A stretch of DNA of 64,000 nt from Rutstroemia sp. NJR-2017a BVV2 (taxonomy: Eukaryota; Ascomycota; Leotiomycetes; Helotiales; Rutstroemiaceae), in the NCBI GenBank assembly GCA_002946415.1, contig NJPS01000004.1, forward strand, positions 997,001-1,061,000, given 5' to 3'. Shown piece after piece: positions 1-64,000 of the stretch (position 1 is the stretch's first letter; each line of letters opens with the position of its first letter). The translations under genes were made by a program, and so were the position numbers. A model generated the notes under the pieces. That model searched no databases and had not been told where the DNA came from. It worked only from the letters and a program-made list of their open reading frames with translations.

Positions 1-497
1 TCTTTTTTAATTTTAGTGCTTTTTGAGTATATTCTTTGTCCTTTTTGATTAGTGGTTTTATGTGGTTGAACTCTTTTTTTCTTGTATAATTATCTTTGTT
101 GGCTCCCCTTTGTTCATACCCCGTTGATTCATACCCCTTTTATTCATATACCCCCTTGATTCTTCCCTTGTTTAATGGCAACGCGAGACGATTGTAACTT
201 TACGAATCCTAATTTACATCTCTATTCATATCAATGAAGAAATCCATGTTTTCAATTGCTGGCCCATAAAACTGTGAGATCATGTTCAATCTACTACTGC
301 TTAAGAACTTCATGTCTAGCACTCGAGAGTTCGTAGTTCAAGCAGTAGTATAGCTTCTAGATTGAATTCCCCACTTTTGGGAGATTGGATTTGGTCTGTG
401 TCGTATGCATCGTCATATGCAATTTTCTAGATCTACGAGACATCCGTGAAAGAACCAAGCGTGCCCTCCCTATCTAAACTTCCCCTTTTCCCGTCAC
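1..497. other. Gene-free left edge
   Basis: No gene is recognised here. The stretch is AT-rich, and positions 110-165 hold several near copies of a ttcatacccc word. The 3' end of the peroxiredoxin-like gene on the minus strand begins at 498. Confidence 0.5.
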
Positions 498-1142
498 CTA
501 CAACTCATTAACCCACTCCAACGCAACAGAAGTCTCCAATCTCTTAGTCCAATCCGGATTAACATACGACTTCACCAACTTCCCATCCCTCCCCACCAAA
601 AAGCTCGCCGGCAACGGCACCTCCAACGAATCATCTCCATTCCTCGCCACAAAATCATGTCCAAAGACCTCGAATGCCGGACGCATGGAATCCGGCTGCG
701 TAAACAAAATCCCCAGCTCCTTGGCCAACTTGTTCTGCACGTCAGAAAGCACGGGGAACTTGAGCGCGTGCTTCTCGGTTGTAGAGAGCGACTGGTTGGG
801 GAGCTCGGGTGAGATGGCTACGAGGGTTACGCCTTTGGCTTGGAATTGCTCGAGGTGCTTCTGCAGGGAGGCGAGCGCGAGGTTGCAGAATGGACACCAT
901 TCGCCGCGGTAGAAGGTTATGAGGAGGGGGCCGTTGGAGAGGAGGTCGTTGAGAGTGACTTCTTTGCCTACGGCGTTGGAGAGGGTGAATGGTGGGAAGG
1001 TTTGGCCGACTTGGATTGCTTTGGAGGGGTCGTAGGCTTTCTGGAAGTCTTGGTTGGCTTTGATGATTGGTTCTTTGAGATGGGAGGGCGCATTTGCTTC
1101 GAATCCGGCCTGAACACCGTTGAGTTGTGCGGCGAGAGACAT
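498..1142 (-). CDS. Peroxiredoxin-like (AhpC/TSA) protein
   Basis: This is a single-exon gene of 214 residues, counted from the ATG at 1142. The frame runs slightly further upstream, but MSLAAQ looks like a natural start. A thioredoxin-fold AhpC/TSA domain fills the protein from about residue 45. The active-site segment reads FYRGEWCPFCNLAL, so both a peroxidatic-type Cys and a CxxC-like second Cys are present. Related proteins reduce hydroperoxides with thiol donors in the cytosol. There is no signal peptide or membrane segment. Family assignment is firm; the physiological substrate cannot be read from the sequence. Confidence 0.88.
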   Translation of the reverse strand: MSLAAQLNGVQAGFEANAPSHLKEPIIKANQDFQKAYDPSKAIQVGQTFPPFTLSNAVGKEVTLNDLLSNGPLLITFYRGEWCPFCNLALASLQKHLEQFQAKGVTLVAISPELPNQSLSTTEKHALKFPVLSDVQNKLAKELGILFTQPDSMRPAFEVFGHDFVARNGDDSLEVPLPASFLVGRDGKLVKSYVNPDWTKRLETSVALEWVNEL

Positions 1143-2376
1143 GATTGTAGGTTTGCGAGGGCGGGATTTCAAGAATGTCTCTGATGATATATCTGTGAAC
1201 TTAAGTAGCTAGATTCCAAGATGAATCGGAGTTTGTGATCTAAAGCTAAGAGTGAATGTGTAGGCAAGAGAAGACATCTTGGCCGGGTGCGAAGGAGCTT
1301 ATATGTTACCACAAATCGGCCATTATTATATCGACTGTCCGAGAGTACGTCTACAGAGTCATTGATTTGTCAACGAGCTCCGAGATTATTCAATGCACCT
1401 GTCAACTTCTTCACCAACACGATATTCTGTTGGTACGAGTTCGTCCGGATTCGTCCGAGCTAGTCCGACTGGGGTTGGGACCTCCGACTACCTATCAAAT
1501 CAACCTGCTCTTGCTGTTGACCTGCGTAACATCAGAAATATGTTAATGACTATTAACAGACATATTGAGTTCTCGGATCAGAACGAGCGATTCAGTCCGT
1601 ATGACTTCCAAAAGCTGACAAGCTCATTGGCTGAAAATGAGCACAAGGAAGAAGTGCCGCAAATTAGCATATAGAGAGTATGTCAAGCAACCGGTAATTG
1701 ATGCAAAAGCGCCTTTCATGAGAATTCATTCTTGATTCGCGTTCAAGAATACTTCCTATCTACATCTCACTGCTCCACACAACGTTGTCCCAAATTCTTC
1801 GAGCCGTTTAACTTCAGAGTGTGACGACCCCGCTTTCCAATTTGGGGTTTGCTGGCATCCAATCCTTGTGACTCCCTGAATACTGGGAACGCCATTTTTG
1901 AGGAGATGCATCTCAAGGGGTTCTGCATAAGAGTCGCGCAGATACGGTTCATGCAAACTATGGTCGATGGTTCTGGCTTTGGTTTGATATCTGTAGGGCT
2001 GTCGAGAGTAGCTCGCACACACCCTGGTCTCTCGGCTCGTCATTATTACTAAGTATCAACTATGCCGTTCTTAGCCTGCCTTACGGCTATATGCATGTAA
2101 GATCATAGGCCGAGTCGAGGGTGGTGGTAGGTACTTATTTCACGTCCGATTGTGTGTCGTTAGATTACCGGAGGCGAATCATTTGGTACGCTATCCTCTG
2201 TTCTACGAGTCCTGCTGCAATACTCCAGCCGGACTGAGTATAGTGTATTAACCTGTGTATGTATGCCCGTAAGTCTAATCAGAATTTGACCCTTAAACTG
2301 ACGTCGTTAAGGCTATGAATCCCGCGGGTAACTTTATACCCCAGCACCTCTACCCGTGCAGAGCTTACCCGGAATT
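1143..2376. other. Intergenic region, no gene recognised
   Basis: About 1.2 kb between two genes transcribed away from each other, so it should hold both promoters. Short open frames at 1256-1674 and 1756-2052 overlap on both strands and lack family signatures, so they are not called. Confidence 0.5.
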
Positions 2377-4515
2377 ATGTCTCTCCATACCTTAGACAAG
2401 CCTGGTGCATCACCAGCTCCAGCTAAGCGTATGCGGCTTGGTACGAAAAGCTGTGCAGAATGCCGAAGACGGAAAGTTCGCTGTATATACAACTCAAACA
2501 GCTCGAGATGCCAAGAATGCGTTCTGCATGAAGCCATCTGTTCAGCGCAACAACCGAAACGTAGCAATCATTCCCAGGATGGTGACCAGCAGAGACTGCA
2601 GCAACGACTTGATGAGCTTGAAAGCATGATCCGCCGAGTTTTTGGTGCTGTTTCTCCAAACCCCAAGTCACTTGATGTGTCGCAACTAGAGACACAGGCT
2701 GCCAATGCGATCAATCGCCTTCAATCGGTCCGCACATCTCGGGATAGAGGGCACGAGAAGTCTCCAAATGCATCGACTTTGGCTGAGTCGATGGATTCGA
2801 ACTCTAATAGATCTGCCGGGACGCTTTCTCCAGACGCAGAAACGTTTGAAGAGGATGCTCCATTGCTCCAGTTCTTCAAACAGGCGATGATAGTTCAATG
2901 GGACAGGCCAGTACTGGAAAGAGAGGGAGCTGTGCCGACTGGGAATACAAGATTTATAAACTGCGTAGCTGCTCTGAAATCCTTACTGCCCAACCATGAC
3001 GATCTTACCTTGATACTCGAATTGACTGAGCAATTCTGGCCTATCTGGTCATTACTTCCAACCAAAGATCAGACTTCACTTATCTACCAGCTTAGACCAG
3101 TTGCTGTGGCACGAAAATTCGTCTTTGAGCTACTGGAAAAGAGTCAGCCGGCAGTAGTGGCGAAAGGCTTCTTATGGCTGGCTCTTTGTATACAACAACT
3201 TCCACGAGACTTTGAACGACAGTGCCCAAAACTCCCAGCCTCACTCAAACATTTGATCGCTTCATATCTTAGTGGAGCTGAATATCTCCTAACTATGGAT
3301 GATGAACTGGGCGGGAGTATCGAGGGCTTGGAAGCTCTTGGCTTGGTGACGAAGATTTACATTAACATGGGAAAGCCTCGGAAAGCTTGGGTCGTTGCTC
3401 GCCGCGGCATAAATCAGGCCCTGCTACTCGGTCTTCATCATATAGACGACACCACAAACCAGCAGAAGAAAAGAACCTGGGCATCCTTTTGGCAATTAGA
3501 TAGGCACCTGTCTCTAGTCCTAGGATATCCTTGTGCTATAGCAGACTCTCATCCAAGTTTGTCGATTGAGCAGACTGGTGGATCGACCGAAGCCTTGATC
3601 GCACACAAAATGAGTTTGATAGCGGGGCATATTGTTGAGAGGAACCAGAACCATCAAAAAATGGATTATTTCGCCACCCTCAAGATCGCTCAGGAGCTCG
3701 AAGAATGTCGAAAAGTAATGCCACCGCAGTGGTGGGAAATTCCTAGCCCAGACATGTCCCTTGCTGCACTCTACAATCAACAGACAACAAAAATCATTTA
3801 CTTTCAGCTCCATAAATATCTCCATCTTCCTTATATGCTGAAGGCAACGGCAGAAGGTAACTTCGTCGATAGTCGCCGCCCCGCAGTCGAAGCATCCAGG
3901 AAGATAATGGAGGCATATCAGACGCTCAGAGGTCATAATAGTTCGATGACTATATTGTGTGATCTGATGGACTTTCAGGTGTTCTCCGCGGTCATCGTCA
4001 TCATTATTAATTTACTCTCAGAACCAGCCTCCAACCCATCACAAGAGCAGACCCGTGATTGGGAGCTCGTCTCCTACACTACCAGGACCCTCGAGCACGT
4101 CGCTAAGGTCATGGAGTGCGAGGTTGCCAGGCAAGCTGCACAGCTGCAGCAGTATATCCTGCAGGCCCACGAAGGTGTGTATGCAGGTCCGCAGTCTTAC
4201 GAAGCAGTGATCCCATACTTTGGGAAGGTACGAATTAGTCAGCCACGGGATCTTATCGCAGCAGCTATGCCTGGGGTAAACAATGCGGGGTCCTTGGCTG
4301 GTCTCTCCCCTGAAATAGTCCAAGATGTTCCTTTGGTCCCCGATCTTGCATATACTTTGCCCCCGGAAGTTCAGTTCTGCACTGATCCGTTTGTGTCATT
4401 CACGACTGGTTTAGGGGGAGACGACCTCCGGGATAGGGAGCTAAATGTTGATTGGACCGCTGTGATTGACGAAAATACGGATTGGGAGTTTAACCAAATT
4501 TTTAACGTGATATAG
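2377..4515 (+). CDS. Zn2Cys6 transcription factor
   Basis: This is an intronless gene of 712 residues. The start is the ATG at 2377, since the open frame upstream of it has no ATG. Near the N-terminus a Gal4-type binuclear zinc cluster (Cx2Cx6C...Cx2Cx6C) begins KSCAECRRRKVRC and ends at HEAIC. A short Gln/Arg-rich dimerisation-like stretch follows (RLQQRLDELESMIRRVF). The middle of the protein resembles the fungal-specific transcription factor domain (helical, around residues 190-560). Such proteins act in the nucleus on CGG-type half sites. It lies 3 kb from a transposon and about 24 kb from the RiPP precursor, so a link to that cluster is not supported. Confidence 0.93.
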   Translation: MSLHTLDKPGASPAPAKRMRLGTKSCAECRRRKVRCIYNSNSSRCQECVLHEAICSAQQPKRSNHSQDGDQQRLQQRLDELESMIRRVFGAVSPNPKSLDVSQLETQAANAINRLQSVRTSRDRGHEKSPNASTLAESMDSNSNRSAGTLSPDAETFEEDAPLLQFFKQAMIVQWDRPVLEREGAVPTGNTRFINCVAALKSLLPNHDDLTLILELTEQFWPIWSLLPTKDQTSLIYQLRPVAVARKFVFELLEKSQPAVVAKGFLWLALCIQQLPRDFERQCPKLPASLKHLIASYLSGAEYLLTMDDELGGSIEGLEALGLVTKIYINMGKPRKAWVVARRGINQALLLGLHHIDDTTNQQKKRTWASFWQLDRHLSLVLGYPCAIADSHPSLSIEQTGGSTEALIAHKMSLIAGHIVERNQNHQKMDYFATLKIAQELEECRKVMPPQWWEIPSPDMSLAALYNQQTTKIIYFQLHKYLHLPYMLKATAEGNFVDSRRPAVEASRKIMEAYQTLRGHNSSMTILCDLMDFQVFSAVIVIIINLLSEPASNPSQEQTRDWELVSYTTRTLEHVAKVMECEVARQAAQLQQYILQAHEGVYAGPQSYEAVIPYFGKVRISQPRDLIAAAMPGVNNAGSLAGLSPEIVQDVPLVPDLAYTLPPEVQFCTDPFVSFTTGLGGDDLRDRELNVDWTAVIDENTDWEFNQIFNVI

Positions 4516-5355
4516 TGGCGAGCACTGGAAAGTCGAACGGAAGTTGTGTAATTTAAATCGCTTAGATCTCTATAGATTCTTTCGGCTCGGCACAAGGACT
4601 GTGATCATTCGGCCTCTCTCCCTTACCGCTCTTGTTATCGAGCTCTATCACTCTTACACTTCGTCTACTGTCACCCTCTAGATGTCATTTATAGAAGGTT
4701 ATCATAAACTGTCTACAATGTAGAGCTTAACAGAACGATCATACCATGTTCAAGCCGTACATACACAATCTATTTGTATGATAGCCTCATTCTGAAGTTT
4801 ATAGGCGCCAGATGGTAAGCATAACTGAATAAGGATTCACGCAGACTCTGACATGACGTAGCCTTCATACGAAGCCGCATGAGGTTGCACGAAAGATGGC
4901 ACGTGGATACGTCACATCAGAATCACTTGCAACTAGGCAGTGATGATAGCCCAAACATATGTCTCACATGTAAGTAAGAGAGAACCTGGATTGAATGTCA
5001 GCCCTAGGATTCTCAGTGTCCCGAATCCGTAAAAAGCCCCAAAGGGATACAAAGTAGCATATTCTGACTAGTTGTCACTGCGTACTTGCTCCAACGTCAC
5101 TTCGGGTTGGTTACTGCTAGATCCTGATTCATTGCCATTCCTCCCGCGATGGCTCGGTGCGCTGCGTGTCCCTTTTTTCGGACGACTCGGGATAAGTTCT
5201 ATTGTCTTTCTATATGTAATAGATTGTTCGCACTGCCAAATTTACTGGCTGCCACTCATTCAACGTCTATGTGCTTCCATCCTGACAGATTTCTGGGTAC
5301 GGATCTGCGGCAGGGGAATATGCCAGATCTCTTGTCCATCTCTCCAGGTACGCTC
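4516..5355. other. Intergenic region left of the transposon
   Basis: No gene is recognised. The plus-strand open frames at 5072-5571 run straight into the transposon end and its palindromes, so they are accidental. The last four bases, GACC at 5356-5359, are the left copy of the target duplication. Confidence 0.5.
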
Positions 5356-5359
5356 GACC

Positions 5360-5396
5360 TGGTACCTCCGAGGGGGCTATTTTCCCATAGCCCTAT
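5360..5396 (+). repeat. Left terminal inverted repeat
   Basis: A 37-bp repeat, perfect reverse complement of 7931-7967. It contains the GAGGGGGCTATTTTCCCATAG block and runs into the first subterminal palindrome. Confidence 0.9.
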
Positions 5397-5545
5397 AGGA
5401 AGCTCCCATAGGCCTATGGGGATGTCCTATAGACCTATGGGAAGCTCCCATAGAGCTATGGGAGAACAGCCCCCTCGGACGTCCAATAGACCTATGGGAA
5501 GCTCCTATAGGGCTATGGGACTCAATAGCTCTATGGGAAGCTTTT
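5384..5545. repeat. Subterminal palindrome array, left end
   Basis: About seven 16-bp near-palindromes follow the pattern CCYATAGNNCTATRGG (for example cccataggcctatggg and cctatagggctatggg). Four more lie at 7855-7945 in the right end. Arrays of short subterminal repeats usually bind the transposase. Within the left end, a GAGGGGGC...GCCCCCTC pair (5370-5475) also makes a roughly 110-bp fold-back of its own. Confidence 0.75.
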
Positions 5546-5622
5546 TTAAACCTCCTCGAAAGTTCGAATAGGTTAGCTTCATGCAAAGAATAAGCTAAAA
5601 GCTGGGCTGAGATTAAGGTTAA

Positions 5623-5713
5623 GGTACATAGTCCATACAAACTTTGAACTTCCTAATTAGGCAATATGAGGGTACATAGTACACACAAACTTTGAACTTC
5701 CTAATTAGGCAAT
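5623..5713. repeat. Two-copy 43-bp direct repeat inside the transposon
   Basis: Copies at 5623-5665 and 5671-5713 share ggtacatagt and then cttcctaattaggcaat, with few mismatches. The spacing is 48 bp. They lie between the palindrome array and the 3' end of the transposon gene, and no coding role is seen. Confidence 0.75.
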
Positions 5714-5790
5714 TGTAAGGATTATAAGAATATAAGATTGAGATAAGATTTATTTGAGTACAAATACATTAATATGAGATCCGATTCCAA

Positions 5791-6015
5791 CTATATCTTC
5801 GTACTTCTTGCTCTAGTAGTTACTCCACTGCTTATAGGTACATTCTCCCAAGCTTTACCCCTCGCTGGCACCAGAGTTACCCTGCTATTATCACTATCAC
5901 CTTTATTTCTTTTTGCCGGTACTTGAGTTGTATTAGTACTATCCCCCTTTCTTTTGACTTTTTCCCCCCTTCGACCAGCTTTCTGACAAGCACTTACTGG
6001 TCCCCTGTTGTTCAT
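5791..6015 (-). pseudogene. In-frame C-terminal continuation of the integrase after a stop
   Basis: This 74-codon frame lies in exactly the same phase as the integrase. The integrase TAA (6021-6019) is followed by one sense codon and then this ATG. The product is hydrophilic and basic, with an RRGEKVKRK run that looks like a nuclear localisation signal. The simplest reading is that it was the C-terminus of a longer integrase (about 610 residues) cut off by a nonsense change. A separate small gene or stop readthrough is possible but has no other support. Confidence 0.5.
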
Positions 6016-6018
6016 TAA

Positions 6019-7629
6019 TTATACAGCTTTGTTCAAGCTGATTCGTATATTCGGCTTAGATACACCTGTTGTCGGAAGATCAGAGTAAATGGCTTGAGAG
6101 ACGAGCTTATTGAGTACTCCTGAGCTATAGAGGCAGGTCAACTCGCCGTACTGACTAACTAATCTGTAGCCTTTCTCTTGTACCTCAAGGATTCTCACTA
6201 GTAGCCGACGGACCTCAGGTCCAACCATCAGCTTAGGGGGGATTTTGAGTATTACAACCTCCTGTAATTCGTACTGAATCGATTTGCCCCCCTTTTTCTT
6301 GAGCATACTAGTATTGGATTTCTTGATATGGGCAGTCACTCGCTGATTAAGAATAGGCTCTTCCACTTCATCATCCACTTCCTGATTATTATCCCCCTTA
6401 TCTACCTCCTCATCTGCCTCCTCATCTGCTTCCTGTTCCGCTTTATAGCTATACTGCTCCTCTTCAAGTACTTGATAGGCAACTTGAGGGAGTACTTGAG
6501 GGGGTATATAAGGGGGTTTGCGGCCGAACCAGACCTCGTACGGAGTAACTCCAGGGGGGAGAGATTCAGGACATGTAGTGTTGATTACCCAAGCAATAGG
6601 AGGGATAAGATATACCCAGCCTTGAGTACGACCTTGATGTGCCATAGCAGCATATAGACATACTTTGAAGGTTTTATTGGCGACATCCACAGATCCCTGA
6701 GATTCGGGGTAGTATACTGCACCATGAATGATATTGATATCGTACTTGGTGCATAGGTCTTCCACTGCCCCCTTAAACTCAGATCCATTATCACAACATA
6801 GGTTCGGGAAATATCCATTCTCATTATACCACTCCTGTAGCTTCTCGACAACCTCCCTAACAGTCTTCGATTTGAGTGGTTCGATACAAATATATCTCGA
6901 GTAATAATATTTCAGTTGCCAGATCCAACAATACTCCCTATCAGGGGTAGCACGAAAGTCCATTAGATCAAGATATATACGCTCTCTTGGTGCTTCAGAA
7001 AGGATCGGCTTCACTTTACCTTTCTCCTTTTGAATTGCTTCTTTATTACAATAGCAGCAGCAATCCAGTACCCATTTAATATCATCACGAGTAATCCCAT
7101 AGTATAGAGTATTCAAGCGTTCGTACGTCTTATTGATAGCGAAATGGTATAATGCTTCATATATACTGATGATATTTTCGAAGGTATCAGACCATATAGC
7201 AGCGTATCTAGCTAGTAGTATCTCTCCTGTAATATTATTGAGCTCTGCCTTACAGTAGACCTGGTCATCCTGAAGCTCGAACTTGCATAGATAGAGATTT
7301 TTCGTACTTCGATCTCTAGCAATAGCTTCTTTTGTATCTCCAATAGGTAGTGCTTTAGGATGCCTTAGATACCGTCGATAATCCGTACGCTTCGTAGCAC
7401 TTAGGATGAACTTGGAACCCTCCCCTCGGTTCAACCGAGCATCAAACTCCTGCTCAATCTCAAGTGACCAGTTGTCGATATTGGGTACTCCTGGCTGGGG
7501 TAATGGAGATGAAGTAATAAATGTAGTACCTGTTGTTCGAGCAGATGGACTTGTTGGGTCTAAGTACTGGTTCAGAGTCCCATAGATACGATTCCGAGGG
7601 GTAAACTGAGCAGGAAGAGGGATAAGCAT
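6019..7629 (-). CDS. Ginger/KRBA2-type integrase (transposase)
   Basis: This frame encodes 536 residues from the ATG at 7629; the frame extends upstream to 7692 without an ATG. An HHCC-like zinc-binding segment spans about residues 155-195 (NKTYERLNTLYYGITRDD, then CCCYC), but the expected first His is Tyr (IYEALYH). The rve catalytic core follows: first Asp in IYLDLMDF (about 221), second Asp in CCDNGSEF (about 280), then HGAVYYPESQGSVDVANK. In the family this last motif reads QGSVERAN, so the third acidic catalytic residue is Asp (about 315) instead of Glu. A long acidic stretch (about 400-435) precedes a C-terminal domain. The product would cut and join the element ends in the nucleus. The D,D,D triad and the missing His suggest reduced or lost activity. 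Confidence 0.85.
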   Translation of the reverse strand: MLIPLPAQFTPRNRIYGTLNQYLDPTSPSARTTGTTFITSSPLPQPGVPNIDNWSLEIEQEFDARLNRGEGSKFILSATKRTDYRRYLRHPKALPIGDTKEAIARDRSTKNLYLCKFELQDDQVYCKAELNNITGEILLARYAAIWSDTFENIISIYEALYHFAINKTYERLNTLYYGITRDDIKWVLDCCCYCNKEAIQKEKGKVKPILSEAPRERIYLDLMDFRATPDREYCWIWQLKYYYSRYICIEPLKSKTVREVVEKLQEWYNENGYFPNLCCDNGSEFKGAVEDLCTKYDINIIHGAVYYPESQGSVDVANKTFKVCLYAAMAHQGRTQGWVYLIPPIAWVINTTCPESLPPGVTPYEVWFGRKPPYIPPQVLPQVAYQVLEEEQYSYKAEQEADEEADEEVDKGDNNQEVDDEVEEPILNQRVTAHIKKSNTSMLKKKGGKSIQYELQEVVILKIPPKLMVGPEVRRLLVRILEVQEKGYRLVSQYGELTCLYSSGVLNKLVSQAIYSDLPTTGVSKPNIRISLNKAV

Positions 7630-7734
7630 GATGGAGAATGTAGTACTAATCGTATTGAGAAGCAATAAGTGCAAGTACAAGTGCAAGTGCAATATGGGAG
7701 AGAGAAAGTATAACTAAAAACCATTGTATCAGCT

Positions 7735-7855
7735 ACGAAGCAAGGGAGAAATGGTGGCGCCGACGTGGTTGCCTACGAAGCAAGGGAGATATATAGCGTT
7801 GATGGCGGCGGCGTGGCTTGGCGGCGGCATGGGTGGCGGCGGCATGGCTTAAAAG
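7735..7855. other. GC-rich island with short repeats inside the transposon
   Basis: Two copies of a ctacgaagcaagggaga word (from about 7734 and 7771) flank a GC-rich block with repeated ggcggcggc and catgg units. It contrasts with the AT-rich element body, lies just upstream of the integrase gene, and may hold its promoter. Confidence 0.5.
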
Positions 7856-7930
7856 CCACTCCCATAGCCCTATAGGAACTCCTATAGGGCTATAGTAAGG
7901 TGGCTTGACGATAGGTCTATAGGACATCCC

Positions 7931-7967
7931 ATAGGGCTATGGGAAAATAGCCCCCTCGGAGGTACCA
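7931..7967 (-). repeat. Right terminal inverted repeat
   Basis: Perfect reverse complement of 5360-5396, followed at 7968-7971 by GACC, the second copy of the target duplication. Internally, after a short gap relative to the left end, a further shared block (GGGATGTCCTATAGACCTAT) extends the similarity. Confidence 0.9.
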
Positions 7968-7971
7968 GACC

Positions 7972-9835
7972 AACATCATTGCATACTGCAAGGACAGGGC
8001 ATCCCTAGATCCACTCGCATATGCATTGAACCATCAACCTAGGTGGTATAATTGATATCTTGCAGCATTCATGCTTCGTCTCCAAGTGGTTGGAACGGAC
8101 CTTACAAAACTATTTGATCGGCATCTTGGTAAATCATGGCCAACTCGGAAAGACATAACTGTACTGATATTCAGCGCTGTGTCCTCGAACTGACAACTGA
8201 ACTAAAATGCAAGACCGATATACCATCCCGGCCCATCCGGGTCTAGATATACGCTCACTGGATACCTAGGTTAGGTTTCATCCGTCAAGCACGGGCCGGT
8301 TCTGGAGTACCGCAACATTTGAAGGCAGGCCATATTCGCTGGTCTTAGTACTTTGTAAGTCTGTCGCCCATACAAACTAAGCACGTGTGACTAAAGTCAA
8401 ATGAGCGTCACAACCAGAATGAGAAACTCAGCCGCCTCCGTCTACTATCACGAGCATGATTATGGCATACAATACCAGCGGCATCGCGGTCTAAAATACA
8501 CCGAATAAGTACACTCCATGTCTGCGCCAGGAATAACCTGGCAACTTTCGGCTACTTGAGTGGCATGTTTGGGTGGTATATTTTGGTGCCTGTTTTGGTG
8601 GTATTATGATAAGAAGCGAAGGTAGGGCGACAGCAAAGTGATTGATGTACATTCCACTGATCACAGCCTGGGACGTTCCTCGATGTACCTTTGTTAGCTC
8701 TTTGCTCGTATGTACGCTTTCACGTCATAAAAATCGTTGTGCACCAATCTCATGGGGTGTATCGCTCTGGACCCTACCATGGAAGCTGAACCAGAGTCGT
8801 ATTACGCTATGCACCGAGTAGGAAGGAAAAAACTTACCCCGGTTCAATGAAAGCAACGTATTCGTCAATTTTCGTTTGGTCCCCTGGGCCAATGTAAGGC
8901 TAACTACCATCCATGTTCGGACGATTCCGTACGAGCTCGTGCTGATCCTCCTATGTAACTATGTAACTCTTCAGCTTTTTGACAATTTCATATTCAACGT
9001 CTCACCGTCTCGTATCAAAGCTATCGAAGATACCGCTTTCTAAGATTAAGCCGACACCATCCTTTAAAAAGCAAAAAGATCAGAGTTCGGTGAGATTTGC
9101 TGTAACGCAAAACGGGTCATCCTTTGACTGCCTCAGCTCAGCCTTACGTCTTGGTGAATTATCATTCTCAGAGGTTTTATTCTTACGTCTTGGATACTGT
9201 ATCTCATTCATTTTGCCCGAAATTTAAGTTTCCAAGTGGAAGTCTCAAAAATCCAGCAATTAAATCATGGGAACACAGCATGAGGAAGCCGCTGGAGAAC
9301 CTTCTCCTTCCTGGCGACGAGGCTGTGAGCACGCAGGAGGTGTCAGCAAATTGGAAGCGTACCGCCCTCTTAAAACGCCATGGCACAGTCATACCGTCAG
9401 ATGTGGCTGTCCCGGTTCCCGGGGAAGCTGTTTACTGTCTGTGAACACACCGAATGGGGCGTACAGTCCCAGGCATAAGCTTTCCAATCAAGCCACGGAT
9501 GCAGCTATTCGTGATTGTGTAACGGTACCCTTTGCATGGTTTACGCGGTATGTAATCACGCACTGCACGGTAAAACTATTGAAAGTTAGCCTACGGCGAT
9601 GAGTTTGTCACCTATCAGGATATCTTGTGATCTTCTTTTGAGTCATTAGACCCTTGTTAGGTCTTAGGGAAGACGAGTTCTTAGAATGCTACTTGCTCCT
9701 TCGAAGTGAGTTATGCCTACTTATAGAGGCTGCGGGACGTCTTTGGTTGGAATTTTACTTTCGTCAACCCTGAGATACTTCTCTTCAGACTACCCTTCGG
9801 AAACTTACTACGTAGAACTCGCTGATCAGATAAAC
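7972..9835. other. Intergenic region, no gene recognised
   Basis: Nearly 1.9 kb between the transposon and the catalase start. Open frames at 8979-9602 are short, overlap in several frames and show no family motif. The promoter of the catalase gene should lie in the last few hundred bases. Confidence 0.5.
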
Positions 9836-12235
9836 ATGGCCGAAAGCGTAAGTACAACAGGAACATACATGTACTTCTGCTAACTTGCCGCAAGACGATG
9901 CCCGAGCGCCCAAAGCCGAGCAATGGAGAGACTTTCGGTAAGCTGTCTTCAAACAATATGCTTTGCAAGAGATGCTGAACAGTTTAGTGGATCAAGGCAT
10001 GGACCCTGATTCGTTGCTGCCTCTGAATGCCACTCCTCCACCTGGAGCATTTCCTCCCAAAGGGACCGACTACTACACCCTACCAAATGGTAAACCCACA
10101 TCTACTGATATTCAATTGCAGCTCTAAATCTTCGTTAGGTGCCCCAATTCAAAACCCACAGGCTAGCCAGAGAATCGGACGTCAACTCCGTGGTATTCTC
10201 CCGGTCTCTGACATCAACTTGATTGATCTGATCAGCCATATCACTCATGAGCGAATCCCAGAGAGGTAGAAGATCCAAACCCGTGATATATGACGAGTAA
10301 GCTAATGGACTGGAAGACTTGTGCATGCCAAGGGAGCAAGCGCCTATGGAGAGTTCGAAGTCACTCACGATATCACGTAAGTTCTTTTATTTATTTTCAT
10401 CCTTGATATTTTGAGGATTCGGAGCTAACGAGGACGCGCTTGATAGTGATATCACAAGTGCTGCTTTCTTGAACAAAGTTGGCAAAAAAACACCCCTTTT
10501 CGTTCGCTTCTCTACCGTCGCGGGTGAAAAAGGGTCCGCGGACAGCATTCGAGACTCTCGCGGATTTGCATTCAAAATGTACACTGAAGAGGGAAACCTC
10601 GATTGGTTATTCTTCAGCACAGTAAGTAAAAAGATGAAGCGGTGTACGACTTAATCTAACTTCTTACAGCCCGTTTTCTTCATCAGAGACCCTGCTAAGT
10701 TCCCATCTATGACACACGCTCAGAAGCGTGATCCCCAAACAAACCTGAAGAATCCAACTATGGTTCGTCGAAACCCCCTTGCACGTCTCAATTGTTACAC
10801 CTGCTAACTTTAAAACAGTTCTGGGAGTAAGAAGTTCGCCCAACGAGAGAAATCTTTGCGCTAACCGTGCTTGCAGTTTCTTCAACCAAAATGCTGAGGG
10901 ATATCACACTATCATGATGCTTTTCAGTGACAGGGGAACCCCAGTGTCTTATAGATACGCTGATATCTTCGGAATCAACACCTACAAGTTCACCAAGCCC
11001 GTAAGTTGGACGTAAACCCAAATAACTAGCTCTTTCTGATCGTAATGCAGGACGGATCCTTCAAATACGTCAAGATTCACCTCAAGACCAACCAAGGCGT
11101 CCAGAATCTGACTCATGATGAGTCTACCACAATCAGTGGTCAGGATCCGGATTATTTTACCAAGGATCTTTTCGACTCCATTCAAAAGGGCAACTACCCA
11201 TCGTGGGATGTCTACGCACAGGTCATCGACCCACTTGAGGCCGAGAACTACAAGACGAACATCTTTGATGCAACTAAGACCGTCTCGCAAAAAGACTACC
11301 CACTTATTCCATTCGGAAAGATTACTCTCAACAAGAACGTACAGAACTTCTTCACCGAGTCCGAGCAGTCTGCCTTCAACCCCGCCAATATCGTCCCAGG
11401 TTGGGATATAACCCCTGACCCAAGTAAGTAGATTTTCGAATGTCCGGCGGCCTTTCATTGACGGTCCTCACAGTTCTCCAAATCCGTATGTTCGCCTACG
11501 GCTCAACTCAACGCTACCGTCTCGGCGTAAACTTCAACCAATACCCCACCAACCGTCCCTTCTACACCTACAACCCCACACGCCGCGACGGATTCGCCAA
11601 CGTCGCCAACTACGGCGCTCAGCAGAACTACGTGGGAGCCGTCAACGGCGCACCAATCGTCAAAGCAGAACAGTACGAACAACATGCTGCTCACGAAGAA
11701 TGGATCGGAACAGTGACTGAATACGAGAGTGAAGTGACCGACAAGGATTTCGAACAACCTAGAGAATTCTGGGAAGTCTTGGGCCAGACCAAGGATCAGC
11801 AGAAGAACTTGGTTTATAACGTAGCGGATAACTTGAGCGGTGCTATTCAAAGCGTTAGGAAGCAAACTTATGGTAAGTTTAATGTCTTGCGTCCGTTCTT
11901 GAATTGTCGCAGCGGCTAACTAATGCACAACAGCAATCTTTAGAAGAATCGACCAGAAGCTTGGAGATTGGATCGAGAAGGAGACAGAGCTCATAGTTAA
12001 TGCTCACTCCAACGGTGAAGATATCCCAGGTATCGTCGTCGGTGGAGACATCGTGTCAGATGAGCAAATTAGCGGAAAGGGTGGAAGAAACTCCCCCTAC
12101 CCGGGCTCGGATTATACCCCAACTGCGAAGGCGAGATCGGTGAATGGCGATGCAAGCTTGCATGACCATGTGAAGTCGGTGGTTCAGGAGGGTGGTCTGT
12201 TCAATATCGTCAGCAAAGCTGAGATGAGGAAGTGA
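9836..12235 (+). CDS. Catalase-family haem protein lacking the distal Asn
   Basis: The twelve-exon model is 9836-9847, 9895-9937, 9988-10089, 10139-10265, 10317-10376, 10447-10621, 10670-10762, 10819-10826, 10877-11000, 11051-11423, 11474-11872 and 11934-12235, giving 605 residues. One exon is only 8 nt long (FWD). The catalase fold is clear: distal His in [10 protein letters not shown] (about 98), [27 protein letters not shown], and the proximal haem Tyr in [14 protein letters not shown] (about 381). In ordinary fungal catalases the segment before TPVFFIRDP reads VYNNTP; here it is LFFSTP, so the distal Asn that helps split H2O2 is absent. There is no signal peptide, so it is probably cytosolic or peroxisomal. 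It may be a catalase-related oxidase rather than a peroxide dismutator. The first exons are the least certain part. Confidence 0.88.
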
Positions 12236-13824
12236 GTGTTGGGAGTTGGATGAGATGTCAATACCTGTTGCGCTTTCCTTGCATGTTTAGGGGTGTATGT
12301 CTTCATTAGCTGGTCATGTATTGTAATATACCACACACTCTTTTTGGCATCACGCTAGGTGACCTTTCTGCCGCTGTTTCTTTCATAGTAATATCGAGAA
12401 GAAAAAGACCACCTCACATTGCGAGTCTGAAATTCTGCGTATTTTGAAGTGAGCCGATAGATCTGTGCAAACTCTGGAAAAGCAGTACTCGTCTAGTCGA
12501 ACACTACATCCCACAGAAGATGATACAATGCCAAGCACAAGGCTTGGGATACCGACTATAAGCTTCGCATGGACACTTGGCAATATCCATGAAAGCTTAC
12601 TCTTAACTTTACGAAGCCTGTTGTACGACTGAGTAGTTCCCGCTGGCACTAATGTAAGATCCATCGCTGATCCGGCTGGGCGCGAGCTGACAGTGGCTTT
12701 CGTATGCAGTAAGGCTGAGGGTCCGTATAAACCCCATTTGTGGGGTCGGGTGGCTGCTCAGCCAAAGCTGACGAAGATTGTTCCATCAGCAGGCCGTTTT
12801 GGAAAGTGAAGAAGCGGTGGAAATGCAGAGGTCAGAAATATGACTCGTCGTACGATATTAGTTAGGGTTTTCGGCTAGTATTGCGCTGGAAGACTCTTTC
12901 GATAGGCAGATGACTAGGAATATCTTCGTAATTCACTGAATAATTAGGGTGGTTTGGCTGGAAGTTATTTGACGGAAAGTGCTGACAGATTGTGTAATAT
13001 CAAACGACTCTCTTTCTCTCACCGTCGAGCGTGTCAAACTTTCATCCGACTTGTGCTCACACCTTTGATCGACGATTGGAACCTCAGTTCAACCTCCGGG
13101 CCCACGAAAATAGGTAAACCCCTAGTAAGACAATACCATGCAATGTTGAATAGCCTGCGCTCTTGACTGTTTTAACCTTCTGCATATCAGTGCCTACCCC
13201 CAGATACAGTAGATAGAAGCTCGATCCCGCGAAATTTCCTACGATGATACCGCCGTGTCCTAGTGACCCTGTGTAGCCGATAAAGTGATGAGTAATAATC
13301 GTATGCTGCAGAAAGTGAACCTCCCGCTCTGACGGGGCTAGGAATGCCGGCTTCGGGAACAAGTGAAGAAAGGGTCCGCGCAAGGAAATTTCGGGTTAGT
13401 AGAACCATTGTGCTTCTGTCAGCAAGCCGACTATGAAGGAACTTTAACTAGCCTTCGCAGGCTGCTTAGAGTTCTTTCATCAGGGGCTTTCTATCTTCTT
13501 CTGGCTTAAAATCAATTGCTAGGCGGAAACGTTCAGAAGTATACGACAAGAGACTTGTAAGTAGAAGATGCAGATCATGGACTACATATGTGGGCGCGTG
13601 AAACTATTCAACCCACGTAGAAGGCAAATCAGTCATTGATAATATAGGAAGAGTTGCACTTGTTATTTCTGAGCGGGTGCCTGTCGGATGAGGACCTCCA
13701 TATTTGATGGTGTACACACATGGCGAGCAACATCAAAATTACAATGCAATCATTCTCACGATTGCAAAGAAGACGTGAAGTAGCTAACACCGATAAACAT
13801 CCACAGGAACCATGAAAGACTCGG
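12236..13824. other. Intergenic region, no gene recognised
   Basis: About 1.6 kb between the 3' ends of convergent genes. Short frames on both strands (12383-12664, 13084-13408) have no recognisable motifs. Confidence 0.5.
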
Positions 13825-14776
13825 TTAGGTATGTTTGGCTAATGAGGGCAATGATTCCGTGATTGTTGCAACGGCCCATCGCAGTGTCGTCGTCATGTCA
13901 ACATCTGGAAACCCATCCTGACATTTGATATCCTTATCAGCAAGAACATTCTTTTTGAGCTGTCCGTCAACATCACCGTCTTCGAACATCCACTTGTGAT
14001 TTTCGACATAATTTGGCCAGACGATCTTGTCAACATATCCTGGTGGATCCTCCCAAAACCCTTCCAGGGTAGCATATCCACTACGGGCTTCTCTTCGGGC
14101 TTTCGCCTTAGCATAGCTTACTCGTAGGAATAGCTTCAAATCGAGTTGAGATTGAACTGGTGCTAGAGAATCCGAATACAGAAGGAAACCGTCAAATAGG
14201 CATATGCTGGTGGGGTTAGATGCATCCTGTAGGATACCGTGGCCGGGATTTCCAGGCTGAAGCCACTCTTTTACTTGCGATTTGACCTCCGCGATTGCCT
14301 CATCCGGTACAGGACATTCCCCCACGGAGTTTCTGTCTTGGTATGAATCAAGGTCGGGCTACGAGGAGTCAGTCATTATGCTGGACATGTGCCTTTTGTC
14401 TGAGGCGGTGCTGAGTTGGGGAGAAGGATTGCGAACAGGTAATGAGGCATTTTCATGAACATATTCAAGCGTCTCTACAATCCTGGGGATGTTCAGCGAC
14501 TCTGCGCAATCCCAATCTACCAGGTCGTCCTTTTTAGGCAGCCTATGGAAATGTTAGACTTTGAGCTCCCTACAACCATATGAAATGCAATGAATGAGTA
14601 TAAGGATAGACTCGGCGAGTCGGCACTTACTTCTCCTCTGGTAAATAGAAATCATCTTCATGCACAATGAAGGTACTTGGAAATATATCACGCAACAAAC
14701 GACTGAGTGTTGTTTTACCGCTTGACGACGGGCCACTGATACCAATCACGATGGCTTTATGAGGAGCTGCCATCAT
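13825..14776 (-). CDS. NRK1: Nicotinamide riboside kinase
   Basis: Three exons, 14776-14631, 14542-14437 and 14358-13825, encode 261 residues (260 if the second Met is used). A P-loop GISGPSSSGKTTLSRLL lies near residue 15, followed by IVHEDDFYLPEEK, the HEDDFY motif typical of fungal nicotinamide riboside kinases in the uridine-kinase fold. The family phosphorylates nicotinamide riboside to NMN in NAD salvage, in the cytosol. Exon 2 followed straight through would hit an in-frame TAG; a 78-nt intron (14436-14359, with a CTGAC-like branch point before ctcgtag) removes it and joins the LDSYQDRNSVG segment. That second intron has a non-canonical gttcgc donor and rests on frame logic. Confidence 0.85.
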
Positions 14777-15342
14777 CGAAGTGTACCCACTGGTAAAGTA
14801 TCGAAACCCTCGTGGTTCTTTCTGGACGTGATGTTGTCGTTGTGAACACTGCACAAGTGGGCTGGCGGACTCGGAGAGCCCCTCCACCAGAATTGGTTAG
14901 TTCGGCCAGCGGCGCTCTGACCAATCACCAAGATGACGAACCCTTCCGATATCAGCGATAAAGTAACTGTCGCCAGATGTTCATCAGACGACAACTTCTC
15001 AACTTAGTAAGGCAATTCCGATGAAGGGACGGACGAGGGTAGGAGAAGCTAGTTAATATTTGACACAGACAAGACTTCTTGTTCGGTGGTTAGTTCTTGA
15101 TGTTTTTGATGTTTTTGGCAAATTGGTCCACAGCCGAATGGATGCCGGTCAATCCTCAGCCGCGCCAATCGGAAGCACTAGTGGGCAGTTTCTGGGGCAC
15201 CAGCAGCGCACTCGGCCGGAGCACCTCTGATTTATTTGCTGCTTCCTTTTGCCCATTTCTGAAGTTATAATCCTACCACCCTCGCATTGCATTCACTTGA
15301 ACTGTTCTCCCTCCTCCCTCTTAATTTCTAACACTCTTCAAC
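14777..15342. other. Divergent promoter region
   Basis: Shared upstream region of the kinase (minus) and the aspartate aminotransferase (plus). A pyrimidine-rich tract (ctccctcctccctc) about 35 bp before the ATG at 15343 is typical of strongly expressed fungal genes. Confidence 0.5.
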
Positions 15343-16902
15343 ATGCTTTCTTCCGTCAGGGTTGCCAGCAGGCAAGCAATCACTCGAGGCATTGCTGCCA
15401 GAAACTGTGTTGCCATCAGACAAGCTTCCACATGGGCTGATGTACCTCAAGGTCCTCCAGTATGTATCCCAAGGAAGCAAACGAAACATTCATCAGTGCT
15501 AATGTGCCATAGGATGTAAGTAAACGGTTCTTGGCTCTTTCAAGAGAATAAGGTCTAATTGTGCATTGATTCTGTTCAGGCCATTCTAGGTATGAGTCAA
15601 TTCTTAGACGCCGTTTTGGTTCTACTTTTTCTAACAATTTTTCATAGGTATCACCGAGGCCTTCAAAGCAGACAGCTTCAAGGAGAAGATCAACTTGGGT
15701 GTGTAATGCCAGTGCGCTGTCTTCAGAGGCTAGCTGACTTTCATTCCAGGTGTCGGCGCATACAGAGACGATAAAGGTCAACCATATGTCCTCCCCTCCG
15801 TCCGGACCGCCGAAGACAAAGTCGTTACCTCGAAACTGAACAAAGAGTATGCTGGTATTACTGGTGTGCCGGAATTCACCAAGGCGGCTGCTGTCCTCGC
15901 ATATGGCGAAGGATCGAGTGCTCTCGATCGTCTAGTGATTACCCAATCCATCTCTGGAACTGGCGCTCTCCGAATTGGCGGTGCCTTCCTTCAACGATTC
16001 TACCCTGGCGCGAAGAAGATCTATATCCCAACACCATCATGGGCAAACCATGCTGCTGTGTTCAAGGACTCGGGTCTTGAGGTTGAGAAGTACAGATACT
16101 ACAACAAGGACACAATTGGTCTGGATTTCGAGGGTATGGTTGCGGACATCAAAGGAGCACCCAAGGGAAGCATCTTCTTGCTTCACGCGTGTGCGCACAA
16201 CCCCACTGGTGTGGACCCAACTATTGAGCAGTGGAAGGAGATTAGTGACGCCGTCAAGGCTGGTGAGCACTACGCATTCTTCGACATGGCGTACCAAGGA
16301 TTTGCCTCCGGAGACACAGACAAAGATGCTTTCCCCGTCCGCCACTTCGTTGAGCAAGGCCACAACCCATGTCTCGCTCAATCATTTGCTAAGAACATGG
16401 GACTCTACGGTGAACGTGTGGGTGCCTTCTCCATTGTTTGTGCGGACGCGGACGAGAAGAAGCGTGTTGATTCACAAATTAAAATCCTCGTTCGACCGCT
16501 ATACTCCAACCCCCCCGTTCACGGTGCACGTATCGCTTCTACCATTCTTAACGACAAGGCCCTCAACCAGCAATGGCTTGGTGAGGTCAAGGGAATGGCT
16601 GACCGTATCATCACGATGAGAGCTTTGTTGAAGAAGGAACTTGAGAACTTGGGCTCAAAGCACGACTGGAGCCACATCACTAGCCAAATTGGCATGTTCG
16701 CATACACTGGCTTGACCCCTGAGCAGATGGATAAGTTGGCCAAGGAGGTGAGCAGTCTCGTCCCATATGTATCGACTAACGAATGCTAATTTAATTCTAG
16801 CACTCCGTATACGCCACCAAGGATGGTAGAATTTCAGTCGCAGGTATCACATCCGCAAACGTCAAGAGACTGGCTGCTGCTATTCACGCTGTTAAGCCTT
16901 AA
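15343..16902 (+). CDS. Aspartate aminotransferase, mitochondrial type
   Basis: Six exons, 15343-15459, 15513-15515, 15580-15589, 15648-15698, 15750-16747 and 16801-16902, encode 426 residues. The N-terminal 30 residues are rich in Arg, Ser and Ala ([20 protein letters not shown]), a mitochondrial presequence. The class I aminotransferase fold follows: [40 protein letters not shown], and the PLP-binding Lys in [15 protein letters not shown]. The enzyme interconverts aspartate/2-oxoglutarate and oxaloacetate/glutamate in the malate-aspartate shuttle. Exon 2 is only three nucleotides (GAT, giving the conserved Asp in GPPDAILG) and exon 3 only ten. C-terminal [17 protein letters not shown] is typical. 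Confidence 0.95.
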
Positions 16903-17219
16903 ATGGATCTATTACCGCAAAATATATCGACATGGCATGGAGCATAAGCACGTTTGATTATTTTCCTGTACCTGGATAAATCGAACAGATAGAGATCCAA
17001 TGTATAACATAAGAACAAAGTCATCTTCACTCAATGTCGCTGGAATAGTATAACGTAGATGTTCATAAATTCGTGAATCATAACTTCCGGCTTCGCCCAT
17101 TTTGAAGTTCTATGTTCCGGTTCGGCTCTTCGTCATCTCTCGCTGTTCAGAATCTAATAGATGTTGTAGATAGACTGCCAGTAAGATACCACCTTGTCGT
17201 CCTTCACTTCACTACCATC

Positions 17220-18298
17220 CTATCTGCCCCTCAACTTCTCCACATCCCTCCCCACATCCTCCACCTCCACTTTCAACTCCGCATACACCCTCGCAATCTC
17301 CCTCATAACCTTCTCCTTCCCCCCATCCCCTTCCCTCCCCACCCCATACCCCCACAACTCCCTCCTCAACCCCCGTTCCCTCTCCTTCAGCCGCTCCCGC
17401 CCATTCTTCAACTCCCGCATGTAGTTCCCTAACGCCGCACTCGTCCGCTCATCGTAGATTATCTTCTCGCCTCGCAGATACCGCTCTTTTAATTCCAAGG
17501 CTAGGGTTTGGGCTGAGAGTGAGAGGTGCGATATCTTGGAGACGGAGTGACGAGATAAAGGTCCGTGTTTCTGGCGCTCGAGGAGCTGGATTATGGACCG
17601 GTGGAGCGTGTGGTAGGTGTGCAGGAGGTGGGTGGTTTGGTTGGTGAGGAGGACGCGGGATTGGGCGAGAGAGTGCTTTTTAGTGGTATTGTTGGTGAGG
17701 AGGGATATGGTGGTAGGTAGGAGGGTGGGTAGGTGGCGATGGAGGAAGGAGGGGTTGGTGGTAGGGTTTTGGATGCGTGCGAGGGAGAGGGCGGAGGAAT
17801 GGAGGTGTGTGGAGAGGAGGGTGCTGATGAGGGGGAGGTGTGTTTGTAGAGTATGGTATTGCGGCGCTGATGTTAGAAGAGTGATCGATTGTTTCGAGAG
17901 GGAGGGAAGGGATAGTTGTGTTGTAAGGAGGATTATGAGTTCGATTACTTCGGGTGGGAGGACCTTTTGTGAGGGGGCTTGAGAGATTCGAGTTGCCGGT
18001 TTGCTTGCGGCAGGCGAGATATCGAGGGAGGAAAGGGAATCGATTAAAATCCTGGACTTGGCCGCTTCGATTCGAGCAGCTTTCAGAGACTTGGCCTCTG
18101 TTAGTGAATGCGCAGATTTGGGGAAAGAGAACCTACTGCAGCGACAGCATCCCGCTCTTTTTGCGCGGGATGGTTTTTGGTTGATCCATCAGGATTTAGA
18201 ATTTCTGCAGATAGCCTCTCATGAAGTTTTGCAAATTTAGGGTTGCTCTGGAGTATAGCTTCCTCAATTGGAGGGAGCATGTTGTTCTGTGGAATCAT
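17220..18298 (-). CDS. Conserved fungal coiled-coil protein, possibly HAUS4-like
   Basis: Two exons, 18298-18137 and 18095-17220, encode 345 residues. The 41-nt intron uses gtaggt and an acceptor after taacagag. The N-terminus (LPPIEEAILQSNPKFAKLHERL, then LNPDGST) resembles uncharacterised filamentous-fungal proteins related to augmin subunit 4, which help nucleate microtubules on the spindle. The middle is helical with many Leu/Thr, and residues 240-345 are highly charged and coiled-coil-like (ELKNGRERLKERERGLRREL). The plus strand of this tract also has open frames because of its skewed composition, but those lack motifs. The HAUS4 link is from memory of the N-terminal pattern and is tentative; a gene here is likely. 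Confidence 0.65.
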
Positions 18299-19586
18299 GA
18301 ATACAGAATGGTATATTTTGTTTACATCCCGATAAGGCTGAGGGGTGCATTTATAATTATGCAGGATGCATAAAGAGGTGCATTTTTGTAGCCATCTCGG
18401 GCCGCCTCCGGGTCCGTTAAATCAACGACGTGCCGTCACACCTTCGTGTCTGGGACAGCTTGCTCATGAAGGCAAACTCTCGTTTTCACTGAGCTTCGTG
18501 AAATCGGGAAATTGTTTCTAGTCCTAGAATATTTTCATTCTAAACCGAAGACAGCATCTTGGAGCAAAAACCCCATACCCCTCCTCTAGCCAACGGTTGT
18601 CCCCACACTGCTCAAAGATCCTCGGATTTTAACGGTTAAGAACGTGTGACTACGATCGTCGAGAGAGATAGAAACGCTCTTTGCTCTCAATGCCGTTAAA
18701 ACAGCGACTGGATCTGTCCATGAACAAGCATGGAAGTCAGGGGATTCCTGCTTAAAAGAGCTATACATGGTCTGGCAAGTGCCGGTTTGCACACAGATGC
18801 TTGTATATAACACTTCTTCGAGACCATATATTCTCAGGTCGGGAAAGTTAGTTTGGCCCTGCCTTTCTTCCCCGTCTTTGGAGTAAGAATCGGTCCGTGG
18901 AGTAGGAAAATTTCTAATCCAATCCTTCAGCAGGTATTTTTTACAAGTTCTCATTCAATACACCCTACTATCATTTTTGTTTGTCGCTTGTTAGCTGAAA
19001 GCTGGGCGAAAATTTGTGTCCTTTCAAACCAAAGCAATAGGGGCTTTGCATCTATGTGTGGTATCAGCAAGTGCCATATTCATATAGGGTAGATTGAAAT
19101 CGTCCTACTTGATGGTAGTGATCCGCTGATTCTACAGAGTCCGAAGAAACTTTTATTCTACTTCAGTTGCGAAAATCATCGTTATCCTCATCAGAGCGGT
19201 TATAGTTTACACTCACTACCTTGCCTATCGAATCTTGTCACTCGGGAGTACATTTCTCGAATCTCGGCATGCCTACTTGAAGGCTACTTCATTGTTCCTA
19301 CACTATCTCCAATTTCTTTCTTTATCCGTGTCTAGTCAGTGACAAAACAAAAAAAGAATTTTAAACAATGATGTCATACACAACTAAATGTATCTTATTT
19401 CTCTTTCATTCAGAATCGTTCTTTCATGTCTCATAAGAACAGGCTTCGAACAAATAGTCTCTTATATTTATATCTATGTCGCAAAGCTTCAATTACTACC
19501 ACAAATGATTCAGGATCATCATTTTCCACGCCTAAGTGACTAATTCTGCAAGTTCTCTCTACAAATTTACTGTACGAAGCTCGAAA
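18299..19586. other. Intergenic region, no gene recognised
   Basis: About 1.3 kb. A minus-strand frame at 18586-18954 has no family signature. Promoters of the flanking divergent genes should be here. Confidence 0.5.
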
Positions 19587-19871
19587 ATGGAGGACAACTC
19601 TAACCAACAACAACTAAATGGCCAAGTGCAACGGCCCGTTCTACCGACTCGGTGTTCCCGAGGCTGCATGTATCGGCGTCAATTCGGTTGTACAAGATGC
19701 GGCGCTCGAACTCCTGACTGGAGCTCTCACTCGCGTCCTGAAGCCTGCTTTACCTGTGAAATTGGGGAGACAGAACCATACTTATGGGGAGGAAGGGAAA
19801 CTGAAGTTAAAATATGCAATAACTGCAGAGGGACTCCTGACGAGAGGTTGTGGACGATTGGGGCTAGGTGA
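19587..19871 (+). CDS. Small four-knuckle Cys protein A
   Basis: A 95-residue protein from the ATG at 19587. It has eight Cys in four pairs: C23/C27, C35/C38, C54/C57 and C77/C80. This looks like two zinc ribbons or a cross-brace zinc fold. No signal peptide or membrane segment is present. The family is not recognised. It shares its pair spacing (7 residues between pairs one and two, 19 between pairs three and four) with the product of 20276-20572, which suggests an old tandem duplication. An overlapping frame (19618-19884) lacks the pattern. Confidence 0.55.
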   Translation: MEDNSNQQQLNGQVQRPVLPTRCSRGCMYRRQFGCTRCGARTPDWSSHSRPEACFTCEIGETEPYLWGGRETEVKICNNCRGTPDERLWTIGAR

Positions 19872-20275
19872 GCACCTATGGTAACTGTGACAAGGGATTT
19901 CAGATCTCTTATATGGCATCGTATTTCCAAGTCTCTGCGATGACTCCACGTTTCTCATTTGACCGATTCTTTATTTATCCAATCTCAAATTTTACTATCC
20001 AAATATTTTTCTAATCTCAGTTTTTGTGTGCTTCGCTTCGCTTCTTCCCAAATAGTTTTCGAGTCAATGGCCTTTTTCGTGAGCTTGTATCAACAAATAC
20101 TTTATCTAGGAGCTGTCAAGAATGAACGAACAGACAAGTCATTCATGTGAGAACAAGCATCGAACAAACAAATCCCAATCGTATATAAGTAACTCATCAG
20201 CCTCCTTATTCACACACCAAACAATCCACAGCAGAATTAATTCCCAAATATACATGGATAACCCGAAAAGACAAA

Positions 20276-20572
20276 ATGTCAAACGTCCCAATATCTCCAT
20301 GTGCAATATGCTCCTACGCGGAGTACACGCATTGCACTCAATGCAACCGGTATCAATCTAACTTGAATTCTCTGCAACGTGCTGGTAACGCATCTTCCTG
20401 TTCAACCTGCATTGCTTGGATCACGAGGCCACAGGAATATGTGGGAGTACAAATAGAAGTAAATGGATGCGCGGCGTGTTATGCGAGTGATGAGGACCGT
20501 AATGTAATTACTCCTAGAATCGACGAACCTAAGCAAAGCCCAAAATCCGCTAAATTCACTGAACATCTGTAA
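20276..20572 (+). CDS. Small four-knuckle Cys protein B
   Basis: A 98-residue protein with CxxC pairs at C9/C12, C20/C23, C42/C45 and C65/C68. The inter-pair distances 7 and 19 match those of the upstream small protein, while the middle spacing is 18 instead of 15. The sequences are otherwise very different (CAICSYAEYTHCTQCNRYQ here), so the pair is either diverged or under structural constraint only. Unknown function; zinc binding is a reasonable inference. The C-terminus is hydrophilic (DEPKQSPKSAK). Confidence 0.55.
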   Translation: MSNVPISPCAICSYAEYTHCTQCNRYQSNLNSLQRAGNASSCSTCIAWITRPQEYVGVQIEVNGCAACYASDEDRNVITPRIDEPKQSPKSAKFTEHL

Positions 20573-20794
20573 CTTCGAAGTCGTTTCTTGGGATTTCTAG
20601 GACGATTTTACTATTACAAGATAATTTCTAAACTTGAATATTACAATATTACCTCGGGAACTAAATATTTACAAAGAAGATATATTAAATCTAAGTAAAA
20701 TGGAAATCAAATAAGTTTAAAGATAAAGATAGTAACTATGAAAAATGCGATTCTTAGAATAAATATAAGTTCAAGATCTGGAAGTTGATTTTAT

Positions 20795-23070
20795 TCAGGC
20801 GAACAAAAAGGTATGCAGGCAAGCAACGCATCCCACGCAAGCCGAAAACAGCGTCAAGAGCATCACAAAACTCCTCAAATCACCAAGAAACATCCTCTGT
20901 CTCTCAACAATGACATCAACTACCGTCTTACTCAACTCCTTTCCCCTCCATCCATCCCTCCTCGCACACGGCCTTACCGGGTTCGGCACACATCGTCCCT
21001 TATCATCTTCCACAACAAAGTAGTCCTGCACCAATGTCTTTCCCTCTAGATATAGCATCCGCAGCCTGCCACTACAGAGCCCCAAATTCCATGTGTAGCA
21101 CGCGCCCTCAAGCGGGAACGGCGGGGACTCGCCCGAGTGCTCCCAATGTTTGTACATGTGTTCGGTTTTATACCCGGAGGCTGGAACGGTTCCGGAAGCG
21201 ATGTCGAGCCCGCTTATGGCACGCTGGAAGATTGTTTGTGCCAGCTGGGGTTGTTGCAGCCCTACGTTGTGGCTGGCGGAGTATACTCGGATGAAAGATA
21301 GATTACCTGCCTGCCGAACTTGTGCGCCCACGGGGTACCCTGGGAGTGAGATGTCGGCAATGCCGGCGGAGGAGAAGACGTGAGAATGACTAAAGGGGAT
21401 GGCGTGCGAGACGGCTTCGCCGCCGAGCCCTGTGCGAGAATAGTTAGCATCCGATTACTGATGGTGAGGGTCTACACGTTGCTTATTTCTTACAATTGCA
21501 GGCAAAGTCTCGATCTCCGTACACCATGGTCACGGACACTCCAGTGTCCATTATACTTGCAAGAGTCTCGAGAGATCCCCCTTTGACGTTATCACCTGTC
21601 AAGGAGAACGCCTGGGCAACCACCGGTGCGTTCGCGGAAAAGTTCACGGGCACACCGAGGGCGTCTTGGACGTGTTTCTGGTTCAGGTACCCAAGATATG
21701 TCTCAGAGAGGGGATTAGCAAGGAGATTGTCTGGGTACGCGATATCGAAATAGCTTCTACCCGTGGCGACGCTGGCGACATGCTTGCCGCAGTAATGGTT
21801 GGCGTCACGACAAATGTCGTCGACATTGCTTGCGACGCTTAGGTTGTGGTCAGCAGCTGTAGAAGCATTTCGGCAGGCTTGGATCTTTGCGAGGCAGCCG
21901 TCACTTTTCTTGAAGTTATGTATAGCTGTCAGGTAACCCGCCTGGTCCGTGAGGGGGGCGCTGTAGTTATTCTTAAGCGCCATTTCGGGGTAGTAAGGAA
22001 GCTGGGTAGGACCATCGATACATGCGTTGGTCATGCCCAGAATTCCGATGGTCAGTGGGATAAACTGCTCTTGGTCCAGCCTACCTTGGCTGTGACGTGC
22101 ATTTTGAGCCAACGTGTATTGGATGAGTTTTGGGACGAAATGGCCGCCATACGAAGACGTCCAGAAATTTATCTAGATGTTGTGAGAAAGCGCTTCTTTA
22201 AAAAGCTTGCTCGTTATGATCGTACCCTGTTATTCGAAGACTCTCTTTTGCCGAACTTCTGCATCCACACTTGGAGGAAGAACCATGTGCTGCGAGCCAC
22301 CACTTGCGTGCTGTTCGCGGTGTTGCGCGGATTATGGCTTGAAAAAAATCCTCGTCGCGATCCAGATGCAAGTCCCGCTGGGGTCTCTCTTGAATCCCTA
22401 TCCAACACCAGAGTGTCATCGGCATTAAGGACGCCGGGTTCAGCGAAATCGTAGCTGAAGCCTTGAATCAGGTCAATGCCAACTCTCTGCAAAGTAGAAG
22501 ACATTGCTTACCTGTTTGTACGGGCTGGTCAATATAAAGGATGTCTGAATGTTCATTCCAAGAGAATCGATTGTTAGAGGTGCTGTTACTGTCCGAATTG
22601 ACTCTGCACGGCCCGTTTTCACGGAACAAGGACATTACTGCGAAGGAGATGAGCTACGATATTAAAGCCACAAACATGTCGCAAGTCTTACAACTGGAAG
22701 CACCTGGCCCGCCCATAACTGCGGATGGTAAGCGCACAATCTATGTCTCTTCCTTTATACACTCACAATATACTGTCAGTGGTGAGTCAGTCCTCTTCTT
22801 CCGGTTCTGGAAGTACCAGAAGAAGATGTTGACGGGATAATCCTGAGTGGAATCGATGCCATACTCCTTCAGAACTCCAGGCTGTAGTCTAATATATCCA
22901 GAATGGCTCTCTACACCCGGCGTTTTCTCACACAATGAGACTGGCTTTGAGTCAACACGGATATCGTCTCGAAGTCTCAGGGAGAGTGTCAGGACAGGAC
23001 TCGGATTGAATAGAATCAAAAGGAAACCAGAAACTAGCCCATACACCGAAGAGCAAGGCATGACAGTCAT
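20795..23070 (-). CDS. Secreted serine carboxypeptidase (S10), candidate RiPP trimming enzyme
   Basis: Six exons, 23070-22767, 22718-22692, 22637-22512, 22461-22226, 22172-21494 and 21429-20795, encode 567 residues. A signal peptide covers about residues 1-27 (MPCSSVYGLVSGFLLILF). S10 landmarks in order are PLTVYFMGGPGASSLMSLF (oxyanion loop, made by splicing), SWNEHSDILYIDQPVQTGFSYD, the nucleophile Ser in WTSSYGGHFVPKL (about 137; most relatives have ESYGG), the Asp motif YGDRDFACNWLGGE, and the His in YSASHNVGLQQP (about 410). A hydrophobic C-terminus (FVMLLTLFSACVGCVACLHTFLF) could anchor it or signal GPI attachment. The family removes C-terminal residues; Kex1-type members remove the Lys/Arg left by kexin. 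It lies 3.5 kb from the KR-repeat precursor and next to UstYa genes, so it may mature the peptide. Confidence 0.88.
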
Positions 23071-23807
23071 GGTGATGCTATTGCCCCGTCAATGAAAGAT
23101 GAACAATATACACTCAAAATGCGCATATGCTTCGGGGCCGCCGCAGCTCAGACAGCACGGCGTAGTGACGATCAGCGTCCACCCTACTTTTCGTCCTTCA
23201 AGGATGTCCAGCGGTGACGCTCCTTGATACGAAATAGCTGGCAAGCGCGTGTGCATTAGCCTCTTGGCGAGAGTCAGCCTTAATACTTGTAATATGCATA
23301 TGATGTAGACTTGTACACTCTCTGTTTCTTACATGTCTGGTCCCAACGGTGCATGTGGGTGCTGCCGGTCTGGTCTTAGTTCGGCAATCAGCACCACCAG
23401 GATTGGAATCCCACATGACAAGCATCACCTTATCTATTAACTCGACGAGCTGCAACTCGCTGCTTCCAGTTTGATTTCGTGAGCCTTGAGTGTTGCTCGT
23501 TAGGCCTTCACAGTTCGTGTTGGCACACGGCAATTTGTACACCCACCCTCTTCGGGCTTGGAAAAAACACGCCGATCGGGAGTATAGGCTCTCGGTACAA
23601 AAATATCAACAAAAATATTTTAGTCTCTTAGGACCTTTGGAATATTTATTTGATCATAATACCTTAAATATATTTAATGCTTTAGGGCTTTTAGGATATG
23701 TGAGATATTTAGAATATTTATTCGATAATAGTAAACAGCTTCAATATATTGTCCCAAATCGGCCTGTTTTTTCTACTCCGAAGAGCCACCTACCTGAGCA
23801 ACCCCAA
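23071..23807. other. Divergent promoter with AT-rich island
   Basis: Region between the carboxypeptidase (minus) and the first UstYa gene (plus). Positions 23595-23760 are extremely AT-rich and contain two near copies of a gaatatttatt word (23640 and 23711), the appearance of an old repeat decayed by RIP-like mutation. A codon run upstream of 23808 is open but AT-rich and not protein-like. Confidence 0.5.
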
Positions 23808-24707
23808 ATGGACGGCTATCACCCATCCGAGTCTGAATCGCGACAAGAAGCATCCGAGAAACTGTTGTCCGACTCCAGCTCTCAGAATGATCTCAGCGAC
23901 CATGTCGAACTAAGACGCGCACGAAGAAGGCAGTGGTGTTCGCGATGGATCATTGCACTTCCCGGATTCCTTGCCTTCCTCACCATTTACTCCCTGGCCT
24001 TGGTATCTCTTGTGAAGGACTCGGTCTGCCTGACCGAGTCTCATTCAGCTGGGCAACTTATCTACAGTGCGCGAGACTGAGTATAACTACGTGTGTAAGG
24101 GTACTTGCTGATTGAGACTAGCACCTGTAAGGGATTCCATCGTCAAAGAAAAGAAGACCATCGATGTCTCGGTCCTGCACGGAAATCCTTTGAAAGGACC
24201 ACCCAGTCCGGAACTCGACGAGGCATGGAGTCGACTTCTGATGAATGCCAACGTACGTGTATCCGCAGAGGATCTCGAGAAGGCAGGAGTCGAGTCCATT
24301 CCACTGAATGATGGCTCTGGCAAGTATTATGCGATCCTGGATGTGTACCATCAATTGCACTGCCTTAAGTATATTCGCCATTACATGTACAAGGTGAGAG
24401 TGTACCCTAGCAGGCCGACTCGTTTCGCTTCTGTAGCTGACATGCCAAATAGGATATTTACGACGATGTTCAGTCATGGACTCCAACCCACGTGGATCAC
24501 TGCATTGATAGTATTCGGCAGAACCTGATGTGCAATGCGGACACGGCGATGATGGGGTTTCGCTGGGTGAATGATAGTCTCGAGCCTAAGCCAAACTTCC
24601 GTGGCCAGCATGAGTGTGTGAATTGGGAGAGAATCGAAGAATGGGCCTCTGAGCGGTCATTCAACCCAGATGACCAGGCGAATTTGCGCCACCCGAGCGC
24701 TGCATAG
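23808..24707 (+). CDS. UstYa-family (DUF3328) oxidase 1
   Basis: Three exons, 23808-24066, 24122-24393 and 24453-24707, encode 261 residues. The layout is typical of UstYa: a charged cytosolic N-terminus, one membrane span (about 50-72, WIIALPGFLAFLTIYSLALV), then a lumenal domain. The first metal-type motif is YHQLHCLKYIR (H163, H166, C167) and the second is DHCIDSIRQNLMC (H193, C194, Q200, C204). GPPSPELDEAWSRLL is the usual segment before them. UstYa proteins carry out oxidative cyclisation on ribosomally made peptides such as ustiloxin and asperipin. This gene converges on oxidase 2 (77 bp apart) and lies 1.8 kb from the peptide precursor. Confidence 0.92.
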
Positions 24708-24783
24708 CAATGTATACGTTAGACAACGGTGAAGAAACAAATGCATGGCATTGTGGCATATATTCATATATTCATATATTCAT

Positions 24784-25585
24784 CTATTCTGCTTCCTCGT
24801 CCTCAGGCGCGACCACGGGCCGGTGTTGACTCGCCCACTCAAATACATCGTGGTAATCTTTACAGACATGATAGTGCCCATCTATGAACTCCTTGGGCCC
24901 GCTCATGGGCACTAATGTCGTGTCAATATTGCACATAATCGTCTGCCGGATCTGATCGATACAATGCATAACATGCGCCCATGGCTCGCTCTGGTTCTTC
25001 TGCGCTTGAGATTCAAAGACCGAGGTTCGAATCTTGGCCAGACAGTGCAAGTTATGATACCCGGCCATGAAAAAGAGGCCATTACCAGGCGTGTCGGGAT
25101 CGGGCCATGTTTCTAAAAGGCCATGCGCTTCACGGTCGGACTTGCTTACTGATACCAAGCCATTGCCAGCTTCGGATTGCATGTCAGTCAACATACTCGG
25201 TAGAACTACAGCGATGTGCAACGTACAAGGGAAGAGACCTCTCCAAAGAGAGTCTGCTTGCGGCTTCTTCTCGTCAATACGGCCATAGGTCGTGTCTTGA
25301 AACACTGCGGTATGAATAGTCTTGTGAGGCGGATCTGGACAAATATCTTAGCAAGTTGGGCGTGTGCCTGGGAAGGCCAGCCTTCGTACACTCATCGATA
25401 CCCACAGGTCTTGGTGTTATAGACCATAGTGTCAGTATCCAGCCCACATTACTGATCAGCAAGAGCACGAAGACGCCCGTCTGCAGGAGAAAAGGCACAT
25501 TGTGTTGCCGACCTTGAGGAGCCGGCGGCCATTCGGATTCACTTTTTGTCTCCGAGTCTGACTCTGGCAGTTGGCTGTACTTCAT
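24784..25585 (-). CDS. UstYa-family (DUF3328) oxidase 2
   Basis: Three exons, 25585-25402, 25334-25227 and 25169-24784, encode 225 residues. The N-terminus is cytosolic, followed by a membrane span (about 30-52, VPFLLQTGVFVLLLISNVGWIL). Motif one is GYHNLHCLAKIR and motif two MHCIDQIRQTIMC. A 57-nt intron (25226-25170, gtacgt donor, CTGAC branch point) is in frame, so an unspliced reading is also open; the spliced LFPSGNGLVSVS fits relatives better. It shares the region 25586-26520 with the precursor gene, divergently, so the two may be co-regulated. Substrate unknown; the neighbouring precursor is the obvious candidate. Confidence 0.9.
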
Positions 25586-26002
25586 TTCGTGGAGGAGGGG
25601 GCTTTCAGAGCTTTCCTAGCTTTAACCTTCAAATCGAATTGCTGAACTTGTGATATGGGATTGGAAGTAATCCAGGAAGCAAGGCAGAAGGACATAAAAC
25701 AGCGGGCATCACTAAACCCCCAAACTTGACAGGCGTGTTATTCATCAATTACTTCGAGGCTCCCAATGATGTGACTAGGGTTACAATAGTTGGCATTGGC
25801 ATAACGACAAACAAGCTTCAATCCCAATCTGGAGAACGAACGGCGCGAATGCATGGTTACAGGGCGATCTGTACCTACTACCAAGTCTGCATCGGATTCG
25901 TATTGAAATCGGACCGGTCTTGCTTACTACCTGTGCTACTTTCTGACACCGAATTCTTCCAACAATAACCCCAAGGCTACCCCGCATGAGCTTCGCCTAC
26001 GA

Positions 26003-26282
26003 CTCTATCCTCGCGCCTGCATAGTCTTACTCAGACTGGTGTGACAAATAGAGAGGGCTAGGGGACGGTACAAACTCCTAGAGAAGCCCGAAGAATGGTA
26101 GGCCTTTGCACAATATGGCAAGGTAGGAAACGAACCACCATGCCGGAAAAGGCAGGTGATGATATAGCATAAGCTCTATCCTCGCGCCTGCATATTCCTA
26201 CTGAGAGCAGTTTGAGAAATAAAGAAAGCTAGGGGGCGGTACAGACTTGCAGAAGCCCCAAGCATAGTAGGTGTTTGCACAA
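26003..26282. repeat. 110-bp imperfect direct repeat in the precursor promoter
   Basis: Copies at 26003-26113 and 26174-26282 both start ctctatcctcgcgcctgcat and end gtttgcacaa or ctttgcacaa, with clear similarity throughout (tagagagggctagggg against taaagaaagctagggg; ggtacaaact against ggtacagact). They lie 240-520 bp upstream of the peptide precursor ATG, between it and the divergent UstYa gene, so duplicated regulatory sites are possible. Confidence 0.8.
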
Positions 26283-26415
26283 GGAAAGGCATCCTTCTTC
26301 CCCAGAGAGCAGTACCCCATGTCAAATCCGGCCGTTGGTCGATAGCGACCGATTGTGCTCAGACATGGGAGATTGACTCTCTTTTCGTCTATTGCACCAT
26401 CAATTCAGACTCATC

Positions 26416-26421
26416 TATATA
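26416..26421 (+). promoter_or_regulatory. Likely TATA box of the precursor gene
   Basis: TATATA, 100 bp before the ATG at 26521. It is followed by a CA/CT-rich leader (aaccaccatcacacc) typical of highly expressed fungal genes. Assigned by position and sequence only. Confidence 0.5.
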
Positions 26422-26520
26422 TTGGACCTGAAGTTCGGCGTCTTTAGTCGTCCAACCATCTCTAACCCACATCAATAAACCACCATCACACCTTGACCTC
26501 CAAAGAATCTCTCAGCAACA

Positions 26521-26877
26521 ATGGCTTTCAAGAATTCTGTTTTGCTGGTGCTCGCCATCGCCTGCGCCAACGTTCTCGCTGCCCCTTTGGCCCTCCCGAA
26601 AGCTGCGACCGATGATACCCTCGCGAGTCTCCCAAGTACAAGCGCTGCCTACGTCCACGGCTCCTACGGCTACGACAAGCGTGCCGAGGAGACTACCGAT
26701 GACACACTCGAGAGTCTCCCAAGTACAAGCGCTGCCTACGTCCACGGCTCCTACGGCTACGACAAGCGTGCCGAGGAGACTACCGATGACACACTCGAGA
26801 GTCTCTCATGTGCAAGCGCTGCCTACGTCCATGGTTCTTACGGCTACGACAAGCGTGACAAGGATATCGCCTGCTAG
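26521..26877 (+). CDS. Secreted KR-repeat RiPP precursor peptide
   Basis: An intronless gene of 118 residues. A signal peptide (MAFKNSVLLVLAIACANVLA) is followed by three 29-residue repeats. Each has an acidic spacer (TDDTLESL) and then the block AAYVHGSYGYDKR. The KR pairs (residues 53-54, 82-83, 111-112) are kexin sites, and the last leaves a DKDIAC tail. The Tyr-rich block is identical in all three units, although unit three differs from the others by three silent bases inside it and by three amino-acid changes just before it (PST to SCA). This layout matches precursors of ustiloxin, phomopsin and asperipin-type dikaritins and other kexin-processed peptides. Six UstYa genes and a carboxypeptidase surround it. 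The exact core boundaries and the final compound are not known. Confidence 0.9.
   Translation: MAFKNSVLLVLAIACANVLAAPLALPKAATDDTLASLPSTSAAYVHGSYGYDKRAEETTDDTLESLPSTSAAYVHGSYGYDKRAEETTDDTLESLSCASAAYVHGSYGYDKRDKDIAC
26611..26856. repeat. Three tandem 87-bp coding repeats
   Basis: Units start at 26611, 26698 and 26785, exactly 87 bp apart. Units one and two differ at only a few sites; unit three is more diverged and stops after the KR codons. This is the DNA form of the precursor repeats and is prone to copy-number change by unequal recombination. Confidence 0.95.
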
Positions 26878-28532
26878 ATGTTGTGCGTGTTATGGTAGTT
26901 CTCACTGCGACAGCGAGTGTGAATACAGATTTGGCTCTATGCTCGGGAGTGGGCAAATTACGAAGGTGGGACCTTGGAACGACGTTGGTATGGCTGAGTG
27001 GACTATCAAACTGTTAGGGCTTGATTATCATGGTCCGTAGAACCTGGAACCCCATGTAACTAGAATTAACAGTCCTTACAGAATGCGCTGAATCTGCTTA
27101 ACTGTCTACTCTGCTTATTATTAGTAACCATGATGACTTCCTCCATAAAACTAACGAAGTAGTTAGGGTGGCATGATTGAAGAGATGAAATACCACCATC
27201 CCGAGAAATTAGACCATTCTTGCTTGTAAATTTTTATTTTATTTTTATTTTTTTTTTTTTTTTCAACTTTCTAATACTCTGTGATCAGACCTTCTGAGCA
27301 CGTAAAGTAAGAGGTGGTAGTTGACCGAGTACAGGGCCTGTAATCTATGGACCAAGGATCAAGTGTAGTCGATAGCAACTAATCGTCAGCCGCCACCGTA
27401 GGCGAGCTGAAGATTAGCAATAGACGTTCTGTCAGATCTACTTTTTAGCGCGCCTGCTAGCAGCCACCCAAGCTTAGCTAATGTCGGCAGGGCTGCGGCA
27501 CGGATCACTAGCGGGTGCAGGATATAGCGGGGTAGGTTGAATGCTACAGTAGTGAGTTCTTACTATAGGAAGCTTACTGTACTGTATCGTGCGCGCTAAG
27601 ATACTGCATGCGGGGTAGCGGGGAAGCGTACGGAAGGGATACCGACAACAAATCAAAATATTGGAGGACTGATCTCCGAAGACCTGCAGAAACCTATTTT
27701 TCCTATCTCATTGGTGAATATATAACTAGCTATCTTGTTATGTATCTATTTTATATAGATCAGTTTGGGAGAAATATTCCCTTTGGGAACCCCTGAATAG
27801 TGAATATTATTCCTGATATTTTTCAAATAGGAAAGATAACTAATTTGCCCTATCCAACAAAAGTTCTAAATTCTAATCACCGATCCGTGAATCTGCAAAG
27901 GTGGTCAGATATTTTGTCGACTAATATTCAAGGAGGCAATACTCTTATTGTAGTAGTATGATGATTCATGTCTACTATTAATGCAATAGTAAGGCGCGAG
28001 TGCATTCTAGTACCTTTTCGTCTACCTCTTCAAACCTACAAATATGCATGTGATGGCGGGATAGATGGTAGGGATAGTGATCAGGGCTCTGTAGCTGCGC
28101 AAGCTATCTTATTCGCGAATTATACGACATAGTGGTGAAGTCTCAGGAAGGGCTTGCATGGACCAGCTTCGCTCCGGTATACAGACTGATGAAGCGGCAC
28201 TCTCGCTAGCAAGTACGCCTTCTTCAGCGTGGCCGCGTAGATACGTAGGATGTGGCGGGGTGGGTTGCATACTTGTGAATTCTCAGGAAGCTTTATCGTG
28301 GGGCTTCATGGACCCACCTCCTTGTAGTTACAGCGGTTGGATTATTGTCCGTCTGAGGGTGCTGTACTACCGTCGGCATCTTCACCAGCTCTGGTCCAGC
28401 ACGAGTGCTCGAGTTGTCCCTCAATGTTCGGAAGTAGCGGAGCCGAACCTACAATTCCTGGCATCTTTGGTGCTTGGACTTTCTCATTTCATTCCATTTG
28501 TTACACATCTCAGTTCGCTCTCTACTGGCACA
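26878..28532. other. Intergenic region with poly(T) tract
   Basis: Begins with the likely 3' UTR of the precursor. A long T-rich run lies at about 27227-27262. The rest, including AT-rich stretches at 27690-27840, shows no gene. Frames at 28158-28532 are open into the next gene but the ATG at 28533 gives the expected UstYa N-terminus. Confidence 0.5.
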
Positions 28533-29605
28533 ATGTTTGACGCTTTCCGTGGCTATAACAAGCTCAACACTGACGAGGAGAAGGAGAGCTCCATACGGAG
28601 CGCGACAGAGAGCCCTTCACCTTGCTTGTACTGCGGAGGTCATGCCCAAACTCGACCTCGGGCTTTGTTCATGCAGTATCTCGGATGGTTCTTGCTACTT
28701 GCACTGTCTGCTTTTGTAGTCTTTTCAAACAGAGACTTGAGATCTTCGAACATCAAGCGGCTGATAACCCAGACGAGTTCATATTGTGAGTGCCAGTCAA
28801 GCTTACATTCATTATCTTCCACTGATAGCTCTGTAGCTCCTATACTTGAAGATTTGGATCCAGGGCTTCAAGAATTCCGCTTCAACGGTTCCATTCGCTG
28901 GCCGTCGCCATATCGAGGGCCTCCAAGCAACGCAGTCGATGCTGCGTGGAACCGAATTTCAATTGTCCGGCCGCTGGACCTCGATATTTCGAGGGAGGAC
29001 TTCCATACCATTGGCGTCAACCCAGACACAGCGGCAACAAATGCTCCAGAGCACGGTGGCGGGTACTTCATGGTGCCGGAGTTCACACATCAACTTCACT
29101 GCGTGGTGAGCATTGGATCGAAACCAAGAGTTGACTAGCCGATATACTGACTGCCGAACAGAATCTGCTTCGTAAAGCGTCATATTTCAAGTATGACTAT
29201 TATAAAATCCATGACCCTGACTTCGGTGACAAGGAAGAAACTTTCAAGGTTCATCTGGGTAAGGCTTTGGTCATGCTGCGCATGATTGTATGGTACAGTT
29301 TTGCTAACAGCTTCGATAGATCACTGCGTCGAAATGTTACGCCAATTCGTGATGTGCCATGCAGATGTCACCATCGTGACTGCTCATGTGAGTTCTTAAA
29401 AGAGCAGTTTAAGTAGGACTGGACGCTGACGGCTTCACAGTGGATCGAACAACGCAGCAGACCTTGGCCTGATTTCAATACCAAGCATGTGTGTAGGGAC
29501 TTCGAAAAGGTGCTCGATTGGACAAACAAACATTCAAAGCCCGTAGGGACTCCTTTGATCCCCATGAAGCCGGAGGGTGCCATGGCAATGAGTTCGCCGC
29601 CATGA
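28533..29605 (+). CDS. UstYa-family (DUF3328) oxidase 3
   Basis: Five exons, 28533-28785, 28837-29105, 29162-29258, 29320-29387 and 29441-29605, encode 283 residues. There is a cytosolic N-terminus (MFDAFRGYNKLNTDEEKESS), a membrane span near 50-70 (YLGWFLLLALSAFVVF), then SPYRGPPSNAVDAAWN. Motif one is FTHQLHCVNLLRK, formed across a splice site, and motif two is DHCVEMLRQFVMC. The first 51-nt intron is in frame and could be retained, but gtgagt and the SPILEDLDPGLQEF join support splicing. It is the first UstYa gene to the right of the precursor, in the same direction. Confidence 0.9.
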
Positions 29606-30225
29606 AAGACCATTGGTCAGGGCCCGGGATGTAGTTGAAATTCAGAATTAGCATTACGTGCTTGAAATCTAAAACCTCCCTTTCATTTGCGGTGCACCAT
29701 TACTATCGTTCAGATTTGATCAGCATCGTGACTAGTGCGGAGAGAAAGAGAGTGACGCCATTTCGGAATTCAGCCCATGGCTTTCCAAGACCACGGTTAG
29801 GCAGGCCGCAGTTATATGCAGTGTCAGCCAACGGGGAGGGGCAACACTGTTGCAACGCTAATGGTACAATCTACAATCAGATGCCATCCCACCTAATGCT
29901 TGATACATATACGAGCCATCAGCCGCCACAGCTTAGCCTACTTCGTAGAGATCGCCAATAATTTACGCTGGTGATCCCAGCCACGTTAGGTCTCGCATAT
30001 CGACTGTAACAATCGAAATAATACATCCATTATAAGATTCTAGATGCCTTTGGTAGCAGTGCGCTCTTCGTAGCTAATTGTTGTAGTGTTTTGGTGGCGT
30101 AGAGAATTCGGAGATTTCGGGCTTGGGACCTGTGTAAGACAAATCATGAACCACCTAATGCTGCCTGATGTCTCGCCTTTTTAGACCTATTCCTGGTATT
30201 GTATGGAAGGGGGTTGATAGTAGCA

Positions 30226-30459
30226 CGCGATGGCGGAAAAACCCCTCATACCAAAACAGTTCTCCTATTATATATCTTTATTTTTGAGACGGATTTTGAG
30301 GTATTTCACCTTTTTAAAATTAATGGAAGTATCTCTAGCTACTAGAGAACTATAAATGGTTTTTAAATTATTTTTCCAGAATTTCATTTAAGGTTGTTGT
30401 TGACCAGATTTATTTAGGTGAGGAAGTGTTTTGGTGTAGGGGTTTTTTCCGCCATCGCG
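30226..30459. mobile_element. MITE-like element, 234 bp
   Basis: The left end CGCGATGGCGGAAAAA is matched by the reverse complement of the right end, and the pairing continues through CCCCTCATACCAAAACA against CCCCTACACCAAAACA, about 35-40 bp in all with one indel. The centre is AT-rich and non-coding. A clear target duplication was not found. It looks like a non-autonomous DNA transposon between UstYa genes 3 and 4. Confidence 0.75.
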
Positions 30460-30752
30460 GGGTAAGTCTCGGTAAGGTAGCAAGGTTATTAATACGAGAC
30501 CCCCCTTTTGCATCAAGTGCAGACAGCAAGGGTCGGCATCAAAGCAGGTGACTGGGGTGGCCCGCGTATGCACTTGGTGCCCTTTCACGTGCCTTTTTAC
30601 TGTACCTATGGCGCAATCTGCAGTTAAGTTAAGGTTTCCTCACTGCATATCTGCACTTCAAGGCACATCGATCGCCTCATTGAGTGTGCTGACTTAGGGG
30701 GTTTCCACCAGCTTTGGTATAAAGCTGTGTGATAAGGGCCGATACTTCGTAC

Positions 30753-30781
30753 AGTAAGCGCTATGAATCATAGCGCTTACT
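30753..30781. repeat. Perfect 14-bp-arm palindrome
   Basis: agtaagcgctatga, one base, then the exact reverse complement tcatagcgcttact. It could form a hairpin or bind a dimeric protein. It is not next to a gene start. Confidence 0.8.
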
Positions 30782-31634
30782 ATGATGCCACTGACTAATA
30801 GCTTAGGTATGAGGCGGCAGGTGCAACCAAGGTCGCACCAGTTAGTCGGCACCAGAACCACCTTCTTAGAAGGATCACAGAAATACGAGACCTTTGACAC
30901 GGGTTACATTGGCATCACTGCTCCGTTATACTTTGGTGCCAGCCCAAATAAAGGTTAAATTTATTCTGGTAGATTCTATCAATAGGGGTGGTTCTATCGT
31001 ATCAGATCGTTAGGATCCTACAATACTGGAGAATTTTTAACTAACAACCGGGGTATACATATTAACCTTTATTATGCCCGAGACGAAGTATGAGGCAAGT
31101 GTTGCAGACGAAGGACTAAACTAACTCCTTCTGAACCCCGATCATCACGCCGCTGGCGAGTCGTTCGTCTAGATGGATAGGATGGCTTGACCGCTAAACA
31201 CCACAGCCAACATGTCGACATCGGTCCAAAACATCTCAACCCCCCGTTCCGACTTCTGATTTTCCTGCGTTACAGTGCACATGTCTCCAGAGCGCCTAGC
31301 CGCCAAGGTGCGGGGCGTCTCACGATATGTCTATTGTAAGATACCTTCCATAGACGGCCGCCATCAGAATTCCACACTGCGAAAAGCTCATTGGTAAAGA
31401 GACCCCGATTGATGAACATGTTACATCGTGCACAAGAATCCTGTGCCGAGTGACACATCGATACTGACTGCCGTCAGTCCCGCGAAGGACATTCCCCAAC
31501 TTTCTTCCGCCAAGCCTGGTCCAGATTTTGGCTTCCAATTTTCCAAAGCCTACGCTGCAAGCTTGCGCGCACGTCGACACAACCTGACTACTCGCTGTAT
31601 CTGTTCGCTCAACATCTTCATCTTCATCATCATC

Positions 31635-32369
31635 ATGTGTGCTGTCGTCCTCAAGCCCGCCAACTTCACTGTCTTTTTCATACTTCTTCTTCTTATCATC
31701 TCACTCTTCGTCTTTTTCAGGGCCAGCTTTCCAAGCAGCCAAACGTACGGATCCTGGCTGTCACCATCGCCATGCTCCTGCGAACAACCCAACGCGAGTG
31801 GCAACGATGAATTGACCACAACACCCCCCAGTGCCTATCTCCAAGCTTTCCGCACGAGACCCGAGCTCGAAGATATGACGGAGGTCGGAGATGCAATATG
31901 GTCAACAATATCTTCGACTAAGCAAGGCGGCTTTCTCTGGGTACGATACAATGAGACGTACAAGACCGGACACGGCGTGAGCATGTTTCATGCCTTACAC
32001 TGTCTTTCTATGATTCGGGACGCTGTCAAAGGGTCAAAGAGCGGGGCCGGCGCTCACTCACATGGCTCCAAAAGAGGCATTCATGGGGGAAAGAGTGAGG
32101 ATGAGATGCATCTAGGGCATTGTCTCAGCTATGTTGCGCAGTCGTTGCTGTGCTCGGCTGATGGCACGCTGGAGCGTCCGAAAACTTACACAGATGATGC
32201 GGGCAACGTGCTGAGGGACGATGTGGACGGAGAAGACGTTAAACATCAGTGCAAGAGTGCGGATTACCTCAGAGAGAAGATTGAGCAGACCGAGCAGCGC
32301 TCACTGGACTCAGTACCGAGACTGAAAGAGGGGGCAACGATGTGGGATCTCTTTGACGAGCTGAGGTAA
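31635..32369 (+). CDS. UstYa-family (DUF3328) oxidase 4, divergent
   Basis: A single exon of 244 residues from the ATG at 31635. The frame is open back to 31428 without an ATG, so an upstream exon cannot be excluded. The start chosen gives the normal UstYa length and puts a membrane span at about 11-28 (FTVFFILLLLIISLFVFF). Motif one is MFHALHCLSMIRD. Motif two is GHCLSYVAQSLLC: the usual [IL]RQ is VAQ, so the Arg is lost while His, Cys, Gln and the last Cys remain. A Gly/Ser/His-rich insert (SKSGAGAHSHGSKRGIHGG) separates the motifs. It may have a different substrate or role from the others. Confidence 0.82.
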   Translation: MCAVVLKPANFTVFFILLLLIISLFVFFRASFPSSQTYGSWLSPSPCSCEQPNASGNDELTTTPPSAYLQAFRTRPELEDMTEVGDAIWSTISSTKQGGFLWVRYNETYKTGHGVSMFHALHCLSMIRDAVKGSKSGAGAHSHGSKRGIHGGKSEDEMHLGHCLSYVAQSLLCSADGTLERPKTYTDDAGNVLRDDVDGEDVKHQCKSADYLREKIEQTEQRSLDSVPRLKEGATMWDLFDELR

Positions 32370-32516
32370 ATAGGTGTTGACAGTAAATAATGGTGAAACC
32401 GATATATTTGCAAAGCCACAGAAAGCTGGTTCTGGGCCAGTGCCAACATGCATTTGTAAAAGTACATATAGTCATTCAAATACCACAACAGATTGTCAAG
32501 GTCTTAGTATTTACCC

Positions 32517-33488
32517 TCAGTACACTCCATCACAATCAACTCCTTCCTCGCATGGCACATGAATCAGCTCAAGCCCCTCCTTTGGTCTCCTAATATATTG
32601 TATCAAATGTTCCACAGAGTTCTCTCTTGCCCATCCCACCATGTGATCCCAGTTCTGGCATGCATGCACCGTCTTGAAGTTCGGCTTTGGCATTCGCTCT
32701 CCTTTGACCCAATTGTACGTCAAAATGCTGAGGTCTCCGCTACACATCAACGACTGGCGAATCTGCTCAATACAGTGTTCGCGATGCGCCTGAACCTCCT
32801 CCGACGTGTGGCCATGGAAGCCTTGATAGTCGGGATACCGATCTGGGTAGAAACTCTGGCGAATAAGATTCTGGCACATAAGTGTGAGTTCGCTGGCGGG
32901 CAACAGGTATCGCAGAGGGGATGAGATTTGGAGGAGCTCGCTTACCAGACAGTGCAGTTTGTGCACAACGTCAAAAGTCGCCACGTACTTGTCCTTAGAC
33001 TCGTAGGGTACGCGGACTCCTGTCTCCAGAGAGGGATTGACCTGTTGGAAGAGCTTTGCAGAGATGCTAAATGCACCCATGTCGTCCTCGACGAGGTTTT
33101 TCCATGCTTGGTCTGTTTCGTTGCTGGGAGCTCCGGACCAGGATGAGGAGAGTGTGAACGTCCGTTGCTGTCTCTGTAAAAGCTTTTCATTAGGCGCTGG
33201 ACTGAGGTCAGTGTCTGAGACTTCGAATCTGAGGCGGACATAAAGTGACCTACTTGGAGGGAGCATATAGTCGGTAGCATGCAAGGCGTTTCTGGTCGAC
33301 GCCCATGACGCGAACACGGTGATCATGATGATATTCAGAAGCAAGATGGCCACATTGCACGCGAGGAAACACTGCGGCCACAATCGTGGCAGCAAACGAG
33401 CGTTCTTCGAGGCTGATATCTCTTCACCATCGTCGAAGTTGCTCAAGGGCCGATATGAAGCCTTTGTCTCCTCATTCACGGCCGCCAT
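32517..33488 (-). CDS. UstYa-family (DUF3328) oxidase 5
   Basis: Two exons, 33488-32946 and 32870-32517, encode 298 residues. The 75-nt intron splits motif one (VVHKLHCLNLIRQ). Motif two is EHCIEQIRQSLMC. A membrane span lies at about 40-62 (CFLACNVAILLLNIIMITVF). The segment WSGAPSNETDQAWKNL matches the family block before the motifs. A second small intron around 33265-33170 is possible, because relatives are shorter there, but the frame is open and no canonical pair keeps the phase well. It converges on oxidase 4 with 147 bp between stops. Confidence 0.88.
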   Translation of the reverse strand: MAAVNEETKASYRPLSNFDDGEEISASKNARLLPRLWPQCFLACNVAILLLNIIMITVFASWASTRNALHATDYMLPPSRSLYVRLRFEVSDTDLSPAPNEKLLQRQQRTFTLSSSWSGAPSNETDQAWKNLVEDDMGAFSISAKLFQQVNPSLETGVRVPYESKDKYVATFDVVHKLHCLVSELLQISSPLRYLLPASELTLMCQNLIRQSFYPDRYPDYQGFHGHTSEEVQAHREHCIEQIRQSLMCSGDLSILTYNWVKGERMPKPNFKTVHACQNWDHMVGWARENSVEHLIQYIRRPKEGLELIHVPCEEGVDCDGVY

Positions 33489-33575
33489 TCGCCAATATCC
33501 CACAGGCCACAATTCAGCTGAGGTCTGTATGGTGTGGTTGGAGAAGGATTAATACGTCGAGAAATATAAATTACG

Positions 33576-33734
33576 AAAGGGGGTTGTTAGTGGGTCTTGT
33601 CTATCCTTACTGTATCTTCTGCCTTAATATTTAAGGAAATTTATAGAAAAAAAATTCTAGAATTTTAGACTGTTAATTAAAAAAATAACCCTGTTACCTT
33701 ACAAGATGGATAAAATATACTAACAATCCCCTTT
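33576..33734. mobile_element. Short MITE-like element, about 159 bp
   Basis: AAAGGGGGTTGTTAGT at the left end pairs with ACTAACAATCCCCTTT at the right end, with one mismatch. The interior is AT-rich and non-coding. It lies between divergent UstYa genes 5 and 6, inside their promoter region. Confidence 0.6.
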
Positions 33735-34016
33735 GGTACAAAAAGGTCATTTTCTGATAAGGTTTGGTCAAGAGGGGTGACAGGGATTCAGGGCCCCACC
33801 ACCCCCAAACCCTCCGGGGCAGCTCAAAGCGTCCCATCATGCAACTTCGTTGTCGTTTAGGTTGTCAGCAACAAACCATACATCATATGCTCGGCTACAC
33901 CGTCAGACCAGACTAGAAAGCTGGATTACTGGGCCCATGCTATGCTCCTAGTCTTGGCCCCGGGCACGAAGCCATCGCCATGCCCCTCGCTGCTTGCTTT
34001 ACTTCTCTGAGGACTG

Positions 34017-34073
34017 AGGTCTGATAATCTTTCATCAAAGTCACCAGGTCTGATAATATTTTTCAAAGTCACC
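34017..34073 (+). repeat. 28/29-bp tandem duplication touching a start codon
   Basis: Units at 34017-34045 and 34046-34073 both read aggtctgataat...tcaaagtcacc. The second ends at the base before the ATG of UstYa gene 6, so the 5' leader of that mRNA is duplicated. Confidence 0.85.
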
Positions 34074-35217
34074 ATGGCGTCGAAACCACATGGCTTCTCT
34101 CAGCCAGAAACACTTGAGGAAAAGTATCTCGATCATGATGCCGCTTCTGAAGACCACGACAGCTCTTCCGCCCTCCTACCATCAATCGAAGAAGACGGAC
34201 GCAGTCTCGAACAAAGTCATCAACAGAGACGTCTTGTTTTCATTTGGATCGGCCAGGCGGCATTTTTCATATTTTCTCTTTCCATGCTAGTGTATTCGTT
34301 GTATTTGCAGAAGCAAATGCCTCAAAATTGCACGCGAAAGCTCTCGTCGCCCTGTGAGTGCATCACCCCCTAGTTCAAAAGCGAAAACTGTTCGCGATAA
34401 TGCCTGACCATCTAGCTCCTGCACTCGAAGCGTTGACCGACGATGATTACGAATGGGTCCGCTGGAACACTACGTTGAATACCTTTGGAGAGTTTACCGG
34501 CAACTACACTGAGGAGAAAGCCAAAGCATGGCTGGATATCACCGCAAGTGAGTTTGGTCGAACTCCAGCTCAAGTATTTCGGGTCACTGCTTTCACAGTG
34601 TATCGAAGTACTCATTGTTGTTTCTTTCTTACTCATCTGGCGTCAGCTCCTGTCATCACTGTGTCCGAGGCCGATATGATCAGTGCTGGTGCTTCCTTGG
34701 ACTCCGTACGAGTGCCTGAATCTGCCGGAGGCGGCTACCTGGCTCAGCTCGAGGGATTCCACGACCTGCATTGCCTTCGCGTACTGTGGTATGATCACCA
34801 CTCCGAGGAGATCCCGGAGACCAAGAAGTCTAAGCTAGAGAATTCACGACACTATGAAGCGCATTACGAGCACTGCGTCGACCTTCTACGGCAGAACCTG
34901 ATGTGTCATTTTGAGTGAGTTCGCCTTCCTCCAATCATTGCTCCGAGCAAAGTATTGACTGACACACTTACAGTACAAGCTTTGCGACTTTCAATTGGCT
35001 CGTGGATATCGACGAACCATTCCCTTATTTTGCGAACCCAAAGAAATGCCGCAAGTTGGACAAGTTAGTGGACTGGACACATCAGCACAAGTTTCATAAG
35101 CCAGAGGGCTTTATTTGGGAGGCTCCTGATGACGCTCATTTAGTTAGAGTAGTCGACCGTGTTGCACAATGGGATGAACCTCGGGTGGACAAGGATGGGA
35201 ACGAGCTGCCAGTGTGA
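34074..35217 (+). CDS. UstYa-family (DUF3328) oxidase 6
   Basis: Four exons, 34074-34353, 34416-34547, 34647-34914 and 34974-35217, encode 307 residues. A charged cytosolic N-terminus precedes one span at about 60-80 (FIWIGQAAFFIFSLSMLVYSLYL). Motif one is GFHDLHCLRVLW and motif two YEHCVDLLRQNLMC. The order YEWVRWNTTL...AWLDITA...ADMISAGASLDSVRVPESAGGGYLAQLE is typical of the long UstYa subtype. It is the last gene of the run of six; the next gene is an acetyltransferase 757 bp further on. Confidence 0.92.
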
Positions 35218-35973
35218 AGACTTTACAGCCTTTGATTTGATCAATAAGTAGTATTAACCAAGTAATTCGGCGACACAAAATCATCGAATACAGAGAACCT
35301 CTGGGTATGCCATCAAGCAGTCAGGGTCACAAATCCGTATGCTCATATATGTAGCAAAGGTTTTAGGCCGTGTCGGTAGGCTCCATGGACATGACTTGGT
35401 TTCGTGTAATTCACATCCTTCCAGTTCCCTTCCGTCTCCATCCAATCCTACCTGCTGAATTGCGATAAATTGGTGATTGGGAAAAGAAGAAATTCTCTGC
35501 ATGCGCGAGAATATAATTTTGCGACTAAAACTTTGCGACTAAAACAGTGCGAAGCCTACCAAGAGCAAATCAATGCGTCCATTCCTTACGATACGCTATA
35601 CATAATCCAAATTATAAAGTGCGCTAGCACCCCAACTCTTCCGACCACAGACACTGCCGCTTCACAGTGGTCTTCCTGTATTCCCCATCTGTTTCACGAA
35701 GTACAGAGGTTGGAAACCACACGTAACTCTTGCATTCTATACTTTTTGTCAAAATATCAGGATTCACGTAATCACGTAAACAGACATCGCTTATCCAACG
35801 GTTGTATCTCTGCATCGGGATGACTCATCAATGAGTTGTCTTCCCTATATATAGATCCTCCCTCAGCTCCTAGCTTCTTGGTCCTATACCGTACTCTTGA
35901 GTGTACTGTCTCCCAATCACGTGTGATCTTACGACTTGAGTTACTGATAGTAACCAACACTTTTTGTCGCAAG
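35218..35973. other. Intergenic region
   Basis: No gene is recognised. The frame of the acetyltransferase is open upstream from 35836, but its ATG at 35974 follows a normal leader. Confidence 0.5.
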
Positions 35974-36576
35974 ATGTCTTCCCCAAACCCCAATCTCCGC
36001 ACTGAAAATCTTACCCTTCGTCCCGCCGTCCCTTCCGATGCCGCCCCCCTCGCAGCCATTTTTGCCAACCCCCTCAACACCCTACATGAACCGCGCAAGC
36101 CAAGCAACCCAACGGTAGAAGAATACCAAGGCCGAATCGCCAAATGGGAGGACCTACGCGCTTCTGGGAAAGCCTATTTTCTAGTCATAACCAGACGCCC
36201 GACAACAGAGACGGGATCAGCTTCACTACCTGCGGGTGACGTTATCGGCTTCGGCGGCATTAACGCCATCTCTACGGACGCTCAGGGTAAGCGAATTGCG
36301 GACCTGGGTGTTCTGATTGACAGCTCCGAGTGGAGGAAGGGGTACGGGCGGGAAGCGTTGCAGGCCACGTTGGACTTTGCATTCCGAAATGTGGAGGCGG
36401 AGGGCGTCGGATGCGAGGAGGCGTATTTTGAGACATTGGCGGTGAATACGCCGTTTCAAGGACTGGCTGATCGGATGGGGATGGCGAAGTGGAAGCGGGT
36501 GAAGAGTGAGGGAAAGGAGGTTGAATACAGGTTCAGCAAAGAGGATTGGGAGGGAATGAAGAATGGAAGTGCATGA
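35974..36576 (+). CDS. GNAT-family N-acetyltransferase
   Basis: An intronless gene of 200 residues. The start LRTENLTLRPAVPSDAAPLAAIF is the opening of the acetyltransferase_3 (RimJ/RimL-like) subgroup. The acetyl-CoA binding region is seen in ADLGVLIDSSEWRKGYGREALQATL, which contains the R-x-x-G-x-G/A pattern. Such enzymes acetylate protein N-termini, small amines or antibiotics in the cytosol. Its place beside the UstYa block would fit peptide tailoring, but related genes are very common in fungi and this is weak. Confidence 0.85.
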   Translation: MSSPNPNLRTENLTLRPAVPSDAAPLAAIFANPLNTLHEPRKPSNPTVEEYQGRIAKWEDLRASGKAYFLVITRRPTTETGSASLPAGDVIGFGGINAISTDAQGKRIADLGVLIDSSEWRKGYGREALQATLDFAFRNVEAEGVGCEEAYFETLAVNTPFQGLADRMGMAKWKRVKSEGKEVEYRFSKEDWEGMKNGSA

Positions 36577-38259
36577 ATGCCATCCGGAACTGAAACAAAT
36601 AAGTCAGCTAGAAAATTAGCTAGCCTACAGCAAGTCTTGAAGAACGTGCAGCGGTCCCGAAAGCGAATATCAAAGACCATCTCGTCCCACGCGCTCGACA
36701 CCGACATCGACGAGCTCGTCGCTGCTCTACGTAAAAAATTTCCTGCCCAATTGAGCCATATACTAAGTTTAATCCTCTCCATATTCTGAACCCGAAAGTG
36801 ATCGTACCTTCAAGCAGCATGACTTTTCACCAGTGACAACATCTCGCAAGCAATGTCTGGTTTAAAGCTTGACTCTAAACATAAAAACGGCGGCACCAAC
36901 CCCCGTCAGTCACTCACCCACTTGGATGCCAAACATTGCTCATCCGCAGTATTCAAACACGACTCATCTGCGAAATCAACACAGTTTTGAGGTTCGTCCC
37001 GAACTCCGCAAACAAGCGCCGGCCGGTACAAACAAATCCACCCCCTCGTTTCCTCGCATCTTTCCCCTCGCAGCAGCCGTCATGACGTATACAGCCTGGA
37101 CGTTCTCAACATTCGATTGAGCCGGAAATGCTGGTCAAGGCCTGTTACGCTTGTATATATGACTCTTTTGCGGCTACTTTGGTTGTGAGGGCGACGCGGC
37201 GAGAGAGTGTTCGGTGTAACTCATGTTGATCAATGATCTGTATGTATTCTTCCAGACCTGAACTCATATTTATCCTCCACGACTTGGTCTGAAACAGTGA
37301 ATCTGACAGACTGATAGTGTTTCATTCTCTGCTGCAGGTTGTTGATGCGCAACGGTCTAAACATAGAATATCGGCCGGAAGGAACCTTGGCTGAGATTGT
37401 GGCTTTTTACTCCTACTGTACAGTAAAAAATCCACATACAGCGGAGACATGTCGATCGCATGAGCTCATAACCATATATGGAGTTGATAGTCGTTGAACA
37501 TGTGTGCTGACGACGTTGAAATTAGCAAGCGGCTTCCCGAGTTAGGTGCTGTAATGCAGCAACAGTTAGTTGCCATGCCACCCAGGGTTCGAAGCGGGTA
37601 ACCTTAGCACAACATGGCACCTGTCACCGTACTCATACTTTATCAATACCACATTCAAGATTACGAAGTACTGTATGGTCTCAACATCAGTTTACACAGG
37701 CTCGACAGGCAGTAACAGGTCTAACCAATCCTTCCCCTCGTCGACCGATAAAGTTCGCACAAACTTCCGTAAGCGTCGGGATTTCGGTGCTTCAACAGCA
37801 TGCATCTCCACAAGCCAGGCCGCTTACCAAAGATGGGGTTGCTAATCTCATTAGTTCATCGCATGATATTTGCCTTGTAGGGAAAAGAAAAGTGCGGGAA
37901 AAGGAGCTTAGGACGCATTCGGGGAAATGGCTAGACAACCATGTCAGCAGGGATATCACACATCAGCCAACGGTCCACTTTTGAAGCTCATTTCCCAAAA
38001 GGGTCAGCTTTTGACACCTTATGCGAATCCTGCGGAAGTTAAAAACGTAAAGCTGACAGAATCGTGAATGTTTTGGGTTCAATCCTTGGGCCCGGTCAGC
38101 CTTCCTTTATGCCCTAGGCATGAATGCTCGTGCCATGTTAGGCTGGTTTTTAGGAGATGTTTTCCTATCTGCTCTTATTAATCTCGACTGCTCGTAGTTT
38201 TCTCGAGAAATCACGTTTTGGAGCTTTTGATGTCAGGTCGAGCACAACTCTAAGCAAAT
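36577..38259. other. Intergenic region, no gene recognised
   Basis: About 1.7 kb. Frames at 36577-37120 and 37570-37984 are short and without motifs. It marks the right edge of the dense UstYa block. Confidence 0.5.
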
Positions 38260-39178
38260 ATGGCCAGTGATGCAAAGCCTGCGCTACTTAGCTCCGCCAG
38301 CCGTGCAGAATTGAGGATTAAGCGGAAGAGCATCGTAAAGGAGAGCACCCCGTCACTGCCCTCTCCATCCATATTACCGTAAGTCCCCCCTTAGGCATTC
38401 TCCAAGCACAGCACTAGCTTACCATCTCCGAAGACCCATAGAACCAGACACTTCCGACGCGGGTAGCATCAATCCCTCCATAATTCATTCCCAAGGTTCA
38501 TTTCCGGTCGAAAAATTCGCGATTCCCACAAAGACCGACTCTCTATCTTCGGGCTTCCCTTTCCATCAACGCCTATATGACCTCCGAGTATCACACGATG
38601 AATGGCATCTATTCACAAACGAAATCGTTGAGGCTGCCAAACTCACTACATCTGAGAACTCTGCCGCGATAGCAGCAGGTGTATCAACGGGTTTACTTAG
38701 TACCGGTCTTCTGGTGTTTTTCGGTCCGGTAGCAGGATATTACACGGGACGATCAGTACACCGGAAAGCTGTCTTGAAGAAAGTCAAAGGTGCATTAATG
38801 CACGAAGGACCCATCAGAGGGGTGCTCCGTCGCTGGAACGACGAAATATTCCACGAGAAAGGCATCCAAGCTTGGCTGGAAATGCCAATTGTGAAGGGAG
38901 AGGTAAATGGAAATGACCAGCTCCTGGGACCAGATGGGAATCCGCAAAAAAGAACTAGGAAAGAGCGGAAAGAAAAAGAGAAGGAAGAGCGACGATATCG
39001 GATCATTATTGTACCAAATACTCTGCCAATGAGTACGTCCATGTCACAATTCTCTGGACAGTCGACTTGGGAATTATCGTCGACGCCGGTTGAGGCCCCA
39101 CAGTATCTACATGGTGTGGTGGCCGAAGCGGATTCTAGTGAGCAGAAACATCCTGGAGTTGCAGAGCTTTCGGGTTAA
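38260..39178 (+). CDS. Conserved fungal protein of unknown function with a Gly-rich hydrophobic segment
   Basis: Two exons, 38260-38378 and 38434-39178, encode 287 residues. The 55-nt intron was chosen because the later ATAG acceptor breaks the frame. A polar N-terminus leads to FPFHQRLYDLRVSHDEWHLFTNEIVEAAKLT, which has the feel of a conserved fungal domain. A Gly/Ala-rich hydrophobic stretch follows (about 145-172, AAIAAGVSTGLLSTGLLVFFGPVAGYY), and then a basic region with a long Lys/Arg/Glu helix (RTRKERKEKEKEERR). Membrane association is likely. No enzyme motif is seen. Confidence 0.65.
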
Positions 39179-40355
39179 AGTTATGAAATATACCCTATGA
39201 ATTATCACCACTTTCTTTAGGATACCCAGTTCGAATCGAATATTTTGGTTGTTGGTTGGAGATGGATTATGAGGTCGGACGTTTGTTCTCACTTGGAGTC
39301 GAAGGTTTCTTGCGCTTGTGCATGTACGATATCTCGAACTTGTATCGAGTAAAGGAGGTGCTCTCTCAGCAGAGTGGATTTATCATCCAACAAATTGAGG
39401 CGGTTTCGCACGATCACATGGACGTCAGCTTTCTGTAAATATTGGAAGCCTTGCCCCAGTAGCAGGTTAATGAGAAAGTTAGAGTGGTCGTCCATCCTAT
39501 TGAAACAACCATTTATCTATTTCTGGAACGAGAGATATTCCAAGTCATCTTTCTCAGCGAAAAGATAACAGGGATTTGCTCGGGCGAATATCATATACCT
39601 GTGTTGTCGCGCTACACAAATATGCGAACTATATGGTGCACCCTTCCCTCAGACTTCCCGGTGGGGTTGAATCCTCCCTTCTCCGAGTGTCATGGATATC
39701 AAAATGCCTGCATAAGGGCAAACTATACCAATGCTATGAAGGATACAGCTGCCCTCGTTTACGTGGCAATCTATACTACTACCGTACTACGTAGAGGATC
39801 TAGTGGCACCTAACGCTACATTATTCATTCTCCAGCAAATGTGTATTTATTCTCCGCAGGCCAAAACAACCCTTGGTGGGGTTGTGGAAATATTTCTTTT
39901 GATATGTGTGGATAGGCGTGAAAAGGTGTTGGATTGATTTGCTGTGTGGCATACAGAAGGATCTCTGGACGTGGGACAACCAGAGGCGAATACAAATGTA
40001 AGATAATTGCCTCTATATGCAAAATAGATTTGTGTGCATCATCTTGTTACATACTCATGGCCCTTGTATCGATCCTCTTGCCCCTCCAGCTTTTGTCCTC
40101 GTCTTTGAGCACTGAAGAGATAGTAAAATCGTGCGTCAATCATGATTGCACCACATTGGACTCTACTTCTGGATTAGATCTCGAAATAGACTGTCAAGCT
40201 TCCCACTCATCATTAAATACGGAACAACCTGGTAGTAGGAAACCCCTTTACTACAGGCTTCGAAATACTTCCGGCCGTCCCAGCCATAGTAGGACGTAAT
40301 CCGAGCATCATACTCCTTTCAGGTGAATGCTGGGATTCAGCCGTTTCTAAAAAAA
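39179..40355. other. Intergenic region, no gene recognised
   Basis: Several overlapping short frames on both strands (39256-39813, 39825-40299) carry no recognisable motif. Confidence 0.5.
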
Positions 40356-41454
40356 TCACTCGTTCATGTATTTATCATATACTTCGCTGTAGAACTTTCG
40401 TCCAGCATCCCTATGACTTCTAACTTTCGTTCTTAGCTGAGATTCACCCCAAGTGTCGTACTTGCCGCTCAAAAACGGTGAATCGATATTCTGTCCTTCT
40501 TTCGACTCGCTAGTTCCTTGACCTCTCAGACTTGGCCAGAGAGACTCAAAATCCTTCTTAGTCGCATCACCACGCACGCCCTGAAAGAAAGGAACACTGT
40601 ATCTATCGTATTCGCTTGATAGAACCCTATGAGTAGTAGCAGGACAGAGCCCATTCGTCGCAACCTCGAAAGCCTGACCGATATTTACCACGAAAGTTCC
40701 GGGTATGTTTGGTACATCGATCCAGGCGCCTGAACGATTCATAGCTTGCAAGCCACGGATGTGAGGGGGCGAGGCTTGCAGGAGAAAAGTCCACCAGCCG
40801 GATGAATCCTTGTGAGGGCCCACACCTTGATTGTTACCGTCGGAAGCTACTGGACTGTAATGCACCACCTTCAAACGGTGCTGAGGGGAGAGAAATGAAT
40901 TTAAGGTGGATGGAGAGATATCCAATGCTTCCGCGACCAGTGTTAAGAACCGGGCTGAGAGCTCGAACAGCGACTGAATGTATTCTTCAATGACTGATCG
41001 GATGGATGGGAGAGATGACGGCCACTGCGGTACATGTTAGACATTAAAAGCAAATTATTAGATGCGCCTGATTTACTTGATTGGGGCCCAACAGTCTTTT
41101 ATACAATGGATCTCCTTCCGCCCACTGCGGTGGCATTTCCGTAGCAAACTCGAACTGTTCCCTTTGATCTGCAACCTGGGCTGTCTTCTCTGCACCCAAT
41201 CCGCTGTAGCCCAGAAAATGTGGTGAATTTTCCAGAGCCATATCACGCTTCTGATTCTCGGACATCGCAAACAGAGCGGGTAGTGCCTCTACAAGAGCAT
41301 CTACGACGTTCGCGGGCACTCCATGGTTTCTTACGTAGAGAAATCCTACGTCCAAAAGAACATGTCGCAAGTCTTCTAGAAATTGAGGTTTTGTGGATGA
41401 ATTGTTTGCTAGGTTCAAGTCCAGTATAGGAATTTCCGAGAAGTTGGATGGCAT
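40356..41454 (-). CDS. 2-oxoglutarate/Fe(II)-dependent dioxygenase (IPNS-like)
   Basis: Two exons, 41454-41077 and 41024-40356, encode 348 residues. The N-terminal DIOX_N domain starts IPILDLNLANNSS and includes DVGFLYVRNHGV. The C-terminal 2OG-FeII domain has the iron ligands H-x-D in GVGPHKDSSGWWTFLLQ and the second His in ATTHRVLSSEYDRYSVPFF; the Arg of RYS should bind 2-oxoglutarate. Relatives hydroxylate, desaturate or cyclise small molecules, often in secondary metabolism. It is 5 kb from the last UstYa gene and close to a Zn2Cys6 gene, so it could tailor the RiPP product, but the genes between are of other kinds. Confidence 0.92.
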
Positions 41455-41961
41455 AGCTGGGTCTGGACTCTGGAGGCAACTGCTTCACAAATGTGGAATT
41501 ATAGTAGTATAGTGGCTTTGGAATAACCTCATATCGGTCCTATTTTTCTCGGTTTCAGGTGTTTCTCGTAACTTATGACCAACTATTTCGGCCGAACTAC
41601 TATGCAATCCCCTACCCCACATCCTCGGACCGCACCCTGATTGATCCACAACGTTCGAAATAGCAGTGAATCACATCTTCCTCTTCCCCATGTTCATTCA
41701 GGACATAGACTTGAAATATCTCTCAGGTCGATGTAGCAAGGAACGATTCCAGTTCAATTTCCTCCTACTCGCGAGACCGAGCGTCTGTTTCTGCGCCCGA
41801 CTTTCTGGGCCTAACAAATGACGTGCTAATGACAGATGCTATGAGTATTTTCACTAAATACAAAGCAATAAGGGTTTTCCGTGAACGAATAATTGAGTAT
41901 TCGAGTCTGTAAGTAATTGTACCTTATACGATTACAAACAAACAAAGCTAGCTGCATCGCC
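41455..41961. other. Intergenic region
   Basis: No gene is recognised. It should contain the promoter of the dioxygenase and the 3' end of the A/B-barrel gene. Confidence 0.5.
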
Positions 41962-42410
41962 CTACACCTCCCCCGACCTAACCGCATCCTCAAAATACAC
42001 CGTCAACACATCCCCCACCTTCTTCGGCGCCGCCACCACCTTCAACGCCTTATGCGCCTCACACTCCGTATCATAGTACTTCATATCCTCCAAACTTCCA
42101 AAAACCGTGCGCACCGCCAGCGTATGGCCCTGAGTGCGTTGATCGGGGAGCGTGGCGCCGGCTTCGACGGCTAGAATGTATGGTTTTCCGTCCTAAGTGA
42201 GTGAGTGGTTAGTGAGTAGTTGGTGGATTAACGCTGTAGAGAATTATGTGCACAGTATAAAAAATGAGGGGTAAAGAGGGGTATTGGTGTGGATGCGGCG
42301 GTAGTACGCACTTTGAGAGCTTTCTTCTGCATATTTTGATACTGTTCAATCATCGGGGGTAAGTCCTCCTCCCGAGGGATTTTAAAGAGTGTAAAGCGGG
42401 TGATAGGCAT
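41962..42410 (-). CDS. Stress-responsive A/B barrel (Dabb) domain protein
   Basis: Two exons, 42410-42312 and 42192-41962, encode 109 residues. The start MPITRFTLFKI and the later GHTLAVRTVFGSLEDMKYYDTECEAHKALK and VLTVYFEDAV are the strands and helix of the Dabb ferredoxin-like fold. Members are small cytosolic dimers; some act in polyketide or degradation pathways, but most have no known substrate. An upstream ATG in frame (about 42494) is possible but would add an unrelated leader. Confidence 0.8.
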
Positions 42411-42717
42411 ATTTGATATTTTGCGTAGACGTTGCGTTGCTGATGTCAAGATGAGGAAGGTCTTTGTACCAGGACAAGGAAGATAGGGCGGCATTGGGGG
42501 TATATAAATAAGAATAGAATAAGTACTACTGCAGCTGTTTATAAAGCAAGGCTTATTTCATTCCAATTACGTTCTAGAATCATTCCGATGGGTCAATTGT
42601 AAAAAGTCAGAAGATGTAAGGTGTGATTCAAGGTTTATTTGATTTATCATCCTATTATACATAGCTTCAACACACACGGTCCGTCCCGTCCCGTCCCGGT
42701 TGAGAGCCGACTGCGAT

Positions 42718-45138
42718 TCACAAGTTCCCCGTATTCCACCAATTGCTTGCGTCATCGTCAAAAGCCTGACTATCGCCGTTGAAGGGATCATTGAACAAGT
42801 CCCACCCCAGATCGTCTAATTGAGAGGCCTGTGCAGTTCTTTTCCGACTTTCTGGGGGATTTGGAGATGGTGGGGTTGGGGTTTGCCCAAGGTTAGATGT
42901 GATGGCAGGACCATCAGTCGTATGAGCGAGTACATGGGTCAACTTAACATTTGTGGCTTCTTTTGTCGTTGAACCAAAAAGATTCGATGCGGAGAATATG
43001 CTCTTGCTGGGTTCTTTCGATATGTTCCTCACAGGATATGATAGGAGACTCCATATCAGGGTCAGATCTGAAGATGGGATTTCCAAGTTCACGAAAGGAG
43101 GAGCCGAGGAGGGTTTCCATGAAAGTGCTCTTTTTTTGATAGTAACGAGATTATTTGCCTGTATTTATATTAGTGTATGAGAGGCTTTTTCAGCATCGAT
43201 ATGATACTCACTATTATCTGCACATTAGGCCACTTGCAAGCAAGTTTTGCTACAAAACCATAACATACAGCGAACCTTGCCTGAGCTTGGTCCTTGACAC
43301 TTCTTTCCTCAATGTGGCAGTACCATAAGTGAGTTATACAAGCAATTGCCGCACAGTAACCCAGGAATGGATCTGATGATTCAAAGTGTCTATTTCCCAA
43401 AGTTTCGATGAGTCTTGCGATGTGCTTTGCATGAAGCAAAGCTAGATCAGATGCTGTTTCGAGAAATGATGTTGGGGCCATCCCAGCGTTGCTCTTCACC
43501 TTTTCGAACAACCAAAATGGATTGTTGATCAGGCACAGCGTACCATGATATGTGAATTGGACATTCAACCAAGGGCCCCAGTATCTAATGTTCATCAGTA
43601 GGTCGGTAGGTGATTGTTCCGAGAACATCGCATGTGCAGAACGATGGTTTTGGCAGAGGTACGTCTCCCACTCCATCACTGACGCTGACATGTCGAAATA
43701 GCCAGATCCGGAGGACCAGGGGACCTCGGACGAATTCAAAGACCCAAGTACATATTGTAGAGAATCTTTCCAGAGCTCCACCAGCTGGAATGAATACCCT
43801 ATGATACCTTTATCTTGTGTCTGTCCTGAAGAATAGTCTCCAAACTTTCGCAGGATAGTGGGAGGACCATGCGCAGATTTGACACTCAGACTCGGAGGGA
43901 ACGGTGGTTTCTCGTGTGGCAGTGATAAACGGCCCTTTGAGGCATCACTGCAGAGACACTCCAGCATATAGAAGCCCCAGAAACAACGGCGATACTCATC
44001 GATAGCAGCCTGGTCAAAAGGTACGTCTGGCTTCAGGGGCATCTGCACAGATGTAATAAGTCGCATGCCGATTCCTATGCTAAGCCAAGCACGTTGTATG
44101 TTTGCAGCTACACTATTTCAGCTGAGAATTTGTTTGCGCAAGGGGATTCAACTTACTCGTAATGTCGAAGAAGGCCTGAAGACAGAGGGCTTGTAGAGTT
44201 GACATATCCACATTCTCATCGATTATCTTTTGCATAACAATCTGTCGTGTTCTTTCAGCATATTGTACTGCCAATTGCATGGAATCACCCGGGACTTGGT
44301 TCGAGTCCGAAAATCGAAGCGCCAGCGCCAAAATCGAAAGTAGAACTTCGGGTTTATATGAATCGCTAGTACTTCGTAGATTGTCTACGTCAAAAATTGA
44401 CAACGGTTGACAGTCACATCGACGTATGTAGGTTTCCACCAAGCCAACGATAGTAAGAGGTGGCAATGAAATCCCCGAACTGATAGCTTTTAGCTGACGA
44501 CTACTCCTAGGTACCGGGTTGGTGTGGAAATACGGTACGAACCTTTGCAAGTCATTTCTGCTCCTACTTTCATACGCTGGAGGAGGAAAGTTGGCAGTGG
44601 GTTGCTGAGTTGGAGCAAATAAAAGTTCATCGGGTTTTTGACCTGATGTTAAGAGGTTTGGAGGCTCTCGAGGTTGAGTAACTTGAGTTGAGCTGTTGCT
44701 ACGTCGAGTAAATTACTAAAAGCACCCAAGTACAGCGGAATTCACCTCACTTACAGAACGCGATTAAGTACCAAGTCGACTTTCGCTTCGAGATTCTCAA
44801 AGCGATCTTCCTAACAGGCCATCAAAGTCAGTTACATGGACGAGGGATATCTCCAGTTTATTTAACTCACCCACGCAGAATTAGTTAGTTGCTCTACATT
44901 TCCACTTTTTGCAGAGCTCTCCCAATCGTCAGAATATTTGCACTTCTGATTCAAGCGCGCGCAAAACGAGCACTTAGGTTTCTCCCCAGGACATCGCGAC
45001 TTTTTCCGTCTATGTACAATGCTGGTCAGCCACGAACTCTAATAGCCTGCGGTGGCTTTCAAAAATTTGCAAAAATCGGCGAACTTACCTGCATGGCTCG
45101 CATGCCTGCCTAATGCGTTTTGCAGGTCTCGATTCCAT
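42718..45138 (-). CDS. Zn2Cys6 transcription factor with fungal-specific domain
   Basis: Six exons, 45138-45089, 45009-44871, 44810-44755, 44698-44157, 44107-43212 and 43158-42718, encode 707 residues. The zinc cluster at residues 13-42 reads ACEPCRRKKSRCPGEKPKC and then SFCARLNQKC, split by intron 1. A short coiled coil (EDRFENLEAKVDLVLNRVL) follows. The fungal-specific domain (about 140-560) contains AWLSIGIGMRLI and EYRRCFWGFYMLECLCSD. The C-terminus is acidic with Trp/Asn/Asp (DDLGWDLFNDPFNGD), an activation-domain look. It is the nearest regulator to the RiPP genes on the right, about 7.5 kb from the last UstYa gene, and a possible pathway regulator. Confidence 0.92.
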
Positions 45139-45908
45139 AATGTACTTTGGAGTTTGTAGCTGGAAAGAGTATGAAGACGGACGATACTTCAAGAGAGCTG
45201 CGATGGGTTGTTCAGCTTATTGTGGACCCGGTCCGCCTTCCGTGCGTATGTAATCATCGCCGTGGCGTTGGTTGGTACTACATGCGCTTCGTAAATCGGG
45301 GGATCTACGAGTAGTTGTTTAGGCGTTAAGGATTACTAGTCAGATCAGTTAGGACTTAAGAACCCAATCACGTTACTCTAGGGAAAAGCAATTACCCTAC
45401 CGGGCCTCTGAGTGTCAGCGAACCGCGAGAACTGAGATACCGGCTATTAGTCCGAGCGAGCGACGAGATCGATATATATGTAGGATCCGTGAGGAAACCT
45501 ACTGTAATTCAATTTATGACATGGACCTCGAAATCATTTCCTAGAATTGAACATTCTGAATAATTCTTGTATGGAAAACTGTGAACGATACGTGAGTCGC
45601 ACTCTTGTGGATACTATTCTTGAATTGAATGCTCCTAAGGATCCTAACGTTACACTTTTGTAACTATGCACGCTATGCTGGTTTGCACCCGAAGTGCTTG
45701 AGAACCGTATGAGACAACTTGGTGCCTCATGCTCCAACATCCTTCGGCTGGCTTCGACTATCTTGTGCTGCCTCGGCCGCGTTGGACTTTCTAACCGGAG
45801 CACCCTTCTAAGGGTCACATGATCCGTTTCCAATGAGACCCTTCGGGCTCAAGCTCTTTTAGTTCTACAAATCGATTCTTATTGACGGTTCACCATACCA
45901 TCCACCTC
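45139..45908. other. Intergenic region
   Basis: No gene is recognised. It should hold the promoter of the Zn2Cys6 gene. Confidence 0.5.
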
Positions 45909-46565
45909 TCACGCACTCCTCTGCACCATCAACCCCGCACCCCACGCCATTTTCTCCCCCAACCCACCCCAGCTTGCCGTCCTCTGCTCCCTCACAGTCG
46001 GGAACTCCTTCAACTTCAACCTCTCCACCACACTATATCCCAAATCCAAGAAATCGCACAGCATCAGCCACTTCTCGCCTCTATGACTCTCCCTCTCATC
46101 CAGCGCAATCTCCAGTAATCTTCCTCGCTCAAGTGATCGTCGAAGCTGCTCGTGCTGAGCGTTCTTTTCTTCGTCATCTGAGACGATGGGTTTTGAGTCC
46201 GGTTTCCACGCGGCGAGAAGACCGAGCCAGCTATTGGCGCATGGTCTGCGTCCGAGTTGGGAATCTGGTTTAGGTGATGAGGTGACGGGGAGGATGAATT
46301 TGGAGTTGGGGTATTGGATCATCAGGTCATTTGGGATGGAAGCTGTGGGGAGCTCGGTGTATGTATGGGTGCTGAGTTCAGGGAAGCTGCTGTTCAGGAC
46401 GGTGTGTGTGTAGCCGAGTGTTTGAAGCGCTATTCCAAGCGCAGCGGTGTGTGAAGCATGGTCGCCCAGGATGAATATGCTTGGTTGTTGACTTTGAGGG
46501 GTGTTGAGTTGGGTGGATGTTGCGAGCATGGGAAGGAGGGTCGAGATGAATGGTGAGAAGAACAT
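45909..46565 (-). CDS. Degenerate sulfotransferase-like P-loop protein
   Basis: A single exon of 218 residues. Its middle and end (PSIFILGDHASHTAALGIALQTLGY, and CDFLDLGYSVVERLKLKEFP) follow the fungal sulfotransferase family in which the first block normally reads like GLPRTGTTSL. Here the PAPS 5'-phosphate loop residues are replaced (GDHASHTAAL), so sulfate transfer is doubtful. The body is also shorter than usual. It may be a pseudoenzyme or a gene in decay, though the frame is intact. A hydrophobic N-terminus (MFFSPFISTLLPMLA) could be a weak signal. Confidence 0.6.
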   Translation of the reverse strand: MFFSPFISTLLPMLATSTQLNTPQSQQPSIFILGDHASHTAALGIALQTLGYTHTVLNSSFPELSTHTYTELPTASIPNDLMIQYPNSKFILPVTSSPKPDSQLGRRPCANSWLGLLAAWKPDSKPIVSDDEEKNAQHEQLRRSLERGRLLEIALDERESHRGEKWLMLCDFLDLGYSVVERLKLKEFPTVREQRTASWGGLGEKMAWGAGLMVQRSA

Positions 46566-48671
46566 CTTGAATGAATGGATTTCTGGTTGAATAATTGAAG
46601 CTTTTTTTCTTCTTTCTTGGAAAAGTCTTGTGTAACAAAATGTGAAATCCTGCTTCGGTATTTAACTTTCGTAGCTTTGAAACCGTGGGTCGTGATATTC
46701 AGAAGCGTGGGGCCCCAACGTTTGATGTAGAGGACAGTGGGGGGATAGTGGAGCACTGATAATCGTCCGTCGAATTGAGGGATTATGAGAATTAAAAGAA
46801 TGAGAGTCGAGAATGTTTCAGAGCAAAAGGGAAAAGGTATCATTCAAAAGCAAGAGCAAAAGATATCTTATATAATTCACCTTCCTTACCTTGTAGGAGG
46901 GAGCACGAGCTCAAACTCGGCTCCAACCAATTTTGTATGAGGAGTGTAAATTCACAGCCCCTGATTCATAGTATAGGCGTAATTCTACCGGTGTCGGTGC
47001 TTTTACTGACCGCTGTCCACGCAACGCAAGCGTCCCAACATCAAATCAATATGATGTGCCCAATACGGCATTGCAATCCTACAATTTCGATTTCATCCGA
47101 ACTTGACAAAGATTGGCCTTTTGTGGAGATGTGATTGGGGGACTGTACGCCAGAATCCGCGAGGAGGCGGGCGACAAATCCGGCAGGGTTTATTGGTAAG
47201 AATCGCATGCTATTGCTGTACTTGTACCGTTGAGCGAAAAAGAAACAGTTACACCAGCACCAGCACCAGCACGGATCTGACAGATGAGATGAGATAAGGT
47301 ACAGTAAGATTGAGATGGCTTCCATTCCAGAACACCAGGCCCCCATAGCTCCAATGTGCTTGATTGCCGGCAAGAGTTCTTTTCTGGTTCGCGTTGAAGA
47401 TCAGATTGGATGAAACAGTTACAGTGGACACTAGCCTATTTATAGTGGATTGAGCCTGCTGTGCAAATTGGGCTGGACCCTGAAGTTCAGGGGCACTTGA
47501 ACCGTGCCACCACAATACGATAATACGATAATACGGCTAAGGGGAAGACGCATCTAGAGTCCGGATCAAGAAGAGCATTTTCATTTTTCTTCGTTTTCTT
47601 CTTCGCCCCCGGGTGCTTTATTGGATCTGCCGCTTTTCGCTGAAGGTTGCTTTTTCTGTTCCGAATCCACTCTCTGCACTAATTGTTGCTAGGCTACGTT
47701 GACAGCCTTCGTATTATTCGATGTTGTACTTCGTAAGTTAGCCCGAAGCTTTTGCTTTTCAGCTGGGCCCACGGCCATATATATTGATTCAGGGCACGCA
47801 AGCCGTGAGGCTCATGAGGCTGCATAGTATGTAATTCTCGTCGCCCACCAGCTGTTCTAATCAAATCCTCACACCAGCCCTCGTTTTCGTGAACAACGTC
47901 TTCGACTCCTTCGATCCGTCCTCGATGTAATTTCCTCCTGCCACGAATAGACCACGGCTCTGCGCATAATATAATACGAGGAAAAACACATAGTGCTTCT
48001 TGGTGGCTTGGGGTGTGCTTATCGTGTCGAGGCTTGATGGAAGGTCGATTTTCTTCTCTGGAAGGCTGGGTCTGCGAAAGCATGGCCTTTATGGCTGGAT
48101 AGTGACGGCGGACCTGCGCAGATAAAGTGAATATCGAACAGAAGCTTCGAAGCTTTGGCACGATGGACGACTTCCAGTTGAGCACACATTGGCCGACCTC
48201 ATTTCAGCGACTCTACGTATTCCACGAGAGACGAAGCAATGTGCAACTCCTGCCGTGAAATAATCATCCGCCGTATTGATGTCAATGGACCATGCTTAGG
48301 ATGGCCTTCTGAGGCATGGGGACCCGATAATTGAAGACAGCAGACAGTGAAAGTTACGACGAGGTCGAAAAAAGGTAGGACCGATAGATATCCCAAGAAA
48401 GCGCTATTTTAGCGGCCTTTCACACCTATTCATATTCAATTGTTGCACACATTTTCATCAAACAATATCATGATACTCTTTTGTTGGTTTGCAAACCGAT
48501 TGTATTCTCAATGTTATGTACTCATATCTTTTTCCTCCAATATCAATATCAACAAAAATGCGCAACTACATACAAAGAAGAAAAGAATGTTAAGTCTAGT
48601 CCAGTTTATATACAAACAGACCTTCTTGGAAAACTCCACTGTATCTGTCCAGCTTCAAAGTCTTAGAGACT
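46566..48671. other. Intergenic region, no gene recognised
   Basis: About 2.1 kb. Open frames at 46378-46843, 47041-47515 and 47694-48185 show no family motif. Short CAG-type repeats (caccagcaccagcaccagc) occur at about 47254-47275. Confidence 0.5.
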
Positions 48672-50361
48672 TTACAAGCATTGAGAGTAGTATTGGTTGA
48701 CGACGGTGCAGGTGCTGGAGATACAAGAGGTAGCACCGGTGTATCCAATACCGCCACATTGTCCCCACTTGGCAACACCGGCTCCTGAGGTTGGAGAGCT
48801 GACTGGAGTTGAGACTGCTTTGGTGGTGGTGGTGGAGATTTTGGTGGTGGTAGATCCGCCACCGTTACCTGGGGTGGTGACAGAGCCGGCGCCGAAGGTG
48901 GAGTTGATGGGACCCCACTTGATGTTGGAGAAGGTAACAGAGGAGCTTCCGGCGTTGGCTTCAACATCTGTGGGTTGACCTGAGGTGGTGGCACAAGATC
49001 CACGGGCAACACCTGGGGTGCTGGCAGATCCGGTGGTAGGATACTAAAACAGGCAATTGTCAGATCTTTGTGCGAGAAGGAAGTATATGGGGAGGATTTC
49101 TTACGCTGGAGTCGAGCCACAACATCTGAGCGCTGTGGTCATCCCAGATGGACATGACGAGAACCATACCCTTAGCCAAAGCTGCGCCCATTGTTGCGAG
49201 ACCACCCTTGGCGGCGAATAGGTTTTGGTCACCGAAAGTAGTCTTTTGGGCAGCGCAGAAAGAGTCGGTGATGGAGTTACCAGGGACTCCGCTGATAGTG
49301 GATTGAGAGTTGGCGTAGGTCTTGCCATTTTGGACGTAGAAGCGCTTGATTTCGCTCAAGGCACCAGTGGTTGTACCATCCTTGGTGAGGAATTGGGTGA
49401 CCACGGTGAATGGCTTGGAAGTGTCGATGGTGGCCCCAGTACCGTAGAAGGACTTGTCGCCCATTCTGTAGGAGTTGAAATCACATCCGTCGGCATCACA
49501 AAGGGAGGAGTATCTTGCTCCAATTCCGCAGTCGGTGCCGGAGCATCTGAAAAATGTTAGCATGGCTACCAGATTTAGGGATTGTGTTGCTTCTTACCTG
49601 GTCTGTTGTGTTACAGAACATGGGTGAGGAGTGTAAGCTGCGGACATCTTGTTGGCTTCCCAGATATCCATCTCGTTACAGCAGGATCCGTATTGGCCGG
49701 CACCGGCGTTGGCGTCGTTTGACGAAGCGGTCCAGTTTACAGAGTTTGCGACACCGTTGATGAACTTGATGTCCTGAGGACATTGGGCATCACAGTAGCC
49801 GGTACCGTACTTGGCACCAGCCTTGTTGGTTGAGAAACGGCTCAATCCTCCATCAGCGTCCATCTCGGACAAGTAAAGGGCGCCGTTAAGACCGCACGGA
49901 AGGTTGGAAACATCCACATCGAAAGCGAATTCTTGGCCCAAAAGCTTGAGAATCTGGTAGCTGGTTTGAGAGCCAGCCGCCATCAAGTATGTACGAGTGC
50001 CGACATTGGTGTTTGCTCCCTTGGTGACGAAGTTGAGCTTGAGCGAGTTACCGGAGGTCGTGATACCGTAAACTCCGGAGTAGTCAGCGCCGTCGAGAGC
50101 ACAGTTGGAAGCACAAGTTGCTCCGTCAGGGCAGAGAGTGGCGTCCCATTTGTTACCGGTGTAGCAGTTGGTGGAGCCGCTGGTGCTGTGAAGCCATCTC
50201 CAGTTTGCATCAAGGACAATTGACTGAGCAGATGTGGTGCAACCACTGGAAGTACACTGGCTGACGGTGAGAGGAGGGTGAGTCTCGGCCGTGAGCGTAC
50301 CCACTTGCTGTGCGCGAGCAGCAGCGAAGATGGAAGAGATTGCAAGTACTTTTGAGATCAT
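48672..50361 (-). CDS. cbh1: GH7 cellobiohydrolase with C-terminal CBM1
   Basis: Three exons, 50361-49598, 49546-49105 and 49043-48672, encode 525 residues. The signal peptide ([17 protein letters not shown]) is followed by [14 protein letters not shown], the usual mature start. The catalytic motif NEMDIWEAN puts the acid/base and nucleophile Glu at 230 and 235 with Asp 232 between. All family Cys-rich loops are present. After the catalytic domain a Gly/Ser/Thr linker ([15 protein letters not shown]) leads to a family 1 cellulose-binding module ([15 protein letters not shown]...[12 protein letters not shown]). The enzyme is secreted and releases cellobiose from the reducing ends of cellulose. 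This implies a plant-biomass-degrading lifestyle. Confidence 0.97.
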
Positions 50362-53300
50362 CTTGTCGGATGTTGGCTTGTCGAGTTGTAGCTTGTCGAG
50401 TTGATGGATTGATTATCTCGAGAGCGACCTCGAGTGATCTTATATGGGCATCGAAGGACTGCCAAGGATGTTTTCTTCGAGATCACGTTGACTGCAACTC
50501 ATTTCCAAATCGCACTACTATTGCATCTGATTAAGGACTAAGCTAGCTTCCCGAGATTCTGTTTCGTTTTGACAGTCGCGAATATGGGAATGCGGGCAGG
50601 CTGCCGATGGATTGACAGTAACCGGAATCACATGGGTAGGAAGCTGCAGTAGGAGCATATCGAGCCCCTTTTTGGGATGCGGCTTCATCCTGCTGCACTG
50701 GGTGTGGACTATCCAATACCACACGGCCTCTGCAGCAACTTGGGTTGAGCATTCACGGAGCGGAGACACATAGGCGCGAAGAAATTTTATTGACAGGGTC
50801 TAAGAAGTGATTAGCTGACCCTTTGACCTTAAAGTTTGTTGCCAAGCCGGGTATATCACAACCTAAGGTCAAGCAATGGAGGTATCGCAGCTCATATCTC
50901 TGTTGATCATTGTTGTTATCTCAGACTTTGATTTTTTATCCTATCTCCAGAAGTATTGTCTGCTGGCGGAATGCTCGCTGCGCCCCGACACTTTCACGGC
51001 GAGGTGAAGAGCATATCCAGAATATCTTTCCTGTTTAGGCGTCGACACGGATGCTCAGGATTTTTCCGAGATGCCCCATTCAGCTTAAGAAAAGAAACAA
51101 CCATGCACGAGGTCACAATTGCTAAATGTGACACTTCAAAATCTGCGTCCAGCCCCCTCGCACCGGTTTGGCTTAGCATATTGTGGGGTCCCCGTTATGC
51201 AAGGCGGAAATTGCGGGGAAATCTAATTCCATCTGCCGATTCCCCTTCTGGACAGAACAACACATCTAATCAACCTCCTACAGGCTAAACAGAAAACCCG
51301 AAATTCCACGACCCAGCCAACGTCGTTCTGTCATATCATTCGTCTTGCCTCTTCTTAGCATAATTCAAGTATTCACTCTTTGTCACTTTGGAATTTGTTT
51401 TCTTGCTAATGATTAGGATACCCATATTATATTCCTCAAGGATTGCAGGTGCACAATATATTAAGCGCTTAATGTATTCAGCGATATAGTTATCGCTACC
51501 ACACTTTGCCTTCCTATACTATATTGCTAGCATAGTGGGGGCTGACTCGAGCGTTTATCTACGTCCTTCAGGAGCAAGGAGCTTGCTCCGGCCCGCCCAA
51601 CCGTCTTGAATATACTTCATCATATAAACGACTTAATACTACCGAGGTACTCCACTGAAACACTCTATTCCGAGTAGCATTTCAGCCGATCTATGCGTTC
51701 TTCCGGTCGCTCCGACCTAAGAGGCTCGCTGCAGTACGGATTTCAGATGTACCTTTCCACCGAACGCATTAGCAATGGTACTTCAGCCAATTTCGCCGTA
51801 TGAATTGGCCACTCGACAACCCTCCAAATCTTCATTGCGCGAAATATATCACAAGAGGCAATGGCTACACAAGCATACCTTCGGCCTGTTACTCTTTTGG
51901 CTCTTACCCGAACTCAGGATATGATTCCTTACCAGTTAATTTGTAGATCTGGTTATCTTGATCCCATGGATATTGCCAACCACGCGCTGAACCGCCGACC
52001 GACAACCTAATCTAAATCAAAACCATGCCATTATTTTGGAGCTAATGACTGGTGTTGACGATTTGAGAAGTTTTGTTGTTCCTGCCAAGACAGAGTCACC
52101 TGCTCCTTCTCGTCCTTCTCCGTATGTTCTCTGACCGAGATGGCTCCAAACTCCAAGCACCACATCACCCACTCAAGTGCAGCGCGTTGTCTCTCACACT
52201 CACGTTCACTCGAGCCTATCTTGGCTGATTAATTTCCGTTCCACAGAAAATATGCTCACCATACATTCCACTCGGAAGCCTTAGCCGTCGGCTATCATCC
52301 GAACTTTTCGCTTTGCCCTCAGCTGATGCATATTGAGATCTCTGGGATGTGCCTGAAACCAGATCTGGTACCATCCTCCGCTCATTGGACCTCGGTGCGT
52401 CACTTGTGTAAGGCACCAAGAGCTTCGCAATGGGTCGTCCAATTTGGACCGGAGAATCTTCAGATTTCTTCCGAAAGAATGTTGAAGGGTTCGAGTGAGC
52501 ACTAGGATGACTACTCCGCCACATGTTTTCGTATATTGATCCTACGTCGTCAATGTCAGTGTTGTGATCAAACCGAAAACAGCATTCGCCACGCCGTCTC
52601 ACACTTCCGTGGAAATGATGCTGGTGGATTCGCAAACTCTATGCTCAATCTGAGCCCCACCATACCTTTTGACTCCAGGACTATCAGTTCATTCCAGGTT
52701 TGCCTCTCGCCGCTTTCTCTCGAATATTTCTGTATGCAAGCAGGGCGAAGGCTCTCGTGGCGTTGCGATAACTTCGTCTACCAACATATTCAGGCCTCGC
52801 CGTTGATCTACAGGGACGAGCCTGTCGAACCTGTATACTACCCAGCATCTCCGTTTCCACTATCGAAAGATCATCGCAGCACGCAGATCAGAAGTTCGGG
52901 CAGCGATAAGTATCAAGCGCCCGCAGATCGTGTAAATTGCATTGCTATATCCAGCTTCACGCCTCCGCTGATCTGGTCGCCTCCATTGTCTCCTCGGAGC
53001 TATCCATGCTTGAGGAAGGTGACTACCTCATGCACTGAGTCAAGCTCACAAATCCCCTCTCCGAGACGACGGACACCTCCATCCGTATGTTGATAGACGC
53101 GTAAGCTCGTCAATTCTCCTCTGTGGCAATCCATTTACGGAGATACCATGTCGATAGACTGCATTATCGATTGTTGAGCTAAGTTTGATGTGCGTGAGCC
53201 GACATGGCTTCTCCTCTCCATTTCACATCTGTGAATGTGAATGACAAGCAAGTGTTAGATGATTCCAAATGTTCGGACATTTTTTGAAATCGATTCTGCA

Positions 53301-53797
53301 ATAGAGAGAACCTGGGCTGCTGGCACTTGTATCGGTCTCCTCATTCTTCTTCACACTGGCGTCGTGTATTCAGTCAAGTTCGAACTGATACACGATATCA
53401 TCCCGCCATCACCTGAAAATCGAAGAACAAAATACGACAAGCATAGATCTCTGGTCGCCTGCTTGTGCTGCTGTTTCAAGAATTTTGCTTCGCAGGACTT
53501 GGCATGAACTATCAAATCATCTACTGTTACCAATGTCTTCATCATCAGGACCCAAAAAACCAGTGAAGAAGATACAGAGTCTTTTCTTCTTATTTCGCAG
53601 CTCGGGTTTGTGTATGGGAATTAAAAAGAAACAGACTTCATTCCCTTTTTGTCGGTTTTGGAACTGACTTTAACTTCACTAGATGTAATATGTACTCATG
53701 GTGATTTGGATGGTCCAGACTGCTATCTCTTTACTCTATACAGTCAATACACAGTCTACATACATCTAAATACGTCTTTTTGGTGTGGCTCACAAGC
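50362..53797. other. Long gene-poor region
   Basis: About 3.4 kb with no confident gene. The stretch just after 50361 is the cellobiohydrolase promoter. A plus-strand frame of 185 codons (52536-53093) and a minus frame (52216-52635) overlap, are Ser/Pro-rich, and match no family I know; a lineage-specific gene cannot be excluded. A GGAGCAAG...CTTGCTCC hairpin lies at 51571-51589. Confidence 0.45.
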
Positions 53798-54759
53798 TCA
53801 GTACACTGAGGGCAGGATGCTCAATCTACCTCCATCGATTACCATAACATTACCTGTAACATAGGCTCCAGCTCTAGAAGCCAGGAACAAGATACAACCT
53901 GCCATGTCTTCTTCCGTGCCAGCTCTCTGCATAGGTATTTGGTAGTTGGGGAATTTGCCGTCGCCGATAATGGGTGCTGCCAGCTCGGAGGGAAACACTG
54001 ATTCCAAAGATCAGCATCCTTGTATTTAAATTGGTAAGGAAATACTCACATCCAGGCGCAAGAGCATTTGCTCGGATGTCCCATTGGGTCAACTGGGTCG
54101 CCATTTGTTTAATCAGATGTGTTGTTGCGGCCTTACTTTGTCCGTAGAGGAAGCCGGCGGATGTTTTTCTGTGGAACCCTGCAATACTGCTCGTCGCAAT
54201 GATCTGACTCTTCTGCTCCACATTCCCTTTCTTATTTCCCGCATCCAACAAAGGCAAAAAGGTAGTGACGCAAATCATCACTGCCACAGTGTTAACCTCG
54301 AAAGTCCGGGTCATTTCTTCAAATGAAGGACTTCCATAGATCTCTGCGAATTCCTCAATACTAGTGGATTCGGAGACGGCCTTCGTAGCTTGGGGTCCGC
54401 CTACTCCGGAATTGGCAATGAGCAGGTTGATGTAGCCAATTTCGGACTTGATGTGGTTTACTATGGACGCCATGGACTCCTTGGATGTTACGTCGCCCAC
54501 GAGTGGGATGATGTTGTTGGTCGAGACGGACTTGGCGGCATCTTCGAGGACTTCCTTGCGTCGTCCGACGATGTAGATTTTATGAGCTCCATTGAGAGCC
54601 AAGGCCCGAGCCATCATTAGGCCAATACCTATGCATGCAATTAGACGCTGAAACTTCCCAGAAAGAGAGATGGGACTGACCACTTCCTCCACCCGTAATG
54701 ACCGCCACAAGGCCATTGACGTTGAAAAGATTCGCTGCTTGAATCGATGAGGTTGCCAT
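53798..54759 (-). CDS. Short-chain dehydrogenase/reductase
   Basis: Three exons, 54759-54681, 54628-54050 and 53997-53798, encode 285 residues. The Rossmann dinucleotide motif VITGGGSGIGLMMARALA is completed by splicing at residue 27. Later landmarks are IVGRRKEVLEDAA, the LIANSGVGG (NAG-type) motif, Ser in IIATSSIAGF and the catalytic YGQSKAA (Tyr-x3-Lys), then NALAPGLFPSEL and VTGNVMVIDGG. This is a classical SDR of typical length. The substrate is not evident; many fungal relatives act on sugar-derived or secondary-metabolite ketones. No signal peptide. Confidence 0.93.
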
Positions 54760-55109
54760 TTTGAATAATGATATGCTTAGTCTATTCTAACACTTCTAAC
54801 AAATCCTGAAAAGAAAAAAAAGAGACTGAAATATATACCAAAACACAAAATCCATTGCTGAATAATTCGAATAGTAATCCAAAAACTGTATGATGCAAGG
54901 TGAGTAAACATATGTCACCCATTTCAAGATTACCCCATGCCTCGCCCCTCCAATTGCCAAGCCGAGGAAGAAAGCGGGTCTACTGTACCCCTGCCAAAAT
55001 TTTCCAATTCTCTCTCCTGCCACAAAAATAAAATTCACGAAAAGACTCAGGTACATTCCCACGCGAACAACCACTGCAGAACAAAGATACATCAATTGAT
55101 TAATTCGAC
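54760..55109. other. Divergent promoter region
   Basis: 350 bp between the SDR (minus) and BUD22-like (plus) starts. No other features seen. Confidence 0.5.
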
Positions 55110-56573
55110 ATGCCCAAACGCAAGCGCTCCGTCGAAGATGATGTATCCGGGCCCACGTCCTCCCACGACCGCATCCGCGCAAGCAGACAACGCGACGTCG
55201 ACGTGCACATCGAAAACTCCAAAAAACTACTTCACCGAGCCCTCAAAAAAGCCAAAGGATTCGAGCGACAAAAACTCGGCAAACGTTTAACGAATGCGAC
55301 AAAGATATCTGATGCGCCGTCAATGGCGCGTATGCGCAAGGAGATTGAGGTTGTGAAATCGTTGGATTTGGACCGGGTGGTGGAAAGTCGCTTGTGCAAG
55401 GGGATTGGGAAGATTAAGGCTCTAGTTGAGAGCGGGTATTTGCCTAAGATGTGGACGGAAGGAGAGGTAAAGGGGTGGGAGGGTGAGAAGAGTGAAGAGG
55501 AGGTTAAGGCGTGGAATAATGTTGTTAGTGGGATTTGGAATTTGAATGTGGTGAAGGAGGTTTGGACGGGCGTGGTGAGGGGGTTTTATCTGGCGATGGG
55601 GGTGCAGGCGCCGGTGGAGGGGAAGGGGAAGAAACAGACGGATAAGGAGAAAGAAAAGGCTACGAAGAAAGACGCGGAGAAGAATAGGAGGGCACCGCAG
55701 ATTGAGGATGGAGGGGATAGTGAAGATGGAACGGAAAGTACAACGAGGAGAGATAGAGAACCATCATGGGAAGGATTCGATTCGCCTGCAGACGATGAAG
55801 ACGGAGATTCGGATTCAGACGCAGAAAATAATAAAGACGACGACGAGGGAAACGATTCTCTAGACGAAGAAACATTGTCGCATTACGATGCTCTGCTTGC
55901 GAATTCTTCTGATGAAGAATCATTCGACGAGGAAGAATATCTCAAATCGCATCCATCTACATCGAAGCCGTCAACTCGACTCTCTCTATCTCTTTCGCCA
56001 TCTCTATCACGATCACCCAGCCCCTCGTATTCATTAAACCTCTCCAATTCCGCTTCCGGGTCCGAATCTGATGCCCCTCCACCCACCAAGGCCAAACAGC
56101 CTAAACCCTCCAAAACTGCCCCTGCTGCTAAGCCCACAACCGGTAGCACTTTCCTCCCTACATTAATGGGGGGCTACTGGTCTGGATCCGAATCTCCCGC
56201 CTCTGATCTCTCCGATTCCGCTGTCCGTCCTCCTGTTCGCAAAAACCGCATGGGCCAACAAGCACGACGGGCATTAGCTGAGAAAAAATTCGGAACAGGA
56301 GCAAATCACATCAAGGCTGGTAAGCCATCTGTCAATATCAAAGAGGAAAAAGGTAAGGATAAGGGACGGAAGAGAGGAGAGAAATTCGGGAATGATAGAG
56401 GCAGAGGGAGAGGTAGGGATGCAAAGGATAATGCTAATCTAACGGAAGTCAAACCGAGGGAGAAGACGAGAGATGATGTGGGAGTTTTGCATCCTAGTTG
56501 GCAGGCGGCGAAGAAGGCAAAGGAGGAGAAATTGAAGGCGACGTTTCAGGGAAAGAAGGTTACTTTTGATTGA
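55110..56573 (+). CDS. BUD22: BUD22/SRFBP1-like ribosome-biogenesis protein
   Basis: An intronless gene of 487 residues. The N-terminal half is helical and basic (VDVHIENSKKLLHRALKKAKGFERQKLGKRL). A long acidic Ser/Asp/Glu region lies at about 190-340, and the C-terminus LHPSWQAAKKAKEEKLKATFQGKKVTFD is the signature end of the BUD22 family. In yeast, Bud22 is a nucleolar factor needed for 18S rRNA processing. Low-complexity stretches (SLSPSLSRSPSPSYS) are normal for the family. High GC and strand-skewed codon use create many false frames on the other strand. Confidence 0.9.
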   Translation: MPKRKRSVEDDVSGPTSSHDRIRASRQRDVDVHIENSKKLLHRALKKAKGFERQKLGKRLTNATKISDAPSMARMRKEIEVVKSLDLDRVVESRLCKGIGKIKALVESGYLPKMWTEGEVKGWEGEKSEEEVKAWNNVVSGIWNLNVVKEVWTGVVRGFYLAMGVQAPVEGKGKKQTDKEKEKATKKDAEKNRRAPQIEDGGDSEDGTESTTRRDREPSWEGFDSPADDEDGDSDSDAENNKDDDEGNDSLDEETLSHYDALLANSSDEESFDEEEYLKSHPSTSKPSTRLSLSLSPSLSRSPSPSYSLNLSNSASGSESDAPPPTKAKQPKPSKTAPAAKPTTGSTFLPTLMGGYWSGSESPASDLSDSAVRPPVRKNRMGQQARRALAEKKFGTGANHIKAGKPSVNIKEEKGKDKGRKRGEKFGNDRGRGRGRDAKDNANLTEVKPREKTRDDVGVLHPSWQAAKKAKEEKLKATFQGKKVTFD

Positions 56574-56731
56574 GAGATGGAACAGATGTAGAGCTGTTTG
56601 TGTGTTAGATTTTATACCCACTGGCATGAGATATTGTTTAGTAGGATCCATACAATACCGTACTGTATCACATCACATGTTCAGCCTAACCTCCCTTTCC
56701 GATCCATCTCCCCCCTAAACAACCCTATCCA

Positions 56732-57127
56732 TCAACTCCTCCTCTCCCCTCCTAAAAATACACTCATCAACTCCACCCCACAAACCGCATGCACAACCAA
56801 ATGCACCCACGGTCCACCCACTATCCCCTTCTTTTCCCCTCCCCTATCTCCGCCCCAAACCCTCAGTCCCGCCCGCACCAGAGGCCCAAAATGATACACC
56901 CCCAACGCACCAGCCACGTTCCGACTCGTCCCGTCTACAGGCCGAAGCACGAAAATCAACGATATAAGCGAGGAACTGAAGAGGAGGAGCGCGTATTGCC
57001 GGATCACGGCGTGCGCTTGCGGAGCGGAGGGTGCGAATTGAGAGGAGGGGTTGAGGAAAAAGTTTAGCGAGGCGGGGAGCTCGATCAGGGTGTGCAGGAG
57101 GAAGGGAATGTGTGGTGGGCTGGGCAT
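56732..57127 (-). CDS. Small integral membrane protein, unknown
   Basis: A single exon of 131 residues. Hydrophobic segments lie at about 42-60 (QYALLLFSSSLISLIFVL), 70-85 (NVAGALGVYHFGPLVRAGL) and 105-125 (WVHLVVHAVCGVELMSVFL), so three spans are likely. The pattern of conserved-looking GVYHFGP and HLVVHAV suggests a real fungal family that I cannot name. The competing plus-strand frames here are Pro-rich and less protein-like. Confidence 0.6.
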   Translation of the reverse strand: MPSPPHIPFLLHTLIELPASLNFFLNPSSQFAPSAPQAHAVIRQYALLLFSSSLISLIFVLRPVDGTSRNVAGALGVYHFGPLVRAGLRVWGGDRGGEKKGIVGGPWVHLVVHAVCGVELMSVFLGGERRS

Positions 57128-58330
57128 TGTGGTGGTGGTGGTGGTGGTGGTGGTGCGGAACGGGAGCGTTGCTGTATGTGTGCGTGCATGAAAGGCTTAT
57201 TTTGGTGGTGGTGGTGAGACTTCAGATTGGCATTTCAGCCAGTCATATAGCTCGGTTCGGTTCGTGTGAGAGTTGCCGTAAAGACAGCGGGAGTGGAGAT
57301 AGACAGGAGACTGCGACGGGAAGTGGAACCTTTTACGTAAACTCTCACAGATCATGCTGTTGTGGAGACGGGGAGATCTGCGAACGTCATGTTCGTGTGG
57401 GTATTTTCCAGCTGCATTTTTATCTCTTTTTGACATCACCGTATAGCCATCGCGGATCGAAAGATAGATATCTGGGGATCTCCTTCCGCGAAAAACACAA
57501 CAAGTACGCCAAGCAAAGACACTCGGAACAGCTGGCCAACACAGCTGTTTTGGCGCAATAATCGCTCTGTCGGCACAAGTTCCAGGTTTTCAACCCTTCT
57601 GTCGCTCGTCTGCTAAATGTCGTGACATCGTCTTTCCATATCTACAGGGTTCTGCATCATCTCGTAGGTAAGACATTGGTGTTCCTGCCTATCGCGTTCC
57701 ACGCATGACAGCATCTGAAAGGGGAATCGGCCAATGGGACGCGCGGGGGATGTCAGCCACATCGGATGAGCTTTCGTTTTTGTTGAGATGGGGCTGAGGG
57801 GTAGCATATTAGCATATGCGATTGACGACTTTGGCATCTGTTTGCTTGCGCGTGCCTGGTGCGACGTGAGGTTTGTACTCTTTACCTTGGTAACTGCTCG
57901 ATTGTTTCCGGGAAATCACATCACTATCACTTGCAGTCCTCCCTCTTTCACATGTGGATGATGATTTGTACCCACTCGTTTTGATCCCCTCTGTCTTGAT
58001 CTGCGATACGAGGCCGTCCTATCTTGAAACTGCTATCGTCTTCAGAGTTCAGGCGCTTTTCCGTCAGGGAAGGAGCTCGCTATCCCTGCTTTGTCTGCAC
58101 TTCCAAGGCTGTGCCGCACACATCTTACCTACATCCTTTTTCTTTCTTTCACAAGCCTCGGTGTCATATTCCTCTTACCTTTTTCTTCCTCTCTCCAGAT
58201 TGTTTGAATTTCTCTTTAAAAATTTCGGTGCGAAGGAATACAATCTTCCATTCTCTACATCATTAGATTGCTCGTATATCGACGAATTCTGGAAATTGAG
58301 TCCAATTGTCCGAAACCGACAGCTACAATC
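57128..58330. other. Intergenic region with GGT microsatellite
   Basis: A (GGT)9-like tract occupies 57129-57155, directly before the membrane protein start on the other strand. The rest is the promoter of the type III polyketide synthase; a pyrimidine-rich stretch (tttttctttctttcac) lies near 58140. No other gene is recognised. Confidence 0.55.
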
Positions 58331-59943
58331 ATGTCGAATCCTACAGCGCACTCCAGCGATGAGTTTGGAGACCTCAATCTCTCCATCGTGGGATTGGGTG
58401 TCGAATATCCTCCATTCTCACTCGGTTCTTCAACTCTCGACACCCTAGTGAAGCGTCACTATCCCGATTCACCGGCGTAAGTTTTCTACACCCTCTTTAC
58501 CCCTCGCACACGAGCACTCAATGCTAACCAGACCACTCGAATCCTCAGAATGCAAAAAGTCCTCTCAATTAATAAATTCACCGGCATCGACAGCCGCTCC
58601 GCTATCGGCACCGTCGACCATCCAATGGCCAACATGGACCGCGCCCCAACCATCAAAGAACTCTGCGACGTCTTCCTCTCCGACGGTGTCGCGCTCGCCG
58701 TTTCCGCGTGTCGCAAAGCTTTGGAGGAGGCAAACCTTGCTCCTACAGACATCACACATGTAGTTAGCACCACCTGTACGAACAGCGCAAACCCAGGCTA
58801 TGATCACTATGTGTGTAAAAAGCTGGGGATCACACAACCTGTGGAGAAGGTACTCCTGCATGGAATTGGATGTTCGGGTGGATTGGCGTCTTTGCGCACA
58901 GCAGCAAATCTCGCTCTAGGAAGTAGTTTTAGGGGGAGGAAAGCGAGAGTGCTGGTTATGGCGACGGAGATTAGTAGTTTGTTGGTGCGGAGCGAGTTGG
59001 ATAGTATTCATGAGTTGCAGGAGACGAGGATTGGTGTTACGTTGTTCAGCGATTGTGCTAGCGCATGTGTGCTGAGCAATGGAATTGGGGGGCCTGTTTC
59101 TGAACCTGTATATGAATTGCTGGGATGGGATCATAGAATGATTCCAGATACTGAGCAGGACTTGGGATTTGATGTTGATCCTCTAGGTATGTTACGTTTT
59201 GTCTTCTTTTTTTCTACTTGTTGTCCTAAGAATTGGGCTAACAAATGAGTTACAAAGGCTGGAAGGTTGTACTCTCACCCCGAGTCCCAAAATTCGCTAC
59301 ATCAGTCGTCCCACAGACTTTCCAAGATCTGATAGCCAATCTTCCGTCCCTTCCACCGAATCACCGCGAAGCAGCTGATTTCGACTGGGCTCTACATCCA
59401 GGTGGTGCCACCATTCTGAGCGGGGTAGAGAAAACGATGAAAATATCCTCAGAACATATGCGCGCCAGTTACGACACTTATATAAATCACGGAAACTCAT
59501 CGAGCGCGACAATCTTCTCTGTCATGGATAGAATGAGACAGAAAGATATGGATGCTTTGGCGCCGGGAGGAAAAGTTAAAGATTATGTTGTTGGTTGTGC
59601 GTTTGGCCCGGGGATTGCGATCGAGATGTGTTTGCTAAAGAGGAATTTGGAATATGTGGGACGGGAGATGCAGGCCTCGGGAGAACTTACGCCGCCGATG
59701 ACGGAGAGTGAAGTTGAGAGTGAAGGGGGGAGGAGCGATGAGGAGGCGGAGGGTGAGGGAGAGGAGATTGAGAGGGAGATTGAGATTGTTAAGGAGAAGG
59801 GGAAGGAATTGGAGGAGAAATTGGTAAGGGTTGGTGAGGGAGAGGGCGTTAAGTTGCAGAATGGGGAGTTGATGGGGGATGGAAAGGTGGATGTTGAGGT
59901 GGATAGTTTGGAGGAGGCGCTTAATGGTGTGGATTTGGATTGA
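58331..59943 (+). CDS. Type III polyketide synthase with acidic C-terminal tail
   Basis: Three exons, 58331-58476, 58549-59186 and 59258-59943, encode 489 residues. The chalcone/stilbene synthase fold is complete: VSTTCTNSANPGYDHYVC, the catalytic Cys in LLHGIGCSGGLASLR, the His in FDWALHPGGATIL and the Asn in YINHGNSSSAT, then GCAFGPGIAIEMCLL near the end. Fungal members use acyl-CoA starters and malonyl-CoA to make resorcylic acids, resorcinols or pyrones. From about residue 397 the protein carries a Glu/Lys/Gly-rich tail of some 90 residues that is not part of the catalytic fold. No dedicated tailoring genes are evident beside it, apart from an SDR 3.6 kb away. Confidence 0.95.
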
Positions 59944-61885
59944 GAGGGGATTGGGAACTGGGTAATGCGGGTAATGAATGCATGGTTGGGATGGCGTGGT
60001 TTTATGGTTGTGTAATGCCAATGCGGGGAGGAAGATACGGAAGGAAGTTTCTCTAATGGGGACGGGAGACTTGACTTGATACGATATGCTATGATTCAAT
60101 GTGCTACGACAAGCTGAGCAGTACGGAATGGAACGGGAGGGAGGCGATATGCGGGTCCATATTCGCTTCCAACCGCTAGCACACCGACCGGAAGGTTGTG
60201 ATGTGATGCAAGACGGACCTGGACTTATAGCATGGTGTTGATGGACTTGGAGATGAGATGAGTTGCAATGAATGCTAGGTCACCACTCCACTGGCAGTCT
60301 CCTTACTTTATACGTGGTGGCTGGCTGGCTGGCTGAGTCGTTTCAGTTGATGGATTGGTAGAGTAGGAAAAATGAATATATTGAAAAATACATTGGCAGG
60401 TATAGTCGTGGTGATTGATATGTCGGAGGTTGCTTCCACTGTGCTTCTCTCGTGAGGAAATATCTACCTGCTTACTTTTGCAGAAGTTCGTTGATGGGAA
60501 ATTGACGAGGGTTCAAGTTATGATATACACACTGGCAGGAAAGACTTGAAGCAGAGAATAGTTTGCTTCTTTGCGGGATAGTGCTGCAGATGGATTACAG
60601 TACAAGAAATTTATAACTTAGTCCTATTGTCGGGGAAAGTGTTTTTTTGGACTGGAGAGGGAACTTGTGTTTTATGAGTGAGCGAGTAAAACGATGCGAT
60701 TAGGAGGTCGCCTACTTTATTTTTACTTTTACCTGCAATGCGAATCATACGAAGATACTGTACTGTGCGGCTGCTGTGGTAGGGTCTATTCCATCTCTTT
60801 TGAGAGAGAACTCTGTGTGCTGGTTTCGATGGTGAGTGGAGGACTGCTGTGGGATGGAGGAGACTGTGCAAAACGACCATGTGATTGGTGGTGTTGATGA
60901 CTGTATGTTTAAGCTGGGAGGATGGAGCATGAGCATATGTTCTTGATGTGGAGGAGTTGAGAAGTTGGGAAGTTGGGGAGTTGGGGAGTTGAGAATAAAG
61001 GTGGTGTTCAGGAGGTGGAATTGAGCTATGGTGGTTACTCTTAAGAATCCTAGCTTCCTGATATACCTTATCTATCCTGGAATATTTCATTTGTTTGGTT
61101 GGAAGGTCGAATAGAATAGAATATTATTATTTTAAGAAAGGTATTTAGACTGATATCAGTAATTAATCTTTGAGTTATGGTACACAAGGTCGATGCTAAG
61201 AGCACCAATCAAGCCGTCGAGACGAAGTGGCAGGTAGAATACAGTAAACGCGACCAGATATTTCCAACAGTAGACGAAGACACACATGACTCCCTCAAAA
61301 ATCTTTCTAGATCATACAAAATATGACGGACATGAACAATGTACATTCGGAACTAACTCGTATTCCCGCGGATGAGAAATTAGAAGCGGTGGTTAAGCCT
61401 GAACGGTATGGGAGTGGAATCGTAGATCCTCGACTTTCGATTTTTGGACATCGGGGACCGAGTATGACGAAACTGATTGATGACCAGCCGAGCTTCCGGA
61501 GACGCCTCGGGAATTGTGACTGAGGACGACCGTGGCGGAGGCGTCACTGGTTGCTGGAATGACTGTGGTCGCGCTCGCGGTCGTGGTCGTGGTTTTGAAG
61601 ACTTCGAGACCGGTTTTAAAAGCAGAGATTCGTTCGGTGCATCAAGTTTGCGGTTTCCATGGTATTTTCAAAAATGCTTGCTTCGCGAACCTCTGTATGT
61701 CTGACTTCACGGCGGCCACCACAACTGTTTTCTCCCCAGGGAATGTGAAGGGATCTTTTTCGACGGATGGTAAAATCACTGACTTGTTGTTTCCTGCACC
61801 TTTCTCCATATCAAAAGGTGCAGGAATAATGCCGCGGCAAATCTCAACTTCTCGGTTTCAAACTCCAGTTCTGCTCCAGATGCCC
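59944..61885. other. Intergenic region, no gene recognised
   Basis: About 1.9 kb. It has simple repeats such as (CTGG)4 near 60323 and gttggggagttgggg near 60970. Frames at 60611-61090 and 61323-61942 have no convincing motif. Confidence 0.5.
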
Positions 61886-62262
61886 TTAGAACCGAGCACT
61901 GTGACCGAATGCAAAGGATCCTTCTACTTTCTCGCCGACTGACATATACCTAACCAAATTCACGTTCATCTCTGCCATCCATATTTCGAATTGCTCTCTC
62001 GTGAAATCGAGTCTAGTGATTGACGACCGCTTTCTTGCCGCAGAGCTCACGTTGCCGGCAGGGTTGAGTAGCTGGTGGAGGTTTTCAATGATCTTCACTG
62101 CTTTGTTCTGCTGCGAAGCAACCAACTCATCAAATTCGAGATCCATGTCATCCTCTTCTTCCTCGTCTTGCGCAGTCTGCATCTCGTGCAGATATTGTCG
62201 CTGACCCGATAACGCATACTCAGTTGTAGGGTCGAGATCGGTTCCTTCACTCCCGACGTCTC
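61886..62262 (-). CDS. Unrecognised reading frame, probable internal or last exon
   Basis: The frame is open from an acceptor-like cactag just upstream of 62262 down to a stop at 61886. The product is protein-like: GTDLDPTTEYALSGQRQYL, then an acidic run EEEEDDMDLEFDEL and a helical part (AVKIIENLHQLLNPAG) ending FTREQFEIWMAEMNVNL. An internal ATG at 62182 could also start it. Upstream exons may join it to the frame at 62561-63262. No family recognised. Confidence 0.35.
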
Positions 62263-62560
62263 CTAGTGTTGGTTAAACGAGATTAAATGGGGCGTAGACT
62301 ACGGAAGGGCATTACAAGGGCTAATTGAAGGTACGGCATAGGGCTGAAATGAAGGCATTCGTAGAATTAGCTAGATCCGTAGTTGTACGGAAGAGCTGGG
62401 TATTTAAGCACCCAGCTCTTTCCCACCTTCAAGAGAATCAGACTTTTATCAACCACAGCATCAGATCACTACTTTGAGGTGATCTTATGCCACGGTTGAG
62501 TAGTCAACCCACACCTAGGTATCTTGGCTTGTATGCTGGGCTGACCGCATACCCGCGATT

Positions 62561-63262
62561 TCAATTCAGAGGACTCTTGCAAATTAGCCAGTACGCGCGC
62601 AAGACAAGAATTCCCCGGTACCAGTTCTCTGGCGAGTGCAGCGGAGCTGACTTTTGAGCCGTATCGTCTGGGAAATGCTCGTTGTAGGAGGCGATGAGTC
62701 GGTGAATTGCCCAAAACCAGCAGTAATACCCAGGCTTGTCACTTCTGTCTGTGACTCCCAGCATCTCGCTCGTAATTGGAAAGACATCACCAGTAACGAA
62801 CTCCTGTTCTTTCTCTTTCATTTCACTCAATAACTTGAACATGGTTCCGATCTTCCAGTCGTGAGTCTCCAAACTCTTCACGCCACAGCCAAATGCATGC
62901 CGCCGGCTTTCCTCCCATTCTCCTAACACAAGTGACAACTTTGTCTCTAGCCACATCTTAAACATACCTCCGCTCTTGAAGCCAAGGTACCCGGCGAGGT
63001 GTTGGTCGTTTTCCGGTTTGAGCAGAATCACCTTAACGTCCGGAGGGTTTTTCTCTTTAGCATACGTGATAGCCTTTTGTAATTCGGCTTTCGTCAGCTG
63101 AAAAACTTCAGTGGGCGCATAGTAACTAAAGTCTTCTTTGTTTTCGGTTTGGACCGCAAGCTTTCTGGTATTCTTGGTAACTTGAATGGTATCGTCGTCA
63201 CGCTGTGCCGGCGGATATTCGCTGTAGGGAAAGGTAGACTCAGAGAACATCGATGGATTCAT
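62561..63262 (-). CDS. Unrecognised hypothetical protein
   Basis: An open frame of 233 residues from the ATG at 63262. It looks coding: DVKVILLKPENDQHLAGYLGF, then EWEESRRHAFGCGVKSLETHDWKIGTMFKLLSEM and GYYCWFWAIHRLIASYNEHFPDD. It has no signal peptide or membrane span. The 3' end is uncertain, as a gtatgc donor in another frame about 20 bp away could lead to the exon at 62262. I do not recognise the family. Confidence 0.5.
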   Translation of the reverse strand: MNPSMFSESTFPYSEYPPAQRDDDTIQVTKNTRKLAVQTENKEDFSYYAPTEVFQLTKAELQKAITYAKEKNPPDVKVILLKPENDQHLAGYLGFKSGGMFKMWLETKLSLVLGEWEESRRHAFGCGVKSLETHDWKIGTMFKLLSEMKEKEQEFVTGDVFPITSEMLGVTDRSDKPGYYCWFWAIHRLIASYNEHFPDDTAQKSAPLHSPENWYRGILVLRAYWLICKSPLN

Positions 63263-63455
63263 ATTGGGAAAATGCTTACAAGTAAGATGTTGGCGTAGTC
63301 GTCGACTGGTCGTGGAAGATAGTAAGAGGTTGTAATAGTTCAAGTTGTTTTAGGTGGGAGAACTCCAAATATACTCTCTGAATTCTCTGAATCTTTCTAC
63401 CACAACGGGAATAGGCCCGATTGCGGGGTCGTCGTTGCCTCATCGGGCACGAACA

Positions 63456-63503
63456 GTGAATATGTTTTCCATATTTCCAGTGAATAGGTTTTCCATATTT
63501 CCA
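63456..63503. repeat. Two tandem 24-bp units
   Basis: gtgaatatgttttccatatttcca at 63456-63479 is followed by gtgaataggttttccatatttcca at 63480-63503, with one or two differences, and then the start of a third unit (gtgaa). Confidence 0.85.
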
Positions 63504-63709
63504 GTGAAGCTGATCTGAACTTCTGATGGCCGTTTCCTCCATCTCCTTTACATATCAAAACATATTTTCCCTTTGCAACTGCGTTGGACCGTACAATCCG
63601 CACGGAAACAAGGTCCCACTGCGTGTGGACATTTCTTACTTCTCTGCTCCCCAACCCGTACGGAAACGACCCCACAAGTATTGCTCTCCATTCTCAACTT
63701 CCCGCCCCC

Positions 63710-63853
63710 CATTCCCACTTTCCCGCTCCCCCATTCCCACTTTCCCGCTCCCCCATTCCCACTTTCCCGCTCCCCCATTCCCACTTTCCCGCTCCTCATT
63801 CCCAACTTCCTGCTCCTCATTCCCAACTTCCAGCTCCTCATTCCCAACTTCCA
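63710..63853. repeat. Minisatellite with two unit types
   Basis: Three 22-bp units (cattcccactttcccgctcccc) from 63710 and a 21-bp variant at 63776 are followed by two 21-bp units of cattcccaacttcc[ta]gctcct and a partial third. The tract is non-coding in appearance; the long frames across it exist because the unit has no stops. Three copies of an accgtacggaaac-like word flank it (63594, 63654, 63861). Confidence 0.85.
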
Positions 63854-64000
63854 ACGCTCCAACCCGTACAGAAACAAGATTAACCAATCCATCGATAGAC
63901 GATAACCAAACGGCTTCAGACATCAAATATGGCATCCAATACTCAATCCCATTCGCCGACAAAAGATGATGGAGTTCATAACTCCGGTAGCGCTCTGCAG

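Follow-up and report, generated by a model that had tools for sequence, protein, structure and literature searches.

The window analysed here, a stretch of 64,000 nucleotides from Rutstroemia sp. NJR-2017a BVV2, probably encodes a dikaritin-like pathway in which Kex2 would cut a repeat precursor, an S10 carboxypeptidase would trim the products and UstYa proteins would cross-link and otherwise oxidise the core peptide YVHGSYGYD. A sequence-only reading had described a KR-repeat precursor (26521-26877), six distinct UstYa genes within 11.5 kb and an S10 carboxypeptidase 3.5 kb away, and gene models and Pfam matches bore out its coordinates: the precursor contains three tandem units each closing with KR, all six UstYa genes exceed the Pfam cut-off within 11.4 kb (23808-35217), and 3.45 kb separate the precursor start from the near end of the S10 gene, whose identity is backed by a Pfam match and whose spliced model by a 95% identical relative. 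The gene models gave the following features:

20795..23070, minus strand: S10 serine carboxypeptidase gene, 668 aa, six exons (20795-21429, 21494-22172, 22226-22461, 22512-22637, 22692-22718, 22767-23070); from Pfam, a close relative and hydropathy
23071..23807: divergent intergenic region between S10 and UstYa-1
23808..24707, plus strand: UstYa-1, 261 aa (exons 23808-24066, 24122-24393, 24453-24707)
24784..25585, minus strand: UstYa-2, 229 aa (exons 24784-25169, 25227-25334, 25390-25585)
25586..26520: divergent intergenic region between UstYa-2 and the precursor
26521..26877, plus strand: precursor gene, 118 aa, signal-peptide-like N-terminus and three units of spacer, AYVHGSYGYD and KR
26650..26676, plus strand: core copy 1, YVHGSYGYD
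26737..26763, plus strand: core copy 2, YVHGSYGYD
26824..26850, plus strand: core copy 3, YVHGSYGYD, with three synonymous changes relative to copies 1 and 2
28533..29605, plus strand: UstYa-3, 283 aa, five exons
31635..32369, plus strand: UstYa-4, 244 aa, intronless, weakest Pfam score of the six
32517..33488, minus strand: UstYa-5, 298 aa, one intron (32871-32945)
33489..34073: divergent intergenic region between UstYa-5 and UstYa-6
34074..35217, plus strand: UstYa-6, 307 aa (exons 34074-34353, 34416-34547, 34647-34914, 34974-35217)

The immediate neighbour of the precursor gene is UstYa-2, and the 75-bp intron of UstYa-5 is in frame, so that a plain ORF reading retains it.

Residues 7-25 of the precursor are hydrophobic, its secretion being judged by N-terminal hydropathy alone. 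Tandem Repeats Finder (TRF) delimited three 87-bp units (93% matches, score 437), each of which closes with YVHGSYGYD directly before KR; three of the nine core residues are Tyr, and the linear peptide has a calculated [M+H]+ of 1060.437. Between the second and third repeats the core accumulated three silent and no amino-acid changes, and the spacer three amino-acid changes. The block first singled out, AYVHGSYGYD, is present in the window, but its invariant part is the shorter nonapeptide, because V and not A precedes the core in one of the related precursors. The core had also been said to differ from known ones, and the exact string YVHGSYGYD was indeed absent from the text of the literature searched. 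In its own genome the precursor matches only itself. A nucleotidyltransferase domain suggested for it reached 22.6 bits against a Pfam cut-off of 26.9 and was attributed to chance similarity with the repeat.

In the proposed pathway, Kex2 would cleave the predicted secreted precursor behind each KR, the S10 carboxypeptidase would strip off the K and R, an unlinked protease would trim the acidic spacer, and rings would form through the Tyr side chains of the core. Different UstYa enzymes may carry out different oxidations of the one peptide (cross-links, hydroxylation or desaturation). The first four residues, Tyr1-Val2-His3-Gly4, equal the ustiloxin A core YVIG save for His in place of the cross-linked Ile, and a Tyr1-His3 link is therefore the first candidate structure. 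That the core is instead only desaturated or hydroxylated, giving a linear oxidised peptide with no Tyr ring, appears quite unlikely: UstYa proteins are reported also to desaturate, hydroxylate and halogenate (PMC10512285, PMC12435403, PMC12048977), but the core is Tyr-rich with the ustiloxin/phomopsin spacing (Tyr1, position 3), and the dikaritins named in the cited literature are cyclic.

The cut-off for Pfam PF11807 is 25 bits and all six UstYa genes exceed it, scoring 67 to 184, UstYa-2 having been tested as one unspliced stretch across its last two exons. The proteins share 17-33% identity, and each keeps both HxxHC motifs and one membrane-like stretch by hydropathy, which conforms to the DUF3328/UstYa signature, an N-terminal membrane helix followed by HxxHC(x)nHxxHC. 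We predict that they are copper enzymes anchored in the membrane; one DUF3328 enzyme has been described as a binuclear copper enzyme using HxxHC and two others as copper-dependent (PMC12435403), and the phomopsin UstYa proteins are reported to perform cyclisation and desaturation (PMC10512285). UstYa-5 had no match among solved structures, and a model of its relative, built from ten sequences, had a mean pLDDT of 38. Six UstYa genes for one precursor had been called many, which agrees with the mean of 1.7 per precursor found in a survey of Kex2-processed repeat proteins, but the same survey credits phomopsin with five (PMC7329392). A count by a coarse rule, whose figures are lower bounds, gave 31 UstYa places in the genome, this run of six genes being the largest. 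A five-gene UstYa group on another contig matches at about 27-43%, and no repeat precursor was found in the 17 kb read there; with the precursor matching itself alone, a second copy of the cluster in the genome was rejected.

The surroundings were scanned by comparing 30 of the 36 ORFs of at least 150 aa outside the cluster with Pfam, leaving out five that overlap others and one of 152 aa. Among these 30 there was no transporter or clear pathway regulator, although introns could hide more, and no match to an NRPS or a large PKS. The last result bears on whether the UstYa genes tailor another backbone, such as a nonribosomal peptide or polyketide, with the precursor a chance neighbour. DUF3328 enzymes do act on nonribosomal peptides as well, as for cyclochlorotine (PMC12435403), and there is a type III polyketide synthase 23 kb off, but the precursor has UstYa genes on both sides and, in Xylariaceae FL1272, linked relatives of UstYa-5 and S10, which together with the scan makes this explanation very improbable.

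The S10 gene looks intact. Peptidase_S10 matched two tested exons, with 55.3 bits, over the cut-off of 21.9, and with 21.7, just under it, for the last exon; the spliced model is supported by a 669-aa Leptodontidium relative, 95% identical across its full length. When this relative was aligned with carboxypeptidase Y, the motifs SSYGG, GDRDFACN and ASHNVG, all three present in the cluster protein, fell into register. They carry what we take to be the catalytic Ser, Asp and His, in the order of the S10 family (PF00450). The nearest solved sequences to the relative include 1wpx and 1ac5 (KEX1), and KEX1 is described as taking off the basic residues that KEX2 cleavage leaves behind (PMC9769878). 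The cluster protein resembles carboxypeptidase Y and KEX1 in S10 sequence and catalytic motifs, and hydropathy also gives it a hydrophobic N-terminus and a C-terminal membrane-like segment. It differs from them in its grouping: among the best 120 of 320 matches, eight named entries at 83-100% identity form a group of their own, followed by Penicillium proteins (52-56%) and most other carboxypeptidases (34-44%).

Whether the locus is a dikaritin one depends on the definition. In the broad one, a Kex2-repeat precursor is cyclised by UstYa homologues (PMC10512285), and the window holds a predicted secreted precursor with a repeated core and dibasic Kex2 sites (three repeats ending in KR) and, beside it, UstYa genes all six of which have both HxxHC motifs. 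The narrow one asks for a phomopsin-like set that includes tyrosinase (PhomQ-like) and S41 peptidase genes (PMC6514808). Scoring of the best candidates gave 23 tyrosinase and four S41 peptidase matches in the genome and none of either on the contig of the cluster; the locus therefore falls within the broad definition and outside the narrow one, and the earlier label of dikaritin-type stands for precursor and UstYa genes but not for strict membership. With ustiloxin and phomopsin it shares a signal peptide, a repeated core, KR sites and several UstYa genes (two and five in those clusters; PMC7329392), and it differs from them by nine conserved residues, six UstYa genes, an adjoining S10 gene and a contig free of tyrosinase and S41 matches. 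Nor does it belong to the ustiloxin/phomopsin/POI2 type (survey type G-10; PMC7329392), in which the core YxIx bears a Tyr-Ile cross-link, since His is third here. The asperipin-2a cluster (aprA, aprY, aprT, aprR; PMC6514808) likewise has a Tyr-rich core (FYYTGY), which is cyclised, and comprises four genes with no tyrosinase; however, it encodes one UstYa (AprY), a reductase and a transporter, whereas the Rutstroemia locus has a different core, six UstYa genes and S10, and the 30 flanking ORFs scanned gave no transporter match and just a short-chain dehydrogenase about 19 kb off. The general layout is common to Kex2-processed repeat proteins (PMC7329392). Members of survey type G-5/P-1 come from Rutstroemia, Botrytis and Sclerotinia, among others; Y and D are abundant in this type, and 16 of its 35 members have UstYa neighbours (PMC7329392).

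Protein searches found the same core in five further precursors from Leotiomycetes and Sordariomycetes, among them those of four named fungi: Leptodontidium PMI_412, Gnomoniopsis IMI 355080, Xylariaceae FL1272 and Cladorrhinum PSN259. Over the six precursors the core is identical in 13 of 13 copies, one copy being truncated before its D by the end of a partial record. The 15 residues ahead of it are different in every one of the 13 copies, the 11 closest to it come in ten versions, and the six first spacers have a mean identity of 0.37. Among the four closest precursors, spacer identity rises to 0.69 and TDDTL and SAA are retained; because these share so much spacer, part of the constancy of the core is plain kinship. 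The Cladorrhinum precursor holds just one copy of the core, which lacks KR.

We infer linkage outside Rutstroemia from the same organism and a contig of exactly equal size. On this basis three of these four fungi have an S10 relative (83-95% identity) linked to the precursor: both would lie on a 532,201 contig in PMI_412, on an 89,766 contig in Gnomoniopsis, where the locus numbers N0V82_007392 and N0V82_007391 are adjacent, and on a 304,690 contig in FL1272. Cladorrhinum had no S10 relative among the best 120 of 320 matches. A UstYa-5 relative linked to the precursor appeared in one of the four, FL1272 (locus numbers GGR57DRAFT_507883 and _507886); PMI_412, Gnomoniopsis and Cladorrhinum are absent among ten UstYa-5 matches, in a search with UstYa-5 as the sole UstYa query, against a database that merges proteins above 90% identity and in which gene annotation may be incomplete. 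A precursor found in relatives without UstYa neighbours had been named as evidence against the pathway, and on this point FL1272 speaks for the pathway; the other three, with no UstYa-5 relative listed, may have such a precursor. Botrytis and Botryotinia account for four of the ten UstYa-5 matches and gave no precursor match and no S10 relative among the best 120 of 320; in the B. cinerea protein the first motif lacks its leading His, and the annotated version stops short.

A rival explanation is a linear conserved signalling peptide, similar to the pheromone-like Kex2-repeat proteins, with the nearby UstYa proteins serving other peptides or none. An invariant core in different classes would be in keeping with a signal that has a conserved receptor, 78% of Kex2-repeat genes have no UstYa neighbour and 22% do (PMC7329392), three of the four fungi named above yielded no UstYa-5 relative in our search, and Cladorrhinum retains the core with no S10 partner among the matches considered. 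We nevertheless consider such a peptide unlikely: UstYa-2 adjoins the precursor in the window, FL1272 has a UstYa-5 relative linked to the precursor, three Tyr in nine residues fit UstYa substrates, and the survey lists only three pheromone-annotated precursors with UstYa neighbours, although one of them is in Rutstroemia sp. NJR-2017a BBW (PMC7329392).

The cluster S10 proteins of PMI_412 and FL1272 are 83.0% identical, against 51.5% for an ordinary carboxypeptidase, and those of PMI_412 and Gnomoniopsis 85.1% against 49.8%. These figures only suggest that a cassette may have moved between Leotiomycetes and Sordariomycetes, slow evolution being the alternative. A tree built from 25 chosen S10 rows shows no grouping in conflict with species orders, and horizontal transfer was rejected as an established result. 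The fullest version of the dikaritin-like pathway, a new fungal RiPP class in which six UstYa proteins would make YVHGSYGYD polycyclic through a Tyr-His cross-link and additional Tyr rings, S10 would replace the usual S41 and the cassette would have moved between the two classes, is tentative and rather doubtful.

Only five dikaritins had been characterised according to a 2022 review, which also counts 838 types of Kex2-repeat precursor with UstYa neighbours for 22% of their genes (PMC10512285). From a fully defined core unchanged in two fungal classes, a single, defined and widely used product is to be expected. If six UstYa proteins act on one short peptide, the locus would offer a compact system for dissecting the role of each member of a recently recognised copper-enzyme family. 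The proteases trimming the flanks of the ustiloxin core were still unknown according to a 2019 review (PMC6514808), and for fungal RiPPs the S10 gene linked here provides a candidate trimming protease.

Finally, the promoters were compared. Words seemingly shared over eight upstream regions were rejected: that count was unsound because three region pairs overlap, the genes being divergent, and over five separate regions no shared motif stood clearly above shuffles.

The genome assembly of Rutstroemia sp. NJR-2017a BVV2 (Leotiomycetes, Helotiales, Rutstroemiaceae) totals 43.4 Mb spread over 79 contigs, one of which, C34 (1,355,129 bases), contains the window at bases 997001-1061000. The sequence-only reading had placed there a precursor with three repeats ending in KR, six distinct DUF3328/UstYa genes and a nearby S10 serine carboxypeptidase, and the analysis bore out each of these, with Pfam scores given for PF11807 (cut-off 25 bits):

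20795-23070, minus strand: S10 carboxypeptidase, 668 residues, six exons
26521-26877, plus strand: precursor, 118 residues
UstYa-1: 181.6 bits
UstYa-2: 69.4 bits, scored as a single unspliced stretch covering the last two exons
UstYa-3: 184.1 bits
UstYa-4: 67.0 bits
UstYa-5: 164.0 bits
UstYa-6: 135.5 bits

The precursor starts with a hydrophobic segment (residues 7-25 by hydropathy) and contains three tandem 87-bp units, in each of which a spacer that is acidic or rich in Ser/Thr precedes the core YVHGSYGYD and KR. Between repeats 2 and 3, all three nucleotide differences in the core are silent, and the spacer has three amino-acid changes. A genome search found one precursor copy, the window's own, which has no entry among the protein search matches. 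Of 1045 candidates in the protein search, which covered lengths of 0.55 to 1.75 times that of the query and may therefore have missed longer precursors, five matched with E of at most 0.1:

Leptodontidium sp. 2 PMI_412: two cores
Gnomoniopsis sp. IMI 355080: two cores
Xylariaceae sp. FL1272: two cores
Cladorrhinum sp. PSN259: one core
metagenome protein: three cores

Leptodontidium (placed by genus) is a member of Leotiomycetes, and the other named fungi represent three orders of Sordariomycetes. Together with the window's three cores, these ten make 13 copies, and all of them read YVHGSYGYD, except for one partial record which stops before D. The 15 residues upstream of the core are different in all 13 copies, and the 11 nearest ones occur in ten versions. 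First spacers share a mean identity of 0.37 over the six precursors and of 0.69 over the four closest, in which TDDTL and SAA are kept too. The claim that the repeated block is unlike known cores agreed with the literature search: HGSYGYD and the longer pieces tried had no match in 5.39 million paper texts, searched as running text apart from supplements and figures. Upstream of the precursor (26003-26282) lie two imperfect direct repeats, one of 70 bp and one of 32 bp, with 83-84% identity and about 170 bp between them.

All six UstYa proteins carry both HxxHC motifs, preceded by a membrane-like stretch (hydropathy), and identities among the six are 17-33%. Support for the UstYa-5 intron comes from the relatives P0006, P0008 and P0009, whose sequences read across it. 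Genome-wide, 79 UstYa exon matches fell into at least 57 gene-like groups at 31 or more places by a coarse grouping rule, some contigs repeating each other, and the window's six genes form the largest of these places. Published clusters contain two (ustiloxin), five (phomopsin) or one (asperipin-2a) UstYa genes, the average being 1.7 for precursors that have any, according to the part of PMC7329392 consulted; a phrase search for six to eight DUF3328 or five to seven UstYa genes found no paper. A 29-bp direct repeat, in two copies at 34017-34074, ends at the UstYa-6 start codon.

The S10 protein begins with a hydrophobic stretch and has a membrane-like segment at the C-terminal end (hydropathy), and its relative P0016 (95% identical) aligns with carboxypeptidase Y across all three catalytic motifs. 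Among the best 120 of 320 matches, a group set apart at 83-100% listed identity contains eight named entries, several of them partial:

Leptodontidium PMI_412
Xylaria flabelliformis
Oculimacula yallundae
Rutstroemia BVV2 (the window's own, 100% identical over 84% of the window protein)
Rutstroemia WRK4
Xylaria arbuscula
Xylariaceae FL1272
Gnomoniopsis

In the same 120 matches, Penicillium proteins come next (52-56%), a few metagenome proteins reach 88% over half length or 56-59%, and the remainder 34-44%. The Penicillium proteins P0024-P0027, from four species, form a related group, which may belong to a sister pathway with a different core. The nine cluster rows, which include the window twice, form one group with support 100/100 in a tree of 25 hand-picked rows, made up of the window plus 24 of those 120 matches.

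With shared contigs inferred from identical organism name and equal contig size, the precursor is linked to the S10 gene in three of the four named fungi and to a UstYa-5 relative in one:

Leptodontidium PMI_412: precursor and S10, contig of 532,201
Gnomoniopsis: precursor and S10, contig of 89,766, locus numbers 7392 and 7391
Xylariaceae FL1272: precursor and S10, contig of 304,690, with a UstYa-5 relative three locus numbers from the precursor

The ten UstYa-5 matches (E up to 1e-20, 368 candidates) include none from PMI_412, Gnomoniopsis or Cladorrhinum; a near-identical relative could sit under another name because the database merges proteins more than 90% identical, and genes may also be unannotated. 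Botrytis and Botryotinia account for four of the ten; in these genera no precursor matched (E up to 0.1, 1045 candidates) and no S10 relative appeared among the best 120 of 320 matches. In the B. cinerea relative P0010, the initial His of the first HxxHC motif is missing; the protein also stops early as annotated and is possibly decaying. The cassette of precursor, UstYa and S10 genes may be breaking up in these genera, or their annotation may be incomplete.

Judged against one yardstick gene of presumed orthology, an ordinary carboxypeptidase, the identities suggest a transfer of the cluster between classes: PMI_412 shares 83.0% with FL1272 and 85.1% with Gnomoniopsis for the cluster S10, versus 51.5% and 49.8% for the yardstick, and within Sordariomycetes FL1272 and Gnomoniopsis share 81.5% versus 64.3%. 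A second Xylaria flabelliformis carboxypeptidase, 33-38% identical to the other yardstick rows, was unusable as a further yardstick. The window S10 shares 95.5% identity with its Leptodontidium counterpart and 91.0% with the annotated one of WRK4; the S10 tree, in which the order of these three rows is weakly supported, is not in conflict with species orders.

In the proposed pathway, Kex2 would cut the precursor after KR, and the S10 enzyme would be the natural candidate for removing the basic residues, a step that KEX1 performs on repeat proteins, dikaritins among them (PMC9769878, in part). In the sections seen of PMC12435403, CctR, a member of the UstYa family, is an oxygen-dependent enzyme with a binuclear copper centre bound through its HxxHC motifs, and AprY and ApnU are likewise copper-dependent; in those of PMC10512285, several UstYa proteins act on one phomopsin peptide, residue desaturation included. 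Because the core start YVHG is identical to the YVIG of ustiloxin A (PMC7329392, in part) except for His in place of the cross-linked Ile, a Tyr1-His3 link with further Tyr rings is put first as the candidate structure. By gene content, the locus is dikaritin-type, as had been claimed, under the broad definition (a Kex2-repeat precursor cyclised by UstYa homologues), and not under the narrow one, which adds tyrosinase and S41 peptidase genes: among the best candidates scored, the genome gave 23 tyrosinase and 4 S41 matches, none on C34. It differs from dikaritins, as described in the portions of the literature consulted, by its invariant nonapeptide, six UstYa genes and linked S10 gene.

A GNAT acetyltransferase lies immediately right of the cluster and a 2-oxoglutarate oxygenase 5 kb right; regulator-like ORFs at 2332-4512 and 44116-44712 score below Pfam cut-offs. 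There are 36 flanking ORFs with a length of 150 aa or more, and a scan of 30 of them gave no match to NRPS, large PKS, transporter, P450 or methyltransferase. The cluster contains three divergent gene pairs, and its upstream regions share no promoter motif beyond chance. Type III polyketide synthase exons (chalcone synthase family) occur at 58481-59940 (plus strand), 23 kb away.

Elsewhere in the genome, contig C58 (584424-590629) holds a five-gene UstYa group, one member like UstYa-4 (34%), with no repeat precursor found within the 17 kb read. A second Kex2-repeat precursor with a signal-like start lies on contig C41 (stretch L044, 2513-2983, plus strand), with two UstYa groups roughly 3 kb away; of its seven repeats QTTEFGPYPEDDY(A/S)N(S/K)K, six end in KR. 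A third repeat precursor, on contig C59 (stretch L035, about 5720-6141, plus strand), is found inside a stretch with five UstYa groups and presents a signal-like first exon, an apparent intron and six copies of GTDADAANKVY, five followed by KR or RR.
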